A stretch of DNA of 64,000 nt from Ignavibacteria bacterium (GTDB taxonomy: Bacteria > Bacteroidota > Ignavibacteria > Kapaibacteriales > Kapaibacteriaceae). Positions within the stretch are counted from its first letter, which is position 1; each line of letters begins with the position of its first letter. This document shows, piece after piece, positions 1 to 64,000 of this stretch. The notes under the pieces were generated by a model, which worked only from the letters and a program-made list of their open reading frames with translations, made no database searches and was not told the DNA's origin. The position numbers were made by a program, and so were the translations under genes. The stretch is from positions 1 through 64,000 of the forward strand of contig JACPPD010000018.1 in assembly GCA_016191145.1 (NCBI GenBank). Direction: 5' to 3'.

Positions 1-53
1 AGGCAGGGCAACGACGCAGATGAGCGTGGTGCGCTAGCAGACACACGACAGTA
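1..53 (+). other. 3' end of an upstream gene or non-coding; not identifiable
   Basis: About 50 bases precede a strong + strand terminator. A frame starting at base 2 closes with TAG at 35-37, which would place the end of a + strand gene just before the terminator. The visible peptide is far too short to name a product, and frame 1 is also open here, so I make no functional call. Confidence 0.3.
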
Positions 54-60
54 TTGTTTC

Positions 61-100
61 AACGGGTGGGTCCGGCAACGGATCCACCCGTTGCGTTTTT
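61..100 (+). terminator. Rho-independent terminator of the upstream gene
   Basis: A 13-bp stem (61-73 with 80-92, one G-T wobble, core AACGGGTGG/CCACCCGTT) closes a 6-nt loop and is followed by GCGTTTTT. This is the classic intrinsic terminator form on the + strand. It separates whatever lies upstream of the window from the lnt cluster. Confidence 0.85.
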
Positions 101-141
101 ACGCCCAACCAGCCATCAAAAAAACACGCAGCCGCACCACC

Positions 142-169
142 ATGCCGGGTATCAACAGATACCCGGCAT
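142..169. repeat. Palindromic repeat, copy 1 (GCCGGGTATC family)
   Basis: Perfect 12-bp inverted repeat ATGCCGGGTATC / GATACCCGGCAT around a 4-nt AACA loop, preceded by ACC. The same palindrome recurs at 47269-47304 and 60442-60469. It lies in the lnt leader and is not followed by a T-run, so it does not look like a simple terminator. It resembles a REP-type extragenic palindrome. No RAYT (REP-associated transposase) is seen in the window. Confidence 0.9.
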
Positions 170-233
170 CAAGATAAAGGCGGTTGGTGGTGATGCCCCC
201 AAATGCAGCAGACACCGAACCTTAAATTTGACA

Positions 234-1883
234 ATGCTCCCTCTGCTCACTGGACTTTTACTGGCGATATCTTTCCCGCCATCGCCGCTTGGTGTACTGA
301 GCTTAGTAGCATACGTGCCCCTGACAATATCCATTTTGCGAGATGGATCTTCGTGGGGTAGATGGAAGCGACTAGGGATGCTGTACCTACCATTTTCCAT
401 TTATCACTTGGCGTCAAACTGGTGGATATCATCGTGGCAAGAACATACCGATCCATACTTGTTTGCCAGCGGTATCGCTCTGGATGTAGTTCATCCACTG
501 TTTCTGCTGCTGCCTTGGTATTTGTTGACTTCAATACGGAAGCGGTTGGGGCGCGTCCAAAGAGATTCGGAGATTATACTTGCCTTACTGCCTCTGTTTA
601 TCTCCGGCTTTGAATGGCTTCACGGGCAGGGTGATGCCTCGTACCCGTGGCTGACATCGGGCTACATGCTCGTCTATACACCGTTTGCACAGATTGCGGA
701 TTACATTGGCGTATACGGCCTGTCGTTCATGATTGGCGTCGTTAATGCATTCATTGCACTAGCAATAGTAGGTGATAGGCGACGGTTGGGTCTAATGCTT
801 ACATTCGGTGTAGTCGCAGTGTGGCTTGCTCTTGGATTGATCAACGAGCACTACGAGGGTAAGTACACAAATGGAAGATCAATAAATGTAGCATTGATCC
901 AACCGAACGAAAACCCATGGGATAAATGGAGCGATCCGCGTATACAGTTGTGGAATCATATGGATATTGTTGATTCGGTGCGCAAGCGGTTCACACAAGA
1001 GTTCCAGCAAAATTATCATCGCCCGCTTGTGGTATGGAGCGAAACGGCTATTCCATATACGATACGTCAACCGCTTCATGCAGAAGATTTTGCAAAGCTT
1101 CGACATTGGGTCGATACTTCTAATGTCGTGCTACTTACGGGCTACGCTGATCTAATGACGTATGCCCCAGGCACGGCACCTCCTTCTGCGCGACGCTTGT
1201 CCTCTGATTCAACCGTACGTTACGATGCCTTCAATGCCGCAATGGTCCTATGGCCTTCTATCGGAGCTATTCCTGTTCATCGGAAAACAATTCTAACTCC
1301 TGTTGCCGAACGACTCCCATTTGCAGATCAGCTAACCTTTGCAATGTCATGGATCGAATGGGGTGTGGGCATCTCTGCCTGGGGTAAGGGGCGTGATAGA
1401 ATACCTCTTCCAATAGATATTGATGGCGTTTCGATAACCGATGCCAATACTAAAGTTGATACTGCAGCACGTGTTGGCGTAATCGTCTGCATTGAATCCA
1501 TCTACCCCGAAATGGTTCGGGATCTGGTGAATAATGGAGCTGATCTGCTGTGCGTTATTACTAATGATGCCTGGTATAATGGGACAACGGGTCCGGGCCA
1601 ACACTTCGATATCGCGCGAATGAGAGCTATCGAGCAGCGTAGAACTGTAATCCGATGCGCCAACTCTGGTATCACCGGTGCAATCGACGCAACTGGGCGC
1701 ACAATTGAAACCATTCCCCCTATGACGAGAGGATCATGTAATGTAACAGTCAAGACGTTTTCACGCCGCACACTCTATGCTTCGGTTGGTGATATACTTC
1801 CACCTGCAGCTCTATTCGTGGCTGTGTTCGCCTTTTTTTCAGCACGATTTCCATCGCTGATTCGTAAACTTCCGTTTCGTTAA
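234..1883 (+). CDS. lnt: Apolipoprotein N-acyltransferase
   Basis: Transfers the third acyl chain from phospholipid to the N-terminal cysteine of lipoproteins in the inner membrane. The first ~230 residues are hydrophobic membrane segments, followed by a nitrilase-fold catalytic domain. The triad is visible: E270 in WSETAIPY, K351 in HRKTILTP and C419 in IVCIESIYP. The family NDAWY and ARMRAIE blocks follow. Length is about 549 residues, near the usual 500-550. The frame is open back to an ATG at 54, but that stretch would translate the terminator and palindrome, so I start at ATG 234 (peptide MLPLLTGLLLAIS). It probably heads the + strand run and serves the several lipoproteins encoded nearby. 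Confidence 0.93.
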   Translation: MLPLLTGLLLAISFPPSPLGVLSLVAYVPLTISILRDGSSWGRWKRLGMLYLPFSIYHLASNWWISSWQEHTDPYLFASGIALDVVHPLFLLLPWYLLTSIRKRLGRVQRDSEIILALLPLFISGFEWLHGQGDASYPWLTSGYMLVYTPFAQIADYIGVYGLSFMIGVVNAFIALAIVGDRRRLGLMLTFGVVAVWLALGLINEHYEGKYTNGRSINVALIQPNENPWDKWSDPRIQLWNHMDIVDSVRKRFTQEFQQNYHRPLVVWSETAIPYTIRQPLHAEDFAKLRHWVDTSNVVLLTGYADLMTYAPGTAPPSARRLSSDSTVRYDAFNAAMVLWPSIGAIPVHRKTILTPVAERLPFADQLTFAMSWIEWGVGISAWGKGRDRIPLPIDIDGVSITDANTKVDTAARVGVIVCIESIYPEMVRDLVNNGADLLCVITNDAWYNGTTGPGQHFDIARMRAIEQRRTVIRCANSGITGAIDATGRTIETIPPMTRGSCNVTVKTFSRRTLYASVGDILPPAALFVAVFAFFSARFPSLIRKLPFR

Positions 1884-1906
1884 TACCACCGATTTCTGGA
1901 TTGAAT

Positions 1907-3238
1907 ATGCTCAATGCGTTTAAGGCGGGACTAGTAACGGTGCTTGCACTCACAACAGTGATTGCATTGAATGCACAGGTGAAGCCGCTCGTCTTCAAGG
2001 AATATGATATGCCAAACGGCATGCATGTGATTTTACATGAAGATCATAGCGCTCCCGTAGTGGCTACAGTTGTTCACTATAAAGTTGGTTCGCGCGATGA
2101 AGATCCGAAGCGTACGGGATTTGCTCATTTTTTTGAGCATCTCATGTTTGAATCCACGGAGATGATCGAGCGCCATAATATGGACAAACTGATTTCTAGT
2201 GCTGGAGGACAATTGAATGCCTACACATCGAATGATGAAACAGTGTATCATTTCGTCGTGCCTTCAACGGAGGTTCGACTAGCGCTGTGGATTGAATCGC
2301 AGCGCATGCGAAAACTACAGGTGAATGCAATTGGCGTTGAAACTCAGCGTGGAGTGGTTAAGGAAGAACGTAAAAATCGATACGATAATGTGCCGTACGG
2401 AGGGTGGTATGAAAAAATGCAGAGTTATTTATTTCGAGATAGCCCTTATGCATGGTCGCCGATTGGATCGTCTCAGCATATCGACAGCGCCTCCATTCAT
2501 GAATTTGTAGATTTTTATAATGAATATTATCAACCCAGCAATGCAATCCTGGTGGTAAGCGGAGACTTCGACGAACAGATTGTGAAAGAGACAATCAACG
2601 CCTATTTCGGCCCATATCCAAAAGCGCCCGAGCCGCGCAGACCACAGTTGAATCGAGTTAGCGACAGCATAGCTTCTGTGAGGGAAACTGTCAACGACAT
2701 TAAGGCCCGCCTTCCAAGATTGTTTATAGGCTATAAAAGTATTAGCATCAGCGATGCCGATTCATACGCTATCGATCTGCTAACAACAATTATGAGTCAG
2801 GGCGAGAGCTCACGCTTATACAAATCCATTGTGGACAGCCAGCAGATTGCTGTAAACGTTTCACTGTCGAACCAATTTCGCGAATACGCCGGTATGACCT
2901 TCATCATTGGAATTCCATCGGCAGGAAATAGTCTCGACGCAGTCGAGCAATCGATAGATGCACAGCTTAAAGAGGTAATGGTAGGGGGCGTCACAGACGC
3001 TGAATTACAGAAAGCGAAAAACATCACCGAAGCACAGTTTGTGGGAAGCCGGACAGGTATGTATAACAAGGCTCTTCAGCTTGTAAGCTATTACCGGTAT
3101 TATCACGATACTGGACTCATCAACACGGAATTAGATCGGTATCTGAAGGTAACCCGCGAAGATATTCAGCGTGTTGCAAAGCGCTTGTTTGAAAAAAAGA
3201 ATCGTGTCGTGTTTTATTACCTTCCATCCAAGGGTTAA
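1907..3238 (+). CDS. M16 family zinc metallopeptidase, active subunit, exported
   Basis: A pitrilysin/processing-peptidase-like enzyme, probably periplasmic. A signal peptide of about 20 residues ends near ALNAQ. The inverted zinc motif HFFEH lies at residues 74-78, with the downstream EERKNR glutamate region expected of the family. The second M16 half follows with a GESSRL-type motif. About 443 residues is standard for single-domain-pair bacterial M16B enzymes. A TTG six bases upstream is in frame, but ATG 1907 is the simpler start. The next gene, 6 nt downstream, encodes an M16 homologue lacking the zinc motif, so the two probably form a heterodimer. Confidence 0.9.
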   Translation: MLNAFKAGLVTVLALTTVIALNAQVKPLVFKEYDMPNGMHVILHEDHSAPVVATVVHYKVGSRDEDPKRTGFAHFFEHLMFESTEMIERHNMDKLISSAGGQLNAYTSNDETVYHFVVPSTEVRLALWIESQRMRKLQVNAIGVETQRGVVKEERKNRYDNVPYGGWYEKMQSYLFRDSPYAWSPIGSSQHIDSASIHEFVDFYNEYYQPSNAILVVSGDFDEQIVKETINAYFGPYPKAPEPRRPQLNRVSDSIASVRETVNDIKARLPRLFIGYKSISISDADSYAIDLLTTIMSQGESSRLYKSIVDSQQIAVNVSLSNQFREYAGMTFIIGIPSAGNSLDAVEQSIDAQLKEVMVGGVTDAELQKAKNITEAQFVGSRTGMYNKALQLVSYYRYYHDTGLINTELDRYLKVTREDIQRVAKRLFEKKNRVVFYYLPSKG

Positions 3239-3244
3239 TCGATA

Positions 3245-5449
3245 ATGAACGCACAAATAATTCGAACTATCACGCAGTTGCTTGTGGTTGTTCTTTTCGT
3301 TGGAGTTGGAGGTAACGAACTGCATTCACAGACTTCAAAGAAAAAATCTAAGAAGTCGAAGAGTTCAATAACGCAATCCCCAACACCCCAACCGACGCTC
3401 GAGGAAACAAAGGTTGGAGAGAATACCGAGAAGCCCGATCCGAATGTGAAGCCTTCGCCGCTGGGTACGACTCCGTTTGTATTTCCGGAGTATGAGGAGT
3501 TTACGCTCCCTGACGGCATGCATGTTTTCGTTGTTGAGAACCATCAGCTGCCTACCGTTACGTTCACACTGCTAATCAGAGCCGGTGATATATACGACCC
3601 CCAGGGAAAGGAAGGTGTTGCTTCGATGATGGGTGATATGATGTCGAAAGGAACGGCCAAGCACAGTGCTGCGCAGATAGCAGAGATACTGGATGGAGTT
3701 GGTGCAACACTTGGCGTAGAAACCTCCGGAGAGGCAATGACGATTTCCGGATCTGCACTCAAGAAACACACCGACCTGTTATTCTCAATGTTGGGTGAAC
3801 AGATTACCTCGCCGTTGTTCGATGAGACTGAGATTGAAAAACTTCGTAAGCAATACATTGCATCGGTTGCCAATCAAAAATCTCGCTCTAATGAAGTTGC
3901 ACAATCTCTTTCGAGAAAAGTGATATATGGATTCGATAATCATTTGGCAAGAATTCAGTCGGAAACGAGTATCAACAACATAAAAAAATCTGATATCTCA
4001 GGATTCTTCAATTTAGTTATTAAACCAAACAATGCGTCAATCGCAATTGTTGGCGATGTTACCGTTAAGGAAGCTAAAGCGCTACTATCGAAGCATTTGA
4101 ACAAATGGGAAAAGGGAGACATTCCGGCTCCACCCAACCCAGAAATGCATACTGAACGACAAGGAGTTTATTTCGTTTCAAGGCCTGGAGCCGTACAAAG
4201 CACAATCGTTGTTTGTTCACCAGCACCGTCGCGAAAGGATGAGAAATTTATCGCACTCGACATGACGTCGACATATCTTGGCGGAGGTTTTGGCAGCGTA
4301 CTGTTTTCTACACTAAGGGAAAAATATTCGTATACATATTCTCCATTTGCTTATTTGACGCAGGGCATACGCTATAACAGATTTGCCCTCGGCTCAGAAG
4401 TTCGTTCTTCAGTTACAGATAGCACTATCTCTGTTATTCTTCGTGAACTGAAAAAGCTCGACGAAGAAGGACCCGATGAAGAAATTCTGAAACGGTCGAT
4501 TGCCTTTCGAGTTGGAAGGTACAAGCTTTCGCTTGAGCGTGCATCTACTATTGCAAGCTATCTGCAAAATGGATGGTTCATCGGTATGCCAATGGACGAC
4601 GTAGAACGTGAAGTCGAGCGCATGGAAGCAGTGTCGTACGGCGATGTAGCTGAAGTTGTTCGAAAGTACCTCGGCATGTTTGATCTCCGGATTGTTGTAG
4701 TGGGTAACCCTGCAATCCGAAGCACACTTGAACGATTCGGTCCTGTGTACGATTACACACTCGACCTTCAGCCGGCTGTCGCTGAAGAATATCAGCCCGT
4801 GCAAATGAGTGTTGAGGATATTGTAAGGGGCTATCAGCAAGCTCTGGGAGGCGAAGCCGTAGTTAATGCCGTGCAGAGCGTTGTTATGAATGGTAAGGCA
4901 GTGATGTCGATGCAGGGACGCGACATGGCAGGCAGTGTAGTTCGAAAATGGAAGAGCCCGAACAAGGATTATATCAACATAGACTTATCCGTAATGCAGC
5001 AAATGCAAAGCACAAACGGATTGCAGGCATGGGTATCACTGAACGGCGGAACTGCTGGTGAGGCCGATGCTGAAGAGACAAAACGAATTATCTTAGAGGC
5101 CAGGCTGTTCCCTGCTTTGTCGTGGCAGGCTGATGGATATAAAACCTCGGTAAAAGGTAAAAAAGGTGATTTTATCGTTGTGGAAGCAATGGCTCCCATC
5201 GGGAAAAAAGACTTGTACTTTTTCAACTCCACAACTATGCTCTTGTCAAAAACTGAAAAAGAGGAGCAGACACCGGGAGGATCTGTTACCGTCATTGAAA
5301 AATTCGACAATTACGTCGATGTGGCTGGGGTGAAATTCCCGACAACGGTTGTAACGCAGAATCCAATCTATACACTCTCATATACTTGGGACGTACAGGT
5401 AAATCTGCCGCTGACCGATCAGGATTTTGTTCCTCACGAAGCACGGTAG
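3245..5449 (+). CDS. M16 family inactive partner fused to a C-terminal LolA-like domain, exported
   Basis: A 734-residue protein. An N-terminal signal segment is followed by a Lys/Ser/Pro-rich linker (about residues 35-75). An M16 fold spans about 80-510, and a further ~200-residue domain begins near a YQQALGGEAVV motif typical of lipoprotein-sorting/LolA-like or DUF620-like domains. The position of HxxEH is occupied by a MMGDM segment, so the zinc site is lost, while the LREKYSYTYS block of the second M16 half is kept. That is the pattern of the non-catalytic subunit in heterodimeric M16B proteases. It is almost certainly co-transcribed with the active subunit 6 nt upstream. The LolA-like assignment of the tail is tentative. 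Confidence 0.85.
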   Translation: MNAQIIRTITQLLVVVLFVGVGGNELHSQTSKKKSKKSKSSITQSPTPQPTLEETKVGENTEKPDPNVKPSPLGTTPFVFPEYEEFTLPDGMHVFVVENHQLPTVTFTLLIRAGDIYDPQGKEGVASMMGDMMSKGTAKHSAAQIAEILDGVGATLGVETSGEAMTISGSALKKHTDLLFSMLGEQITSPLFDETEIEKLRKQYIASVANQKSRSNEVAQSLSRKVIYGFDNHLARIQSETSINNIKKSDISGFFNLVIKPNNASIAIVGDVTVKEAKALLSKHLNKWEKGDIPAPPNPEMHTERQGVYFVSRPGAVQSTIVVCSPAPSRKDEKFIALDMTSTYLGGGFGSVLFSTLREKYSYTYSPFAYLTQGIRYNRFALGSEVRSSVTDSTISVILRELKKLDEEGPDEEILKRSIAFRVGRYKLSLERASTIASYLQNGWFIGMPMDDVEREVERMEAVSYGDVAEVVRKYLGMFDLRIVVVGNPAIRSTLERFGPVYDYTLDLQPAVAEEYQPVQMSVEDIVRGYQQALGGEAVVNAVQSVVMNGKAVMSMQGRDMAGSVVRKWKSPNKDYINIDLSVMQQMQSTNGLQAWVSLNGGTAGEADAEETKRIILEARLFPALSWQADGYKTSVKGKKGDFIVVEAMAPIGKKDLYFFNSTTMLLSKTEKEEQTPGGSVTVIEKFDNYVDVAGVKFPTTVVTQNPIYTLSYTWDVQVNLPLTDQDFVPHEAR

Positions 5450-5458
5450 ATAAACAAA

Positions 5459-6160
5459 GTGCGATTGATAGTTGCGCTCAAGTCGCTGGTTTTTGCTGTT
5501 GTGAATCCTGCGCGGCTTCACGAAGCTCAGGCAGCGTCTGCCACAGCAGTCTTTGCCGTAGCGGTCTTACTGCTGACAACAGCAGAAACCGGACTTGCAT
5601 ATCTCCATGCCGCAGATCCTAAGCTTGAAACTGAGAGTGTCAGAATTTCACTGCCGATGCAGCCGCCGGGGCAAGAAAAGGAGTCGGTTGCATTGTCAAA
5701 TGAGAAACGCCAATTCACTGCTATCATGGGAGGAGCATTACTCAAGACCTTCCTGTCCTTGATAATGTTATCTGCGCTAGCACTCGGTGTTGCACGGTTT
5801 CTAACTGACAAGCAATATTCAGTTTCAATTGCGATTATCTGCGTGTCAGCGGCAACGGGCATCGACCTCGTGCGCTTCCTCGTTGAAACGCCCCTTCACA
5901 TCACCTTGCATACCGTAAGGTTTGGATTGCACCTTGGTGTCTTTGTTGATCCTTCCCAGAATCCACTTTTGTTTTCGTGGCTGCAAAGACTTGATGTGTT
6001 CGGATTATGGTATTATGTTGCGTTATCGATTGGTATTACGACTTCGGAAGGCCTCCACAGAAGGTTCGGCATTGTTGTAGGAGTGATTCTGTTTGGAATT
6101 GTGCAGATTGTTTTTGCAGGACTGACGCTCATCGCGTGGCTAATGAGCGGGAGCATGTAA
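5459..6160 (+). CDS. Yip1-like multi-spanning membrane protein
   Basis: 233 residues with a GTG start 9 nt after the preceding stop. The N-terminus carries a NPARLHEA segment typical of the bacterial YIP1 family. About five hydrophobic segments follow, including one at residues 25-45 and four between about 85 and 230. The C-terminal WLQRLDVFGLWYYVALSIGI-type helix is a hallmark of Yip1 proteins. Function in bacteria is unknown; a role in membrane transport or organisation is only inferred. It sits between the M16 pair and the sigma factor operon. Confidence 0.75.
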   Translation: MRLIVALKSLVFAVVNPARLHEAQAASATAVFAVAVLLLTTAETGLAYLHAADPKLETESVRISLPMQPPGQEKESVALSNEKRQFTAIMGGALLKTFLSLIMLSALALGVARFLTDKQYSVSIAIICVSAATGIDLVRFLVETPLHITLHTVRFGLHLGVFVDPSQNPLLFSWLQRLDVFGLWYYVALSIGITTSEGLHRRFGIVVGVILFGIVQIVFAGLTLIAWLMSGSM

Positions 6161-6200
6161 CCATCGCGGCGTCGGTTGTGTCACCACACCATATCGACAG

Positions 6201-6770
6201 ATGCGTTACAATCCAAACCATAGACGTACACTGGAAGGTGGGCTACTCAGCCAGGTTCTGGAAGAGTTCCGAGATGGTAGCCGTGATGCGTTCAGATTGT
6301 TATACGACCGGTTTGAATATCCCATTTATCGTTTTTGTAAACACCTGACGGGTGACGAGGCAACGGCGCGAGATGCCTTCCAGGAGACTTTCATAAGGAT
6401 GTATGAGCACCGCCGCGAACTGAAGACCGATTGTATTGAGTCGTGGCTGTTCTCCATTGCGCGTCGAGTATGCCTGAACTTGATCCGCATGCGACGCCGT
6501 GAACACGAAGCATTCGATGAATCGCTTCATACCAACGCATCCACTCAGGAGTCCGACGATATTCTAAGAGCCCACCTCTCAAGAGCTCTTTCAATGCTAC
6601 CTATCACTCTCAGAGAGGCAGTCATCCTACGCGATATCGAAGGGTATTCATACTCGGACATCGCCGACATTATTGGAATAGATCTCTCGCTGGCAAAGGT
6701 CCGGGTATACAGAGCACGTTTGATGATGAGACGTATCCTTTCACCAATCGTCACAGAACGCTCTTCATGA
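6201..6770 (+). CDS. ECF-type RNA polymerase sigma factor
   Basis: 189 residues. Region 2 spans about 15-90, with ARDAFQETFIRMY and the ESWLFSIARRVCLN block of region 2.3/2.4. Region 4 spans about 125-180, with LPITLREAVILRDIEGYSYSDIA as helix-turn-helix entry. Region 3 is absent, as in extracytoplasmic-function sigma factors. The stop codon overlaps the next gene's ATG by 4 nt, the usual coupling of a sigma factor to its regulator. Direct targets cannot be read from the window. The surrounding envelope genes make an envelope-related regulon plausible. Confidence 0.92.
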   Translation: MRYNPNHRRTLEGGLLSQVLEEFRDGSRDAFRLLYDRFEYPIYRFCKHLTGDEATARDAFQETFIRMYEHRRELKTDCIESWLFSIARRVCLNLIRMRRREHEAFDESLHTNASTQESDDILRAHLSRALSMLPITLREAVILRDIEGYSYSDIADIIGIDLSLAKVRVYRARLMMRRILSPIVTERSS

Positions 6771-8074
6771 ATATTGATCAGCTCATATCGGCCTATCTCG
6801 ATGGAGACCTCACACCAGAGCAGGATGAGCTTCTGAGAGCACAAATCTCGGCAGATCATGCAGCCCACGATGCCTTTGATGCTGCAGTGATACTCCACAT
6901 CTCGATGTGCTGCGAAGACAGAACCGAGGTTCCGCCAAATCTTAGAAAGCTTGTATTCGAAGCTATTGAAGGATCGGCTGTACAGGTATCATCGGGTAAG
7001 ATTAAAAACCTCACATTCGTTGATGGTCGAAAGATTGGTGCATTGGTAGCCATGCTATTCCTGTTTTGCCTGCCCATTACAGATAGTTTTCTCGAATTGA
7101 ATTCTTTCCTTGAGCTCTCCGATCTTGCTAAGGTGAATGAATTCACGATTGAAGCAAATGCTGAGAAAACTCTAATCGCCAAGGTTCACACCATGGATGT
7201 AATCAGAGAATCACCTGATGGCATTAGTAGACAGTCGATAGAGAATGCGCTGGTTGGGGATGACGAATTCGCTGCTCAACTTACTATCAACCATGAACCA
7301 CATTCGTCGAATTTCCACCAGAGTGCAGAGCACCCGAGCCTCGAGCAACCAACATTGAATAGCTTTTTTAATCAGCCCCTTACCATTGCTTCCCAATACA
7401 AAGATCGTGATGCTATCTTCTCAACTGAGCAACCAGGCAGCGAAATTCCGAGAACGCCCATTACGTTGTCGACCGTTTATGCCACGGGCTTCGGTTCTGC
7501 TGCATCCGGCGCCACTGACATTAGCCAGGTTGCTGCCAGCATTGGTTACGAAATGGGAAAAGAAGATTTTGTCGGGCTGGAATTTGGTGCCACATCGTAT
7601 TCAGTCGAGTACACATCATCATCACTTCTGGGAACGTCGGAAGGAGCTTCGCTCACTTCGCAGGTGCCAATCAATGTTTCAATGACGCCTCAAGCATCGG
7701 CTGTGCAGATACCTGTGGAGCAACCATCAAAACTTGCTTCGCCGGACCCTGTAACTACGCATTATTCAGCCGGCCAGTTTACAACATTTGCCAGACAGTC
7801 AACCGTCTGGGGGACGGCATTTTATGAACGCAGACTCATCACTTTGAGTTCTCTTTCACTTAATGCTCGTGCTGCTGCTGGCGTTAGCGAGGATGGCGTT
7901 TTAGGATATGGTAGAATACTCGGCGAGTGGGAGGTTGGGGGCGTTGTATCACTAGTGATTGGAAGTGAGTTGCGGACGATGCCATTCAGAACAGGGACAC
8001 GAAATAACAACCAGTCAGCAATTAACTACGGAACCATTTTAACAGGATTGACAGGCATTCATGTTCGGTTTTAA
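6767..8074 (+). CDS. Anti-sigma-factor-like membrane protein with C-terminal barrel-like domain
   Basis: Translationally coupled to the ECF sigma factor (ATGA overlap). Residues 1-80 are cytoplasmic and resemble anti-sigma N-termini (SAYLDGDLTPEQ start). The HxxxCxxC zinc signature is missing. One transmembrane segment lies at about 89-105. A long Ser/Thr/Pro-rich stretch follows. From about residue 225 the sequence alternates in amphipathic strands (VYATGFGSA, VAASIGYEM, VGLEFGATSY) and ends in GIHVRF with a terminal Phe, as in outer-membrane beta-barrels. Regulator function is inferred from position; the barrel is inferred from pattern only. Similar sigma-linked barrel proteins occur in Bacteroidota. 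Confidence 0.65.
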   Translation: MNIDQLISAYLDGDLTPEQDELLRAQISADHAAHDAFDAAVILHISMCCEDRTEVPPNLRKLVFEAIEGSAVQVSSGKIKNLTFVDGRKIGALVAMLFLFCLPITDSFLELNSFLELSDLAKVNEFTIEANAEKTLIAKVHTMDVIRESPDGISRQSIENALVGDDEFAAQLTINHEPHSSNFHQSAEHPSLEQPTLNSFFNQPLTIASQYKDRDAIFSTEQPGSEIPRTPITLSTVYATGFGSAASGATDISQVAASIGYEMGKEDFVGLEFGATSYSVEYTSSSLLGTSEGASLTSQVPINVSMTPQASAVQIPVEQPSKLASPDPVTTHYSAGQFTTFARQSTVWGTAFYERRLITLSSLSLNARAAAGVSEDGVLGYGRILGEWEVGGVVSLVIGSELRTMPFRTGTRNNNQSAINYGTILTGLTGIHVRF

Positions 8075-8147
8075 TGTGAGCAGTGCCTCAATCAAAAAAC
8101 TGTATATTGCGCCCCTGAAAAAAAATAGGGGACACAAGGAGAACAAC

Positions 8148-10199
8148 ATGGGACTTATCGCTACGCGTTTTGCCATAACATTATTTGTTGTGGCGTGTTC
8201 ATTTGTATATGTATTATCAGCACAAATACGTGCCCCTTTCAGCACGCCAGTAAAGCACCTCAACGAAATGCTACCTCTTACAAACCAACCAGTAAGGTGG
8301 GTTGGTTCAGTTACCGATGAACGGCAGCCTGTTGTTGTCTCTACATCGCCGATTCTCATTCCCTCAAGAAAAGTTAAGAATGAAAACCTTGTGCAGGCTG
8401 AAGGTGTTGGCGCCAAGGTTGGTTTTACCTATTACGATTTTCAGACAAATGCGTCGATGCCTAACAGATTGACGTATTTCCAGGATGGTTCCGACAAGTA
8501 TCTTCAGATTCTATGGATGACGTCGAAAGATTCAACACGTGATGCTACCACCCGTATTCCGGGCTTTAATGTCTCCAGAGGAAGCCATTACAACTTTCTT
8601 GATGCATTAGATCCCGACAATCTTTCTGTTGGAATCGAGAATTGGCAAAAGATTGAAGCTGAACGGGCTGGCTGGCCATCGATTGTACAATTCGATGATG
8701 GATCAATCGGCACGCCATCCCATACACCGATACGATTTTACGCTAATGCAGGTGTTGGCGATGAGCAATTTGTTGAGGTTTCTTCGGTGAGCACTAATCC
8801 AGATACGGATTTATGGCCCAGAGCTGCAATCGATGGGCAGAATAACGTTCATTTGATTTACAATAAATCCCAAGGTACTAATAATGCTGGTCCCTACCAG
8901 GTTATATACCGAAGGTCGTCAGACGGAGGTTCGTCGTGGGGACCAGAGGTATATTTAACAGGACCAACAGCAGTGTATTGGCCACAGGGAGTAACTGGCA
9001 CTAATATTAATGGTGCCGGAGGCGACACATACTCGATAGCAGCACGTGGTTCAAATGTCGTTGTGGCATTTCACGACTACCTGCGTGTTTGGTATCGCAA
9101 GTCAACTGATTACGGCCAAACATGGGACGATCCAACGAGTGGACTTGGAATTGTATACAATCCAACTTACACGTATGTCGATTCCGCGTACATAGGTGTT
9201 GACAGCATCGAGGTATACAGCGATACTGTTCCAGCATTGTCTACAATGTCCGACGTGATCATTGATTCTGAAGGAAAAGCCCACTTTGCAATCGGCCAGT
9301 ACCTTGGTTACATCGTGCAGCGTGGTCTTGCAGACCCTTCTTCGCCTCGTACTAATTATGTTAATTCCGTCAATTCCGATGCACTTCATAAGAACACAGG
9401 AATTTGGTATTTCAAAGAAGGCGATACTCTAATCTATACGGTTGGTTTTGCAGGCGGAGGCGAGTGGGATGGAGAAGGCACAATTGTAAGCCGAAGAGCG
9501 CTGTCTGGCTCGAGCAGATACCCTCAGCTTGGTATTGATGCTCAGGATAATATCTACCTTGCCTATACATCAGTTAAGACAGGAGATATTTTGCCAATGC
9601 AAATCGATACAACTCCAAAGTACAGCCAAGCCGAGCCCGATACTCTTAGTAATGTAAATGGTCTGTTTGGCCACATCTACCTCACTCATAAGTTTAAGAA
9701 TTATCCGATGTGGTCGGCACCGGTGAATATGACTCCCGACGGTTCAAACAGCCTTTTTGCAACGCTGTGCGACGATGTTGTGAATAGCAGGTTGTACGTT
9801 GCTTACAGTGTGAGCGACGTCCCTGGAGATCGGGTAACCAACGTTGAACTTGCTGCAACTCCTGCTGATATCTACGTCAATGCATTCGATGCTAATCTGT
9901 TGAATCCAATCACAAGTGTGGATGAAGGTGACGCAGTATCGGGGATAGGAATTGCGGTATTACCAAACCCAGCAGACGAATTTGCCCGTGTTAGCCTAAC
10001 AGGTGTAACCGGTGGAAGAATTAGTGTGTCCGTTGTTAGTACGGATGGACGTCGTGTTGCACAATCGTACAGTCCGAGCGTTGCGAATGACATTAGGGAA
10101 CTTGTTATTCCGACGCGTGACTTGTCGACTGGGGCATACCTGCTTGTTGTGGAGCAAGATGGTTATGCCGTAACGCACAGACTAGCTGTTGTTCACTGA
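8148..10199 (+). CDS. Secreted T9SS cargo protein with BNR/Asp-box repeats
   Basis: Start chosen at ATG 8148, which has a clear Shine-Dalgarno AAGGAG at 8136-8141. The frame extends upstream to 8061 but without a site. A signal peptide ends near VLSAQ. The 683-residue protein contains sialidase-type Asp-box motifs (SSDGGSSWGP, STDYGQTWDD), which mark beta-propeller blades, though no catalytic sialidase residues can be asserted. The last ~75 residues form a type A T9SS sorting domain: VLPNPADEFARVS, then STDGRRVAQ and STGAYLLVVE. Probably exported across the outer membrane and cleaved or anchored by the T9SS. Confidence 0.85.
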   Translation: MGLIATRFAITLFVVACSFVYVLSAQIRAPFSTPVKHLNEMLPLTNQPVRWVGSVTDERQPVVVSTSPILIPSRKVKNENLVQAEGVGAKVGFTYYDFQTNASMPNRLTYFQDGSDKYLQILWMTSKDSTRDATTRIPGFNVSRGSHYNFLDALDPDNLSVGIENWQKIEAERAGWPSIVQFDDGSIGTPSHTPIRFYANAGVGDEQFVEVSSVSTNPDTDLWPRAAIDGQNNVHLIYNKSQGTNNAGPYQVIYRRSSDGGSSWGPEVYLTGPTAVYWPQGVTGTNINGAGGDTYSIAARGSNVVVAFHDYLRVWYRKSTDYGQTWDDPTSGLGIVYNPTYTYVDSAYIGVDSIEVYSDTVPALSTMSDVIIDSEGKAHFAIGQYLGYIVQRGLADPSSPRTNYVNSVNSDALHKNTGIWYFKEGDTLIYTVGFAGGGEWDGEGTIVSRRALSGSSRYPQLGIDAQDNIYLAYTSVKTGDILPMQIDTTPKYSQAEPDTLSNVNGLFGHIYLTHKFKNYPMWSAPVNMTPDGSNSLFATLCDDVVNSRLYVAYSVSDVPGDRVTNVELAATPADIYVNAFDANLLNPITSVDEGDAVSGIGIAVLPNPADEFARVSLTGVTGGRISVSVVSTDGRRVAQSYSPSVANDIRELVIPTRDLSTGAYLLVVEQDGYAVTHRLAVVH

Positions 10200-10250
10200 C
10201 ATTAAACAAAATTAAGTTCGAATAACGATTGCCTTGTCAAGGATGGGTCT

Positions 10251-13200
10251 ATGATCAATAGGTACATTGTTGCCGCATTACTGTGTTTTGTCCTTTCCAT
10301 TTCGTCTGTTTTCGCCGGAATCACAGGTATTGTGACGGGGAAAGTTACAGACAAGGAAAACAAACCTGTGGGTGGAGTAACGATTCGAGTATTGGGTACG
10401 AACCGTGGTGGGTTCTCTAAAAACGACGGGACCTACGTAATCACGAACGTTGCGGCAGGTACATACAACGTGCGGGCTACGGTTGTTGGATATGATACGG
10501 TGACGCGCGAAGTTGTAATCTACGTCGACCAGACGGTTAAGCTCGACTTTGTGTTAACAGAGGGTGGCATAACTACTAAAATTATCGACGTTAGTGCAAG
10601 CAAGGACATAATACGCTCCACCGACCTTGGGTCGAACCGAACGGTGAAGGGTAGCGATATGACAAGGATTGCTCGCGATAATATTGCGTCAGTCATCTCA
10701 CTTCAGCCAGGTATTACTGCTTCCGGAAACAATTTCATTGTTCGGGGTTCGCGTACCACTGAAACGCAGGTACTCGTAGACGGGCTCACGGTAACGGATC
10801 AGTTCACAGGCGGACTTGGTCAATCAGGTTCAACGGTTTCTGCGGCTATGCCAAGTCCCTATGCAACCGAAGAAGTCCAGGCACAGACGGGTGGTTTTGG
10901 AGCTGAATATGGGAATGCCGTTGGAGGCATCGTTAACACCGTTGTTAAAACAGGGCGTACGGATAGGTACGATGGTGTTGTGCGCTGGAGAAAGGATGTA
11001 CCCTTTCTTTGGGGAAACGCAGGTAATGGTGTTGAAGCCGGTTTCCCATCCGAAGATGTAGTTGACGTAGCGATGGGCGGTCCGCTCGGCATTAGTAGCT
11101 CTACATTTTTTGTTTCTGTTCGCAACACCTTTCAACTGTATCGGAATTATGGTTTGCAGGTATACGACCCTGCCAACTACAACCTCGGAATGTTACCTAA
11201 TAATAGAACGTGGTCCAGAAATATTACAGGACGGTTAAAGTTTGCTGTCACGAATGACGTTACATTGCTGTTAGGGGGCTTGTATGGCCTTGTTAATGGT
11301 GAACGATCTTCGCAGACGTGGCTTTATGCAAGCCAGGAAGGTTTTCGTGTTGACAACAATGGGATCCCAATTCTGGATAACAATGGTAATTACCAATACA
11401 ACGGCTTTACGGAGCGTTCTGCTAAACAAATTGTTGTGCAGGAATTTTCGAGCAATGCATTTGCTCAAATTAATCATCAACTTGGTGAAAATACCTTTTA
11501 TGAACTTAGAGCTTCATTCAATACCAAGATAACTGAAACTGGTAAGCGTGTTTCGAATGCAGCGCCTGACATATTGTCCGGCTGGAATCTGTATTACCCG
11601 GTAGATCAGATTCGTTTTGAAGGTAACAATTATACTAAGGGCGCTAACCAGGTGCTGGATGCTTATGAATACTTGCGGACAACGCAACTCAGCGCAGACG
11701 GGTATCAGCGGTTGGACGTAACTCGTCCAAATCCGATTACGGGGTTTATTGAAGGTCCAGCCGACTACCAAACAACGGCGAATCCGTACGGATTGCTGGG
11801 ATATTTTGCAAAATATGGCAATGAAGGCGGCATCGATTTCAGAAAAGCCACTTATTGGCAGGCAGACGGCAGTATCACACATACCACTACGTCCGGTGAC
11901 ACACGGCACATTATTAAAGGTGGTTTTGAATTACGTCTGTTAACATTGGTTAGGCATACAAATGGTAATCCCTGGGATGGTAATCCTTTTTACGATGTTT
12001 ACGGATCCGGGTATGGTGGAAACTTGTACTACGTAATAGACACTGCTAACTTGGCAAAAAGTCAGAAAATTCTTGAACAGTCACTTCAACCTTTTCAACC
12101 CGTTACTGGGGGAGTTTATTTCCAGGACCAGATCATTTTCAAGCGTCTCGTCTTTACACCCGGTTTTCGATTAGACTATCTTGATCCTCGTGCGCTATAT
12201 CGAACATCACCTGAATATTTTGTCGGTATTGGTTCCGATACGGGATTTGCTCAGGCCAGCAAGAAATTTTATTTCAGCCCGCGCCTTTCGGTAACCTATC
12301 CAGTAAGCGATGATGGCAGACAGAATTTCAATTTGTCGTATGGCGTTTACTACCAGGTCTCACCGTTCTCAAATTACTTTGATAGTTTCAACGTATCCAA
12401 TCTGCGTCCTAGCTCGTTGTTAGGCGATCCTAACCTTAATTTGCAGAGTACGAATCAGTATCAGGTATCGTATAACCACCAGCTCTCAGACAATTTTGCA
12501 CTAACGGTTACCGGATATTATAAAGACATTTATAATCAGCCCGACATTGCCTACGTTCGCGCGGTTCCGATTCCGTACTATCTGCAAACAGTTTCTGCCT
12601 ACGGAAATTCACGCGGCATCGAATTCACATTTATAAAGCGCACGGCTGACAACTGGGGTTTTAACATCAATTATACTCTTGCTTCAGCAACAGGAACGGC
12701 AAATAACAACACAACAATTGTTACAGAGGATCCACAGACTGGGCGACCAGCGTTTCCTGTAGAGCCATTCCCTCTCTCGATCGATAGAAGGCATCGTATA
12801 GCTGGGAGTATTACGTTTCAATGGAACAGAGACGAAGGTCCCCGCATTGGTGGAATCCCCTTTCTGGAAAACTTTAACTTTAACATCTCGGGAATTTGGC
12901 AGACCGGTGTCCCATACACTCCGGTTAACGCGCAAGGCCAGGCTATCGGTGCAATCAATTCTGGCAGATACCCGGCATCTTGGAATTCTGAGCTGCGTGT
13001 GATCAGAACTATTCCACTTGCTGGCTTTCTTGGCGGTCAGACCGCGCTTGACCTGATTCTTGACGTATCCAACCTGTTAAACTACACCGGTGCAATCTCA
13101 TTCTACACCACGACGGGTGATCCGGATTATGACGGAACAACTCTAAACAGGCAGATCGGATCGTTTGCGTCCACGCTCTATTACAGGGATGCAGATCCAA

Positions 13201-13406
13201 AGAACAAGGCGACGACAGACGCGCAACAGTACGACAGGGTTGGTAATCGTTTATACAATAACATTGTTGATTATAATAGCGATGGCGTTGTAACGCCGGA
13301 AGAAACCTATCAAGGCTACCGGAGATACGTTCAGGATGTTGTTAACCGACGCAACAACTACCAGTATCCTCGCCAGGTGTTCTTTGCTCTTGCCTTCAGA
13401 TTTTAA
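10251..13406 (+). CDS. TonB-dependent outer-membrane receptor with carboxypeptidase-regulatory-like N-domain
   Basis: 1051 residues, SD AAGGA 7 nt before the ATG. A signal peptide to about residue 23 is followed by a CarboxypepD-regulatory-like beta-sandwich (25-105, with GKVTDKENKPVGGVTI). The plug domain spans about 115-240, with IVRGSRTTETQVLVDG and a GGIVNTVVKTG segment. A 22-strand-type barrel runs to the C-terminus, which ends ALAFRF with terminal Phe. No SusD homologue is adjacent, so a SusCD glycan system is not supported. Its neighbours are a large exported protein and a PorV-like protein, a set often seen together in this group. Residues 1007-1018 form an EF-hand-like loop. Substrate unknown. 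Confidence 0.9.
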   Translation: MINRYIVAALLCFVLSISSVFAGITGIVTGKVTDKENKPVGGVTIRVLGTNRGGFSKNDGTYVITNVAAGTYNVRATVVGYDTVTREVVIYVDQTVKLDFVLTEGGITTKIIDVSASKDIIRSTDLGSNRTVKGSDMTRIARDNIASVISLQPGITASGNNFIVRGSRTTETQVLVDGLTVTDQFTGGLGQSGSTVSAAMPSPYATEEVQAQTGGFGAEYGNAVGGIVNTVVKTGRTDRYDGVVRWRKDVPFLWGNAGNGVEAGFPSEDVVDVAMGGPLGISSSTFFVSVRNTFQLYRNYGLQVYDPANYNLGMLPNNRTWSRNITGRLKFAVTNDVTLLLGGLYGLVNGERSSQTWLYASQEGFRVDNNGIPILDNNGNYQYNGFTERSAKQIVVQEFSSNAFAQINHQLGENTFYELRASFNTKITETGKRVSNAAPDILSGWNLYYPVDQIRFEGNNYTKGANQVLDAYEYLRTTQLSADGYQRLDVTRPNPITGFIEGPADYQTTANPYGLLGYFAKYGNEGGIDFRKATYWQADGSITHTTTSGDTRHIIKGGFELRLLTLVRHTNGNPWDGNPFYDVYGSGYGGNLYYVIDTANLAKSQKILEQSLQPFQPVTGGVYFQDQIIFKRLVFTPGFRLDYLDPRALYRTSPEYFVGIGSDTGFAQASKKFYFSPRLSVTYPVSDDGRQNFNLSYGVYYQVSPFSNYFDSFNVSNLRPSSLLGDPNLNLQSTNQYQVSYNHQLSDNFALTVTGYYKDIYNQPDIAYVRAVPIPYYLQTVSAYGNSRGIEFTFIKRTADNWGFNINYTLASATGTANNNTTIVTEDPQTGRPAFPVEPFPLSIDRRHRIAGSITFQWNRDEGPRIGGIPFLENFNFNISGIWQTGVPYTPVNAQGQAIGAINSGRYPASWNSELRVIRTIPLAGFLGGQTALDLILDVSNLLNYTGAISFYTTTGDPDYDGTTLNRQIGSFASTLYYRDADPKNKATTDAQQYDRVGNRLYNNIVDYNSDGVVTPEETYQGYRRYVQDVVNRRNNYQYPRQVFFALAFRF

Positions 13407-13429
13407 CCTTGAAAATTCGATTGGTGAAC

Positions 13430-16400
13430 ATGAACATGAAAAATCAGCTCAATCACATCGCTCATTTTGGTAAGTGGATTGCACTTGCTGCATTCTTTTC
13501 AACCATTGGGATTACAACGGCCATTTCAGGCACTGCCAACAGCGGAGCGGCTAAGAAGAATGGAGAAGAAGTTCAGCGCGCTGTAAATGGTGCCTTCGAT
13601 TTACAGAGGAATGTTGTGTCGCGCATCGACTTTTACACGACTAACTATGGAATTTTCGGCCTCAATATCAGAAGTCAACGAGGTGGAACGTTTTGGCCCA
13701 GAGGATCAGATAACCAATACATTTTTGGCAGTGGAGTATGGTTTGGAGCACTGAAAATAGATAAAGCAGGTGTGTTAAAGAAGAGAACTTTGGTCACATA
13801 CAATCCAAACTCAGGTCAGTCCTGGGTGGTACCGGGAACTATTGAGGATGGCGAATTACTCAGCCAAGATGGCAATGCCATCAATAAAAACAGGTTGTAT
13901 TTCTCGTCGGATTTTAACCAGTATAATGGTGTTGATTTTTCAAACCCGACATATCCTTTGTGGCCGATTTGGGACTCTTCACCAAGCGATACTCTTAGAG
14001 TAAATAATTACTTTGGGTATTATGTCAATGACATTACGCAACGGGACCGTGCGCTTTTCACTAAGGGTCCGGCTTTTATTTCGGGAGAAGATGTATTCAG
14101 TGTGTACAAGGACACCGACCTTTCGTGGTACGAGGGCGGTAAGGCGAAAAGAGAATCAGAAGGATTTCCCCTTGGATTCCAGATTGAGCAGATGATCTAC
14201 TCGTGGGGCTTTGGAGACTACGCCGATTTTGTTTTTCTCAAGTATATGTTCATTCATCCAAAGCAGTTTCCGGACACGCTGAAATCTTGTTGGATGGCTT
14301 CGATTCAGGATGTTGACATAACACTAGGTACGAACCCAATTAGCGGAGCAGAAAATGATAGAGCTAAGTACTACGACGTTGTTGATACTCTGAATATGGC
14401 AATCCAATGGACAGATAATACAAGAGGAGAGGCGAATAGGGGCTTCGGATATCTTGGATTTACCTTCCTTGAAAGCCCTGCAGTTGATGCAGACGGATTC
14501 ATTCGAAAAGACAAGAAGCAATTTAAGGTATCTGAACAATTAGGGCTTAGGACCTTTAAAACCTGGCCTATTTTACAAGATCCTCTTGAAAGTGATGACC
14601 GATATAACTTTATGTCCGGCGGAAACTTTGATCCCGACTTTGGTCCGGGAGACAGAAGAATGCTGATGGCTACGGGACCCTTCAATATGCGTCCCGGAGA
14701 TACAGCGCGTATCGTGGTGGGTATTATTCTGGCTGCAACCTCAAGCGGGAAAGATGCAACGGGCACACCTGAGGATACAAAGGAAATCCAGCGCAAGGTT
14801 GAATTCGCTCAATTTGTTTACAACAATCAGTTTCGCGCCCCGGAAGCGCCGAATCTTTCCGTTATTAAGGGCTATCCGACTAGCAGTTCCATATTCTCTA
14901 TTCCCGAAGCGGGATGGATGGGTTTAAACAATGCAGTGGCCATACAATGGGATTCTACGGCAGAACTATCGGTGGACACTCTTGAAAATGGACTTGATTT
15001 CATGGGCTATAGGATCTATCGAGCCCGCCGTACAGATCTCGACACATACAATATCGACTACCAACCGAATAACCGCAAGGGACCACTTGCTTGGAAAGAG
15101 ATTGCTGTAATACCCTTGCCACCAATTTATTTGAAATCGCAAATCATTGTTGAAAGGGCAGGAATACCAATCGATGATTTTGAAATCGTTCAGAAGGTTA
15201 AAGCCAGTGACAGAAGAATACTTGTCAAGAGGAAAGAGTCGAATGCATCTCCATGGTGGGGATATTGGCTTCAGCTACTTGGAAAAAGGGATTCTTCTGT
15301 AGTTGAGGATTTCTACAAACTTAATCCGGGTACGGACTCCACAATAAACTTGAACCTCAGAGATAGGTTCGATTCTGTAAAGTTCGTGTATTTCACGATG
15401 GTTAACGATAGTCTGCCACCTGTGAATTGGAATGCATATACGATAACTGGGCAACCGGGAACATATTATCGTGTTGACTCGGCGGAAGCTGCAAGAGCCA
15501 AGGACACGTTAATGGCTCTCATTCAACGGCAAAAAGTCAAAATGCAGCAGTTCTTGTTTGACGATACTGTACATGTAAGAAATCCCGACAATAGCGTGAG
15601 CGTGGTGCCAATCAAGCGTCCTTTTGAGGAACTGTATTTCGTCAGGCATGGATTGATTGCCCCTTACATGAAGACGGCTAGCCAGGATAGGATTTCTCTT
15701 GACTTTGGAGACGACAATCCGAAGGATGGCATTGTTTCGTACGATCCGGATCCCGAAAAGTCGGAGAAGCTTATTAATAACGTTGATTACTATTATGCCA
15801 TCAGGGCGTATGATGAAGGTGACTTTGTCCAGCAAACTGAAAGCAAATTGAACTTTCATGGATTGGGCGCACTTAATACAGTTACTGCAACTCCTCTTGC
15901 CTCCCGCCCGGGATATGATGTCTCGTATGATTTTTCATTGCTTGAATCAGACAAACCCAAAATCGGTGGCATTTATAATCTCAAACTCCAGGTTCAAAAC
16001 GAACAGTTGTTTAACCAGCTGTTCGCTGGCAGAACGCTGGAACTTGAGTTTTTCCGAAGCTGGCTGGGAATAGATCACGATGCCGCTCAAACCAATCAAG
16101 ACGTTGGCGCATACGGTGTTGTAATGAAATTGAGGGATTCTGCCTCAAGACAGCTTCTTGCCACATGGGAGTCGTTGCTTCCACCTCAGCTTTGTGGTGG
16201 CGATGGATCAACGTACGGATATTTCTCAGAGAATGCACTCGTTTACGTAGACATGAAGCGTCGCATAAGAGAAGACTCTACACTTAGTGCAACAGAACCG
16301 ATTTACGATACGGTTCGAAATTCCATTTCTGGCGAGATAATTCGCATCGATACAACAACGTTTCACCTTCCGGATAATACCGAAAAAGTGCTTCGTGGCG

Positions 16401-17779
16401 GCCATTACACAACTACAGCCTCGTGTTTTGGCGGGAAATATGCATTGGGAACCGTCGGTATCTCGTTTGATTATACCATTGAACAGTGGGGTGGTCAATT
16501 CCGTCCGGGAAAAACTGCTGATGTAATCTCCGGTCCAGGCAACATGTACATTGGTACCTCCAACGTTGGTCTTGCATTTGTATACAACAACGGTGCCGCC
16601 TACCCCATCCCCAACCGTCCTCCAGCATACATTGATCCTCCCTTCCCTGGTTGGGATACTCTTGCCGCACGTGGTCAGTGGCAAGCAAGTTATAATAATG
16701 GCCCTGGAATCTATGAAGTAACTTTTAGTGAAGGGGGCACGGAAGATATTACGACCTCATTCCTGCTGAGCAACCTTGTGGGTGACGAACCTGGAAAGGA
16801 ATCAGCAATGGTATTCCCGAATGTTCCCTACCTAAATATGTCGGTTCGAAATGTTTCGGAGTACAAACGGCCGGATCAGAGACCGGATGGTACGCTTTTG
16901 GAAGAAACGGTGAGCTACCCATTTGACTATGCTGCTTATAGCGAACCGTATCCCACGGAGGATTCTGTTCGGAAGGTTTATCCTAATCAGGAAGCAGTTC
17001 CAATTGGTTCTTTTGCTGCTGCTGCATACGGAAATCGAAATTCACGTGCAGGGTATACTGAATCACGATACCGACGTTTTCTTGCAGCAGACTTGAATTC
17101 TGGAAAACCGTTAGGACTTGGCCGATATTACGTATCGCGTAATGTTTCAACAGCGGGGAAGGACACGCTGGACTTTGTAAATATATTGACGTTCAGTGGC
17201 TGTCAGTTTACGATCGATTTCTCGTGGTTTCAACGGAGAAATGCAAGCTGGCCAGCCACTCCTAATTCATCCTTAAGGCCGTCTGAATATCCGGCAGAAG
17301 ACTTTAAACCTGGCGATAAAATCAGGCTTTATGTCTATGGCGGAGCGCTCGGGTACCCATTTGACGGGGCTAAGGCTTTTGCTCACGTTAATCAGTATGA
17401 TCCGGAATTGATGGCGAGAGAATATTCAGATGACGACCTCTCGCAGGTTCAGGTTGTACCCAATCCATACTACGTTACTCACGAAGGTATTCGTTCACCA
17501 TTTGAAGGTCGGCTCTATTTCACGAGACTGCCCAGGCGGGCTACGATCAGCATCTTCACTACTAACGGAGATTTAATCCGCAAGTACGAGCACGATGAAT
17601 CGACAAGTGAAAATCCGTCGACGTTTGGTACTTATGTGTGGGATTTGCTTTCGGGTAATAATCAGCGAGTTGCAAGCCAAATGTTAGTCGCTAAGATTGA
17701 AACACCGAGCGGTGCCAGCGTAATAAAGAAGTTTACGGTTGTTGTTGGACCTGCCAGAATTCCATCAGGAGGGGAGTAA
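13430..17779 (+). CDS. Very large exported protein with fibronectin-like regions and FlgD/sorting-like C-terminus
   Basis: 1449 residues from ATG 13430; the frame opens at a TTG at 13409, and another ATG lies at 13436. A signal peptide around residues 8-35 is followed by a conserved-looking region (IDFYTTNYGIFG, IFGSGVWFGALK). Around residue 790 there is a fibronectin-type motif (DYYYAIRAYDEGD). The end, from about VVPNPYYVTHEGIR, resembles the FlgD-Ig/T9SS-like C-terminal beta-sandwich (ISIFTTNGDLIRKY, GTYVWDLLSGNNQRVASQ). I do not recognise a catalytic domain. It lies 23 nt after the TonB receptor and 4 nt before the PorV-like gene, so the three probably act together at the cell surface. 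Confidence 0.7.
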   Translation: MNMKNQLNHIAHFGKWIALAAFFSTIGITTAISGTANSGAAKKNGEEVQRAVNGAFDLQRNVVSRIDFYTTNYGIFGLNIRSQRGGTFWPRGSDNQYIFGSGVWFGALKIDKAGVLKKRTLVTYNPNSGQSWVVPGTIEDGELLSQDGNAINKNRLYFSSDFNQYNGVDFSNPTYPLWPIWDSSPSDTLRVNNYFGYYVNDITQRDRALFTKGPAFISGEDVFSVYKDTDLSWYEGGKAKRESEGFPLGFQIEQMIYSWGFGDYADFVFLKYMFIHPKQFPDTLKSCWMASIQDVDITLGTNPISGAENDRAKYYDVVDTLNMAIQWTDNTRGEANRGFGYLGFTFLESPAVDADGFIRKDKKQFKVSEQLGLRTFKTWPILQDPLESDDRYNFMSGGNFDPDFGPGDRRMLMATGPFNMRPGDTARIVVGIILAATSSGKDATGTPEDTKEIQRKVEFAQFVYNNQFRAPEAPNLSVIKGYPTSSSIFSIPEAGWMGLNNAVAIQWDSTAELSVDTLENGLDFMGYRIYRARRTDLDTYNIDYQPNNRKGPLAWKEIAVIPLPPIYLKSQIIVERAGIPIDDFEIVQKVKASDRRILVKRKESNASPWWGYWLQLLGKRDSSVVEDFYKLNPGTDSTINLNLRDRFDSVKFVYFTMVNDSLPPVNWNAYTITGQPGTYYRVDSAEAARAKDTLMALIQRQKVKMQQFLFDDTVHVRNPDNSVSVVPIKRPFEELYFVRHGLIAPYMKTASQDRISLDFGDDNPKDGIVSYDPDPEKSEKLINNVDYYYAIRAYDEGDFVQQTESKLNFHGLGALNTVTATPLASRPGYDVSYDFSLLESDKPKIGGIYNLKLQVQNEQLFNQLFAGRTLELEFFRSWLGIDHDAAQTNQDVGAYGVVMKLRDSASRQLLATWESLLPPQLCGGDGSTYGYFSENALVYVDMKRRIREDSTLSATEPIYDTVRNSISGEIIRIDTTTFHLPDNTEKVLRGGHYTTTASCFGGKYALGTVGISFDYTIEQWGGQFRPGKTADVISGPGNMYIGTSNVGLAFVYNNGAAYPIPNRPPAYIDPPFPGWDTLAARGQWQASYNNGPGIYEVTFSEGGTEDITTSFLLSNLVGDEPGKESAMVFPNVPYLNMSVRNVSEYKRPDQRPDGTLLEETVSYPFDYAAYSEPYPTEDSVRKVYPNQEAVPIGSFAAAAYGNRNSRAGYTESRYRRFLAADLNSGKPLGLGRYYVSRNVSTAGKDTLDFVNILTFSGCQFTIDFSWFQRRNASWPATPNSSLRPSEYPAEDFKPGDKIRLYVYGGALGYPFDGAKAFAHVNQYDPELMAREYSDDDLSQVQVVPNPYYVTHEGIRSPFEGRLYFTRLPRRATISIFTTNGDLIRKYEHDESTSENPSTFGTYVWDLLSGNNQRVASQMLVAKIETPSGASVIKKFTVVVGPARIPSGGE

Positions 17780-17783
17780 ATAA

Positions 17784-18875
17784 GTGCTCAATTATAATAA
17801 AATGTTACTCGCTTCAAGAATGTTGGCAGCGGCAGTTGCGGCCTTGCTGATTTTCTCGGTCCAATCGCACTCCCAGGTGGTAAAGGTAACTGCGGGCGAA
17901 CTCTCGAAAGTGGGTTTGTCGGGAGGACAGTTTTTGAAAATTGGTGTTGGCGCCCGTGCCGGAGGGATGGCCGGAGCTTACAGCGGAATCGCAACCGACG
18001 CAAGCGCTATTTTTTGGAATTCAGCCGGTGTTGCATTCGTCGATGGCTATGCTGTCGACTTCAGCCAAACGTTTTGGTTCGCCGGTATGTCGCACAGTTT
18101 TGCTGCAGGAATCATCCCTCTTTCAGACAAATTTAGAATTGCTGCCAGCTTTACTGCATTTAGCAGCGGCGATGTTGAGATTACTACAACTGGGCAGCCC
18201 GATGGCACCGGTGGTATCTACAATGTCAGTGATGTTGCTTTTGGGTTGACTCTTGCCGGGAAATTAACTGACCAGTTTTCATTTGGCGTGACTGGCAGAG
18301 CCATCAACCAAGCGTTTTCAAATTTGTCGGCCACGGGTTTTGTATTTGACATCGGCACGCGTTACGAAACTGGTTTTAATGGAGTTGTCATCGGCTTTAC
18401 CGTAAACAATCTTGGTTCTCAATTAGCTTATGATGGGGCTGATGTTACCCGAACAAACCAGGCAATTAAAGGTGTCGATCAGACGGCTATAGATATGCAG
18501 ATACAAACATCTTCGTATAATGTTCCTCTGTCTTTCAGGGCAGGTCTCGGCATCGATATGTTTAAAGGCATTGTTGCTGATGCTCCAGAAACGGCTGATG
18601 ATGGGACTGACATTCATCAGTGGATTGTTGGCGCCGATTTCGAAACGTTTTCAGATGTTAGAGAACAATTTGCGATTGGCACTGAATACACGTTTCGAGA
18701 GTTTATCTCCGTCCGTGCAGGGTATCGCTTTGGACAGGACCAATTCGGCGCATCTGGCGGAATCGGCTTGAAATATGTAACAGGTGATTTTAAAGGCAAG
18801 CTCGACTATTCGATAACGCCTACTCAAACACTTGGCCTGATTAATCGTGTTAGCGTAGCCATCAATTTTGAATAA
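17784..18875 (+). CDS. PorV/PorQ-family outer-membrane protein (UPF0164 type)
   Basis: 363 residues. The GTG at 17784 is preceded by a strong AGGAGGGG (17767-17774), so I prefer it to ATG 17802. A signal peptide ends near SHSQV. The family block follows: FLKIGVGARAGGMAGAYSG, then ATDASAIFWNSAGVA, then repeated beta strands and a C-terminus ending VSVAINFE. PorV proteins are FadL-like barrels that shuttle T9SS cargo to the attachment complex, and PorQ-like members have related roles. Its place directly after two exported proteins and before the GWxTD protein agrees with a T9SS function. Confidence 0.82.
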   Translation: MLNYNKMLLASRMLAAAVAALLIFSVQSHSQVVKVTAGELSKVGLSGGQFLKIGVGARAGGMAGAYSGIATDASAIFWNSAGVAFVDGYAVDFSQTFWFAGMSHSFAAGIIPLSDKFRIAASFTAFSSGDVEITTTGQPDGTGGIYNVSDVAFGLTLAGKLTDQFSFGVTGRAINQAFSNLSATGFVFDIGTRYETGFNGVVIGFTVNNLGSQLAYDGADVTRTNQAIKGVDQTAIDMQIQTSSYNVPLSFRAGLGIDMFKGIVADAPETADDGTDIHQWIVGADFETFSDVREQFAIGTEYTFREFISVRAGYRFGQDQFGASGGIGLKYVTGDFKGKLDYSITPTQTLGLINRVSVAINFE

Positions 18876-18905
18876 GCTATCACATCGACTGTTCGAATCG
18901 TACTT

Positions 18906-20291
18906 GTGCTGCTTCTGTTTGCCGGATTCCAGGTCCCGGCAAGCGCAGTGGACTTAATAGCTGACGTTGTTCAGTTTAAGGGTAGCGCTACGCGCACTAA
19001 ATGGGAGTTTCAATATGCCTTTGCCGATACGTCGGTTAAACATGTTGCAAATCCCCACGGCTTTGTTGGTGAGCTTTACTGTTTGCTAACACTCCTGTCA
19101 TCAAGCGGTGACACAACCGTTGAAGAGTGGATCGCTGAGTCGCATCGGCAGATATCAGATAACATTCATAAATTCTTCCTGAGCGGTATACGCACACTAC
19201 TGCTTAAGCCGGGATCATATAACGTCAGCTTTACTGCATTTGATGTGAACGACACAAACAATCGCATAGTAACTAAATTTGTAACTTCAGTCAGAGATTT
19301 TGGGCTGCAAACGTCGATAAGCGACGTCATGTTTACACAACCTGCTCGAATCGCTGCCGATTCCGGTTTTATACGCAACTCGCAGCCCGCAAGTCCAAAT
19401 CCGCGGCACGAAGCGATCGGCACCGATCCTACATTTGGGATTTACACAGAAGTATATAACACCCTGCTTAACAAGCTCGATACGTTTGTTGTGGAGCTAC
19501 AGGTACTCGATAACGTTCGTCGTGAGATGTTAACAACATTTATAAAGCAGGTTGGAGTTAATGACAATCTTATAATCCGTGAAGATGTTTCGGCGGCCGT
19601 TCTTCCGAGTAGCGTGTACTATCTGCGGGTTTCGGTGAAGTCGAAAGATTTGCAGACTACGTATGCTTCAGACGAGGATCGGTTCTATGTGCTGAATCCC
19701 GAACTGCCACCCGAGGGACAGATATTACTTACGGAAGAGGAGCGTTTTTTGTCGTCGGAATGGTCTATCCTGAAAGGAGACCGATTAAAACTGGAGCTGG
19801 AGCTGTCATCTATACTGGCATCGCAAGCTGAGAAGGCCACACTCGCTGGTTGCATCGATGAGCGTGCAAAGCAACGATACCTTTATCGATTCTGGCTAAT
19901 TCGCGATCCGGATCCTATAACGCATGCAAATGAAAGACTCGATGAATTCAGACAGATGTATCTGCGAGCTCAAAAGTTTTATACTAGTGCTATGCAGAAA
20001 GATGGCTGGAAAACAGATCGGGGCCGGGTGTTGATGAAATATGGTAAGCCTACGCAGATCGAACAGTTCATTCAAACGATTGATACTAAACCCTACGAAA
20101 TCTGGTTCTACCAGAATATACAGGGTGGTGCATATTTTTATTTTGTCGATTGGCAACTCCTGCAAAATCATCATCTCGTACATAGCACAATAATCGGTGA
20201 AATACGGAACGAAAACTGGTATAATGAATTTGCAAAGGCATTTAGTCCGAACCCGACTCCGGAAAGTACGCTGACAAGCCCACAAAAATGA
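18906..20291 (+). CDS. GWxTD domain-containing exported protein
   Basis: 461 residues as drawn from GTG 18906. The hydrophobic N-terminus (MLLLFAGFQVPASA) lacks a basic residue, and the sequence just upstream (TVRIVL in the same frame) would complete a better signal peptide, so the true start is uncertain. The namesake motif GWKTD occupies residues 367-371, followed by RGRVLMKYGKP and an EIWFY segment characteristic of the family. GWxTD proteins are common in Chlorobi/Ignavibacteria relatives and have no established function. The stop overlaps the next ATG by 4 nt. Confidence 0.8.
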   Translation: MLLLFAGFQVPASAVDLIADVVQFKGSATRTKWEFQYAFADTSVKHVANPHGFVGELYCLLTLLSSSGDTTVEEWIAESHRQISDNIHKFFLSGIRTLLLKPGSYNVSFTAFDVNDTNNRIVTKFVTSVRDFGLQTSISDVMFTQPARIAADSGFIRNSQPASPNPRHEAIGTDPTFGIYTEVYNTLLNKLDTFVVELQVLDNVRREMLTTFIKQVGVNDNLIIREDVSAAVLPSSVYYLRVSVKSKDLQTTYASDEDRFYVLNPELPPEGQILLTEEERFLSSEWSILKGDRLKLELELSSILASQAEKATLAGCIDERAKQRYLYRFWLIRDPDPITHANERLDEFRQMYLRAQKFYTSAMQKDGWKTDRGRVLMKYGKPTQIEQFIQTIDTKPYEIWFYQNIQGGAYFYFVDWQLLQNHHLVHSTIIGEIRNENWYNEFAKAFSPNPTPESTLTSPQK

Positions 20292-21220
20292 GTAAGCTGA
20301 CGGATTGGCTGGTTGCTGAAGTTCTTGCCTCGGTTGGGCGTAGTTCGTGTGCCAAGACATTTGATCAGCGAATATCGTTGGGTCGGCGGCTGGGGCGTTT
20401 GATGAAAGTCGATCGGAGACGGCTTGCCATTACACGCACAAATGTAGTCTCTGCCTTTCCTGAAATATCTGCTGCCGATGTTGATGAGATTGTTACTGGC
20501 GCTTATGAAAACCTTGGCATTACTCTCGCCGAATTACTGGCTGTGCCCGTTCTCACACCATCCTTGATGCTCGACAGAATTCAAATACCAAATATTGAAC
20601 TTGTTCGCGACCGACATCAAAGGGGTTTGCCCTCCATTTTGATTTCTGGTCATTTCGGAAACTGGGAATATTTAGCGATTGCTGCAGGCATTGAAATTGG
20701 AGCGCCGATAACAGTTGTTGTTCATCCTCAATCGAACAAAATTGTTGATGGTGAGCTTAATACATATCGCTCGAAATTTGGGAACGTGCTTGTGTCTATG
20801 CACGATGCAGCGCGAACGATTGTGCGAACGCTTCACAGTGGAGGAACGATCGCATTTTTGGTTGATCAGTACGCTCACCCGGAACGCGATCCATGGATAC
20901 CGTTTTTCAGTAGGCTTTCGCCTACCTATGCTGCTCCGGCAGCATTGGCAATTCGCTACAATGTTCCGATTTTTCATGCGTATGCACAACGGCTTGATGA
21001 TGGAACGTACATTGCTCCACTTGCACAGCTTGATTTGAACGGAATTACACACGATGAGACAGGAGTTGTGGAACTGACGCGTCGGCATGTTCGTGCACTT
21101 GAAACGGTTATTAAACGACATCCGCATCTTTGGTCGTGGCAGCACCGACGCTGGCGCGATTACATGCCCCCTTCACAACACCACGATGGGAATCGTTATG
21201 GAATTAGTGAGATTGAATAA
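20288..21220 (+). CDS. Lysophospholipid/lipid A acyltransferase (LpxL/HtrB family)
   Basis: 310 residues. The acyltransferase signature HFGNWE is at residues 122-127, followed by VVVHPQSNK and a block with FLVDQYAHPERDPWIPFF, matching the LpxL/LpxM substrate-binding region. The C-terminus has WSWQHRRW, close to the family's WxWxHxRW. It would add a secondary acyl chain to a Kdo-lipid A precursor at the inner membrane. Exact donor and position are not readable. The start overlaps the GWxTD stop by 4 nt, and the 3' end overlaps the RluB-like gene by 23 nt. Confidence 0.88.
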   Translation: MSKLTDWLVAEVLASVGRSSCAKTFDQRISLGRRLGRLMKVDRRRLAITRTNVVSAFPEISAADVDEIVTGAYENLGITLAELLAVPVLTPSLMLDRIQIPNIELVRDRHQRGLPSILISGHFGNWEYLAIAAGIEIGAPITVVVHPQSNKIVDGELNTYRSKFGNVLVSMHDAARTIVRTLHSGGTIAFLVDQYAHPERDPWIPFFSRLSPTYAAPAALAIRYNVPIFHAYAQRLDDGTYIAPLAQLDLNGITHDETGVVELTRRHVRALETVIKRHPHLWSWQHRRWRDYMPPSQHHDGNRYGISEIE

Positions 21221-21914
21221 GGTAATCGCCGATGCTGGAGTTGCATCCAGACGTGGCGCAGATGAATTAATCTCTTCTGGCAAGGTTACCATCAATGGAA
21301 AAAAATGCACAGAGCTTGGAACACGCGTTTCTATTTCCGACGTTGTAGCCGTTGACGGCGATATCGTACCCAGAACAAAGCACCTCACCTACATTTTGCT
21401 TAATAAGCCGAAGGATATCATCACTACTGCTAATGATGAAAGGGGGCGAGAAACCGTTTTTGATCTTGTACGTGTGCGCACTCGCTTGTTTACTGTAGGC
21501 AGGCTGGACAGAAACACCACAGGTGCAATTTTACTAACAAACGATGGCGAACTCGCGAATCGTTTGATGCATCCACGATATGGAATTGCCCGCATTTACA
21601 AGGCAGTTCTCGATACACCACTAAAACGGGAACACGCAAAGGAAATTTCCCGCGGAATTGTCCTGGAAGATGGTCCAACTCAACCATGTGAAATTGTAAT
21701 CGATCCCAAGGACAATTCAACTGTTCATCTTCAGTTGCGTGAAGGGCGCAACCGCGAAGTCCGACGGATATTTGAGCACTTTGGATATTATGTTAAACGA
21801 CTCGATCGCAAACAGTATGCAATCTTGTCGACGCGCGGACTTTCGAGAGGTTCATACCGTCACCTCACCAATGAAGAAGTATCTGAACTCCGACGCATGG
21901 TGAATCTCGCTTGA
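21198..21914 (+). CDS. Pseudouridine synthase, RluB/RsuA family
   Basis: Converts a specific uridine in rRNA to pseudouridine; in RluB this is in 23S rRNA. An N-terminal S4 RNA-binding domain (VRLNKVIADAGVASRR) is followed by the RsuA-type catalytic core: VGRLDRNTTGAI with catalytic D104, LLTNDGELANRLMHPR, and EGRNREVRRIFEHFGY near the end. About 238 residues. I start at ATG 21198 (MELVRLNK), placing the S4 domain at the N-terminus. ATG 21186 is an alternative, and the longer open frame is overlap with the acyltransferase. Confidence 0.9.
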   Translation: MELVRLNKVIADAGVASRRGADELISSGKVTINGKKCTELGTRVSISDVVAVDGDIVPRTKHLTYILLNKPKDIITTANDERGRETVFDLVRVRTRLFTVGRLDRNTTGAILLTNDGELANRLMHPRYGIARIYKAVLDTPLKREHAKEISRGIVLEDGPTQPCEIVIDPKDNSTVHLQLREGRNREVRRIFEHFGYYVKRLDRKQYAILSTRGLSRGSYRHLTNEEVSELRRMVNLA

Positions 21915-24019
21915 ACTTTCTTAATCCATTTGCATTACTCGGGCTTGTGGCATCGGGTATACCGATATTGCTGCACCTGCTAAATCTGCGGAGACTCAAA
22001 GTTGTTGAGTTTAGCACTATCCGCTTTTTGCAGGAGCTCCAACTATCGCGTGTACGTCGGCTGAAACTGCAGCAAATACTGCTGTTAATTCTGAGAACAT
22101 TGTTAATTGTTTTTGCTGTGCTTGCATTTGCCAGACCAACGATTCCAACTTCTTTACCTCTGCTGACTAGTGCCATGCGGGCAAGTGTTGTAATCTTGGT
22201 TGATAATTCTGCGAGCATGGAAGCAAGCGATCAGGCGGGTCAGAGATTTCGGCAGGCACAGGATGCTGCGCGACGTATTGTTGGCATGTTGCGCAATGGA
22301 GATGAGGTCTGTGTTCTCCCTCTTGCGGCTCGATCGCCTCACCGTACGTTTGGCTTCACACGTACGTTCGCGGAAGCCTTAGCAGAAATTGATAGGCTAA
22401 CACTTTCAGAAACGAATGCTGATGTACCGGGATCGCTTCGCTTCGTTGAACCGCTTCTAGACGATGCCGCGCATCTACATCGGGAGGTTTACGTTATCAG
22501 CGATGCGCAGCGTGCAACCCTAATGCGGGTAGAAAACGACACCGGCAAAGTATTCTATTCTGAGTCAGCCGTGTATTTAGTGAGGATTGGTAATGGGCTT
22601 GCAGGTCTCGAACAAAATTTCTCAATCGATTCAGTAAAGATTGTCAGTCAACTGAATCAACCCGATAAGCCACTCGAAGTGGAGGCGTTTGTTCGTAACG
22701 GCAGCGATAGAGATGTTTCGAATGTTGTTGTAACAATGGCATTTGATGGAGTCAGGAATGCACAGCGTGCTGCAGATATCCCTGCCAACTCAACACGCTC
22801 TGTTGTCCTTGCCGCGCCGCCTCAACGCAACGGAATTGTTGGTGTTTCAGTTGAACTCGATGACGATGCTATCGATCTTGATAATGTCAGGTTTGCAGGT
22901 GTCCTCATCCCGCCGCATGCTCGAACTGCCATCGTTGGTACTGGTCTTGCAGCAGAATTGGTTGCCACTGCCTTAGCGGTTCCTAATGAATCGATTGATT
23001 ATCCGAAGCCCCGACGATTCAACTCTGTACGCGAACTGTCAAGTCAGTTATCTGGCCTCGATGCTGTATATATCGTTAATGGAGCATGGTCGGATGCCGA
23101 CGCTTCCCAACTTATTCAATTTGTGGACCATGGTGGCGGTTTAGTTGTCTTTGCTTCCGATGAAGCCTGCGTGGCATCAACGCTACAGCGGATGAACCTA
23201 AACGTTGATAATACTATAACACCTCATGGCAATGACGTGTGGCGGGTTCGTAATCTCGACGAGAGCCACCCGCTTTTTGCAGGCGTTTTTAAAGCTGGCA
23301 GAACCCAGGCAGCCGTTCGAGAAAGATTGGTAATTAGAAAATTGCGCCCGGCTACTGGCGGCGTTGTTGTTGCAACCAGCGATGCAGGAAGCTTTCTGGT
23401 AGAGACGATGCATGGCTACGGTCGAACTCTGTATATCGCTACAGCTATCGATCCGGCATGGAGCACGATGGGATCTACCGGACTTTTTGCTGCGACGATG
23501 ATTAGATCGTCAATTTATTTAGTGTTGCCACGAGATCAGGGAATCTATGCAAAACCTGCAGAGACTGTAACAGTGCAGGTTCCCGCACGATTTGCCAATG
23601 AGCAATCGTTTATTATTGTCGATGCAAATAGAGTGTCGACAACGCAGACTCCGGCTCGTCTTCCTTCATCAACTCTCATAACTGTTCCAGCTCAGCACCA
23701 GGTTGGAGTTGTGAAAATTCTTACAAGCGATTCAACAGCCGTGGTGCCCGTTACTGTAAACGGACCTAAGGAGGAATCCCATCTTACATTTTTCGATGAT
23801 GATGAGTGGAGGCAGGGCGTCGGCGCGCTCACAGCCAATCACAACAACATCATCGTTACAAAGTCTGGTCGCAGTATGGAACAAGCCGCAATGAAAGCAA
23901 GGACGGGTTCCGAGCTGTGGTCGTTGTTCATTGTTCTGTCGTTGCTGTGTGCTTTTACAGAGCTTCTCATTTCAAGATTTTTTGCATCCGACGAAGGTCC
24001 CGCAGTTGGTGCAGCATAG
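21911..24019 (+). CDS. BatA/VWA-domain membrane protein
   Basis: 702 residues. TTG start (21911) overlapping the previous stop by 4 nt. The start is supported because MNFLNPFALLGLVASGIPILLHL-like residues are exactly the expected beginning of the N-terminal BatA domain (aerotolerance regulator family). A second helix lies at about 58-78. A von Willebrand A fold follows with the MIDAS motif DNSAS at 98-102. A later region (about 340-560) resembles a glutamine-amidotransferase-like Rossmann domain (VDHGGGLVVFAS). A final helix lies near 670-690. The family is linked to stress tolerance and metal-dependent protein contacts. Its specific role here is unknown. Confidence 0.8.
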   Translation: MNFLNPFALLGLVASGIPILLHLLNLRRLKVVEFSTIRFLQELQLSRVRRLKLQQILLLILRTLLIVFAVLAFARPTIPTSLPLLTSAMRASVVILVDNSASMEASDQAGQRFRQAQDAARRIVGMLRNGDEVCVLPLAARSPHRTFGFTRTFAEALAEIDRLTLSETNADVPGSLRFVEPLLDDAAHLHREVYVISDAQRATLMRVENDTGKVFYSESAVYLVRIGNGLAGLEQNFSIDSVKIVSQLNQPDKPLEVEAFVRNGSDRDVSNVVVTMAFDGVRNAQRAADIPANSTRSVVLAAPPQRNGIVGVSVELDDDAIDLDNVRFAGVLIPPHARTAIVGTGLAAELVATALAVPNESIDYPKPRRFNSVRELSSQLSGLDAVYIVNGAWSDADASQLIQFVDHGGGLVVFASDEACVASTLQRMNLNVDNTITPHGNDVWRVRNLDESHPLFAGVFKAGRTQAAVRERLVIRKLRPATGGVVVATSDAGSFLVETMHGYGRTLYIATAIDPAWSTMGSTGLFAATMIRSSIYLVLPRDQGIYAKPAETVTVQVPARFANEQSFIIVDANRVSTTQTPARLPSSTLITVPAQHQVGVVKILTSDSTAVVPVTVNGPKEESHLTFFDDDEWRQGVGALTANHNNIIVTKSGRSMEQAAMKARTGSELWSLFIVLSLLCAFTELLISRFFASDEGPAVGAA

Positions 24020-24085
24020 GATCTCTGCTTGGACAGATGGAGACAAGGTTGTACAAATCGATTACACATACTTCAACGGAAGGTA

Positions 24086-25918
24086 ATGGCATACAACATT
24101 GAACAGCGCGACGAGCAACTAATTGGATCGTACGCCGCCATAACCTACACACTGGAGTTTGACAGAGCCCCACAGCACATAGTTCGTGTGCGAATGACAA
24201 TTTCCAATGTGAACAGTGAAGAGATTACGCTTGTAATGCCTTCGTGGTCACCCGGCAGTTATAAGATCCGTGACTACGTTGGTTATCAGGGTAACGTTGT
24301 TGTGCATTCAGACGCGAAACCATTGGCCTTTCGCTGGACAGGCGTCAATAAGCTAACAGTGGTTACTGCGGGAATGACGGAAGTTTTCGTCGACTACGTG
24401 ATATTTGGCAATGAACGTTCAGTGCGAACAAATCATATCAACAGATTTCATGCATTTATTCAGCCCCCTGCAACATTCATGTATGTGGAAGGAAGAACTC
24501 AGGAGATTCACCACGTATTGTTAAAAAATGATAGGAAGTTGTGGCCGAATGCTTCTACACAGCTTTCTCCTGTGCGTGAATCATCTGCGCAAGAGACTCT
24601 TCTCGGCGCTTTGAACTACGACGTGCTTGCCGATTCTCCGATAGAAATTGGAAGTCACGTTGTGAAGACGTTCACATTAGAAGGAGCAACACATGAGGTT
24701 GCATTGGCATCGTCGCAGCCACTCGACGCAGACTGGATTACAGAGCAACTAAAGGTGATCGTAAAAACCGAAGCGTCAATTTTCGGCGGTGTTCCTTACG
24801 ACCGATATGTGTTTATCATACAGGCTTATCTCGGTGCACGTGGTGGTCTTGAGCATTCACGCTCTTCAGTTAATGCAATTGATCCCACTTCATTTTTGGA
24901 CAAGTCGAAGGCATCTGCCTTGCTATCGCTGTTGTGTCACGAGTATTTCCATCTTTGGAATGTAAAGCGGATACGCCCGGTCGAGCTGGGTCCATTCGAC
25001 TATGTTAATGCCACCCAAACACCCATGCTTTGGCTTGCAGAAGGTCTTACTTCATATTACGATGATCTCATTGCATATCGGTGCGGCTTTCTTACTCTGA
25101 AAGAATATCTCGCAACACTTGCGAAGGACCACTTGGACAAGCTCTTGCGAGTACCGGGCCGGCATGCAATGTCGGTACGCGATAGTAGCCGTCTGGCCTG
25201 GGTAAAGCTTTACATGCAGAGTCCGGATGCACCTAACCGATTCCCATCCTATTATTTAAAGGGCGGCTTAGTTTTTCTGTTAATTGATCTTTATATCATA
25301 GACAATACAGCTGGTTCAAAATCACTCGATGACGGAATGCGCCTTCTTTGGGCGCGTTATCAAAACAATCCTTCTGTAGGAGTAACCGAGGACGAATGCA
25401 TCGCTCTATTTGAGCGTGCAGTGGGTGTAGATTTACGGGACAAAATGATGTCGTGGCTGGACGAATCCACAGATTTACCCTTTGAGGAACTCTTTTCACT
25501 GGCAGGTATCGAACTCACCCTTGGTGAGAGAGTTTCTGAGGCAATAACCTTTGGAGAAAATCGGTCATTTACGGCACTACAGCCCGAGTTGTTCTGCGGA
25601 TGGGTTGTTTCGGGAGCCGACGGTAGAGTGTTCATCAGAGGGGTGGAAGATGGCTCACCGGCAGAGAAGGCGGGCTTAGGCATCGATGACGAAATCATCG
25701 CAGTTTCGGGCAGGAGGGTGACGACAACTGAACAGCTCAGCCGGGCAATTGATGATGCTGGTCTTTCAGAGATCCACTTGATCTGCGAGTGCGACGGAAT
25801 AACTTTTGAAACTACAATCAGACCTGGCACGGCGTTGGTACATACGTTGAATGTTGCAGAAGAAACGTCAAAGAAACAGCGGCTTGTGCGTGAAATATGG
25901 CTCAAGAGAAATGTGTGA
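24086..25918 (+). CDS. M61 family peptidase (glycyl aminopeptidase type) with PDZ domain
   Basis: 610 residues from ATG 24086, which follows GGAAGG closely; the upstream open frame from 24029 has no N-terminal homology. The N-terminal beta-domain has the MPSWSPGSYKIRDY motif typical of M61. The catalytic site HEYFH covers residues 285-289, and the third zinc ligand E319 lies in LAEGLTSYYDD. A PDZ domain covers roughly 515-580 (GSPAEKAGLGIDDEI). No signal peptide is visible, so a cytoplasmic location is possible. The stop overlaps the next GTG by 4 nt. Confidence 0.92.
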   Translation: MAYNIEQRDEQLIGSYAAITYTLEFDRAPQHIVRVRMTISNVNSEEITLVMPSWSPGSYKIRDYVGYQGNVVVHSDAKPLAFRWTGVNKLTVVTAGMTEVFVDYVIFGNERSVRTNHINRFHAFIQPPATFMYVEGRTQEIHHVLLKNDRKLWPNASTQLSPVRESSAQETLLGALNYDVLADSPIEIGSHVVKTFTLEGATHEVALASSQPLDADWITEQLKVIVKTEASIFGGVPYDRYVFIIQAYLGARGGLEHSRSSVNAIDPTSFLDKSKASALLSLLCHEYFHLWNVKRIRPVELGPFDYVNATQTPMLWLAEGLTSYYDDLIAYRCGFLTLKEYLATLAKDHLDKLLRVPGRHAMSVRDSSRLAWVKLYMQSPDAPNRFPSYYLKGGLVFLLIDLYIIDNTAGSKSLDDGMRLLWARYQNNPSVGVTEDECIALFERAVGVDLRDKMMSWLDESTDLPFEELFSLAGIELTLGERVSEAITFGENRSFTALQPELFCGWVVSGADGRVFIRGVEDGSPAEKAGLGIDDEIIAVSGRRVTTTEQLSRAIDDAGLSEIHLICECDGITFETTIRPGTALVHTLNVAEETSKKQRLVREIWLKRNV

Positions 25919-28029
25919 ATAATCGGATAGTAAATATATTTCTAATCGTTACGGCTGTTCTTGCTGCAGCAGGATGTTCGTGGTTCGACAACCAGACCGC
26001 GTACTTCAATACGCACTACAACATGCAACGGATAATGACGGAGATTAAGGATGAGTTTTCCTATATCGACGAAAACCGGCGTGTTCAGCCCCGCGTGCTT
26101 GTGCCTGGTCTGGATTCAGCGAAAACGGAGAAAGATGAACCCAAAACCAGAGCCGGCTATCAATTCCTAAAGGCGTTTGTGATCGACAGAGCTAAGCTGC
26201 AGCCAGTGAATACAAAGGTTGATTCCATCCTCTTGAAGGGATCCAAAATACTCGCTAATCACCCTAAGAGCGAATTCGTTGAAAGCAGCCTGTTTTTAAT
26301 GGCAGAGGCATATTTCTTTCGGCAGGAATGGATGCCTTCGCAACAGAAATGTATAGAGTTGATAGAACGATTTACCGATGGAGAGCTATCACCCGACGCA
26401 CATCTGCTGCTTGCGAAAAATTATCTCATGCAACGAAAAGTCTCGCAGGGAAAGCAAACGCTGTCCAGGACGATTGATGTTGCATGGTACAAGGACCGGT
26501 TCGACATCCTCAGCGAAGCCTATCGCATTCAAGCAGAAATGGCAATGGAAGATGGCGATCTGGAGGGGGCTGTCCAACCGTATAAGCAGGCAATAGCCCA
26601 AATTGAAGATGACGAGGTTCGTGCCAAGTGGCAGGTCGACGTTGCATCGCTGTATTACCGACAGGGGCGTTTCGAGTTGGCTGAACAAGCCTTTGCCCGC
26701 GTGTTCAATTTCACCCCCGATATCCTGGCTGAATTCGAAGCTCTGCTTTATCGAGGCTCTTCACTTGTGAAGTTGGGAAGAACTGAAGAGGCAGAAGAGA
26801 TATTTACATCAATTGAACGCAACAAGAATTATGCTGATTGGATTTCGTTCGTGACTGCAGAGAAGCTTGCATTGCAAAGACGGAAGAGCAGCTCGCTGAA
26901 CGATTCTACACTCATCGCACAAGAAAGGGTTGCCGATACTTCGTTTGTGGGAAGGCCAGAGCTCATGGCTCAGTCATTCCAAAAGGGGATGTCGTTGTAC
27001 AAAGAGAATAATTATCAGGAAGCTATCAAGTATTTCGCCAAAGCAAAGGTTGTTCGGACGCCTGTCTATGAAGTTGCGTCGAAGTATTTTACACTACTGA
27101 AGCAATGGGATGACCAGCATCGGAAGGTGAATGGATATAATGCCGTCTTGATTGAACGTGAATCATTCCGAGATTCAATCATGAGCATGAAGGCGCGCGA
27201 GCTGTATGCCTTAGGCAGAGTTCACGAGCAGCTTGGGAACATCGACTCTGCATTGTTTTACTATCGTTATTCTTACGATAGTACATCAGATGCCGACAAC
27301 GACCGCAGCAAGTATCTATATTCGCAAGCGCGTTTGCTAGCCCCCTCCGATCCCGATGCAGCCGACTCCTTGTACATGGTCCTGAATGAGAAGTATCCCA
27401 AGAGTATTTATGGCAAGGAAGCTAGCGACAACCTTGGATTCACCGCAGAAGCAGCGATAGACGATGCCGCAGAGATGTATCGGTCGGGGATGAGCTTCCG
27501 AAAAATTCGCGACTTCGATTATGCTTCGAAACAATTCAATGAGGTTGCCGCTCGATTCGAATCGTCGCAGTTTGCCGCAAAATCACTGTACGCCTTGGGG
27601 TGGATGTTTGAGCGCGATCTTAATGAACAGGACTCGGCCTTGTTTTACTATGGTTTGCTCATGGAGCGATATCCACGCTCAGAATATGCCAAAGAAGTGC
27701 GTCCAAGCGTTGAATATGCGTTAGCCAAACGGAATAATTCAGAGGTAAACGACTCGCTGTTGTTCAAAGACCTGGATGAGGATCTTCTCCGTAGGGCACG
27801 TGCCAGTGAACGAAGTGTTCTTGATCAGGTAATTGATAAAAACAAGAATGCGCTCGATGTAAAGGTTCCGGGATTAAATCTTCCGTCTATTCCGGGATTA
27901 ACGCCCCCAGGCGGGGGAAACATCAATGACTTGATTAAGAATCAGGTGAAATCTCTTGGTACGTCGATTAGGCCAGCCGACAGCGCAAGGGTTCCGCTTC
28001 AAGACACTTCACAAGTGAGAAAGCCTTAG
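25915..28029 (+). CDS. PorW/SprE-like TPR lipoprotein (T9SS-associated)
   Basis: 704 residues from GTG 25915, giving a compact lipoprotein signal with lipobox LAAAGC (Cys21) and a GTGA overlap with the M61 gene. An in-frame ATG at 25897 is the alternative. Just after the Cys is an AYFNTHYN segment like the start of SprE/PorW. The rest is tetratricopeptide-type helical repeats ([54 protein letters not shown]). A Pro/Gly-rich tail closes it. PorW/SprE bridges T9SS rings in gliding bacteria. Assignment is by architecture and the N-terminal motif, so PorW-like rather than certain. Confidence 0.75.
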
Positions 28030-28313
28030 TACTCTATCCGAGTGTGCAAAGCGATTTCCTCCAGAATTGTGGAGACACGCAGACACTCAGTTACCTGTCC
28101 TTCGTAAACAGCGGCTTTGCCGCGAACGTGTACTTCAAACGTCATTGCCTCGGCCTGCTCCTGAGTGCAGCCAACGGCTTTAATCAACTGCTCAATTACC
28201 TCATCAAATGAATGTTCGGCGTCGTTGAACAGAATAACACGTGCTTCGATACTGATCTCGACATCGACGTCGAGCTCAGGCTTATCGATTACAAATGGTT
28301 CCAGCTCAGCCAT
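28026..28313 (-). CDS. clpS: ATP-dependent Clp protease adaptor ClpS
   Basis: 95 residues with the ClpS core [17 protein letters not shown], where the ND pair recognises N-degron substrates, then [18 protein letters not shown], the loop contacting ClpA/C. It delivers N-end-rule substrates to the Clp protease. The gene is convergent with the PorW-like gene and their stop codons share bases: the tetramer TTAG at 28026-28029 ends both genes. It is divergent from the CADD-family gene, with about 80 nt between their starts. Confidence 0.9.
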
Positions 28314-28359
28314 AACTTTTCTTGGTGTATTTCTGCGGTCTCGAAACTACGAAATCCGC

Positions 28360-28367
28360 TATCTTTG
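28360..28367 (+). promoter_or_regulatory. Bacteroidota-type -7 element (TATCTTTG)
   Basis: TATCTTTG matches the TAnnTTTG consensus of the Bacteroidota primary sigma factor and lies 26 nt before the ATG of the CADD-family gene, a suitable distance. I see no clean TTTG -33 element at the usual spacing, so the call rests on one box. Confidence 0.5.
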
Positions 28368-28393
28368 CTGTCCGTTTAAACTTGGGAACGACT

Positions 28394-29086
28394 ATGACTA
28401 CAGAAGATTTTCTCCGTGAGCTCGATGAAATTGTATCTGAGCGCCACATGCTGCAGCACCCGTTTTATATCATGTGGAACGAGGGTGCATTATCAATTGA
28501 AATGCTAAGAGAGTATGCAAAGGAATATTACCATCAGGTGCATGCTTTCCCAACATTTGTGAGCGCAACGCATGCTAATTGTGACGACATGGAAGTGCGC
28601 CAAATGCTCTTAGAAAATCTTATCGAAGAAGAGAAGGGGCCGGATAATCACCCGGAGCTGTGGGTCCGCTTTGCTGGAGCTTTGGGCGTTTCCCGCCAGG
28701 AAGTTGCATCGCGCAAATACCTCGCTGCAACGCGTGCTTCGGTGCGTATCCTCAAAGATTTGGCTCGGAGAAACAATGCCGCCGAAGGGTTAGCTGCTCT
28801 GTATGCATACGAATCACAGATTCCTGAAATAGCGACCACAAAAATTCAAGGTTTGAAAAAGTGGTACAACCTCGACACAAAGGATGCTCTTGAATTCTTT
28901 GTTGTTCATGAGCATGCCGATGAAATACACAGGACTGTTACGCGCGAAGCACTTGTGCGCATGTGCCGGACCGACGAACAAAAACAGGCAGCGCTTGATG
29001 CTGCACGCGAAGCGGCCGATGCTTTTAATCTTTTGCTCGATGGAGTTTACAACACCTGGTGTGCTGAAAAAGCCTCATTGAATTAA
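28394..29086 (+). CDS. CADD-family folate-related enzyme (TENA/PqqC-like fold)
   Basis: 230 residues from ATG 28394; the upstream open frame to 28322 lacks homology and spans the promoter. All-helical heme-oxygenase-like fold with ERHMLQHPFYIMW, REYAKEYYHQVHAFP, the LIEEEKG metal-ligand block and AYESQIPEIATTKIQGL. These match the Chlamydia CADD family, which makes p-aminobenzoate for folate by sacrificing its own side chains, using a di-metal site and a Lys/Tyr pair. The diagnostic YES...K and the Tyr-rich helix are present. No other folate gene is adjacent. Confidence 0.85.
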   Translation: MTTEDFLRELDEIVSERHMLQHPFYIMWNEGALSIEMLREYAKEYYHQVHAFPTFVSATHANCDDMEVRQMLLENLIEEEKGPDNHPELWVRFAGALGVSRQEVASRKYLAATRASVRILKDLARRNNAAEGLAALYAYESQIPEIATTKIQGLKKWYNLDTKDALEFFVVHEHADEIHRTVTREALVRMCRTDEQKQAALDAAREAADAFNLLLDGVYNTWCAEKASLN

Positions 29087-29102
29087 CACCAGTACCCATT
29101 GA

Positions 29103-30011
29103 ATGTGCCGGTTTGTTGCCTATATCGGACCTCCAATACTTGCGAGTGATCTGCTTTATACTCCTAAGTTCTCGCTGATTACTGCTCAGACAATGAATGC
29201 CGGTGAAATGTCTGTGGCCGTCAACGGCGATGGGTTCGGCATTGGATGGTACGATCCGGCACTGGATAATGAACCCTGTGTGTTCCGTAGTATTAAACCT
29301 GCATGGAGCGATAGTAATTTAAAGCAACTTTCAAGGAAGATTCACTCGCCATGCATCTTCGCCCACGTTCGAGCTGCGTCGCCAGGGTTGTCTGTCGATG
29401 AGGTGAACTCTCATCCGTTCTGGTGCGGGCAGTTGATGTTTATGCATAACGGAGTGCTCGGCGGATTTAAGGCACTGCGTAGGAAGTTGCTGCGCTTGCT
29501 TAACGACACAGCTTATGATGCCATACAGGGGTCTACAGATTCCGAACATTTATTTGGTTTGTTCCTCAATAACATCAACGATCCATTCGGCAAGGTTACG
29601 TGCGAAGAAATGGTCTTTGCCCTTACCAAGATGTTCGAAGATCTAAATACATTGATGATTGATTCAGACGTGCGGCAGCATTCTTATCTGAACCTCGCAG
29701 TAACCAACGGCACCTCGTTAGTCTCAGTTCGCTATACAACCAATCCAAATGTCCAGCCCGCCACTCTGTACTACATGCACGGCAAGGAATATCATTGTCA
29801 TGGCGATATTTGCGTTATGGAGCCAACCTATGGTAAACCTAGCGCCATCGTAGTTGCTTCGGAGCCATTCACGTCCCGTCGGTCCGACTGGATGAAGGTA
29901 GAGAGAAATTCCATGATGATTGTCGACGAAACCATGCGGATGCATTTCCGGCATGTGGAGATGGATGTTGAAAAACTCGAGTTTGAATCGATCACACCGG
30001 AGATTCGATGA
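29103..30011 (+). CDS. Class II glutamine amidotransferase (YafJ/EgtC-like)
   Basis: 302 residues. The protein begins MCRFVAY, so after Met removal Cys2 is the N-terminal nucleophile of an Ntn glutaminase. Supporting motifs are NGDGFGIGWY, FAHVRAASPG, NSHPFWCGQLMFMHNGV and GSTDSEHLF, all conserved in the YafJ/EgtC group. EgtC hydrolyses a gamma-glutamyl intermediate in ergothioneine synthesis, but no egtB or egtD is in the window, so that pathway is not implied. The stop overlaps the nuoL ATG by 4 nt. Confidence 0.88.
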   Translation: MCRFVAYIGPPILASDLLYTPKFSLITAQTMNAGEMSVAVNGDGFGIGWYDPALDNEPCVFRSIKPAWSDSNLKQLSRKIHSPCIFAHVRAASPGLSVDEVNSHPFWCGQLMFMHNGVLGGFKALRRKLLRLLNDTAYDAIQGSTDSEHLFGLFLNNINDPFGKVTCEEMVFALTKMFEDLNTLMIDSDVRQHSYLNLAVTNGTSLVSVRYTTNPNVQPATLYYMHGKEYHCHGDICVMEPTYGKPSAIVVASEPFTSRRSDWMKVERNSMMIVDETMRMHFRHVEMDVEKLEFESITPEIR

Positions 30012-31966
30012 ATCCAGCATTATTGACATTATTCCCTCTCCTTGGCTTTGTTGTTATTGGATTGTTTGGCAAGTGGCTGAAGCATGAGAAAGTGATTGGA
30101 GTTGTTGGAAGCGGCGCCATCTTTCTTTCCTTTCTTGTTGCCGTGGTGTTGTTCTGTGATCTGCTTCAGATGCCCGAAGAGTCTAGAAGCTATGTGTCGA
30201 CGGTATACACATGGATTGCAACAGGCTCGTTCTCAGTCAATGTAGCCTATCGCGTTGATCAGTTATCAGTGCTGTTTGCGCTAATCATCACCGGCGTTGG
30301 ATTCCTAATCCATGTCTATTCAATTGGTTACATGCACGGCGACAAAGGCTTCGCACGCTTCTTCGCCTACCTAAATCTCTTCGTATTCATGATGCTCAAT
30401 CTTGTGATGGCCAGCAACTTCCTGCTGACGTTTCTGGGTTGGGAAGGTGTTGGTTTGTGCTCGTATCTGCTGATTGGATTTTGGTACGACAGAAAATTTG
30501 AAGGCTCATTTATCACGTGGACGGGTGATGCTGCCAAGAAAGCATTCATCGTAAATCGCATTGGCGACTTCGGAGTATTGATTGCGATGTTCATGTTATT
30601 TAATATCTTCGGGACTCTCGATTACGGCGAAATTTCGCAGCACGCCCAGGGTGTGTTTAGCATGGGAGACACAGCCGTAACCATCATAACACTAGCTCTA
30701 TTCTTAGGATGTACCGGCAAGAGTGCGCAAATTCCACTAGCAGTGTGGCTGCCGGATGCCATGGCAGGTCCCACTCCAGTGTCGGCCCTCATTCACGCGG
30801 CTACGATGGTTACTTCGGGTATTTTCCTAATTGCCCGCACCAATGTATTGTTTGCGTTGGCGCCTGCAACTATGGCCATAGTAGCTGGCGTGGGCATTGC
30901 AACTGCCTTGATAGCAGGTACAATTGGCTTAGTACAGAACGATATCAAGAAGGTACTTGCTTACTCCACGGTATCTCAGCTCGGCTTCATGTTTACGGCG
31001 CTTGGTGTTGGTGCTTTCACTGCAGGCGTTTTTCACGTAATGACTCACGCTTTTTTTAAAGCACTGCTGTTCCTTGCATCAGGATCAGTTATTCACGGAA
31101 TGCACGAGGAACAAGACGTTCAGAAAATGGGCGGACTTAAAAAGTATATGCCCGTGACGTTTGCAACATGGATTATCGGAACATTTGCCATTGCCGGAAT
31201 TCCGGTGTTTTCTGGATTCTTTTCCAAAGATGAAATTCTGTGGAATGCCTATATAGGGGGCGGACCAATTCTCTGGGGCATCGGCGCTATTGCTGCCTTC
31301 TTCACTGCTTTCTATATGTGGCGTTTAACCAGCCTCACCTTCTTTGGGAAGGAACGCTTCGACCATCACAGCGTGCATCCTCATGAATCACCTGTTACTA
31401 TGACAGCTCCACTGGTGATTCTGGCTGTGCTGTCGGCTATTGGCGGCTTCGTTGGCATTCCTCATGTGATAGGTCATTTAATCAATGTTCCTAACTATAT
31501 TGAGCATTGGCTAGAACCTGTATTTTCAAGTGCTCAGGCCATTCTTCCTGCCCATGTAGGCGAGTACTCTGCGCTGGAGTGGACGCTGATGGGAATTTCC
31601 ACGGTCGTTGCAGTGTCGGGAATTTTGCTCGCACGAACATTTTATGCAGCCGGTCCTGAAAGGGCGCACCAACTGGCAGCACGATTTTCTCTCCTCTATA
31701 AGATTTTGTGGAACAAATGGTACCTTGATGAGCTTTACCAGATGCTGCTTGTGAATCCGATCTACATCGCATCGCGTGATTTCTTGTGGAAGGTGGTAGA
31801 TGTAGTTGTTATTGATGGAATTGTAAATGGATCGGCTCGTACCATAGCAGCTTCTGCCTCGATACTGCGCCGCTTGCAAACCGGAATCGCTCAGAATTAC
31901 GCTTTGCTCATGATGGCCGGTATTGTGGTTCTGATTGTAATTGTCTTGTACCCATTTTTTAGCTAG
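30008..31966 (+). CDS. nuoL: NADH-quinone oxidoreductase subunit L
   Basis: Proton-pumping antiporter-like subunit of complex I, 652 residues with about 15-16 membrane helices. Conserved blocks include FLGWEGVGLCSYLLIGFWY, KSAQIPLAVWLPDAMAGPTPVSALIHAATMVT and QNDIKKVLAYSTVSQLG. The C-terminus has the LRRLQTGIAQNYALLM segment after the lateral helix, which distinguishes NuoL from NuoM/N and from shorter Mrp/Dab subunits. No other nuo gene is in the window, and none could be hidden beside it because the flanks are identified genes. The start overlaps the amidotransferase stop. Confidence 0.93.
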   Translation: MNPALLTLFPLLGFVVIGLFGKWLKHEKVIGVVGSGAIFLSFLVAVVLFCDLLQMPEESRSYVSTVYTWIATGSFSVNVAYRVDQLSVLFALIITGVGFLIHVYSIGYMHGDKGFARFFAYLNLFVFMMLNLVMASNFLLTFLGWEGVGLCSYLLIGFWYDRKFEGSFITWTGDAAKKAFIVNRIGDFGVLIAMFMLFNIFGTLDYGEISQHAQGVFSMGDTAVTIITLALFLGCTGKSAQIPLAVWLPDAMAGPTPVSALIHAATMVTSGIFLIARTNVLFALAPATMAIVAGVGIATALIAGTIGLVQNDIKKVLAYSTVSQLGFMFTALGVGAFTAGVFHVMTHAFFKALLFLASGSVIHGMHEEQDVQKMGGLKKYMPVTFATWIIGTFAIAGIPVFSGFFSKDEILWNAYIGGGPILWGIGAIAAFFTAFYMWRLTSLTFFGKERFDHHSVHPHESPVTMTAPLVILAVLSAIGGFVGIPHVIGHLINVPNYIEHWLEPVFSSAQAILPAHVGEYSALEWTLMGISTVVAVSGILLARTFYAAGPERAHQLAARFSLLYKILWNKWYLDELYQMLLVNPIYIASRDFLWKVVDVVVIDGIVNGSARTIAASASILRRLQTGIAQNYALLMMAGIVVLIVIVLYPFFS

Positions 31967-31990
31967 TCTTTCATTAACAGAGAGGTCGTC

Positions 31991-32497
31991 ATGAAACTGC
32001 ACTTTCTTACATTGGCCGCAATTGTAATGAGTATTACAATAGCCTGTAGCAGCAGTCCTGTAAAGCCGGCAGAAACGAACACAAGTTCAACCAATTCATT
32101 CAATGCAACCGGCGGCGGTTACACCAATGCTTCGTTTAAAGGGTTTATTGCCGATACAGCATCGGATGCATCCGAGCAAACAGGTAGTGCCTATATTGTT
32201 TTCACCGGATTGACAAATAAGACCGGAGAAGCCTTTTCCATCATCATTCAGTTAGACAGCACTGAAGTGAAAAAGTATATCGTTAATCCTGTGGAGCAGA
32301 CCGTGATGACGCTGTTTATTTCCTCGGGATCTGGTACAACGTCGTACCTATCAATTGATGGCGAAATCGATCTTACCAAATGGGACGCTCCTGGCGGACG
32401 GGCTAAGGGGACATTCAAGGGTTCGTTTAGGAGCTCAACATCGGCTGACGTTATAACAGTCACAGATGGAAAGTTCGATATCTACAGATCAATCTAA
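31991..32497 (+). CDS. Small lipoprotein, unknown function
   Basis: 168 residues with a lipoprotein signal: basic N-terminus, hydrophobic core, and lipobox TIAC at residues about 16-19. A Ser/Thr/Asn-rich linker follows, then a beta-rich domain (SAYIVFTGLTN, AFSIIIQLDS, GTFKGSF, GKFDIYRSI) that may be a lipocalin-like or DUF6252-like sandwich. No catalytic motif. It lies 24 nt after nuoL and may be co-transcribed with it. Confidence 0.7.
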   Translation: MKLHFLTLAAIVMSITIACSSSPVKPAETNTSSTNSFNATGGGYTNASFKGFIADTASDASEQTGSAYIVFTGLTNKTGEAFSIIIQLDSTEVKKYIVNPVEQTVMTLFISSGSGTTSYLSIDGEIDLTKWDAPGGRAKGTFKGSFRSSTSADVITVTDGKFDIYRSI

Positions 32498-32527
32498 ACA
32501 ACACCACATCACTGAAATTGCTTTCTA

Positions 32528-33259
32528 GTGTGTTATACTGTTTCAATATTTGCCAGCACACACGAAATTGAGACAGATCTTGGAGCAACGTTTGATGATG
32601 CAGATGCTTACCAGCCATACTTCAACGTTTCTGGGTTCGTGCATCCGGCGCTTCCCATGGTTTCATCGGAGCGTCCCGATGCCATCCAGATTCTTGAATG
32701 GGGCTTGATTCCGCGATGGATCAGGGATCTCGATGCAGCTTCTGATATTGCCAATAAAACATTGAATGCCAGAGGCGACACAGTATTTGAGAAATCATCA
32801 TTTAAGGACGCCATCGTCTCGAGAAGATCGTTGTTACCTGTAAACGGGTTTATTGAGTGGCGTCACGAAAAAAAATCCAAACTGCCTTTTTTTGTAAGGG
32901 GCATACAAGAGACATTAATTACCTTGGGATGCATTTTCGAAGAGTGGACAGACAGAAATTCCGGAGAGCACAAAAAGACATTTTCAATCCTGACCACAGA
33001 TGCAAACGAGCTAATGGCGTACATACACAACAACAAACTGCGCATGCCAGTCGTCATAGGTAAAGCAGATCGCAGCGCCTGGCTTTCTGATATCGATAGG
33101 CACACCATAGAACAGCTCATGCGCCCCCTTTGCGAACATCAACTGCAGGCAATCCCGCTTTCGCGGGAGATATCGCATATAACAGTTAACACAGACAACG
33201 CAGATTTATTGAAACCAATCGGCACGGCAATTGTTGATCCTCTTGTTAACAATAATTAG
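32528..33259 (+). CDS. SRAP/HMCES-type abasic-site DNA-protein crosslink protein (YedK family)
   Basis: 243 residues. The GTG start at 32528 is fixed by the need for Cys2 (MCYTVS), which crosslinks to abasic sites in single-stranded DNA. Other family residues are present: WGLIPRW, NARGDTVFEKSSF with the active-site Asn, GFIEW with the catalytic Glu, and an IHNNKLRMPVVI segment with the His and Arg-Met-Pro block. It would shield abasic sites at replication forks. It overlaps the following thioredoxin-like gene by 29 nt. Confidence 0.9.
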   Translation: MCYTVSIFASTHEIETDLGATFDDADAYQPYFNVSGFVHPALPMVSSERPDAIQILEWGLIPRWIRDLDAASDIANKTLNARGDTVFEKSSFKDAIVSRRSLLPVNGFIEWRHEKKSKLPFFVRGIQETLITLGCIFEEWTDRNSGEHKKTFSILTTDANELMAYIHNNKLRMPVVIGKADRSAWLSDIDRHTIEQLMRPLCEHQLQAIPLSREISHITVNTDNADLLKPIGTAIVDPLVNNN

Positions 33260-33698
33260 CTCGTTTACAATCCCGCTGATGAGCCTTGATGATATGGAAT
33301 CGAGGTTGAAGGAGGGGAAAGACACAGTTTACATCGTTAATTTCTGGGCAACATGGTGCAAGCCGTGTGTGAAAGAGTTGGCAAATTTTGATAGGGTGGC
33401 ACGCGAGAATCAAGATAATGCAGTAAGGGTCTTACTTGTCAGCATCGACGATAAGAGCACGCTTAACACAACGGTTAAACCATTTGTACAGAGACAAGAC
33501 CTACAGGCAGAAGTATTGATGCTGGATGAATTAAAGCCCCACGTGTGGATAGACAGAGTTGATTCATCGTGGAGTGGAGCGATTCCGGCAACGATGTTAG
33601 TGCAGACTTCGACCAGACGCCGTGAGTTTTTTGAACAGGAATTTTCTTACGTCGAATTAAATAATAAACTTTCAGATTTCCTTAAAGGCACACCTTGA
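33231..33698 (+). CDS. Thioredoxin-fold protein (TlpA/ResA-like), probably exported
   Basis: 155 residues with FWATWCKPC (C43 and C46) and a GAIPATMLV segment containing the cis-Pro. The start is uncertain: TTG codons at 33231 and 33234 lie inside the previous gene and give a hydrophobic N-terminus suggesting a signal anchor, whereas ATG 33279 gives a leaderless form. Probably a thiol-disulfide reductase facing the periplasm. The stop overlaps the next TTG start by 4 nt, so three genes (SRAP, this, next) form one tight unit. Confidence 0.8.
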   Translation: MLILLLTIISSFTIPLMSLDDMESRLKEGKDTVYIVNFWATWCKPCVKELANFDRVARENQDNAVRVLLVSIDDKSTLNTTVKPFVQRQDLQAEVLMLDELKPHVWIDRVDSSWSGAIPATMLVQTSTRRREFFEQEFSYVELNNKLSDFLKGTP

Positions 33699-34318
33699 AG
33701 TATACGTCTTTATGTATGGCTTGGTTGATCGCAATGTTTTCAGCCATTTCAATGAGCGCAGTTGATCTTCCGGATGGCGTCAAAGTCGGAGACCCTGCTC
33801 CCGATTTCAACATCAGGAACATCGATAACAAGCGCATAAGCCTTTCAACTTTTAAAGAAGCAAAAGGCATCATTCTTGTTTTTACGTGTAATTCTTGCCC
33901 CTTTTCAAAAAAGTATGAAGATAGAATCATCAATCTTCATACAAAGTATGCGGGCAAGGGCTGGCCTGTATTGGCCGTCAATTCTAATGATTCAACCATT
34001 TCAGAAGAAGATTCTTTTTCAGCAATGCAAATGCTAGCATCTGAGCATGGATACAAGTTTCCTTATGGGCTTGATGAGACGCAAACAATGGCAATGAAAT
34101 ACGGCGCCCGACGAACACCCCACGTATTTCTGATTCAAATCAATAATTCAAAATTCACGGTCACCTATATCGGCGCCATTGACGATAATGCAAATGATCC
34201 CTCGAAAGTAGAGACGCGATTTGTAGAGAATGCAATCGACAATATGATTAAAGGTGAGCCGGTAGAACCATCAATAACAAAGGCAATTGGATGCACAATC
34301 AAGTGGCGGAATCATTGA
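33695..34318 (+). CDS. Exported redoxin/AhpC-TSA-like thioredoxin-fold protein
   Basis: 207 residues from TTG 33695, overlapping the previous stop; ATG 33713 is an alternative. A signal peptide of about 22 residues ends near SMSAVD. The domain begins VGDPAPDFNIRN, and the redox site is C65-N-S-C68 followed by PFSKKYEDRI, typical of a subgroup of periplasmic thiol-disulfide proteins that usually lie near other redoxins. The ARRTPHVFLI block supplies the cis-Pro. The C-terminal PSITKAIGCTIKW motif is also characteristic. Substrate unknown. Confidence 0.82.
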   Translation: MKYTSLCMAWLIAMFSAISMSAVDLPDGVKVGDPAPDFNIRNIDNKRISLSTFKEAKGIILVFTCNSCPFSKKYEDRIINLHTKYAGKGWPVLAVNSNDSTISEEDSFSAMQMLASEHGYKFPYGLDETQTMAMKYGARRTPHVFLIQINNSKFTVTYIGAIDDNANDPSKVETRFVENAIDNMIKGEPVEPSITKAIGCTIKWRNH

Positions 34319-34327
34319 TTTCCCTCG

Positions 34328-34335
34328 TATCTTTG
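34328..34335 (+). promoter_or_regulatory. Bacteroidota-type -7 element (TATCTTTG)
   Basis: A second exact TATCTTTG, 93 nt upstream of the pentapeptide-repeat gene. It would give an untranslated leader of about 85 nt containing the inverted repeat at 34384-34404. A -33 partner is not clear. Confidence 0.45.
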
Positions 34336-34383
34336 AAACAGATATCCACGTTCGTGCATTACATTTCTTTAACGCACGTTTTG

Positions 34384-34404
34384 CTATTTCGATCCGCGAA
34401 ATAG
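34384..34404. repeat. Inverted repeat in leader of the pentapeptide-repeat gene
   Basis: CTATTTCG (34384-34391) and CGAAATAG (34397-34404) form an 8-bp perfect stem with a 5-nt loop, ending 24 nt before the ATG. No T-run follows. It could be an operator or a leader hairpin that modulates translation. Confidence 0.5.
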
Positions 34405-34428
34405 ATAAGGATTACCCAAATTTTAGAT

Positions 34429-35421
34429 ATGCAAGAAAACGGTCGTAACCGACGTGGACGCCGCGAGCGCCAAGACGGTGACCCAGAACAACAGCCGCTG
34501 ACGAATGAAAGCGCTATGGAGCTTGGACCTGCCCGGCGAAAGAAGAAGCCGGTGGGCAAGCGTCCCCCCCTAGTCTATGACTCAGATTATGTTCCCGGCA
34601 GGAACCCACAATTCGTTAATGGTAGTGAAACGGAAGGGGGCAAGAAGCCGGGCTTCCGCAAACCCAGAGGACAGAATCAAGGTGGATTCAGACAGGGTCG
34701 GGCGCAGGAAGGGAAATGGCATTCAGGCAGGCAGCAGCAAACACATTCAGATAAATCGCGCGGAGCAGACAGATCGAGGCGACAGCATGGACGCCCCATG
34801 CCTGGTCAGTATCGGCCTCCCCAAGAAGATGGTCTGCGTCAGCCAGATCAGCGGGATGAACGCCGAGGCGGACGCTTTCAGAGACCTGGGCAGCGTAATA
34901 CTCCATACCGTCAGCCCGGGCAAGATCAAGAGGAACGGCAACATGGTGGCCCGCACCGAAATGGTCCTAATCGAAATGGACCGCATGGTAGCGGCGCGCA
35001 GCGTGGTGGCCCGCACCGCAGTGGTCCACACCGTGATGGTCCACACCGCAGCGGCCAGCAGCGCTTTGGCCCACACCCGAATGGCCCGCAACGCAGTGGC
35101 CAACGTCGAAATGGCGCGCAACAGACTGGTCCACAACAAGCTGGTTCTCAACAGTCTGGACAACCAAATATTGGTCAGCAGCGAACGAGGAACCAGAGAC
35201 CAGGACAGCAGCGGGGTAGATTCCAGGGCAAACAACTTCAGAGAGGCAGGTCGGCAGGTTTTAGTCAATCAAAGCGTGTAAACCCTAAGGATCTCGGCCA
35301 CACTAAGGTTTATACTGCCGATACATTTATTTATAAAGAAAATTTAGATCCTAAAAAGCCAACAGAACGAAAAATGAGAAGTCGGCGCATTAGGCCTTCG
35401 GAAGAACCACCAACGGAGTAG
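34429..35421 (+). CDS. Basic, disordered protein with pentapeptide repeat array
   Basis: 330 residues, extremely rich in Arg, Gln, Gly, Pro and His, and predicted to be disordered. Residues about 1-50 are basic (RNRRGRRER, RRKKKPVGKR). Residues 174-253 consist of 16 uninterrupted five-residue units of form G-x-H/Q-R/Q-x (GPHRN, GPHRS, GQQRF, GPQQA). A folded-looking C-terminal motif (DLGHTKVYTADTFIYKENLDP) follows. I know no family with this exact array. By composition it resembles RGG-type RNA-binding or condensate-forming proteins, but that is inference. The next gene starts 4 nt after the stop. Confidence 0.7.
   Translation: MQENGRNRRGRRERQDGDPEQQPLTNESAMELGPARRKKKPVGKRPPLVYDSDYVPGRNPQFVNGSETEGGKKPGFRKPRGQNQGGFRQGRAQEGKWHSGRQQQTHSDKSRGADRSRRQHGRPMPGQYRPPQEDGLRQPDQRDERRGGRFQRPGQRNTPYRQPGQDQEERQHGGPHRNGPNRNGPHGSGAQRGGPHRSGPHRDGPHRSGQQRFGPHPNGPQRSGQRRNGAQQTGPQQAGSQQSGQPNIGQQRTRNQRPGQQRGRFQGKQLQRGRSAGFSQSKRVNPKDLGHTKVYTADTFIYKENLDPKKPTERKMRSRRIRPSEEPPTE
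34948..35187 (+). repeat. 16 x 15-bp coding tandem repeat (pentapeptide array)
   Basis: Sixteen successive in-frame 15-bp units each encode Gly plus four residues. Most resemble GGNCCRCANCGNANN at DNA level, with GGTCCACACCGYRRY typical. The units are diverged in synonymous positions, indicating age and selection on the peptide rather than recent slippage. The first half favours GPHRx and the second half drifts to Gln-rich GxQQx. Confidence 0.9.
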
Positions 35422-35424
35422 GGC

Positions 35425-36282
35425 ATGAATAACACGTTACTTATGCTGACAGCTTGCATGACCCTGGCAATTTGTTCTCCCATGCTACAGGCTCAGGATA
35501 CCGCAGACGTAGAGAACGACGACATGATACAGGATGTAGTGAAATCGTTTAAGCATCCTTTTATGCAGGTTTCAATTGGCAATGCTATGATTGCACTCGA
35601 CGGTGTACCCTCCATTGAGAATGACCTCACGTATGGTATAGACCTTGGTTTTACCCGTACCCGCCAAGTGATGAATTCTAGTGTTAATTATCAATATAAC
35701 AAAGGTCTCTATTTAAAATATCATATGGCTCCGAACCCCGTTCCTGGTTCTTATACCTCAGATGTTTGGCGTTTTGGCACCCAGTCCACTGAGTCGTACG
35801 GATATTCTTTTAGCAGTGGCGAGCCGGAAGGTATTTATTTTGACTTTTCAAATGCACCCTTGAGTTGGTACAGTATTGTTAATAAGGGATCAGTTGATTC
35901 CTTGTCGAACGCACGAATGGCACGATTCCAAGATGCACTGCGTTTTGGCGAAGCATCTCTTGCTTCGATAACCTTACGCGCATCCAACAATATTTCTTTT
36001 AACGCCGGATTTGAATGGGCACAAGCCTACGAGCGACACATGTTCTGGTATTGGGCAGGGAGTCAGCTCCTTGAGGGAATTGGAGATAAGCTTGCAGAAT
36101 TCTTTGTTGGGGCGATCAAGAAGAATTCGCCCTCTGCTGTACCAATCATGCACTTCATTCTTCGTAACGGGATTGCCTTCGGCTTTAAAGCGCTTCGTCA
36201 GCATCAGATGAACTGGCCATTTACAACGGCTGCACCTTTGAACTTCACCACGTATCGAATTGGGACGACGATAATTTTCTAA
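35425..36282 (+). CDS. Exported protein, unknown function, possibly outer-membrane
   Basis: 285 residues with a signal peptide ending near LQAQD. The mature part has alternating strands (VSIGNAMIAL, LTYGIDLGFTRTR, SVNYQYNKGLYLKYH) and ends in an ITIIF-like terminal strand with C-terminal Phe (TYRIGTTIIF), which suggests an outer-membrane beta structure. A central aromatic stretch (ERHMFWYWAGSQLL) may be helical. Not recognised. It starts 4 nt after the pentapeptide-repeat gene and converges on lysA with only 2 nt between stops. Confidence 0.65.
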   Translation: MNNTLLMLTACMTLAICSPMLQAQDTADVENDDMIQDVVKSFKHPFMQVSIGNAMIALDGVPSIENDLTYGIDLGFTRTRQVMNSSVNYQYNKGLYLKYHMAPNPVPGSYTSDVWRFGTQSTESYGYSFSSGEPEGIYFDFSNAPLSWYSIVNKGSVDSLSNARMARFQDALRFGEASLASITLRASNNISFNAGFEWAQAYERHMFWYWAGSQLLEGIGDKLAEFFVGAIKKNSPSAVPIMHFILRNGIAFGFKALRQHQMNWPFTTAAPLNFTTYRIGTTIIF

Positions 36283-36284
36283 CG

Positions 36285-37541
36285 TTAAGCGTGTAAGCCT
36301 GTCTCCCAAACGTCCCCTTGGTCGATCTGTGTCGAAAGCAAGTCAGGCATTGTCTCCCTCCGCCGTATAACGTGTGCATGACCGTGGTAAATTAAAACTT
36401 CGGATGGTCGGTATCGTGAGTTGTAATTCGACGCCATCGCATAGCCGTAGGCGCCGGCATTATAAAAAGCGAGAATATCACCTTCACGCACTTCATTAAT
36501 CTTGCGATCCCATCCAAACGTATCCGTTTCGCAGATATAACCCACTACTGTATAGATGCGTGGTGTGCCGTTAGGATTCGACGTGTTTACAATGTGATGG
36601 TATGCGCCGTATAGCATTGGACGGATTAAGTGATTCATGCCGCTGTCTACACCTGCAAATACTGTTGAAGTCGTCTGTTTGACAACATTGACGGGAGCGA
36701 GAAAAATTCCTGCTTCGCTAACGATGTATTTGCCTGGTTCAAACCAGATCTCAATAGGTGTTTTCCGCCCCTTATTGAATTCTTCAATGCGCATTGAAAG
36801 TTTGCTGCCGAATGTTTCGATGTCAGTCTCGATGTCGTCCTGCTTGTATGGCACCTTAAATCCCGATCCGAAATCCAGAAATCGAATTTCCGGAAAGCGT
36901 TCTGCAACATCGAGCAGTATTTCAGCCCCCTGAATAAATACATCTGCGTCGAGGATATCACTGCCGGTATGCATGTGCAAACCATTGACGTGCATTGAAT
37001 TCGAGTTAACAATCCGTTCTACGTGGCGAATCTGGTGCACGGAGATGCCGAATTTACTGTCGATGTGCCCCGTGGATATCCTTTCATTGCCTCCCGCCAT
37101 TATGTGCGGATTGATGCGAATACAAACTGGCACACGATCGGCATAGTCATGTCCAAATCGTTCCAGAACAGAAATCGTGTCGATGTTAATGTGAACTCCA
37201 ATCTCAATCGCTCTCTTTATTTCAGCATAGGACACCATGTTGGGTGTATACAGGATTTCAGACGGAGTAAAGCCCGCAAGCAGGCCTAGTTCAACTTCCT
37301 GAATCGATACGGTGTCGAGGCCAACACCGAGTGTCCTTACGTATCTTAGAATATTAATATTAGTTAGAGCCTTACAGGCATACATAATACGCACCGACGT
37401 TTTACCAAATGCATTCAGCAATCGGCTGACTTGTTTTCTGATAACTGCTGCGTCGTAGACATAAACAGGCACTCCGCTGAGTGCAACTATGTCTGAAATA
37501 GCAATTCCACCGATGTGATACTCTCCGTTGATCAGCTCCAT
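36285..37541 (-). CDS. lysA: Diaminopimelate decarboxylase
   Basis: Last step of lysine synthesis: PLP-dependent decarboxylation of meso-diaminopimelate. 418 residues. The PLP lysine K57 is in YACKALTN. The Gly-rich phosphate site is FLDFGSGFKV. The EPGKYIVSEAG block and GYICETDTFG with the substrate-site Cys are present, as is the C-terminal NAGAYGYAMASNYN motif. All are diagnostic of DAPDC rather than arginine or ornithine decarboxylases. It is the last gene of a minus-strand operon and overlaps the YkvA-like gene by 10 nt. Confidence 0.94.
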   Translation of the reverse strand: MELINGEYHIGGIAISDIVALSGVPVYVYDAAVIRKQVSRLLNAFGKTSVRIMYACKALTNINILRYVRTLGVGLDTVSIQEVELGLLAGFTPSEILYTPNMVSYAEIKRAIEIGVHINIDTISVLERFGHDYADRVPVCIRINPHIMAGGNERISTGHIDSKFGISVHQIRHVERIVNSNSMHVNGLHMHTGSDILDADVFIQGAEILLDVAERFPEIRFLDFGSGFKVPYKQDDIETDIETFGSKLSMRIEEFNKGRKTPIEIWFEPGKYIVSEAGIFLAPVNVVKQTTSTVFAGVDSGMNHLIRPMLYGAYHHIVNTSNPNGTPRIYTVVGYICETDTFGWDRKINEVREGDILAFYNAGAYGYAMASNYNSRYRPSEVLIYHGHAHVIRRRETMPDLLSTQIDQGDVWETGLHA

Positions 37542-37843
37542 GCCGTATGCTCTTTATAACGGTCTATTTCTTTTGCCAAACGTTTAATTACTGCAGCAAC
37601 AATTGCCGTGTCGTCAAGATAACCAACAAACGGAATGTAATCCGGTGTTGCATCTGTAGGAATAATGAAGTACAGCAATGCTCCGACGATTAATCCGCGA
37701 GTCCCCCAGGTAAGATCGAATGAGCGATCCCGAAGCATTGTAATCAATAATCGAATGTTATGAAACAGGAAAGATGCTGAATGTAAAAGCCGTTCACTCC
37801 GGAGCTTCACTTCCGTTCGGGCAATTACTTCTTCATCTTTCAC
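37532..37843 (-). CDS. YkvA-family (DUF1232) membrane protein
   Basis: 103 residues from GTG 37843, which overlaps the upstream stop by 4 nt (GTGA). The frame is open 60 nt further up, but that part lies inside the upstream gene. The DUF1232 core is clear: ALLYFIIPTDATPDYIPFVGYLDDTAIVAAVIK, of which the P-D-x-x-P and GYLDD elements are the hallmark. Function unknown. It is placed between a DUF3098-like gene and lysA, all overlapping. Confidence 0.85.
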   Translation of the reverse strand: MKDEEVIARTEVKLRSERLLHSASFLFHNIRLLITMLRDRSFDLTWGTRGLIVGALLYFIIPTDATPDYIPFVGYLDDTAIVAAVIKRLAKEIDRYKEHTAWS

Positions 37844-38097
37844 CGCGTACCCTTGTCCCCTGGCTTCCTCGCAATCATGATCCCGATGGGTATGATAACA
37901 CAATAGCCGATAACGAGGACTACCGGCGCCACATTAACAGATAGTGGATTGTCCCACGATGTATTGATACTCGCGGCCAGCATAAAAAAACCGGTGATGA
38001 TTACTGCCACGCCAATGCCGATGACGACGTACTGTCTGCGTGTCCATGGATGTATCCACGACACCTTTTGTTTCGCTGTCTTAGTTTGTTTTGCCAT
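37840..38097 (-). CDS. DUF3098-like small membrane protein
   Basis: 85 residues with a Lys-rich N-terminus and two transmembrane helices (about 24-42 and 57-75). The second is preceded by an APVVLVIGYCVIIPIGIM-type segment as in DUF3098 proteins, which in Bacteroidota often sit near cell-division or undecaprenyl-phosphate genes. Here it heads the YkvA/lysA operon. Function unknown. Confidence 0.7.
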   Translation of the reverse strand: MAKQTKTAKQKVSWIHPWTRRQYVVIGIGVAVIITGFFMLAASINTSWDNPLSVNVAPVVLVIGYCVIIPIGIMIARKPGDKGTR

Positions 38098-38126
38098 GCC
38101 GCTAAATTATGAAGGGACCGGCATTC

Positions 38127-38768
38127 TCAGGCGGTAAAGACGCGTGCAAGTTTAACTCCATCTGGGCCCAAGACTACCAGCCCCTTCTCAGCAAGCTCTC
38201 CTATGGCTGACCGTACCATAACCCACGGGCATCCCGACATGCGCTCTAGTATCTGGGGCGGGACGGTGATTGAAGATTCTGTTCCGTTGCCATTCTGAAA
38301 CGTTGTGGCAATGTGCTCAAGGAGGCCGAGCACATGACGGGTTGTGGATTCATGCTGACACGCATCAGTAAGTCTTGCAACGGATACAGTTCTTCGTGCA
38401 AGCTCCATAAGTACTAAGCGCGTAAGTTCGCCATTCGCATGTGTCGCCTCAATGAACTCATCGCGATTTGCAACAAGCAGTGTAGAACTTGTTAACGCCG
38501 TTGCGCGAATGCCGTATACAGCGCGATCATCCCCGGAGTACGGTATTCCAATAATGGAATTGGGTCCGCATAATGCAACAAGGTGCGATGTATATTCTGA
38601 ATCAGCCTTGGTCTCTGCAAGCGCACCTTTTTCGACAAGATAAACTTTCGTTATTATGTCAGTGGGCTGAACAAGGTCAGCATTGCTCGGAAGATAAATC
38701 CTCGAATCCGACGAGTATAAAAGATCCCACGGTGCCGGTTTACTAAGATTGTTGTTACGTTCATCCAT
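38127..38768 (-). CDS. Crp/Fnr-family transcription regulator (divergent)
   Basis: 213 residues from ATG 38768; a TTG four codons upstream is also in frame. A cyclic-nucleotide-binding-like domain spans about 20-115 (VYLVEKGAL, NSIIGIPYSG) and lacks the RxS phosphate-binding signature of CRP. A dimer helix and a C-terminal winged helix follow (ITVPPQILERMSGCPWVMVRSAIGELAEKGLVVLG). The HTH recognition helix is unlike that of FNR. It lies 67 nt downstream of another Crp/Fnr gene, so they may be co-transcribed. Ligand and targets unknown. Confidence 0.8.
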   Translation of the reverse strand: MDERNNNLSKPAPWDLLYSSDSRIYLPSNADLVQPTDIITKVYLVEKGALAETKADSEYTSHLVALCGPNSIIGIPYSGDDRAVYGIRATALTSSTLLVANRDEFIEATHANGELTRLVLMELARRTVSVARLTDACQHESTTRHVLGLLEHIATTFQNGNGTESSITVPPQILERMSGCPWVMVRSAIGELAEKGLVVLGPDGVKLARVFTA

Positions 38769-38835
38769 GAATAAACGCAACTACGCACATTACCTTCGAA
38801 CAGATTATGATATTTATCAGTCGGAAATAATCCAC

Positions 38836-39543
38836 TCAATCCGAAATATTGGCAACGTCTATCAATGCCTTCAGATTTTTTACCTTGATACGCCTCTGAT
38901 TAATCTCAATAAGGTGATCCGACTTCAACTCACTAAGCATTCTGATTAAACTTTCCGGAGCAGTTCCCACGATGTCTGCAATTTCTTCTCTTGTAAGGGG
39001 CATATTCAACGTTTCACCATCGTCCTCTGTACCAAAAGTTTCCCTCAACACCAGTAAGGCTTCTGCAACACGCTCGCGCACAGACTTGCGTGCAAGCTCC
39101 ACGATGCGGCGCTGCGTACCCTGCAATTCCTGGCTCATCATCTGCATTACACGCAAAGACATCTGCGGCTTATCACGCAAATAGCGAAAGATGAGATCGC
39201 TTGGAATAAAACAAACCGACGTTGGTTCAACAGCAATTGCTGTTATTGAATATGGTTGTCCTGTTAGAAGCGAAGCGTAGCCGAGCGCATCACCGGAACC
39301 TGCAAAACGAATAATTTGTTCGCGTCCTTCTGGACTATATCGCACAATCTTGATGTGCCCAACGTTCATACAGTACAATCCATTTGGATACTGCCCCATT
39401 TCGAAAACAGAGTCGCCTCTCTCGTATCTGTGACAATGCTTTGCAAGCGTTATTTCCCCCAGGTCGCCGGGAGCAAGCATAGAAAAAACCGACATACTAC
39501 GGTACGCACAGGCTTCACAGGCTATTTGGAAATCTTCACGCAT
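38836..39543 (-). CDS. FNR-like Crp/Fnr-family regulator with atypical Cys pattern
   Basis: 235 residues. The N-terminus has C9-x2-C12 in ACEACA, and C111 lies where FNR has its fourth ligand (C122). The position of FNR's third cysteine is Ser18. The CNB domain follows (FEMGQYPNGLYCMN). The HTH recognition helix contains GTAPESLIRMLSELK, keeping the Glu and Arg that read TTGA half-sites in FNR. It is divergent from ppsA, and an FNR-type box lies before ppsA. Oxygen or NO sensing through an Fe-S cluster is plausible, but a missing ligand makes it uncertain. Confidence 0.85.
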   Translation of the reverse strand: MREDFQIACEACAYRSMSVFSMLAPGDLGEITLAKHCHRYERGDSVFEMGQYPNGLYCMNVGHIKIVRYSPEGREQIIRFAGSGDALGYASLLTGQPYSITAIAVEPTSVCFIPSDLIFRYLRDKPQMSLRVMQMMSQELQGTQRRIVELARKSVRERVAEALLVLRETFGTEDDGETLNMPLTREEIADIVGTAPESLIRMLSELKSDHLIEINQRRIKVKNLKALIDVANISD

Positions 39544-39678
39544 GTATATCGGAAAAGACTGGTGAATTCAAAATTACGGAAATCAAAAATTTTTATTGAT
39601 AGCTGATGAATGTCATGTTATGACTGTCTTGATTGTGGTGAAATTGTATTAAGGAAGAAATTCCCTCCTCCTTGAACA

Positions 39679-39718
39679 GCCAAGCCCCAAACAGGTAATT
39701 CCTGCAAGGGGTTTTGGC
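39679..39718 (+). promoter_or_regulatory. Nested hairpin in ppsA leader (possible attenuator)
   Basis: Three stacked stems pair in register: GCCAA/TTGGC outside, CCCC/GGGG in the middle, CAGG/CCTG around a TAATT loop. The CCCC...GGGG stem is followed by TTTT, giving a terminator-like form on the + strand. Position about 160 nt before ppsA suggests a leader structure or an operator. Confidence 0.45.
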
Positions 39719-39854
39719 TAATTATTGCACATGAAGTGTTCGGACAGGTTCTCATTCTTTCACTGCCCAGATCAACAACAACGTTATTCAACTACCTGAT
39801 TTATATCATACAATCATCATTGCATTAGGAAAGAATTTTGTGAACATGAAGTGA

Positions 39855-39868
39855 TTGATATTATTCAA
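39855..39868. promoter_or_regulatory. FNR-type box before ppsA
   Basis: TTGATATTATTCAA matches the FNR consensus TTGAT-N4-ATCAA at 9 of 10 defined bases. It ends 11 nt before the ppsA ATG, close to the likely ribosome site, so it would fit repression better than activation unless the transcript starts nearby. An FNR-like regulator with the matching Glu/Arg recognition helix is the divergent neighbour. Confidence 0.55.
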
Positions 39869-39879
39869 ACTCAGATATC

Positions 39880-42387
39880 ATGAAGTATTGTAAACCATTG
39901 CGTCACGTAAGACTTTCCGACGTTCCCTCTGTAGGTGGAAAAAACGCTTCAGTCGGAGAAATGCTGCACTACCTTACTCATATGGGTATAAATATCCCGG
40001 ATGGCTTTGCACTAACAACCGATGCATTCTGGCAATTCCTGATAGTAAACAATATTAGAAAGTCTCTGGAGCAGGAACTATCAAGGTTAGACGTCAGGGA
40101 ACTCTCCAATCTAGCAGATGTTGGAATGCGCTGCCGCTCGCTCGTTGCACACGGAGCGGTTCAACCTGAATACGGATCAACACAACAAGAATCTCTTCGA
40201 TTGCCAAATGAGATTTGGAACGAAGCAAGGTTAATGTACGATGAAATGTTCATTGATCCGGTTGCCTCTGTTGCAGTTCGCAGCAGTGCATCTGCCGAGG
40301 ATTTACCCGATGCAAGCTTTGCAGGACAGCATGACTCGTTCCTAAACGTCCGTGGGCACAAAGATCTCCACGATGCTATTATTATGTGCTATATATCGTT
40401 GTTTAACGATAGGGCAATAAAGTATCGCATCGATAATGGCATTGAGCACATGAATGTTGGTATGTCTGTGGGTGTTCAGCGTATGGTTCGCGCCGATGTT
40501 GGTAGTGCCGGAGTTGCATTTACAATTGATCCGGAAACCGGATTTAGTAACGTTGTTTATATAACATCGTGCTGGGGTCTTGGAGAATCCATTGTTCAAG
40601 GCGCTGTAAATCCTGATGAGTTTTACGTTTACAAGACGAAGGCGTATCAGGACCGTCAAACTCAGGCTTTGAATGAACGCCACGAAAAAGAGCAAGGAGG
40701 ATTTTTCCCTGTCATCAGAAAACGTGTTGGCTCAAAGGAAAACATGTCCGTAGGCATGCGCGATGTGTTTTCAATTACCGATAGCGACGTTCAGACTCTT
40801 ACAGATTGGTGTCTGAAGATTGAATCGCATTATATGATGCCGATGGACGTTGAGTTTGCAAAGGATGGAATTACACAGGAACTCTTTGTGGTTCAGGCTC
40901 GCCCGGAAACTGTTCAAAGCAGGCAACGACATCTATCATTCAAAGAATACAAGCTTAAAACCAAACCTGAACCGATTTGTAAAGGCAAGGCTGTTGGGCA
41001 TTCAATAGCGTCCGGCACTGTCCGCATCGTTCGATCTCTTGCAGACGCACCCAAGGTGAAGAAGGGCGACGTAATTGTTGCAGATATCACAAATCCGGAT
41101 TGGAATGCACTGCTAACGAAAGCAATCTGCATCGTCACGAATAAGGGTGGGCGTACAAGTCATGCATCAATTGTTGCCCGGGAACTGGGCATTCATGCAG
41201 TAGTTGGGACTGGTAATGCCACCGAAAGACTCAGCGATGGCCAGCTAATCACAGTGTCGTGTATTGAGGGCGATGAAGGTTTTGTTTATGATGGACTTGT
41301 AAAGTGGGACGAGACAGACATCAATTTCCGAAATGTTCCGGAAACCATTGTCAAGCCCATGCTCATTCTTGCCGATCCCGACAAAGCATTCCATCTCTCA
41401 TTCTACCCTTCTGCGGGAGTCGGGTTGCTGCGTATGGAGTTCATCATCTCGAATTCGATTGCAATCCATCCAATGGCACTTGCACGCTTTGATGACGTTC
41501 CCGACGGAGCAGAGAAAGTTTCGATTGAGGCACTAACGCGGCATTATGCAGAGAAGAAGGAGTTCTTCGTCGACCAACTATCTCAATCCCTTGCAACCGT
41601 TGCTGCAGCATTCCATCCTCGTCCCGTTATCGTCCGCATGAGCGATTTTAAAACAAATGAATATGCACTGCTCATTGGCGGAAAATATTTCGAACCCACG
41701 GAAGAAAATCCAATGCTTGGATTCCGTGGCGCCTCCAGGTATTACAACGAGCGTTATCGTGAAGGCTTTGCTCTCGAATGCGCTGCCGTCAGACGAGTGC
41801 GCAACGAGTGGGGATTCGACAATGTTAAAGCAATGATACCATTTTGTAGAACAGTCGACGAAGGCAGGCAGGTGCTGGAAACCATGAAGCAATTTGGATT
41901 GGTAAGGGGCGAGCAGGGCCTGGAAGTCTACGTGATGGTAGAGATTCCAAGTAATGTAATCCTTGCCAAAGAATTTGCTGAAATATTCGATGGCTTCTCG
42001 ATCGGTTCCAACGATCTAACGCAACTCACTCTTGGAATCGACAGAGACTCATCGATAATCAGCAACCTGTTCGATGAGAGTAACAACGCAGTCAAGAGCT
42101 TGCTCGCTTCAGCCATAAAACAAGCTAAGGAAGCTGGCAAGCCCATAGGGCTGTGTGGTCAGGCCCCCTCCGATCATCCTGAGTTTGCTCAGTTTCTTGT
42201 TGAACAGGGAATCGGTAGTATTTCATTTACTGCAGATGCGCTGTTAAAAGGTATTCAGAATATTTCACAAGCGGAGTCGAAATCATGGAAAAAATCTTTG
42301 AAGGAAAAGTTGCCCTCGTCACTGGTGGGAGTTTTGGGATCGGAAAGTCTGCAGCCATTGCTTTTGCTCAGCGCGGAGCACGAGTAG
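39880..42387 (+). CDS. ppsA: Phosphoenolpyruvate synthase
   Basis: Makes PEP from pyruvate and ATP for gluconeogenesis. 835 residues. The N-terminal ATP-grasp domain has VGGKNASVGEM, AVRSSASAEDLPDASFAGQ and FAKDG...VVQARPET. The swivelling phosphohistidine domain has GGRTSHASIVARE with H428. The C-terminal PEP/pyruvate barrel has FSIGSNDLTQLTLGIDRD and GLCGQAPSD with C759. The last ~34 residues (after QNISQAES) are not family sequence: they are the next gene read in another frame, giving a 103-nt overlap. Likely regulated by the divergent FNR-like protein. Confidence 0.94.
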   Translation: MKYCKPLRHVRLSDVPSVGGKNASVGEMLHYLTHMGINIPDGFALTTDAFWQFLIVNNIRKSLEQELSRLDVRELSNLADVGMRCRSLVAHGAVQPEYGSTQQESLRLPNEIWNEARLMYDEMFIDPVASVAVRSSASAEDLPDASFAGQHDSFLNVRGHKDLHDAIIMCYISLFNDRAIKYRIDNGIEHMNVGMSVGVQRMVRADVGSAGVAFTIDPETGFSNVVYITSCWGLGESIVQGAVNPDEFYVYKTKAYQDRQTQALNERHEKEQGGFFPVIRKRVGSKENMSVGMRDVFSITDSDVQTLTDWCLKIESHYMMPMDVEFAKDGITQELFVVQARPETVQSRQRHLSFKEYKLKTKPEPICKGKAVGHSIASGTVRIVRSLADAPKVKKGDVIVADITNPDWNALLTKAICIVTNKGGRTSHASIVARELGIHAVVGTGNATERLSDGQLITVSCIEGDEGFVYDGLVKWDETDINFRNVPETIVKPMLILADPDKAFHLSFYPSAGVGLLRMEFIISNSIAIHPMALARFDDVPDGAEKVSIEALTRHYAEKKEFFVDQLSQSLATVAAAFHPRPVIVRMSDFKTNEYALLIGGKYFEPTEENPMLGFRGASRYYNERYREGFALECAAVRRVRNEWGFDNVKAMIPFCRTVDEGRQVLETMKQFGLVRGEQGLEVYVMVEIPSNVILAKEFAEIFDGFSIGSNDLTQLTLGIDRDSSIISNLFDESNNAVKSLLASAIKQAKEAGKPIGLCGQAPSDHPEFAQFLVEQGIGSISFTADALLKGIQNISQAESKSWKKSLKEKLPSSLVGVLGSESLQPLLLLSAEHE

Positions 42388-43040
42388 TAATTGCAGATTG
42401 GGTAGACGACGGTGAAACGCTGAGCGAGATTCGGAAGGCAGGAGGTATGGGCGTATTCGTCAAATGTGATATTTCAATCGATGATGATGTAAAAAAATTG
42501 ATTAAAACCACAGTTGAGTCGTTTGGACGCTTGGACTTTGCATTCAACAATGCAGGTATTGAGGGGCACTCCGCCTCTACACATGAATGTACCGAAGAAA
42601 ACTGGGAGAAAACAATTGGCGTCAACCTGCGCGGTGTTTGGTTCTGTATGAAACACGAGATAGAACTGATGCTGAAAGAAGGCAAGGGAGCTATCGTAAA
42701 CAATGCAAGTATTGCAGGATTGGTGGGTTTCCCCAGCATTCCGGCGTACGTAGCATCGAAGCATGGTGTTATTGGTCTCACCAAGGCTGCTGCTCTCGAA
42801 TATGCCCGAAGGAGCATACGAGTCAACGTTGTGTGCCCAGGCGTAATCCGCACGCCAATGATTGACAGGTTTACCGGTAAAAACAAAGAGGTAGAAAAGC
42901 AGTTTGCCAACCAGGAACCCATTGGGCGGCTTGGTGAACCCGAAGAGGTTGCTGATGCAGTCATGTGGCTGTGTAGTGATGCAGCCTCGTTCGTTACCGG
43001 TGTTGCCTTGCCAGTCGACGGCGGATGGGTGGCGCAATAG
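42285..43040 (+). CDS. Short-chain dehydrogenase/reductase (classical SDR)
   Basis: 251 residues. The Rossmann motif TGGSFGIG lies at about residues 13-20, an acidic residue after the second strand (ADWVDDG) suggests NAD preference, FNNAG and the catalytic YVASK follow, and the family end PVDGGW is present. An SD-like GGAG lies 7 nt before the ATG. The gene begins 103 nt inside ppsA. Because the SDR frame there carries the conserved cofactor motif, it is the functional reading frame. Substrate not predictable. Confidence 0.92.
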   Translation: MEKIFEGKVALVTGGSFGIGKSAAIAFAQRGARVVIADWVDDGETLSEIRKAGGMGVFVKCDISIDDDVKKLIKTTVESFGRLDFAFNNAGIEGHSASTHECTEENWEKTIGVNLRGVWFCMKHEIELMLKEGKGAIVNNASIAGLVGFPSIPAYVASKHGVIGLTKAAALEYARRSIRVNVVCPGVIRTPMIDRFTGKNKEVEKQFANQEPIGRLGEPEEVADAVMWLCSDAASFVTGVALPVDGGWVAQ

Positions 43041-43152
43041 CCTAGGGGATGGTGCCGAGGAGGTCAATTATTCGCTACAAAGCGCGGAATTAAGTATTAT
43101 CGCGCCAGCCAATTGGATTGCCCCTTAACGGATATCAGTAAGGAATGTGTCT

Positions 43153-43989
43153 ATGGCGACGTCCGAGCTTGTTCAGGTGGATTTGCCCGACAAAGGGCTT
43201 AAGGCGCGGGTAACTGCGCGACGTGACTGGTGGTGGATACCGCAGGCGCTCACGTTTCTTGGTTTCTCCAGTTTCCTGATTTATGGAAATTGGGCTGCAT
43301 GGCAGGGTAATCATTATGTTTATGGTCCATACCTGTCGCCATTTTATTCTCCCGAGTTGTGGGGTAATTCGCCGCATGCGTGGTTCGGTCCACTTCCGCA
43401 ATGGTATCCCCAATTCCTGCCATACTCACCAGCACTCCTGATTTTGTGGATACCGGGGTTGTTCAGGCTGACGTGTTACTATTACCGTGGTGCATACTAC
43501 AAAGCCTTCTGGGCCGATCCGCCCGGCTGCACGGTAGCTGAGCCCAGAAAAAAATTTCGTGGCGAAAATTCTTTTCCTCTGATATGGCAAAACATCCACC
43601 GGTACTTCTTGTTTCTTTCGCTAGGTGTACTTGCTATACTTATTTACGATGCATTCCAGGCATTTTGGTTTGAAGTCCCTGCCGGATTGTCTGGACCTGC
43701 AGAGTCGCACACGGAATTTGGAATCGGTGTGGGATCGCTTGTTCTGCTAACCAATTGTGTGCTTCTATCCCTTTATCTACTTGGATGTCATTCGTTGCGA
43801 CATTTAACGGGGGGCAGGTTAGACTCGTTACAGAGAAAACCCATTCGAAAAACTTGTTATGAGTGTGTTTCCGGACTTAACAAGAGGCACATGCGATGGG
43901 CGTGGTTCAGCTTGTTTAGCGTGGGTTTTTCCGATCTGTATGTTAGAATGTGCTCTATGGGTATCTGGACTGATATGAGATTATTTTAA
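43153..43989 (+). CDS. Probable succinate dehydrogenase membrane anchor (cytochrome b-type subunit)
   Basis: 278 residues from ATG 43153, preceded by AAGGA at 43140-43144; a GTG six bases up is the alternative. It is a polytopic protein with about five helices. His residues on helices are possible heme ligands (NIHRYFLFL, GCHSLRHLTGG). It overlaps the sdhA start by 1 nt and precedes sdhB, which identifies it by context. The family resembles the large single-subunit anchors found with SdhAB in Bacteroidota, Acidobacteria and Actinobacteria rather than the SdhC/SdhD pair. Confidence 0.7.
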   Translation: MATSELVQVDLPDKGLKARVTARRDWWWIPQALTFLGFSSFLIYGNWAAWQGNHYVYGPYLSPFYSPELWGNSPHAWFGPLPQWYPQFLPYSPALLILWIPGLFRLTCYYYRGAYYKAFWADPPGCTVAEPRKKFRGENSFPLIWQNIHRYFLFLSLGVLAILIYDAFQAFWFEVPAGLSGPAESHTEFGIGVGSLVLLTNCVLLSLYLLGCHSLRHLTGGRLDSLQRKPIRKTCYECVSGLNKRHMRWAWFSLFSVGFSDLYVRMCSMGIWTDMRLF

Positions 43990-45803
43990 TGGCACTTCCC
44001 GAATTCGAGACGTTTGAATACGACGTAATCATCATCGGCGCCGGAGGCGCAGGCTTGCGCGCCGCCGTCGAAGCAGCCAATGCCGACGTCAGCGTTGGCC
44101 TTATCTGCAAGTCCCTCCTTGGCAAGGCACACACCGTTATGGCCGAAGGGGGAATTGCAGCTGCAATGGCAAATTCCGATGAACGCGACAACTGGAAAGT
44201 ACACTTCGCTGATACAATGCGAGGCGGACAATACATGAATAACTGGCGTATGGCAGAGCTTCATGCAAAGGAAGCTCCCATGCGCGTACACGAATTAGAG
44301 GCATGGGGCGCGTTGTTCGACAGAACAACCGACGGCCGCATTATGCAGCGCAACTTCGGCGGACATCGGTATCCCCGTCTCGCGCACGTTGGCGATAGAA
44401 CGGGCCTCGAGATGATACGTACGCTTCAGGACCATAGCATTCATCAGCAGATCGACGTTCACATGGAATGCACAATCACCACGCTGCTGAAGTCAGACGG
44501 ACGAGTTGTTGGCGCTTTTGGGTACGAACGCGAACGAGGTCGATTCAGGTTGTTTAAGGCAAAGGCCGTTGTACTTGCAACAGGAGGCGTCGGACGTGCA
44601 TATAAGATTACAAGCAATAGTTGGGAATACACAGCCGACGGACAGGCGCTTGCCTTCAACATAGGTGCAGAGCTCAAAGACATGGAGTTCCTTCAGTTTC
44701 ACCCTACGGGCATGGTGTGGCCCCCTAGCGTTCGAGGAATATTGGTTACGGAAAGCGTTCGGGGTGAAGGCGGCGTATTGCTAAATAAAGATAAAAAACG
44801 TTTCATGTTCGATGATATTCCTGAATTGTATAAGACTCAGACCGCAGACAATGAAGAAGAAGGTTGGAGATATGTTACTGGCGATCCGAACGCAAAGCGT
44901 CCGCCTGAGCTGCTCACACGCGACCATGTTGCGCGCTGCATTACACGCGAGATACGCGAGGGTAGGGGCAGCCCGCATGGAGGCGTATACCTGGACATTG
45001 CGTGGATAAAAGAAAAACTTAGCAACTCTGATGAGCACATAAGAAAAAAACTTCCTAGTATGTATCATCAGTTCAAGCAGCTTGCAGGGATAGATATCAC
45101 AAAGGAAGCCATGGAGGTTGGCCCAACAACTCACTACATGATGGGTGGAATAAATGTTGACGCCGACTCGCAGATGGCAACCGTTCCAGGATTATTCGCT
45201 GCAGGTGAATGTGCAGCCGGGTTGCATGGCGCAAATAGGTTAGGGGGCAATTCGCTCTCCGATCTGTTAGTGTTTGGTAAGAGAGCTGGCGAGTATGCTG
45301 CGAAGTTTGCACGTGACCATTCACATGGAGATGTAGACAACGACGCTGTACAAAAGGCAATTGAGCAAACACTTATACCGTTTGGCAACACGGGTGAAAG
45401 CCCCTTTCATGTTCAGCACGATTTACAGGATATGATGCAGCGTCTTGTTGGCATTACGCGAACAGAAGGCGAAATGCAGCAGGCATTGGTTGAGCTAGGC
45501 AGACTGGACGAGCGGGCAAAATCTGTAAGTGTTACAGGTCACCGAGAGTACAACCCTGCTTGGCATACATCTGTAGACTTGTTAAATCTACTTAACATCT
45601 CTCGAATAATTGCAACTTGTGCTATCGAGAGAAAGGAAAGCAGAGGAGCGCATTTCCGGGAAGACTATTCGCAAAAGGATGCTGAGTATGGAAAGTTCAA
45701 TTTAGTTGTAAGAAAAGATGAATCGGGGAACATGATAATGGAGCGAAGACCTGTGCAACCCATGCGTTCCGATTTACAGGAGATTATTGAAAGTCAGCGT
45801 TGA
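43989..45803 (+). CDS. sdhA: Succinate dehydrogenase/fumarate reductase flavoprotein subunit
   Basis: 604 residues. The FAD Rossmann motif is VIIIGAGGAGLRAA. H48 in GKAHTVMAEGG is the covalent FAD attachment site. The substrate-site blocks FHPTGMVWPPSVRG and ESVRGEGG, the HYMMGGI motif and GLHGANRLGGNSLSDLLVFG near the end are all present. Oxidises succinate to fumarate and passes electrons to SdhB, the anchor and quinone. The start shares one base with the anchor stop codon. Direction of the reaction cannot be decided from sequence. Confidence 0.94.
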   Translation: MALPEFETFEYDVIIIGAGGAGLRAAVEAANADVSVGLICKSLLGKAHTVMAEGGIAAAMANSDERDNWKVHFADTMRGGQYMNNWRMAELHAKEAPMRVHELEAWGALFDRTTDGRIMQRNFGGHRYPRLAHVGDRTGLEMIRTLQDHSIHQQIDVHMECTITTLLKSDGRVVGAFGYERERGRFRLFKAKAVVLATGGVGRAYKITSNSWEYTADGQALAFNIGAELKDMEFLQFHPTGMVWPPSVRGILVTESVRGEGGVLLNKDKKRFMFDDIPELYKTQTADNEEEGWRYVTGDPNAKRPPELLTRDHVARCITREIREGRGSPHGGVYLDIAWIKEKLSNSDEHIRKKLPSMYHQFKQLAGIDITKEAMEVGPTTHYMMGGINVDADSQMATVPGLFAAGECAAGLHGANRLGGNSLSDLLVFGKRAGEYAAKFARDHSHGDVDNDAVQKAIEQTLIPFGNTGESPFHVQHDLQDMMQRLVGITRTEGEMQQALVELGRLDERAKSVSVTGHREYNPAWHTSVDLLNLLNISRIIATCAIERKESRGAHFREDYSQKDAEYGKFNLVVRKDESGNMIMERRPVQPMRSDLQEIIESQR

Positions 45804-45881
45804 CGACTTCACTCTACATCGGAGCTTTTGGAACTCATCCACCCGCCCCGTGAAGGGTTAAGGGGAAATGGAAGGAAAGCT

Positions 45882-46655
45882 ATGCAGTTCAGAATTTGGC
45901 GAGGGGATAAAAGTGGCGGCGACTTTATTCCGTACGAAACAGAAGTCACGGAAGGAATGGTTGTATTAGATGCAGTTCATCAGATACAGGCTGAGAGTGC
46001 AAACGATTTAGCAGTACGATGGAATTGCAAGGCTGGCAAATGCGGTTCGTGTTCTGCGGAAATTAATGGTCATCCAAAACTGATGTGTATGACTAAGCTC
46101 TCTGATTTGCCTCCTGACGAACCAGTGAAGATAGAACCGATGCGTTCCTTCCCATCGATTAGGGATTTGGTTACCGATGTGTCGTGGAATTTCCGTGTAA
46201 AGAAGCAGATTAAGCAGTTTAAGCCGCGCAAGCCTGATGCTGATGACGGAACATGGCGCATACAGCAAGGCGAAGTGGAGCGTGTGCAGGAATTTCGTAA
46301 ATGTATTGAGTGTTTTCTATGTCAGGATGTCTGTCATGTTCTCCGCGAGCATCATTTACACGACCAATTCATTGGTCCGCGTTACCTTGTTTATACAGCA
46401 TCGCTTGAGATGCATCCACTCGACACAGAGGATCGTCTGGCAGAGTTGAAACAAGCGCATGGCATTGGATTCTGCAACATCACAAAATGCTGTACGAGTG
46501 TTTGTCCGGAGGATATCACCATTACCGACAACGCAATCATACCGCTCAAGGAGCGTGTAGTAGACGAGTTCTACGATCCGATAGTAAAAATATATAGAAA
46601 GCTTACTTCGCTGGTTCCTGGTTCCAAGGCGCAGGTACGGGATTCCAGCGGATAG
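45882..46655 (+). CDS. sdhB: Succinate dehydrogenase/fumarate reductase iron-sulfur subunit
   Basis: 257 residues from ATG 45882, with AAGGA 5 nt upstream; the frame is open to 45828 without a good site. The [2Fe-2S] ligands are in WNCKAGKCGSCSAEING followed by LMC. The [4Fe-4S] set is CIECFLCQDVC. The [3Fe-4S] set is CNITKCCTSVCPED. It links the flavoprotein to the membrane anchor. It lies 78 nt downstream of sdhA in the same operon. Confidence 0.94.
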   Translation: MQFRIWRGDKSGGDFIPYETEVTEGMVVLDAVHQIQAESANDLAVRWNCKAGKCGSCSAEINGHPKLMCMTKLSDLPPDEPVKIEPMRSFPSIRDLVTDVSWNFRVKKQIKQFKPRKPDADDGTWRIQQGEVERVQEFRKCIECFLCQDVCHVLREHHLHDQFIGPRYLVYTASLEMHPLDTEDRLAELKQAHGIGFCNITKCCTSVCPEDITITDNAIIPLKERVVDEFYDPIVKIYRKLTSLVPGSKAQVRDSSG

Positions 46656-46755
46656 GAGCCCCTTGTTGTGTCGATGGTCAGCCTGTTCCGAGTTCAGCAT
46701 AGTGAGGGAACGCTAAAGCATTGACAATTTGATTCCAAATTTTGGAGTTAAGGAA

Positions 46756-47250
46756 ATGATAGAATTGAAGCCACTTCATCCGGATCACATTGATGCGGCA
46801 CTCGAAAAGGCTGAGCGATATCGGTTGCTTAATGAACCTCGCGATGCTGAGAGTATTTGCCTGGATATTCTTGCTATCGATCCGGAGAATCAAACCGCAT
46901 TAATCATACTCTTGCTCGCCATTACAGATCAGTTTGGTCAGCACGTTATGGATACCAAGACTGCATTAGACATCGTTCCTAAGATTCTGGGCGAGTATGA
47001 AAGGCACTATTACACAGGACTTGTATATGAGCGCAAGGCAAAGGCAATTTTAGAGCGGGGTTCTCCGGGATACCGCTCACGCGCGTATGAGGCATTCATG
47101 GAAGCTATGAGCCATTTCGAAAAGGCCGATCCATTGTCGCAAGCAGACAATGACGACGCCATTCTGCGTTGGAATTCCTGTGCGAGAATTATGAATCAGG
47201 AGCATTTAGAGGCGAGCGTGGAGACTCGGGAGCAGGAGTTGCTGGAGTAA
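46756..47250 (+). CDS. Small TPR-like protein, unknown function
   Basis: 164 residues from ATG 46756 with GGAG 8 nt upstream; a TTG at 46729 is in frame. All-helical with TPR character: AALEKAERYRLLNEPRDAESICLDIL, HYYTGLVYERKAKAIL, EAFMEAMSHFEKA. No signal peptide. Located downstream of sdhB and last before the palindrome that opens the accessory block. A role linked to succinate dehydrogenase is possible only by position. Confidence 0.7.
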   Translation: MIELKPLHPDHIDAALEKAERYRLLNEPRDAESICLDILAIDPENQTALIILLLAITDQFGQHVMDTKTALDIVPKILGEYERHYYTGLVYERKAKAILERGSPGYRSRAYEAFMEAMSHFEKADPLSQADNDDAILRWNSCARIMNQEHLEASVETREQELLE

Positions 47251-47268
47251 AGAGAGTAAGCCTCAAAT

Positions 47269-47304
47269 CACCATGCCGGGTATCAAGAGATACCCGGCAT
47301 GGTG
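47269..47304. repeat. Palindromic repeat, copy 2 (GCCGGGTATC family), left edge of accessory block
   Basis: The longest copy: a perfect 16-bp stem (CACCATGCCGGGTATC and its complement) around an AAGA loop. It lies between convergent genes and could also end transcription, though it has no T-run. Everything to its left is recognised housekeeping; to its right begins the surface/accessory block. Confidence 0.92.
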
Positions 47305-47438
47305 TAAAATTCGGGTTGTTTGGATCAGGGGGGAGTGCTCCCTCGGGGATTCGATACACCCTCCTAACCTATTGAATTTCATGGTGTTATCGTTTCAGAT
47401 AATTATGACCTGACAGTTTCACTGACAGTGATTGATAC

Positions 47439-48365
47439 CTAAGACTTCCAATAATGTAACCCGTCAGGGTCGGTGCGTAATGCTGAAATAATTGCACCCA
47501 AAGTCGGGTTTTGAAGATTCTTTGGCCAAGGTTCTTTAAGCAAACTTGTGTGCTTGGATTGAACATCAAGATATAGAAAAAAGAAAACACGAACAGATTG
47601 GTAGCCTGGATCTGCATGCGCTTGAAAATCTCGGACTAGTCTGTAGGTGTCTGATTTGGCTGAAAGTGGACCCAAGGGATACGTCGTTTCCACAAATTGA
47701 TAGAGCGATTCCTCGGTGTCATTCTCTGTGCATGGAATAATCGACTTTTCACGAATAGAAACTAGACTTGGAATTATTGGAATCACATTGCCATGTGCCA
47801 ATGTGTGTCGCATCGAACCTCTGAAAAACTTTGTAACGGCCTCTGCATTTCTTGGATCTAAATGCCTTAGAATCTTGGTTGGGTCCTTGCTGCCATAAAC
47901 ATATTGATCAAAGGAATACTGATCCGGACTGCTCACATGTTGATTTCGACAATAGGCAGCGAAAGCTAAAGTCTTTCGCATAAGTTCGATTGCTAATATG
48001 TACCATCGGAAAAACAAATTCAATACCAATTCAACTTTAATTTCTGCCGTTGGTGTCTTCAGACGATCAATTGAATTGATCCACAAGAGTTGACTGCGAA
48101 AGACGTCGAAGAATGGTCCAATCAGGTCAGTGTAATCGTGATCTGGATAACCTAGCAAAGGCGCTACCCAGGTTCTCAAAGCAGCTTCACGCTTATGAAC
48201 CATCAGATCTGATAGATAGCGAAAGAGTTTTACTCCTACCTCAAGTACTTGTTGTCCATTGGAGTCATTAACAATGGTATTCAGCTCTGGAGGAAACTGT
48301 CCTAGATTTCTCGAAACGTACTCTAAATCGCTGTTGTTTTTGCAATCAACTAGGAATTCTTCCAT
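47439..48365 (-). CDS. Protein with HEPN-like RX4H motif, unknown function
   Basis: 308 residues, mostly helical, no signal peptide. R186-HTLA-H191 followed by GN fits the RX4-6H motif of HEPN ribonucleases, including a polar residue after the Arg and the usual placement in a helix after a long helical region (residues 110-145). I recognise no named family. No MNT or other antitoxin gene is adjacent. It is a single minus-strand gene at the edge of the accessory block. HEPN assignment is a motif-based inference and needs a profile search. Confidence 0.6.
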   Translation of the reverse strand: MEEFLVDCKNNSDLEYVSRNLGQFPPELNTIVNDSNGQQVLEVGVKLFRYLSDLMVHKREAALRTWVAPLLGYPDHDYTDLIGPFFDVFRSQLLWINSIDRLKTPTAEIKVELVLNLFFRWYILAIELMRKTLAFAAYCRNQHVSSPDQYSFDQYVYGSKDPTKILRHLDPRNAEAVTKFFRGSMRHTLAHGNVIPIIPSLVSIREKSIIPCTENDTEESLYQFVETTYPLGPLSAKSDTYRLVRDFQAHADPGYQSVRVFFFLYLDVQSKHTSLLKEPWPKNLQNPTLGAIISALRTDPDGLHYWKS

Positions 48366-48787
48366 GTTGGTAGCTTCAGTTTGTTCCGAAACGGCGTAGG
48401 TCGGTCCCGCAAATTAGACACTCTTCCTGGTCAATCGTTGGTTACGAACCTATGCACCTTCGAGTGCTACCGGAACGTTGTACTCAACAGTTGAATGCAG
48501 GCTAAGCCGATTGTACTATTCGTAATGTACAGACATATTGTTCATTATCGGACAACAGCGCTTCTGATTGAGCTTTCTCCAGCGATTCTTGTTGCGTTGT
48601 AAATACTGCGATTAACATGTCGCCGAACATCACCTCTTCCACTTCGCTTGTCGTAGTATAGAAATATATCATCAATATGTTGAATAATAATTGTACCTCT
48701 TGGGGTCGATACGTAGCAGCAATAAGTCGTTGTCGTTGGTTTATTTATGTGCAGACCAATTATTGTGCTGGCGGAAAGACTGACTGT
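48366..48787. other. Gene-poor gap; two short open frames on the minus strand
   Basis: 422 nt without a supported gene. On the minus strand a 56-codon ORF (from an ATG near 48679 to a TAG near 48512) begins MIYFYTTTSEVEE. A second frame directly continues the T9SS gene past its stop for about 70 codons. Neither has a ribosome site or recognisable homology. No tRNA or clear terminator seen. Confidence 0.4.
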
Positions 48788-50629
48788 TCAAAGGATCATC
48801 TTTGCGAAGTGTACATTCCCACCATCAATGCGTATTAAGACAGGGCCAACGGCACTTGTTTCTATTACGAATGTTCCGCTTATTCCTCCGCCAAGCTCTT
48901 GCGCCAGTAATAGTTGACCGATCATATTGTAGACCTTAACAACGCTACCGGCTAAGTCCGCCGTGTTGGATTGAATCACAAGCCTGCTGCCTTCATCCCT
49001 ATGAACATCAATTTCAGGTTCCTGTTCGCGTGCATCAGCCAGATCAGTAATAAGGACAGAAACATCCTCGGATTTAACGATACATCCATTAACGTCGCGT
49101 GCGACAACAGAGTAAATACCGACAGAAGGATCCTTCAAAGGAGAAACCATTCTGGCATCACCTGAAAGCGTACGCAGTATTTCACCATTTCGCAGCCAAT
49201 AGAAAGGACCCTGCGTCCATTCAACTTGAAGCGCCGTAGCTCTGTCATTTCTGCTGATGACCTTAATCACTGGCTTTGAAGGAAGACTACTATATGTTGA
49301 ATCGGCGATGATGAGCGTATCCTGAATACCGTTACCCACAATTATCAACTGGTATGACATCGAGCGTGTTTTGTCGATTTTACTGACCTCGATTTCAGCA
49401 ATCCGTCTATTAAGTTCAACACGAAATCGCAGCTCAGCATTTGTACTAGCCTTCTCAATGAGCCTGATTGAACCCATCCTTGGACCACCAAGAACGTAGG
49501 TTATGCGATCGCAGTCCAAGATTCTATCCAACACTGAAATAGGTCTTGGAGCATTTGCCTGTACGTATACTTCAGACCCATACGGATGAATGTTGCCTTC
49601 AATGTCCATGAAAACACCATAGATTCCACCTGCGCTCTGTGGTAGTCCACCGGGTGGGAGCCGTGGATCATCCGCAGGTACTTCTGCCGACCTAATCAAC
49701 AGTTCGCAATCCCTCTTGCCTCTCTTTCCACCACTGAGAAAGAGATACTGCGAAGTGTAACTAAAACCTGCACTGTCGAGAACATTGCCATTTGAAAAAC
49801 ACATTTCTAATTCAGGCGCCTCAACAAGACTGTCAGCATCGATGTCATATCTCAGGTACGACTCAACCAATCCGGTATCGTTAGTTGAAATATCCAATAC
49901 GAGAGTATCATCAATAAGTGTAATTCCCCACTGCCTGGCGCTATAGTGTTCGTTCTTGCGTGGCCACAATGTCCGCCATGAGATTCCGTTGTTAGTTGTA
50001 ATTTTAACCTCGTTTTGAGCAGCAACAAACCATCTTTTTACGGCTAGGATGCCTTGTCCGATAATGTACAGATCGTCCAATTGCCCAAATTCCCAACTTT
50101 CTATTTCAATTGAAGTCAAACCACCATCGATGCTGCTAAATCCTCTTCCATAGGTATCTACCCAATACATATTGCCAGTGGCATCTCGACGTAGTCTACG
50201 GCCCCAAACAGTTGGCGAGTATGAGGAGCCAGTACCCTCTGACAATGTCTGCCAATTTTGCCCATGATCAACACTGGCATTGAATCCATTTCTGAACAGA
50301 GTAGAGGTTGCAATCAACTGTCCGTTCGCCAGCCGAACAACCTGGTCAAGTGACGGTTCTGCCGAACGCACGGTGTCGTATTTCCACGTCACTCCGCCAT
50401 CAAAAGAGCGCTTGACAAAATTGCCTGGACAACCTTGTTCTGTTGATTTGTATGATCCGTCGTTGCAAAGCAAATACCCGCCAACAAATGTCCCTGCGCC
50501 TGCGTACACGATACCATGCCCTCCGGCTCGCATATAGGCTGAGTCATATTGGGATTCGCCGCAAATGGCATGAACTGCACAAATTGCGTGTATTACAAGC
50601 AGTGCTTCATATCGTCGCCGTAGGAACAT
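48788..50629 (-). CDS. Secreted T9SS cargo protein with Asp-box beta-propeller repeats
   Basis: 613 residues with a basic N-terminus and signal peptide (MFLRRRYEALLVIHAI) ending near AICGE. Asp-box motifs FDGGVTWKYD, VDHGQNWQ, IDGGLTS and TNNGISWRT mark propeller blades. An Ig/PKD-like region follows (FYWLRNGEILRTL, VARDVNGCIV). The last ~75 residues are a T9SS sorting domain (VVKVYNMIGQLL, HFAKMIL). First of a run of similar minus-strand genes. Binding partner unknown. Confidence 0.82.
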   Translation of the reverse strand: MFLRRRYEALLVIHAICAVHAICGESQYDSAYMRAGGHGIVYAGAGTFVGGYLLCNDGSYKSTEQGCPGNFVKRSFDGGVTWKYDTVRSAEPSLDQVVRLANGQLIATSTLFRNGFNASVDHGQNWQTLSEGTGSSYSPTVWGRRLRRDATGNMYWVDTYGRGFSSIDGGLTSIEIESWEFGQLDDLYIIGQGILAVKRWFVAAQNEVKITTNNGISWRTLWPRKNEHYSARQWGITLIDDTLVLDISTNDTGLVESYLRYDIDADSLVEAPELEMCFSNGNVLDSAGFSYTSQYLFLSGGKRGKRDCELLIRSAEVPADDPRLPPGGLPQSAGGIYGVFMDIEGNIHPYGSEVYVQANAPRPISVLDRILDCDRITYVLGGPRMGSIRLIEKASTNAELRFRVELNRRIAEIEVSKIDKTRSMSYQLIIVGNGIQDTLIIADSTYSSLPSKPVIKVISRNDRATALQVEWTQGPFYWLRNGEILRTLSGDARMVSPLKDPSVGIYSVVARDVNGCIVKSEDVSVLITDLADAREQEPEIDVHRDEGSRLVIQSNTADLAGSVVKVYNMIGQLLLAQELGGGISGTFVIETSAVGPVLIRIDGGNVHFAKMIL

Positions 50630-50642
50630 GTTTCTGAAAATT

Positions 50643-50890
50643 CTACTTCATAATGACGATTGTTTCCGCACCGGCAATTCCTTCGCCAACAACAAGGATA
50701 AAATATGGGCCCGGAAGCATGTCGCTGGTGTTCAACAATACTTGAGAGAACCTTGACGATACCGCCACAGTTCTTTGTTGAAGCATGGACCCGTAAGATC
50801 TGCAACGGTTACCTAAACCCGCCCTGTTTTGAGATACAACAAGTTAAGAGGCATTCGACAGTCTTCGACGTTGAAACCACCGAGCTTCAT
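50643..50890 (-). pseudogene. Broken T9SS sorting-domain gene remnant
   Basis: Reading the minus strand back from TAG at 50643-50645 gives NTSDMLPGPYFILVVGEG and ETIVIMK, a typical end of a T9SS C-terminal domain. Upstream pieces VTVADLTG and SMLQQRTVAV are in different frames, so there is a frameshift near 50787, and an in-frame TAG separates VTVADLTG from LNLLYLKTGRV. The start side runs into the IS element at 50906. It is therefore a truncated, frameshifted relic of a fifth cargo gene. Confidence 0.7.
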
Positions 50891-50927
50891 GTTCAACAGG
50901 CGACATGAGGCTCCCCCAATTCCGTCG

Positions 50928-51593
50928 TCAGTCAAGTCGTTCATTTGATTGTGTTAGAAGTTGATGTTCGAATTCAGTGGGAGTCATGTAATTGATTCCT
51001 GAATGTAAACGCTGATGGTTGTAGAAGAGATGCACCCATCTGTAGACGACTGAACCTGCTTGACGAAGATCGTCAAAGAGTTTGTGATCGTGAAGTTCTG
51101 CTTTCATTCTTGACCAAACCGATTCCATTGGCGCGTTGTCGGAACAGTTTCCGACTCCGGTGGCGTCGATGCTTTGCACGATGTTGCGTTTAGCAAGCTC
51201 GGTTTTAAAGATGTCGGCATTGAATTGACTTCCTCGGTCGGAATGAAAGATCACCGGCTCGGAGGGTAGATGCCGCCGCAACCTGCACGCTTGAGCTAAT
51301 GCATGCAGAAGTGTTTTGGTCTGCATCGAATGCGATACGGTAACTCCGAGAATACGTCGAGAACAAAGGTCCATGATGGCAACAGCATACGCTTTACCGT
51401 TGCGGCATGGAAGCTCCGTGAAATCGCTCAGCCACACTTTGTCTGGATGCTGAATATCAAACGCACGCTGCAAGAGGTTTGCTGCCGGTGCCCGTGTTTG
51501 CGATGAATCTGTTGTTGGCCGATACCGGCGCTTTGCCGATACACGAATGCCAAGAGTGTACATGAGTCGCTCAACGGTCTTGTGCGTGATCAC
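50928..51593 (-). CDS. IS3-family transposase orfB (N-terminally incomplete)
   Basis: 221 residues from GTG 51593; the frame stays open to 51743, where it meets orfA, and includes YGSPRITSELRKSG, the start of the conserved HTH_21 region. The rve integrase core has the DDE residues: WLSDFTEL, FHSDRGSQF and APMESVWSRMKAE. The C-terminal YNHQRLHSGINYMTP motif is present. Normally expressed as an OrfAB frameshift fusion; no slippery site is obvious here. Likely non-functional because of the upstream deletion. Confidence 0.85.
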   Translation of the reverse strand: MITHKTVERLMYTLGIRVSAKRRYRPTTDSSQTRAPAANLLQRAFDIQHPDKVWLSDFTELPCRNGKAYAVAIMDLCSRRILGVTVSHSMQTKTLLHALAQACRLRRHLPSEPVIFHSDRGSQFNADIFKTELAKRNIVQSIDATGVGNCSDNAPMESVWSRMKAELHDHKLFDDLRQAGSVVYRWVHLFYNHQRLHSGINYMTPTEFEHQLLTQSNERLD

Positions 51594-51720
51594 ATCACCG
51601 CTTTTGCGCAGCTCGGATGTTATGCGTGGACTACCGTACGTGCCGTTACTCCAGGCATGGATGCGCTGGATGTTCTCAGTGATCCGATTTCTCAGTTTCT
51701 CGCACGCCCGCTGCTGCTGT

Positions 51721-51837
51721 TCACGTGTTGAGTGTATCGATATTCACTCCAACCTGTTGCGTTGCTTTTGCTAAGGGCAACCTCCGTTCCAGCACCAACG
51801 CAACGGCTTCACGTTTGAACGCCTCGTCATAGTGCAT
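51721..51837 (-). pseudogene. Truncated IS3-family orfA (HTH_8-like)
   Basis: 38 codons from ATG 51837: the start MHYDEAFKREAVALVLE and QQVGVNIDTL match the N-terminal HTH of IS3 OrfA proteins, but the frame stops right after TLNT, where a full OrfA continues into a RRW helix and leucine zipper. Frame shared end-to-end with the orfB open frame suggests an internal deletion of about 300 bp. Confidence 0.75.
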
Positions 51838-51923
51838 ACACTGCTTCTCTCTTTCAATGATCCTTCTCCACAGATTTATGTGATGAAGATCACAGCTGCT
51901 GTTAATTAAACGGGGGAATCTCA

Positions 51924-52156
51924 AACATTATCTCACCTTCGGATGTCTGGTGCATTAGAGACGAAATACATAGGTTCGTCGGCAAGGATAACGCATGCGA
52001 GTGTTTTTCAGTATTTAGATTTGGATTAGTGTCGATTGCAGGTTGAACACATCGTAAATAAACTTAAAACTGATCAGATTTTTTCCCATCCCAAACAGGG
52101 ATGTAACCGAAGCAATCGTGGACTGTCTCCAACCGCTCTTCGATCACAGACAAGTA
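51924..52156. other. Short spacer between IS and terminator
   Basis: No supported gene. Short open stretches on the minus strand do not join the T9SS remnant on the other side of the IS in any one frame. AT-rich. Confidence 0.4.
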
Positions 52157-52190
52157 ATAAAAAGCCCGTCCGCAAAATGTGGACGGGCAT
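52157..52190 (-). terminator. Rho-independent terminator of the giant T9SS gene
   Basis: On the minus strand, GCCCGTCC ... GGACGGGC (52164-52171 with 52181-52188) forms an 8-bp GC-rich stem with a 9-nt loop followed by a T-run (the AATAAAAA at 52156-52163 on +). It lies 37 nt downstream of the 1560-residue cargo gene. Confidence 0.85.
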
Positions 52191-52226
52191 TTCTCCGAAT
52201 GATGGAAGCCTGAGATCGCGTGGGCA

Positions 52227-55200
52227 TCAGGGTTCGACGACGAGAGTCATCGCAACGGTCATTCCTCGTGCAGAACAACGCACGATGTACATCCCGGCGG
52301 TTGCGTTGCCAAGTTTCATCTGTACATTGTTCAAACCTTTTGCCAACGGAGCCTCGAATGCCTGAACAATACCGCCTGAAATCGAAACAACTTCAATGCT
52401 GGCTATGGTTTCATGTGAAGATTTAATCGTCAGCTCAACGTTACCAAGAGTCGGATTGGGCGCCATTGATGAAATCGACAGCCAACCCAAATCGGAGGAT
52501 GTATTTTGAGACGGCTGCATAGACGCTTTCGAGAACCCTCCGGTCCCAGCCTGTAGCCTCAAATCAAGGAGTACGCGCTCGGTGAACACCTTGTAGAGAG
52601 AGTCGAAATGACCAGTGGTATCCTGTATCGCATTGAGCAAAAGAAGATTCCAGTTTACCGGAATAGAGTCTGCCTGACTGGGATACGACGACAATACCTG
52701 AGAGTACACGATTCTTGCAGAATCGAGTTCCTCCAGCAAGCGGTGCGTCTTCCCCTTTATCGACAGCGCCTGGCTTCTAAGTGCACCTGACAGTGATGAA
52801 TTCGCAGCAAGGGAAGCCAGGTCAGACTGTAATTGCGTAAATAGTTGCACAGAATCGGTGAACGCCACAGCCTGGAAATACTCCCACACAAGATTACGAC
52901 GACAGTTGAGTGATATGGTCGTATCAAATACGGCAGTTTGCAGGGTTGCAATCCGAGCATACACACTGCTGTTCACTTCCGTAAGTCCGGGATAATTAAT
53001 ACCCGGGGCGGTGCAGGGAATTGGCTGACAAGGACTCTCGGCTTCAATCAGAGCGCACGCAGCCTCGACGTCACCCTGCACATTCAGCGGAGTTCCGCTC
53101 CAGCCAATCTGGTACACAACCGGCGAAAACCCCGCGCCATTTGCCCAACGGTTGTTGCTTGCATCGAAGTTTGCAACGCTGCCATCAGAATACACATGGT
53201 AGGCCGAGTAGTCTGTGAAATCGTTGTACCCGCAATCAACAAACAGTTGTGCGCCCCGCCCTACGTTAATATCCGATACGAAGACCTGGCCATTCCAAAG
53301 ACTATACTGATCGTCAGGCGACATGAAATTATTCCTGCCAAATTCATACTCATCTTCCTTGCCGGCAATCACACGGTCGCGCAGATACGAGGTGGTAGCA
53401 TAATTTTGCAATCCAATGGCATATACTCCAAAGTAGTTGTCAACCAACCAATGCGTTCCACCAGTATAGATGCCGACGCCAACTGTACAATCATCGTAAC
53501 TGTTGCTGTAATAATCTACTTCTGAAGTGGCATAGATCACTGAGGAGAATTCATTCCCAGCAAAATCTGAAGTGCACACGCGTCCTGAATTTCCGTCAAC
53601 AAGGAGTCCAATAGAGCAATCGATAAACGTGGACGCCTGGTATAAGAAATTACGGTTATTAACAAGCACAGCGCCAGACAGAAATGAATCGAACGTCGAG
53701 TTCGTGATGTTCACCATTGAAGCACTCATTACACTCAATCCATTATTGCGATAATGATAATCGGTGACTAAATTTAAATTCTGCATGTCTCGGAATAGAC
53801 AATCGTCGACGTCAAAGTTGTTGATGAACGAAAAGTACCTAGGTGGGAAGGCTGGATCGATTTCAAACGGATTGATTGTAAAGGGTTGTTTGACATATAC
53901 GAGGGCGAATTTGCGGTCATACAAAACAGTTCTTTCAAATGTGGAATGCTCTAAATCCTTTGATTGACGATATGAACCCATTCGAATCATGTCGAAATAG
54001 GCATCCTTGCAGTGACCATACGTGATTCGAAAGTAGGAGTAATTCCAATTCCAAAATGGAGACCCTGGTAATAGGGGTTCGCCACGACCCTGCACAAACG
54101 ATCCTCTGGCAGTGGTTGAACCATTTGCCCGGCGGCCCGTAAACACTACTGGATCATTGCTGGTACCTGCAATAGTAAATTTTCCATTACAAAAATGAGC
54201 CTCCTCAAATAGTTCCACATTCGCAGCTGGAAACATCGTCCATGAGCCGTTTGAGTTGATGGTGACAGTCTTCTTGAATACCACCTTGGCAGCGCTGTTG
54301 ATTTTATACACATTTAACTTTCCGCCCGTTCTCACAACAATGGGAACGTCGATGATAATGTCTGTTCCGTCCGGGTCTCCTTCAGGAATAGAAATATTCA
54401 GCGTGCCATCGACATAAATCGTGCGGCTTGATGCTGTTGAAAGTGATGTGCTCTCAAATATTCCCGGATCATTGCCGTGCCCTGGCAATAGCTGAACGCA
54501 TGCGCCCGCTGCAATCGTCACATCACGCTGAACATCAAAGTCGCCTTGCAGATTCACTGTGCGATAACTCTTGTCCGACCAGGTATTGGTTCCCGTGTAT
54601 CCGGTAATGGTACCGCCAAGTTTTTGGTCGAAATAGCGGAGGACTAAGAAGCCGCCGTCGAAGAGCCAATTACGGGCATGTTCAATTTGTTGAGGATCTT
54701 GCGGAACTACGGTATATGCTCCACTAACGATATTTTGATCGAATCTGCCTTCTCCAAATGCCATTGAGTAGATAAACTTCTCATCTTCGGGAAGCCTGAC
54801 GGGCGGAGTTGCCGCTGGATCAAGCTCACCGCTGGCGGTGCATCGCTCAGGACCAAAATCAATTGTTGAATGCCAGACGCCGTAGAAGTACGAAGCAACT
54901 GTGTAACCGATTTTCATGAATGGGATATACGAGCTTACTCCCATTTGTGCAAGCTTATAAAAGTAAGGGTCCCAATCGTTGTATGAGAGCCTTGGGGTAA
55001 AGTCGAAAAACCCTTTTTCTGCAACCACCGGATTCGCATCGGTAATACCGGTCAGGTTTATCATCCGCACTCCCTGAGTGTATGCACTGAGCAAAACATC
55101 ATTATCATTTTCCTCATATCTGGAATCGTACGGCTGGATTACATGCGGACGGTGTGTGGTATTCGGTCCCACCCTGTTGGTTGTGCTCTGATCGGCGCCG

Positions 55201-56909
55201 GGGTTCTGCTGCGCCACGGATCCAATTGTTATGGATGTAGTCGGTAACACTCTGATGGAGCTATAATATAAATCATCCGGGTCCTCTGATTCAGGTGCAT
55301 CGTAGAGCACCAACGGACCATCATCGTTACCACTACCTCGTGGGGCAACTTGAAGAGCCCCCGAATTATACTGCGTGTTCCATACTCGTAAAAACGACCC
55401 GATTCTCAGGTCGTTCTCAAAATCTGATGTGGAACCGTTATCATCGGAATTAAGAAATGCCGGTGCCGCACCATCTTTATACACTCCGGCGGAAAGTGTA
55501 AGGGACGGTGTCCCCAATGGGTTGGAGAATGGAATTGCAAGTTCGTCAGTGGTAAGGATAAATGGCTGCTCCTGGTCGGTATGTGAAAAGAGTATTGCGG
55601 AATGACTCTTCCGCCACCACCAGTTATTTTCCAAATTGGGATCTGTTGTCTGGGTAAACCGTCGATGAGGATATTCACGGTCAGAATCGTATGGCCACCA
55701 GTGTTTATTAGAGATTGTGCAAGCATCCGGATTGGCGTAATTAACATCCATGATTACAATTCCGGCAGCGACTCCGATTCCCCCCACAGTTTTTGAGTTT
55801 CCCGGCGAAGCAATGATGAGTCGAACAGCATCGGTTCCAATCTTCTTAATATCGATTTCGTGGGTGTTGGCCCGAAAGTCTTCGGAGCTGACTTCAAACG
55901 TCGGCAACAGCAACGGAACTACATGGACTGCCGAGTTGACTGTGATTTCCGTTGACAAACGAACAACTTCGGTTGGTGCAGCGGTTGATGTCAGGAATTC
56001 AATATCTGCTAATTGAGTCATATCGAACGCATCAATAAAGGGTTGCTGGCCAATAGAAGTTGTAGCAGATAGCTTTAAAGAGGAAATCGTCATGACCCCT
56101 GCCTCCTGATCGATATTCAAGGCATGCGGGACCTGCTGCTCTGAAAGATCATTATATCCGGACAGCTTGAAGTAATCGTAATCGCTTGCAATGTATCCGA
56201 CGTACACATTCGGATCGCTGCTGCCGTTGTAGTTTGCACCCCTCGCGGATGCATCCGGTATTTCAATAACGTTAACATTGGCTGGACCGGTCTCCCTCAA
56301 TGCAACAGCACGCGAAAGGTTGATGATGAGGAACCTGGCTTTTTTATTGCCAAGAAAATCATCTTTGTCCGGCTCAAGAGGCAGACCTCCATTGACTAGC
56401 ACATCTTGAAAATTAACGACTTGCTTGTATGGTCCACCAACCCAGGCAATCAGGAAAACGTCACCCTTAAACGTCTCATTCTCAGGTTCCTGCTGATCGG
56501 AAAACACCTGCAGGATGCCAAAGTTTGCCCAATAGGGGACGTTATTGGGGTTTCCCTGAAGTGGCGGTCTCACGTAAATTCTGAGATAGTCGCCATTGGG
56601 TTCTCTCGGGTTTGTGACGTCCACAACCCGAATGCAAATTGCTCCATTGTATCCATCACTATTAACAGACTCGTATGCGGTCAGCATCAGCTGCTTCCAT
56701 CGTGTTTCACTTCCATCGGTGTATTTCACAGCGGCAAGTTCAAACTGATCCGCACTTTTTATATTAAACTCCACCACCTTGAGCAATTCCATATTTCTGC
56801 TCATCACACCACCGGCCTTTAACGTTCCGGACAGGGTGGGATGCGATTGTGGGTGCAGGCTCACAACCCACGCCAGTAAAGCTGTCGCACAGATGAAGAT
56901 TGGTCGCAT
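52227..56909 (-). CDS. Giant secreted T9SS cargo with right-handed beta-helix
   Basis: 1560 residues, signal peptide ending near SLHPQS, with GGAG 5 nt before the ATG. The first ~780 residues hold beta-sandwich-like regions and conserved patches. Around 850-1300 there is a parallel beta-helix pattern with recurring Asn/Ser turns (VNITNSTFDSFLSGAVLVNN, GNEFSSVIYATS, GRNNFMSPDDQYSLW). Residues about 1330-1470 are helical, TPR-like. The last 80 are a T9SS sorting domain (MAPNPTLGNVELTI, SISGGIVQAF, AGMYIVRCSA). Possibly an adhesin or carbohydrate-binding surface protein; no catalytic residues can be named. 18 nt separate it from the next gene upstream. Confidence 0.82.
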   Translation of the reverse strand: MRPIFICATALLAWVVSLHPQSHPTLSGTLKAGGVMSRNMELLKVVEFNIKSADQFELAAVKYTDGSETRWKQLMLTAYESVNSDGYNGAICIRVVDVTNPREPNGDYLRIYVRPPLQGNPNNVPYWANFGILQVFSDQQEPENETFKGDVFLIAWVGGPYKQVVNFQDVLVNGGLPLEPDKDDFLGNKKARFLIINLSRAVALRETGPANVNVIEIPDASARGANYNGSSDPNVYVGYIASDYDYFKLSGYNDLSEQQVPHALNIDQEAGVMTISSLKLSATTSIGQQPFIDAFDMTQLADIEFLTSTAAPTEVVRLSTEITVNSAVHVVPLLLPTFEVSSEDFRANTHEIDIKKIGTDAVRLIIASPGNSKTVGGIGVAAGIVIMDVNYANPDACTISNKHWWPYDSDREYPHRRFTQTTDPNLENNWWWRKSHSAILFSHTDQEQPFILTTDELAIPFSNPLGTPSLTLSAGVYKDGAAPAFLNSDDNGSTSDFENDLRIGSFLRVWNTQYNSGALQVAPRGSGNDDGPLVLYDAPESEDPDDLYYSSIRVLPTTSITIGSVAQQNPGADQSTTNRVGPNTTHRPHVIQPYDSRYEENDNDVLLSAYTQGVRMINLTGITDANPVVAEKGFFDFTPRLSYNDWDPYFYKLAQMGVSSYIPFMKIGYTVASYFYGVWHSTIDFGPERCTASGELDPAATPPVRLPEDEKFIYSMAFGEGRFDQNIVSGAYTVVPQDPQQIEHARNWLFDGGFLVLRYFDQKLGGTITGYTGTNTWSDKSYRTVNLQGDFDVQRDVTIAAGACVQLLPGHGNDPGIFESTSLSTASSRTIYVDGTLNISIPEGDPDGTDIIIDVPIVVRTGGKLNVYKINSAAKVVFKKTVTINSNGSWTMFPAANVELFEEAHFCNGKFTIAGTSNDPVVFTGRRANGSTTARGSFVQGRGEPLLPGSPFWNWNYSYFRITYGHCKDAYFDMIRMGSYRQSKDLEHSTFERTVLYDRKFALVYVKQPFTINPFEIDPAFPPRYFSFINNFDVDDCLFRDMQNLNLVTDYHYRNNGLSVMSASMVNITNSTFDSFLSGAVLVNNRNFLYQASTFIDCSIGLLVDGNSGRVCTSDFAGNEFSSVIYATSEVDYYSNSYDDCTVGVGIYTGGTHWLVDNYFGVYAIGLQNYATTSYLRDRVIAGKEDEYEFGRNNFMSPDDQYSLWNGQVFVSDINVGRGAQLFVDCGYNDFTDYSAYHVYSDGSVANFDASNNRWANGAGFSPVVYQIGWSGTPLNVQGDVEAACALIEAESPCQPIPCTAPGINYPGLTEVNSSVYARIATLQTAVFDTTISLNCRRNLVWEYFQAVAFTDSVQLFTQLQSDLASLAANSSLSGALRSQALSIKGKTHRLLEELDSARIVYSQVLSSYPSQADSIPVNWNLLLLNAIQDTTGHFDSLYKVFTERVLLDLRLQAGTGGFSKASMQPSQNTSSDLGWLSISSMAPNPTLGNVELTIKSSHETIASIEVVSISGGIVQAFEAPLAKGLNNVQMKLGNATAGMYIVRCSARGMTVAMTLVVEP

Positions 56910-56927
56910 AGCGCCTCCGCATGTCTC

Positions 56928-58430
56928 TTAATGGATGATGGTTAACGGTACACTGCTGACTCCCGATTCAGTTTCGAGAACGACGTAATACGATCCGCTC
57001 GACACGATGCTGACATCGACAATGACCTCGGCCTCTGCACGGTTCTGATACCGTACCGCAGTCTGCTCCCTGCCCAGCACATCAACGATGCGAATGCTCC
57101 TGATCCTCTGGGCAGCATCGATGCGCACGCTGAGATACTCATCGGCAGGATTCGGCGACATCCTGACTCCGGCATTGCCCTGAACCTCGGTAACCCCGGT
57201 ACTGCGTGTTAGGGTATAGCGAATAAGACCTGACTCCGTGATACTATCAGGACCCGGGGAGCGCGGCTGATACCACCTGTAGTATGGAATGAAGGCTTGT
57301 GAGTTCCCTGGACTTACACGAGGACCATCATAATATTCTTCTCCCGTGTCTGGGGTATATATGGGAGGTTCAATCTTCAATAACATCCATGTGTTTCCGC
57401 GGTCTGTTGTTAAAAAAAATGCAGTTCGATGGTACCACGATCCTCCGATAAGCGTATCCGCCCGCGCCCCGAGACAAAGAAAATCCCGATCGCTGGGATG
57501 AAAACCAAGCACTGGAAAGCGCCCGGTTTGCACGCGAATGGTTGCTGAATCTGACTCCGGCCACACCTGCGACGCAATCCTCTCCTGCCAGTCTAACGCG
57601 ATCAGCTCATTGGTCAAGGCATTCACAAGCAAGAGGTCCCTGCCGACGCGGGCCTCTGATGTGTCACCAAGGCCCCAATCCGTTCTCCAGAGTCCGATTA
57701 ACTTGAGGTAGGCATTTGCCACCTGGGTCCACGATGCTCCCATGTCGTCGGAATAATAATATTCCTCAGGAAGACCCACTTGCCAAAGATCATCTCCGTT
57801 AATGGTCACCCAGAGGCGTTCCGGCCGACCCCAGTCGAAATCAAACTGAATTCTGCGGCTGCCTCCCTGGGTATGCGCCGGAACGTTCAGCATGCTCCAC
57901 GGCTCATCGTCGCTTGGTCTGTAAAACAAAAAGTCAAACTCAAAACCCGGAAATGTGCCAGAGTTCCTGGTTCTCAAAAAGGTCAATTCGGAATTGAGGG
58001 GATGCACATAGAACCCCCACACGGATAAATCTGGTGGAACTCCACTGCTGTTAGGATAATTAACTGTAACATTCGCACCGCCACGCCACAGGTATATCGC
58101 CGTAGGATATGGTTCAAAAGCACCGGCATACATCCCGAAGCCCGGAAATGGCATACCGGGGGCGTAACCACCAAAGTACAGGTGAAGCGAGGAGTCCCAG
58201 GAATCGCCCTTATCTGTAGAACGAAACACCAACATCGAATCGGAGTCTGCATCATCTGAGAAAAAAACCACGGTATCACCATTGGTTTGAAGGGCATTTA
58301 TCCACCTCAGATTTGGCGGAAACCACCGGAAGAGGGTATCAACGCGGACCGTAACCTGGGCAGTGAGGTCCGTGAGCTGGCAGAACAGGCCGCAGATAAG
58401 CATGCAGGCTATCGCAGAAGATCGGCTCAT
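56928..58430 (-). CDS. Secreted T9SS cargo with Asp-box repeats
   Basis: 500 residues from ATG 58430 (MSRSSAIACMLI), giving a signal peptide that ends near LTAQV. The frame extends to 58568 but would run through a repeat element. Asp-box motifs STDKGDSWDSS, SDDMGASWTQ and TTDRGNTWML. The C-terminal sorting domain includes MSPNPADEYLSVRI and IVDVLGREQTA. It is a clear paralogue of the next gene upstream: both share an EEYYYSDDMG/ESYYTSDLG segment and similar order. Probably co-transcribed with the giant cargo gene. Confidence 0.82.
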   Translation of the reverse strand: MSRSSAIACMLICGLFCQLTDLTAQVTVRVDTLFRWFPPNLRWINALQTNGDTVVFFSDDADSDSMLVFRSTDKGDSWDSSLHLYFGGYAPGMPFPGFGMYAGAFEPYPTAIYLWRGGANVTVNYPNSSGVPPDLSVWGFYVHPLNSELTFLRTRNSGTFPGFEFDFLFYRPSDDEPWSMLNVPAHTQGGSRRIQFDFDWGRPERLWVTINGDDLWQVGLPEEYYYSDDMGASWTQVANAYLKLIGLWRTDWGLGDTSEARVGRDLLLVNALTNELIALDWQERIASQVWPESDSATIRVQTGRFPVLGFHPSDRDFLCLGARADTLIGGSWYHRTAFFLTTDRGNTWMLLKIEPPIYTPDTGEEYYDGPRVSPGNSQAFIPYYRWYQPRSPGPDSITESGLIRYTLTRSTGVTEVQGNAGVRMSPNPADEYLSVRIDAAQRIRSIRIVDVLGREQTAVRYQNRAEAEVIVDVSIVSSGSYYVVLETESGVSSVPLTIIH

Positions 58431-58542
58431 GGTGCGTATCCTTACAGACGTGGAGTAGAACAAGATTTGCAGTGGTTGGTTACAGAGAGAAAAGCTGCCG
58501 GGAGACATATGCTGCCGGGGAAGTTGCTTTGCGCCGCCAGGA

Positions 58543-58605
58543 CTTCGTGCATTGCAACTCACCCCCAACCCCCTCTCCTCACGGAGAGGGGGCTTCGTGC
58601 ATTGC
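58543..58605. repeat. CCCCCTCTCC hairpin flanked by 13-bp direct repeats
   Basis: CCCCCTCTCC (58569-58578) pairs with GGAGAGGGGG (58583-58592) around a TCAC loop, with an ACCCCCAA extension. The 13-mer CTTCGTGCATTGC stands on both sides (58543-58555 and 58593-58605). Hairpins of this CCCCCTCTCC type are widespread dispersed intergenic repeats in several phyla. The direct repeats look like a duplication produced on insertion. Confidence 0.8.
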
Positions 58606-58689
58606 CATACACCATTTGTGTCAACAAAGTCTTCAGCGAATCCATTCTGCCGTGGGTCCCCCTAATCGTCTGTTAAATATGTTTAGGGT

Positions 58690-60198
58690 TCAATGCGACA
58701 CAATGAACGGACGGTAATACACTCCTGAGTGTTCTGTCACGTGCACCACATACATGCCATTACTCCAGGCATGCGTATCAATCTGAGTTTGCTGAGCGGC
58801 ATTGTCGGAAACCTGTTGCTCATACATCAACACACCAATGCTGCTGTAGATTTCAATCTTTTTCTCTTTATTATTAGCGAGAAAATTGATAAATATATTG
58901 TCATTAACAGGATTTGGATATATTATTAACTGGCTTCCTGCATCGACGTCGCTCTCCTTTACCTCAGTAATCCTAGGCAGAGAAACACGAATCACGTCGT
59001 CAGTTTCTGTTGATCTGTGATTCACCGAATAGACTATCGTGTTTGTTTTTGGGTCAACACGCACCCACTGAAATGGATCTGTATATTTTCTGGCAGAGGG
59101 GGGTTCGATCCAATTCCAAGTCGTGCCAGAATCAATTGACACAGCGAGTCCTGTTTGCTTTATCCACGAACTATCTGCCAGCGTGTCGACCTCGACGACA
59201 ATCGAAATTATTTGTGGAGCTTCCGGGTGGAGACCGATTCCATACATCACACCACCACCCTGGCTCCAGTTAAAGGCGAAGCCAACTTCGAGTTTCGTTG
59301 TGTCATACCATGGTATCAGATCACGGATAATAATGTCTCTCCATGCGCACGGTTTAATCTCGCCGGTGATGGCATGTTTGAATTCAATCGAAGTTAATTT
59401 TTGTTTCCCACCAAGTCGTACACGACTTATCCCAAACCCTGGTTTGAATAATCCCATTCCGACAGGGATATTGTATGGTATCGGGATATAGGTGTTGCCC
59501 AAATCACTGGTGTAATAGGACTCGGGGGGAACATCGATATTAAAGTAATCTCTGCCGTCTGCTATGACGTACATCGTGTTGGTGTCGGCATAGTCGAGTT
59601 CCCACTGTAAATACGAACTGTTGCCCGGTGGATCCGGTAATCTGATTTCCTGGAATCGGGTATCATGGTCAATGTTGGTAAACGTCGGCGTGAACTTCAC
59701 AAACATATTCCATACATAAAACAGCAGCAGCATCCTGTTGTTTGAGAGCGGGTAGAATCTGGAATCGCTCGTAACACCCAGTGGCAGACCCTGGGAACTT
59801 CCCGGACCAACATCGGTGATGACCTCGGCACGCCCGTTCCGGGTGCGCATCACAACGCGTTGAGAGTCGTTTAATTCTGAATCCTGTATCCAGAGAATAT
59901 CGGAGGTTGATTCCGGGCCTGAAGATCTAAAGTTGTTGCCAAGAAAGGTAAGTTCGCTGACACTGCCGGTTGAGCCTACAATGGTGTATATAATACCAGA
60001 ATCATTGCCTGGCCGACCATCTCCAACGAGAATAGTTGTGGTGTCATTGTACGATTTCATTAACAATAACATGCTCACAAGTTTGTCGGTTGGTGTCCGC
60101 CAGATCGTGTCCTTTACAAACACCACCTGCGACGAAGTGCCAGTATAAATCGCAAGCTGAAGAACACAAAACAGGATACTATTTCTGACGATGGGCAT
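58690..60198 (-). CDS. Secreted T9SS cargo, paralogue of the neighbouring gene
   Basis: 502 residues from ATG 60198 (MPIVRNSILFCVLQ) with AGGAG 5 nt upstream on the minus strand; the longer frame to 60318 has no such site. Signal peptide ends near GTSSQV. It has the ESYYTSDLGNTY and SIDSGTTWNW blades shared with the adjacent gene, an IIRDLIPWYD region, and a sorting domain (IIYPNPVNDNIFINF, IYSSIGVLMYEQ, NGMYVVHVTE). Divergent from the Rhs cassettes, with the palindrome copy 3 between them. Confidence 0.82.
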   Translation of the reverse strand: MPIVRNSILFCVLQLAIYTGTSSQVVFVKDTIWRTPTDKLVSMLLLMKSYNDTTTILVGDGRPGNDSGIIYTIVGSTGSVSELTFLGNNFRSSGPESTSDILWIQDSELNDSQRVVMRTRNGRAEVITDVGPGSSQGLPLGVTSDSRFYPLSNNRMLLLFYVWNMFVKFTPTFTNIDHDTRFQEIRLPDPPGNSSYLQWELDYADTNTMYVIADGRDYFNIDVPPESYYTSDLGNTYIPIPYNIPVGMGLFKPGFGISRVRLGGKQKLTSIEFKHAITGEIKPCAWRDIIIRDLIPWYDTTKLEVGFAFNWSQGGGVMYGIGLHPEAPQIISIVVEVDTLADSSWIKQTGLAVSIDSGTTWNWIEPPSARKYTDPFQWVRVDPKTNTIVYSVNHRSTETDDVIRVSLPRITEVKESDVDAGSQLIIYPNPVNDNIFINFLANNKEKKIEIYSSIGVLMYEQQVSDNAAQQTQIDTHAWSNGMYVVHVTEHSGVYYRPFIVSH

Positions 60199-60422
60199 AT
60201 TCACTCCTGCAGATAATACCTGCTGGTCTCGATTGTAAATGGTGTTATGAACGCCATGATAACAATCCAATGCGCTGATTGGTGGCGCGACAAACGAACT
60301 TACCTCAATTAAGCTCACCTCCTACTTCAGATTTAATCTCAGACTTCCTAAATATCTAATTCCCGAATCCGCCCGGAATAAATCACTAAACAACTAAAAC
60401 AGATGAAACGTTACTACCGGTA

Positions 60423-62042
60423 GTGAAGATGAAAAATCATGATGCCGGGTATCTCTTGATACCCGGCATGGTTTCACGCAAACGAATAAACGAAACCGGC
60501 GTCGAATTCGATAATTTGTCGTACACATATCAACCCTCACCAAGGACCAACCGCTTGCTGAGCATCGACGACTCTTATACAACCACGGCAACACATCCTA
60601 ACGATATTGAGGATCAGGGGGCGAAAAACTACGCATACGATCAGATAGGCAACCTCACATCCGATACGCAGGAAGGTCTTTCACTTGTTGTGTGGACACC
60701 GTCGAACAAGATCGATTCCATTGCAACATCAGCGTGGCGGATAGGATACAGCTACGATGCCATGGGTAACCGCATCCGTAAGCGTGTGTGGAACACGTCG
60801 AACGAGTTGCAATCCACTACGTGGTACGTCAGAGACCCACAGGGAAGCCCCTTGGCCATTTACACAAAGAACACAACTGAGGATATTAAACTACGTGAAG
60901 TACCGCTGTACGGCTCAGATCGCATCGGGATGATAAAGCCGGATATTGCACTGAATATGACTCCGTTCGATACCGTTGGTATCGAAACGGCTTTGGAAAC
61001 CCATCGTTTTGCAGCGCAGCGATTTTACGAACTCAAGGACCATCTCGGCAACATCCGCGCAGTGGTAAACGACGACGTGCAGTTGCTCAGCACCGGAGAA
61101 TACATCCCAACAGTTGTAAGCATGACGGATTATTATCCGTTTGGGATGGCGATCGAGGAGAGAACAGAGCAGCAGTCATCATACCGTTATGGATTCAATG
61201 GTAAAGAAAATGACAATGAAGTGAAAGGGGCAGGCAACCAGCAGGATTACGGGTTCAGGATCTATGATCCGAGGGTAGGGAGGTTTTTGAGTGTGGATCC
61301 GTTGACGAGAGAGTATCCGTGGTATACGCCTTATCAGTTTGCGGGGAACACGCCGATACAAGCGATTGACCGTCAAGGTAAGGATGCATTTTTAGTTATT
61401 TGGTTTGCTAAGTCCGATGATGGCAGTATCGGACACACGGCATTGGTCGTGGAGAACTACAAGACAATTACGAAAAAGGTCGTTGAAAATGGACGTACCG
61501 TAACAATGACTGAGAAAGTGCCTGACGGTACATACCAATATTTCGATCTTTGGCCAGAAAAGCCCGTGGATAAAACGGAACTTCAAACAGGGGTCAAATC
61601 AGATTACAACACAAAGGTGCTGTTTAGCCTTGAGGATTTCACTTTAAACGACCCTAGTGTAAGCGGTGAACGAGGAAAAGTAAGTGAACTTGGTGAAGGA
61701 AGGGCACCAGACGCAGTTGTGCGATTTACACTCGACGCGGCATCAACGGAAAGTATTGAAGCTAAGGGTAATATGCTTGTGGAGGGCAACAATCAATACA
61801 ATGCAAGTTTTAACAATTGTACAACATTTGCTATAAAAACGTTAAACGTCGCGGTTCCATCTTTGAACGGTGAAGAGTACTTGGATGCACCGTGGTTTAT
61901 GGAAATGATAGGATTGAAAGACACGATGGCAAAAACGCCGAACCAAGCATACAGAGATGCCACGAAGATTCCAGGCTCTTCGATTGAGAAAAAACCCAAA
62001 GTAGAACCTGAGAAAAAGAATTACCTAGACATTGTCAAATGA
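60423..62042 (+). CDS. 5'-truncated Rhs/YD-repeat cassette with C-terminal permuted-papain-like tip (putative toxin)
   Basis: 539 residues from ATG 60423; ATG 60468 is also possible. Residues about 28-320 are the end of an Rhs core: YD repeats (NYAYDQIGNLTSD, IGYSYDAMGNRIRK), [19 protein letters not shown], and the hallmark [14 protein letters not shown] at about 283-296, then PYQFAGNTPIQAID. No signal or N-terminal core is present. The unique tip, about 322-539, has H338 in GHTALVVE and N465-C466 in NNCTTFAIK. This His-before-Cys order with an NC(T/E)xF motif is typical of permuted NlpC/P60 folds (LRAT-like, DUF4105). Toxin activity is inferred. The stop overlaps the next ATG by 4 nt. Confidence 0.85.
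   Translation: MKMKNHDAGYLLIPGMVSRKRINETGVEFDNLSYTYQPSPRTNRLLSIDDSYTTTATHPNDIEDQGAKNYAYDQIGNLTSDTQEGLSLVVWTPSNKIDSIATSAWRIGYSYDAMGNRIRKRVWNTSNELQSTTWYVRDPQGSPLAIYTKNTTEDIKLREVPLYGSDRIGMIKPDIALNMTPFDTVGIETALETHRFAAQRFYELKDHLGNIRAVVNDDVQLLSTGEYIPTVVSMTDYYPFGMAIEERTEQQSSYRYGFNGKENDNEVKGAGNQQDYGFRIYDPRVGRFLSVDPLTREYPWYTPYQFAGNTPIQAIDRQGKDAFLVIWFAKSDDGSIGHTALVVENYKTITKKVVENGRTVTMTEKVPDGTYQYFDLWPEKPVDKTELQTGVKSDYNTKVLFSLEDFTLNDPSVSGERGKVSELGEGRAPDAVVRFTLDAASTESIEAKGNMLVEGNNQYNASFNNCTTFAIKTLNVAVPSLNGEEYLDAPWFMEMIGLKDTMAKTPNQAYRDATKIPGSSIEKKPKVEPEKKNYLDIVK
60442..60469. repeat. Palindromic repeat, copy 3 (inverted), at the Rhs cassette start
   Basis: Perfect ATGCCGGGTATC / GATACCCGGCAT with loop TCTT, the complement of the AAGA loop of copy 2, so this copy lies in opposite orientation. 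It sits inside the open frame of the first Rhs cassette, whose ATG at 60468 uses bases of the right arm. The recognisable Rhs sequence begins about 30 nt after the palindrome. Confidence 0.92.
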
Positions 62043-62473
62043 TGCACCTCCGTTTTGGAATATGGTTTCTTCTTTTTCTGATTATGTGGTTTGCAAATTC
62101 GTCGTGCAAACGACATTACTGTGAAGCTCATTGTAGCCCACTATGTGTTGTGATCAAACTTCAAAGTATAGAAGAAGACGGTGACATAAACAACCCACAA
62201 GTCGATAGCTTGGTTGATTTTACGACGGCATACATGTGCGATTCTTTGAATGGTCGACAATGTTGGGAGGGAGTGACAATGTTTGCTTATAGATTGGCAC
62301 GAGACAAAAAATTCACAAATAATCATCGTTACCATCTTGATTCGATCGAAGAAAGGTATTGTGGTGACAGTGCGTCTGTTATTATGTCAAGAGCAAACCA
62401 CACAGAGGAATATGGTCTTATAAGACACGGTTCCTCCTGGAGGGTAGTCTCGTGGAAATACAAGAGTAGATAG
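62039..62473 (+). CDS. Small lipoprotein, putative immunity partner of the cassette-1 tip
   Basis: 144 residues starting in ATGATG, overlapping the cassette stop by 4 nt. Lipoprotein signal: hydrophobic residues 6-18, then lipobox NSSC (Cys about 23). The mature part is Cys-rich (CEAHCSPLCVV, AYMCDS, RQCWEG, RYCGDS) and ends in a HGSSWRVVSWKYK strand reminiscent of NTF2-like/DUF4878 domains, a weak resemblance. No homology recognised. Position directly after an Rhs tip and translational coupling make immunity the best reading. A periplasmic location would fit a tip acting on envelope substrates. Confidence 0.65.
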   Translation: MMHLRFGIWFLLFLIMWFANSSCKRHYCEAHCSPLCVVIKLQSIEEDGDINNPQVDSLVDFTTAYMCDSLNGRQCWEGVTMFAYRLARDKKFTNNHRYHLDSIEERYCGDSASVIMSRANHTEEYGLIRHGSSWRVVSWKYKSR

Positions 62474-62500
62474 ACTATATTGGTCAGATGCCTGCTAACC

Positions 62501-64000
62501 ATGAACATCAGTTTTCAGTATGAATGTTTGAAGGTGCGGCTTAAACGCTGTGAGTGGAAGGGTGTACCCTTGTACAATGGCAACATTGCATCGTGGATGT
62601 GGAATACACGTCAGAACGATGGTGTGCCCCTTACCGCACTTGCAGGCGTGTACCGCTACGACATGCTGAACAGAATTAAAGCCGACACAATTCATGAAAG
62701 GGGCTCTGGTAGCTGGTTGGCCAGCACCGGTGTGTTCGATACTAAATATTCATACGATCCCAACGGTAACATTCTTGCGCTCAGACGCAACGATGACGGC
62801 GGATCTCAATTCGATAATCTTACATACACGTACCTTAGTGAAACGAACAAGCTCACGCACATCGATGATACTGAAGCCGATGGAGTTCATGCATCGGATC
62901 TCGACGATCAGATAGCCAACAACTACACGTACGATGCCACCGGAAACCTCACATCCGATGTTAAGGAAGACATCGATCTCATCGCTTGGACACCGTCGAA
63001 CAAAATCGATTCCATCATGAAAGGCGACACACTGGCGGTCTCCTATCGGTACGACGGCATGGGCAACCGAGTGATAAAGCGAGTGTGGGATGGTGAAGGG
63101 GCAACCACGTTGAAGAGTACAACGTGGTACGTCAGAGACGCTCAGGGCAATCCCATGGGCATTTATACACAAGTGGCTGATACCGGTGATATCACCCTTG
63201 GTGAACTGCCTATGTATGGATCAGACAGACTAGGTCTCATGCAGGTGCAAGCCTCTTATGCAGCACCAACGTCAGGCACAATATTCGATCGCACTGTTGG
63301 ACTCAAGCGATACGAGATGAAGGATCATCTGGGAAATGTAAGAGCAATCCTAACAGATGCAGTCGTTGACATCGGATCCTCAGACCTGATTGCAATGGTT
63401 GTCAGCCGAACAGATTATTATCCGTTTGGCATGCCGATGACGGGAAGGGCTTACAATACAAGTTCATCTTACCGATATGGTTTCAATGGGGCTGAGGAGG
63501 ATAACGAAGTAAAAGGTGAAGGAAATAGTTATTCATTTAAGTTCAGAGTTTACGACCCAAGAATGGGGCGCTTTCTTTCTGTTGACCCTCTTTCTAAAAA
63601 TTATCCGTGGAATAGCCCTTATGCTTTTGCTGAAAATGATGTAATTAGAGCAATAGACCTTGAAGGGCTGGAAAAATATATAGTTACTGTAAGGTCATTT
63701 ATTCCAATGAAGACTTTAGACAACCCTTCTTATTCACTTAATTTCAAATCATCTTCTTTCGGTGGCGATAATAGGAATTACTACACTGTCAATAATGCGT
63801 CCTATAGAACAGAGCAAAAAGTAGTTGCAGACTTTGACCAAAGAAAGGTTTATTATACAAATAATATTGCAAGTGGTTCTATTGGATATGACAGTAAAGG
63901 CAATGTTGTAGAGACTTCAGACCCCGCAACAGCTGGAACTATAAGTAATACTCCAATGACAGAAAAATCTACTTCTGTAACTATTTACTTAAAAGTGGAC
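62501..64000 (+). CDS. Second 5'-truncated Rhs/YD-repeat cassette with different tip (runs off window)
   Basis: Open from 62501 to the window end (500 codons). The ATG at 62501 follows a TAG at 62471. It begins with a late Rhs-core piece ([19 protein letters not shown]), extending further upstream in the core than cassette 1. The core then parallels it closely: [60 protein letters not shown]. After about residue 390 the tip is unrelated to tip 1 ([40 protein letters not shown]), is more AT-rich and incomplete. Identity of the tip unknown. Confidence 0.85.

Follow-up and report, generated by a model that had tools for sequence, protein, structure and literature searches.

The 435-residue protein encoded directly behind an ECF sigma factor gene in the DNA analysed here (a 64,000-nucleotide stretch of Ignavibacteria bacterium contig JACPPD010000018.1, hereafter "the window") is probably a membrane-tethered class I anti-sigma factor with an eight-stranded outer-membrane barrel as its sensor. 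The features on which this reading is built, and the genes that follow them, are these:

6156 to 6182, forward strand: ECF-type promoter TGTAAC-N17-TGTC before the sigma gene (exact motif match)
6201 to 6770, forward strand: ECF sigma factor, 189 aa (Sigma70_r2, 2.1e-13; Sigma70_r4_2, 1.5e-13)
6767 to 8074, forward strand: anti-sigma protein, 435 aa (ORF and family evidence)
6767 to 6991, forward strand: its cytoplasmic anti-sigma domain, residues 1-75, four helices and no zinc ligands
7034 to 7087, forward strand: its inner-membrane helix, about residues 90-107, with K/R on the N-terminal side (hydropathy)
7088 to 7453, forward strand: its variable periplasmic linker, about residues 108-229 (alignment A1, linker lengths)
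7454 to 8071, forward strand: its C-terminal eight-strand domain, residues 230-435, a probable outer-membrane barrel (strand map, topology score, face composition)
8148 to 10199, forward strand: secreted BNR-like protein with a T9SS sorting domain (TIGR04183, 23.7 bits, cut-off 23); its ORF is called from 8061, the likely start being 8148
10251 to 13406, forward strand: TonB-dependent receptor (Pfam CarboxypepD_reg and Plug), present in 21 of 21 loci
13409 to 17779, forward strand: large exported protein with no Pfam family (cluster 3, in 19 of 21 loci)
17784 to 18875, forward strand: PorV/PorQ-family protein (NF033709, 176.7 bits, cut-off 90)

An earlier note on this DNA had described a protein coupled to an ECF sigma gene, with an N-domain lacking a zinc signature, one transmembrane helix, a long linker, and amphipathic strands ending in a terminal Phe, and each part of that outline is borne out. 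The start ATG of the anti-sigma ORF overlaps the TGA of the sigma ORF by 4 nt; neither CxxC nor HxxxCxxC occurs in the N-domain of any of the 65 untruncated family members; and a hydrophobic helix, the only one in the window protein, is present in all 65 members scanned. From the end of this helix to the first strand the linker measures about 120 residues in the window protein, with a median of 151 and a maximum of 223 across the 65 members. Residues 230-435 of the window protein are arranged as eight alternating amphipathic strands, the last residue being Phe435. These counts leave out four of the 69 window-type copies, which run off their sequence, as well as ORFs shorter than 250 aa and identical C-termini.

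Because a full-length ortholog exists at 67% identity and full-length relatives are found across the order, this architecture is more than a chance arrangement. The window protein, used as query, matches 30 of 60 relatives; alignment A1 (29 rows) matches 73 of 123 genomes and 41 of the 51 genera of the order at E 1e-20 or better. In a phylum sample of 395 genomes, 149 match at E 1e-3: among the matches listed, 19 are full-length, all within the order, and most of the rest are confined to the N-domain. Same-plan copies and paralogs with weaker similarity extend to other families of the class (loci L052, L053 and L055), and 17 paralogs were collected. The viral contigs searched gave no relative, and none of the papers listed in literature searches was seen to describe this family. 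One match (L032) was dropped: its ORF resembles, by eye, a HemW-like enzyme, and no sigma gene was found with it.

The sigma gene lies directly upstream in all 63 testable members, in most of which it overlaps the start of the anti-sigma gene, and the same position is found in 17 of 17 paralogs; according to PMC7406223, only 6% of Bacteroidetes ECF genes have a class I anti-sigma partner nearby. The two genes are also lost together. In all 13 copy-less loci examined (nine in the window's taxonomic family, where there are 12 copy-less genomes, and four outside it) both are absent and the neighbors are kept. In the nine same-family loci the gene order runs unchanged from the M16 peptidases through a 233-aa membrane protein and the T9SS protein to the receptor, with only the sigma and anti-sigma genes gone (one of these loci, L285, ends inside the second peptidase gene); in the pair-bearing loci L286 and L287 the pair separates the 233-aa protein from the T9SS protein. 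Because both genes are present or absent as a unit, there is strong evidence that they form a functional sigma/anti-sigma pair.

In the window protein, the sole Pfam hint for the N-domain comes from zf-HC2, which matches residues 3-25 below threshold (19.3 bits, cut-off 22.2). At E 0.1 or better, zf-HC2 is matched by 14 of 29 members, and NF052375 by 11 of 29, the window protein not among them. AlphaFold2, run with two sequences, models helices at residues 3-11, 17-29, 31-51 and 57-75, with moderate confidence over residues 1-40 (pLDDT 61-77), lower values beyond, and less than 50 for the fourth helix. In a VIA-align fold comparison, in which a Z below 8 may reflect merely a common arrangement, the top row for residues 1-52 is RsiW (5wuq_D; Z 7.0, 1.8 A over 52 residues), rows two and three are MucA (8z6g_E and 6in7_A; Z 6.2 and 5.7), and rows four and five are unrelated complexes (Z 5.6). 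That RsiW and MucA fill the first three places is nevertheless unlikely to be an accident. The predicted pattern fits the class I definition in PMC7406223 (four helices, three on sigma4 and the fourth on sigma2, with zinc-less forms known), and the likeness to the class I domains of RsiW, RseA, MucA and RskA lies in the four-helix N-domain, its first three helices making a bundle, and in the existence of zinc-less versions. RseA itself appears in a full-profile PDB sequence search at E 0.62 only; matches to FAM155A over the helix region in the same search were set aside as chance.

RsiW, RseA, MucA and RskA end in short or soluble extracytoplasmic parts, whereas the window family ends in a barrel-like domain. 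One rival reading makes the window protein a conventional class I anti-sigma factor of the inner membrane, with a soluble up-and-down barrel or sandwich as its periplasmic sensor and no part that reaches the outer membrane. Several results are compatible with such a sensor. A topology score obtained by dynamic programming, with approximate propensity tables, gives median z values of 3.26 for the family, 3.37 for the paralogs, 3.71 for OMP_b-brl_2 proteins and 5.70 for the C-termini of Dma (dual membrane-spanning anti-sigma) proteins, and among the soluble controls 0.45 for T9SS soluble ends and 3.08 for YceI barrels, which thus score much like the family. None of 29 members matches a barrel family of Pfam or NCBIfam, OMP_b-brl and OMP_b-brl_2 included, and hhalign against OMP_b-brl_2 proteins gives 0.2-0.4% probability, leaving the C-domain with no homology to known OMP families. 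The earlier note had proposed structure prediction of this region as a way of telling a barrel from a soluble sandwich; AlphaFold2 with the window protein and L031 as its only two sequences was uninformative, yielding no barrel and no usable model of the C-domain (pLDDT 30 at full length, 28 for the C-domain alone). Covariation (81 sequences, effective number about 70) ranks closure of strand 1 on strand 8 at 1, 1, 9, 26 and 36 of 56 across five settings, and so varies with the setting.

Because the alternation score is equally high for YceI, it was dropped as proof of a membrane barrel and the composition of the strand faces was used instead. The controls were 30 YceI ORFs and 17 T9SS soluble ends; on the membrane side, the OMP_b-brl_2 loci tried (L129-L157 and L061) supplied 17 usable ORFs, L137 looking wrong-frame. 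The polar face of the family has 20.5% Gly, 4.5% Lys, 10.9% Asp plus Glu and 8.8% Phe/Trp/Tyr, close to the OMPs (21.7, 2.1, 11.4 and 7.5%) and far from the soluble YceI barrels (7.7, 13.4, 23.5 and 0.3%): Gly is abundant on it and Lys, Asp and Glu are scarce, as in OMP_b-brl_2 proteins and Dma C-termini and unlike YceI. A conserved nonpolar core likewise marks YceI and, as in OMPs, is absent from the family: the median column entropy of the nonpolar and polar faces is 1.42 and 2.25 in YceI, compared with 2.16 and 2.23 in the family. By a classifier trained on the controls only (76 of 82 correct in leave-one-out), 62 of the 65 members are OMP-like, as are 16 of the 17 paralogs; the window protein scores 0.9998. 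The classifier gives the same label to four of the 17 T9SS soluble ends (12 of 17 when trained against YceI alone). Of the 65 members, 38 end in Phe and 19 in Leu (57 in all), and the linker is never shorter than 97 residues. Taken with the composition, these features speak against the soluble sensor, which appears unlikely.

Other details of the domain can be read in the same light. The turns between strands 2-3, 4-5 and 6-7 are 4, 5 and 3 residues long and the other connections 9, 27-108, 5 and about 12, as would be expected if both ends of the C-domain face the periplasm. The polar face carries conserved charged residues (E272, E354, R368, R383, E401 and R403), and G270, E272 and G372, all on that face, are invariant, alongside conserved Gly. 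The barrel-like C-terminus of the earlier note is supported by composition and topology and left as it was by structure prediction and covariation; an outer-membrane barrel is the best reading and, with fairly high likelihood, the right one. That a single chain reaches from the sigma factor to the outer membrane, as that note had suggested it could, is something we infer from the arrangement of these parts.

The sigma gene is preceded by its own signature. Of 59 loci, 44 have an exact TGTAAC-N(15-19)-TGTC upstream of it and another 10 a copy with one mismatch (54 in all), the spacer being 17 in 47 of the 54 motif-bearing loci; 590 shuffles gave no exact match and seven with one mismatch. The motif is not a feature of the paralog loci, of which 1 in 15 has it exactly. 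Since the promoter motif precedes the sigma gene, autoregulation is implied. A second TGTAAC-N17-TGTC, at 10004-10030 on the forward strand and about 220 nt before the receptor gene, is not claimed as a promoter because it lies inside the coding end of the T9SS protein and is also present in 4 of 13 loci that lack the sigma pair; perhaps it reflects codon constraint only. A third site, at 52102, has no gene start nearby on its strand. In the same part of the window, an ORF at 50928-51593 on the reverse strand resembles, by eye, an IS3-type integrase.

Downstream, 17 of 21 loci have a secreted protein, of one or the other of two kinds, in the position after the anti-sigma gene; upstream, the M16 peptidases and the 233-aa protein occur in 7 of 21 loci, those of the window's taxonomic family. 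The receptor gene is the next but one in 17 of 21 loci and the next in the other four, a proximity that would suit FecR-type cell-surface signaling, with the adjacent TonB-dependent receptor giving the signal and the C-domain merely docking. In FecR-type signaling, too, an outer-membrane event reaches an ECF sigma factor; as described for those systems, however, the barrel is a separate TonB-dependent receptor, whereas here barrel-like and anti-sigma domains lie in one chain. The receptor in the window has CarboxypepD_reg and Plug domains and no STN-type signaling domain among its Pfam hits, the anti-sigma protein has no FecR-type match, and the receptor stays where the sigma/anti-sigma pair is gone. 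Signaling of this kind is very improbable here.

The idea of one chain spanning both membranes has already been published for the Dma proteins of gut Bacteroides, which are described in PMC13088901 as having an anti-sigma domain, one transmembrane helix, a long disordered tether and a C-terminal barrel, with the sigma gene adjoining. The window family appears to be a version made of unrelated-looking parts: the first three elements of the Dma plan are supported in it, and the barrel is supported by composition and topology. Dma2-like genes beside DUF4943 occur in genomes of the same phylum, and loci gathered through that neighbor (18 of 20 aligned as A3, with L118 and L128 left out) have the same domain order and sigma pairing. 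The NF058625 sigma family (GFO_1088) was tried as another lead to Dma and given up, since in L063-L074 it is followed by genes with short products of 139-264 aa.

Is the window family then a genuine Dma branch that has diverged far, or was the same plan put together independently? Domain order and gene pairing are as described for Dma2 in PMC13088901, and the best full-length hhalign match between the two profiles reaches 20% probability, over a stretch of 14 columns. The N-domains compared separately reach 1.5%, however, and the C-domains 1.5%. Dma C-domains match OMP_b-brl and OMP_b-brl_2 proteins (96%), with the Dma2-like L109 and L124 hitting PF13505, whereas the C-domains of the window family fall outside OMP_b-brl/OMP_b-brl_2. 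The families differ also in N-domain sequence type, sigma clade and genome context. In a sigma tree (25 of 59 window-type sigmas drawn at random, rows not matching the window sigma dropped), the sigmas of the Dma2-like loci form their own 100/100 branch, and the window-type sigmas cluster with the sigmas of their paralogs (86/99). The Dma partner is an ECF21-type sigma according to PMC13088901; window-type sigmas fall outside the Dma-locus branch that would bear this label. Membership in the Dma family seems a poor prospect, and independent origin from Dma would be the plain reading of these comparisons. The wider proposal, that two-membrane anti-sigma factors have at least two origins in Bacteroidota, one being Dma and an independent one the window family (a class I domain joined to an undescribed eight-stranded outer-membrane barrel, the sigma factor reading the outer-membrane or surface-assembly state through one chain with no receptor partner), stands at about even chances.

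The source genome has other sigma-linked proteins. In 3 of its 13 sigma loci the sigma gene is followed by an anti-sigma protein of the window's kind. In one paralog (L102; G000:C17, 217-1422, reverse strand) the linker resembles a leucine-zipper coiled coil at a score below cut-off (PF00170, 21.3 bits); such a coil could dimerize or stiffen the tether. At L105 (G000:C5, 1710-2768, forward strand) the gene behind an ECF sigma gene encodes 352 aa, with a single transmembrane helix near residue 49 and, at the C-terminus, a type A sorting domain of the T9SS (TIGR04183, 27.6 bits, cut-off 23); the protein may be an anti-sigma factor connected with type IX secretion. In a further sigma-linked transmembrane protein (L099; G000:C11, 1695-2624, forward strand) the C-terminus looks TPR-like, at scores below the cut-offs. 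Sensor parts seem to vary among the anti-sigma factors of this genome.

For the window protein as a class I anti-sigma factor with an outer-membrane barrel, the following sequence of events can be proposed. The N-domain (residues 1-75, four helices) would hold the ECF sigma factor encoded just upstream, the signal-anchor helix would fix the protein in the inner membrane and leave its N-terminus in the cytoplasm, about 120 disordered residues would serve as a tether across the periplasm, and residues 230-435 would be inserted in the outer membrane. Failed barrel assembly or a change in the outer membrane could be the trigger, and tension or regulated proteolysis would then release the sigma factor. 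Once free, it would fire TGTAAC-N17-TGTC, giving more of the sigma/anti-sigma pair, and would probably also raise the surface operon: the T9SS cargo, the TonB-dependent receptor, the large exported protein and the PorV-family protein.

The order-wide promoter motif and the clean absence of the cassette in close relatives provide ready natural controls. If the C-domain is what it appears to be, it represents a barrel family missed by the profile libraries used here. And if the proposal as a whole is true, coupling of outer-membrane state to transcription through one chain would be a recurrent solution, and not a peculiarity of Bacteroides.

Follow-up and report, generated by a model that had tools for sequence, protein, structure and literature searches.

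Rhs/WapA proteins of Gram-positive bacteria are exported by Sec. Orphan rhs-CT/rhsI modules of Enterobacteriaceae have been described in Salmonella Typhimurium LT2 (PMC3967940). Each consists of a 3' core fragment, the hallmark, a variable tip and a small downstream gene, and lacks both a translation start and an export signal; recombination was demonstrated there with 95% identity over 522 bp. TANFOR polymorphic toxins of Bacteroidetes lie among T9SS cargo genes (PMC7073777), and polymorphic toxin genes are carried as cargo of genomic islands in CDI (PMC4927057). Orphan immunity genes have also been described elsewhere (PMC10539506, PMC12247911). Orphan rhs modules, T9SS-neighbouring polymorphic toxins and island-borne contact toxins are already known separately. 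New here are orphan arrays in Kapabacteria, carriage on an island with an empty site, a truncation marked by a REP-like palindrome and an export bias of the partner genes. No paper combining Kapabacteria and Rhs was found in the open literature searched, coverage of which was incomplete.

The window is the whole stretch of DNA that was analysed, 64,000 nucleotides (C14:1-64000). Contig C14 is 82,097 bp long and belongs to a genome assembly of 2.47 Mb in 19 contigs, 99.96% complete. Named relatives of the Rhs core are MAGs of Candidatus Kapaibacterium, 'Ignavibacteria' and 'Bacteroidetes', which suggests that the lineage belongs to Kapabacteria/Kapaibacteriia within the Bacteroidota; other genomes are given G numbers below. 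Two tandem Rhs modules, cassettes A and B, lie at the end of the window and consist of the following parts.

60423 to 62042, plus strand: ORF A, 539 aa, with Rhs core fragment, hallmark and tip.
60441 to 60470, no strand assigned: REP-like palindrome marking where cassette A is truncated at its 5' end, with dozens of copies in the genome.
60471 to 61382, plus strand: Rhs core fragment of cassette A, sharing 55% identity with the 3' core of the full-length Rhs of G005.
61383 to 62042, plus strand: tip of cassette A, 219 aa, a domain with an H...C motif and a remote likeness to Lnb_N (PF13387).
62039 to 62473, plus strand: partner of tip A, a putative immunity protein of 144 aa with a hydrophobic N-terminus read as an export signal.
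62480 to 64372 (past the window end), plus strand: ORF B, 630 aa, with Rhs core fragment, hallmark and tip.
62555 to 63661, plus strand: Rhs core fragment of cassette B, 49% identical to the core of the full-length Rhs of G005.
63662 to 64000, continuing to C14:64372, plus strand: tip of cassette B, about 235 aa, a DUF3238 domain.
C14:64376 to 64819, just past the window: partner of B, 147 aa, membrane-spanning.

Cassettes A and B were interpreted as a pair of orphan rhs-tip/partner modules, stranded, forming part of the cargo of a 24-kb tRNA-Lys integrative island and putatively aimed at the cell envelope. This reading was given a probability of about 0.72. It draws on the observed layout, island borders, empty site, lack of a detectable parent, tip families and partner export bias. 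The cassettes are called stranded because a full-length Rhs gene able to use their tips is missing from the genome.

Both cores scored above the cut-off of TIGR03696 (A, 54.2 bits, 1.6e-14; B, 50.8 bits, 1.8e-13). As in orphan modules, each is a core fragment without the N-terminus and with the hallmark at its end. Searches with the PF03527 RHS profile were uninformative, since controls also gave no match. Between the two tips no significant similarity was detected (24% identity in a forced alignment). The start of partner A and the stop of A share 4 bp (ATGA), and partner B starts 3 bp after tip B. The initial annotation had described two consecutive genes with Rhs cores, the hallmark and unrelated tips, a small coupled gene between them, and the layout of orphan rhs-CT/partner modules; all of this was borne out, the layout being present twice. 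A single frameshifted Rhs gene across 60423-64000 was ruled out, as the same core segment is present twice, each time with its own tip. The longest open frame was 632 codons, compared with 177 in shuffles of the same stretch.

ORF A had been said to begin in mid-core at 60423. The core indeed has no N-terminus, but the first ~16 codons of the ORF are supplied by the REP-like palindrome (GATGCCGGGTATC-loop-GATACCCGGCATG), which is found dozens of times in the genome; thus no gene starts at 60423. Rhs homology follows directly after the palindrome, from ~60471 in A; in B it sets in at ~62555, i.e. not at the TTG of that frame. Core fragment A has neither a start codon nor an export signal of its own, and no Rhs remnant was found to the left of 60470 by tblastn with three full-length parents as queries. 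A further copy of the palindrome lies ~0.35 kb upstream of an orphan Rhs module on contig C15.

A full-length Rhs parent was not found in the assembly using the Rhs core profile and core protein searches. The profile identified three places (A, B and contig C10), and the core protein added C15. The modules on C10 and C15 are further short Rhs modules, partly broken: core and tip are in different frames on C15, and an HNH-type gene (labelled by eye) sits inside the module on C10. Extension past 64000, proposed earlier as the way to a parent, yielded the end of B at 64372 and its partner at 64376-64819, and no full-length Rhs gene. The suggestion that the tips feed such a gene was therefore not sustained for the window's genome. 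A repetitive parent could be missing through an assembly gap.

Cores A and B were 54.5% identical in amino acids and 59% in nucleotides, third positions of identical residues matched at 51%, and the best BLASTN piece was 71% over 128 bp. Shared words had been quoted as possible recombination tracts within near-identical stretches of the cores. The words are present, at 60693/62987 and ~60819/63122, as 17-29-nt islands inside conserved protein blocks; the cores themselves are not near-identical, and recombination between A and B via these words was ruled out as stated because the cores are too diverged. No near-identical long DNA was found between A and B, and there was no parent with which to compare them.

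Related Rhs cores were found in 21 of 60 relatives, several of them in genes of 2,300-2,700 aa that start with signal peptides. G004, a one-contig genome of the same genus, carries a parent with six or more orphans behind it, each a truncated core with its tip and partner (C1:2494001-2514000). When the DNA of these orphans was compared with that of the parent, the cores were mostly 92-100% identical, with one 50-nt block at ~80%, and the tips 20-60%. Core copies were 94-96% identical over ~700 bp in G004, 95% over 540 bp in G013 and 92-98% over shorter stretches in G009 and G045. Orphan arrays with a parent are present in G004 and G013 and possibly in G009 and G045, so the notion of an orphan reservoir in this lineage holds for the relatives. 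It is not supported as an active reservoir here, since A and B share 71% over 128 bp, whereas the relatives' arrays reach 92-98% and LT2 95%. The G004 array resembles the window's modules in its truncated cores with tips and partners, and the tip and partner of the C10 module are common to two G004 orphans (tip 53% aa, partner 20%, E 4e-20). It differs in having a parent and near-identical cores, and cores A and B belong to another subfamily, with ~25-39% aa identity to it.

The cassettes lie within a genomic island in the 3' end of a tRNA-Lys gene, composed as follows.

C14:47335 to 71330 (47335 to 64000 in the window), no strand assigned: genomic island, 23,976 bp repeat to repeat, defined by a 20-nt exact repeat and an empty site.
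47335 to 47354, minus strand: left attachment repeat GTGCTCCCTCGGGGATTCGA, a copy of the tRNA-Lys 3' end; the right copy is at 71311 to 71330.
52227 to 60318, minus strand: three tandem exported proteins with a T9SS C-terminal sorting domain (PF18962, 1e-13 to 3e-6), island cargo.
69860 to 71128: tyrosine integrase with PF00589, SAM and Arm domains, 183 bp from tRNA-Lys.
71311 to 71385, minus strand: tRNA-Lys(ctt), with the island in its 3' end, adjoining the integrase.

The last 20 nt of the tRNA-Lys, TCGAATCCCCGAGGGAGCAC, are exactly repeated at 47335-47354. The empty site was located in the same-genus sister G001, on a 3.9-kb contig with an intact tRNA-Lys that aligned at 88.8% to C14:44232-47354 and then directly at 85.4% to C14:71307-72056, with an overlap of 24 bp. 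Downstream of B the island carries IS3-type transposase fragments, a DUF2971 gene, an HTH gene and the tyrosine integrase. The integrase-HTH-tRNA arrangement adjoins Rhs genes also in G005, G004 and G008, where related integrases (59%, 62% and 42% identical, respectively) lie beside Rhs and tRNA-Arg genes. The link between this integrase and Rhs is not exclusive, because three copies of the integrase occur in the window's genome. In G005 an 18-nt tRNA repeat suggests a candidate island of ~38 kb that includes type I restriction genes besides an operon with full-length Rhs; a search for such repeats over the ~55-80 kb read in G004 and G008 gave no island borders.

The cassettes had been placed 'beside a T9SS cargo island'. 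T9SS genes do adjoin them, but both are cargo of one tRNA-Lys island, which accounts for that impression, and a functional link to T9SS is unsupported. Proximity alone does not imply one, as T9SS sorting domains number 88 in the genome, roughly one every 28 kb. The products of A and B have tips without PF18962 or TIGR04183, so a T9SS route is unsupported for them. T6SS delivery was rejected on the absence of the sheath gene VipB/TssC (PF05943) from seven Rhs-bearing family genomes (that of the window, G000, and G004, G005, G008, G009, G013 and G017).

Compared with the orphan modules of Enterobacteriaceae, the window's genome lacks a main rhs gene and a T6SS sheath gene, has the lower core identity given above, and has its modules on a tRNA island with partners that carry export signals. 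TANFOR toxins occur in the same phylum and in similar company, but belong to another N-terminal family, and no TANFOR match was found in the two full-length Rhs relatives scanned. CDI toxins share the carriage on islands but use CdiA/CdiB two-partner secretion, not Rhs, and the window's island is without a delivery gene. The Sec-exported Rhs/WapA proteins of Gram-positive bacteria resemble the full-length Kapabacteria relatives, in which a signal peptide and no T6SS adaptor were seen, but only in Kapabacteria must an outer membrane be crossed.

In 394 further genomes of the phylum, where cores are common, neither tip A nor tip B found a match at E<=1e-5, so conservation of identical tips among relatives was not observed. 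Tip exchange is independent of the core, as tip A also sits on other Rhs cores: one homologue forms part of a long Rhs protein in Taishania pollutisoli (30% over 197 aa, 7e-18), the other of a tandem Rhs module carried by a plasmid of Leptospira noguchii (26%, 2e-4). The three tips, from distant bacteria, have GH, GTYxY..LWPE, EGR and NC in common. The match of tip A to Lnb_N (E=2.4e-4, 21.2 bits) is below the curated cut-off of 22.2. The conserved GH and NC motifs, with this sub-threshold match, suggest that tip A is an NlpC/P60-like thiol enzyme in which the His and Cys would be catalytic. AlphaFold models of tip A, by itself and together with one homologue, had pLDDT of 35 and 40 and were discarded, and a PDB search with the tip A profile gave chance-level matches only. 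The complete tip B is a DUF3238 domain (PF11579; E=2.2e-12, 47.7 bits against a cut-off of 21.1, positions 5-191 of 193) with a solved relative, 3c5p (8e-7), whose function is uncharacterised; no mention of DUF3238 was found in the open literature searched. Most of the 56 tips surveyed in the order had no family match; YkuD, Tlde1, Peptidase_M91, lipase, phospholipase A2-like, reprolysin and Ntox44 were matched by one or two tips each, families that we take to be mostly envelope-type enzymes. Peptidase-like tips numbered two in the window's genome and several in other genomes.

Partners of the Taishania pollutisoli and Leptospira noguchii tip A homologues are likewise exported. Across the order, an N-terminal export or membrane signal was called in 40 of 51 partners and in 25 of 70 neighbouring downstream genes (Fisher p=3e-6), the call being a simple hydropathy rule, the background ORFs unrefined and the loci related. 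The bias is treated as a lead only, given the crude rule and the related loci. Under the same test, other Bacteroidota loci showed no bias (51/84 against 38/72, p=0.33). Wherever two non-duplicate modules had similar partners (five pairs), their tips were similar as well; the Fisher value for partner-tip pairing is inflated by duplicate records. No match to a known immunity family was found.

Four other explanations were weighed. It is possible, and compatible with the preferred reading, that A and B are islets of orphan immunity, in which selection keeps only the exported partners against matching tips of neighbours and the truncated tips are passengers. The missing parent and the two intact partners fit such a role; useless tips should decay, yet both frames are open, and no relatives are close enough for measuring selection. 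Plain decay was judged unlikely. Here A and B would be dead remains of an Rhs gene, or of two, since lost, and would serve no function now, as the lack of start signals, the REP-like palindrome at the truncation point, the IS3-type fragments beside B and the partly frameshifted remnants on C10 and C15 would have it; but A, B and both partners are uninterrupted and the 632-codon frame is far beyond chance, which a recent origin would also explain. It is improbable that the tips, rather than being toxins, serve cell-surface YD-repeat proteins as enzymes or adhesive ends, with chaperones or inhibitors as partners. The exported partners and the peptidase-like tips speak for this reading; against it, turnover of tips on a constant core, in step with the partner, marks polymorphic toxins, and several tips of the order match the effector families Tlde1, Ntox44 and Peptidase_M91. 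Least probable is an active reservoir in which A and B donate tips to a full-length Rhs of the same genome, for although the frames are still open and relatives have parent-bearing arrays, no parent was found and the cores are only 59% identical in DNA.

For the stranded modules of the preferred reading the following history is proposed. Islands of this genus would carry a full-length Rhs gene with a Sec signal and then spare tips. In the window's genome the parent would have been lost from the island and cassette A trimmed back to the REP-like palindrome, leaving 3' core, tip and partner. In genomes that retain a parent, recombination in the common core may fuse a tip to the Sec-exported Rhs protein. 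The exported tip would then attack the cell envelope of neighbours, tip A as an NlpC/P60-like thiol enzyme and tip B through its uncharacterised DUF3238 domain, and the exported partner would shield the envelope of its owner. Tips A and B are probably silent, as they lack a start, an export signal and donor homology; the partners alone can plausibly act, as orphan immunity.

A wider proposal is put forward tentatively. Kapabacteria may have an envelope-directed Rhs weapon system without T6SS, in which Rhs proteins are exported by Sec, tips act in the periplasm or membrane and each tip is paired with an exported immunity protein. Its vehicles would be a family of islands that integrate into tRNA genes and move T9SS surface proteins as well, and loss or decay of islands would leave stranded cassettes such as A and B. 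The present analysis extends orphan Rhs cassettes to an uncultured lineage and links them with a defined mobile element whose empty site has been mapped. Tip A and DUF3238 become concrete candidate antibacterial domains, and it becomes testable whether, where Rhs is exported by Sec without T6SS, immunity is sent to the envelope for the reason that this is where the toxins act.

The tRNA-Lys(ctt) island of the two truncated Rhs cassettes also encodes exported proteins, which are probably surface or secreted products that moved along with it. Dozens of copies of a REP-like palindrome family (unit about 30 nt) are present in the genome, some of them paired in opposite orientation. Features of this genome (G000) are:

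Window 48788-60318, exported proteins of the BNR/Asp-box type and T9SS-sorted ones in a run, within the island that holds the cassettes
Window 60441-60470, REP-like palindrome, at the truncation of cassette A
Window 47272-47301, REP-like palindrome, about 35 bp beyond the island's left border
Window 141-170, REP-like palindrome
Contig C15, 136264, REP-like palindrome, preceding the orphan Rhs module of C15 by about 0.35 kb
Locus L011 (on contig C10), positions 7539-10644 of the locus, truncated Rhs module with metallopeptidase-like tip, followed by exported partner
Locus L012 (on contig C15), positions 8648-10923 of the locus, truncated Rhs module with metallopeptidase-like tip, followed by exported partner

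The C10 and C15 modules are frameshifted or interrupted in part, and their metallopeptidase-like tips carry the motifs AAHELFSHF and YAHELGHLLGLED.

The same cassette layout was found in another phylum, on Leptospira noguchii plasmid p2_LIP1804061 (tandem Rhs genes, 58600-64971, L188). A small exported protein is encoded between these genes, and the tip of the first belongs to the tip A family.

Genome G005 (JAGFIZ01), deposited as Bradyrhizobiaceae, is evidently mislabelled. Its contig C27 contains a likely 38-kb tRNA-Arg island (742-38895, L042 and L057) with type I restriction-modification genes and a full-length Rhs operon, in which a formylglycine-enzyme-like (FGE-sulfatase-domain, SUMF1) lipoprotein gene (L042, 14143-15285) directly precedes rhs. 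Other full-length Rhs genes (L043, L050) are likewise directly preceded by similar genes, ending GLRxxR; the SUMF1 assignment comes from a Pfam match (7.9e-38) for the G005:C27 copy only. The lipoprotein may have an accessory or maturation role.

Genome G004 belongs to the same genus and consists of a single contig. Its Rhs array is of the textbook orphan type (2494001-2514000 of C1, L053), comprising a parent and at least six tip/partner modules. For tests of tip exchange, it is a better system than the window.
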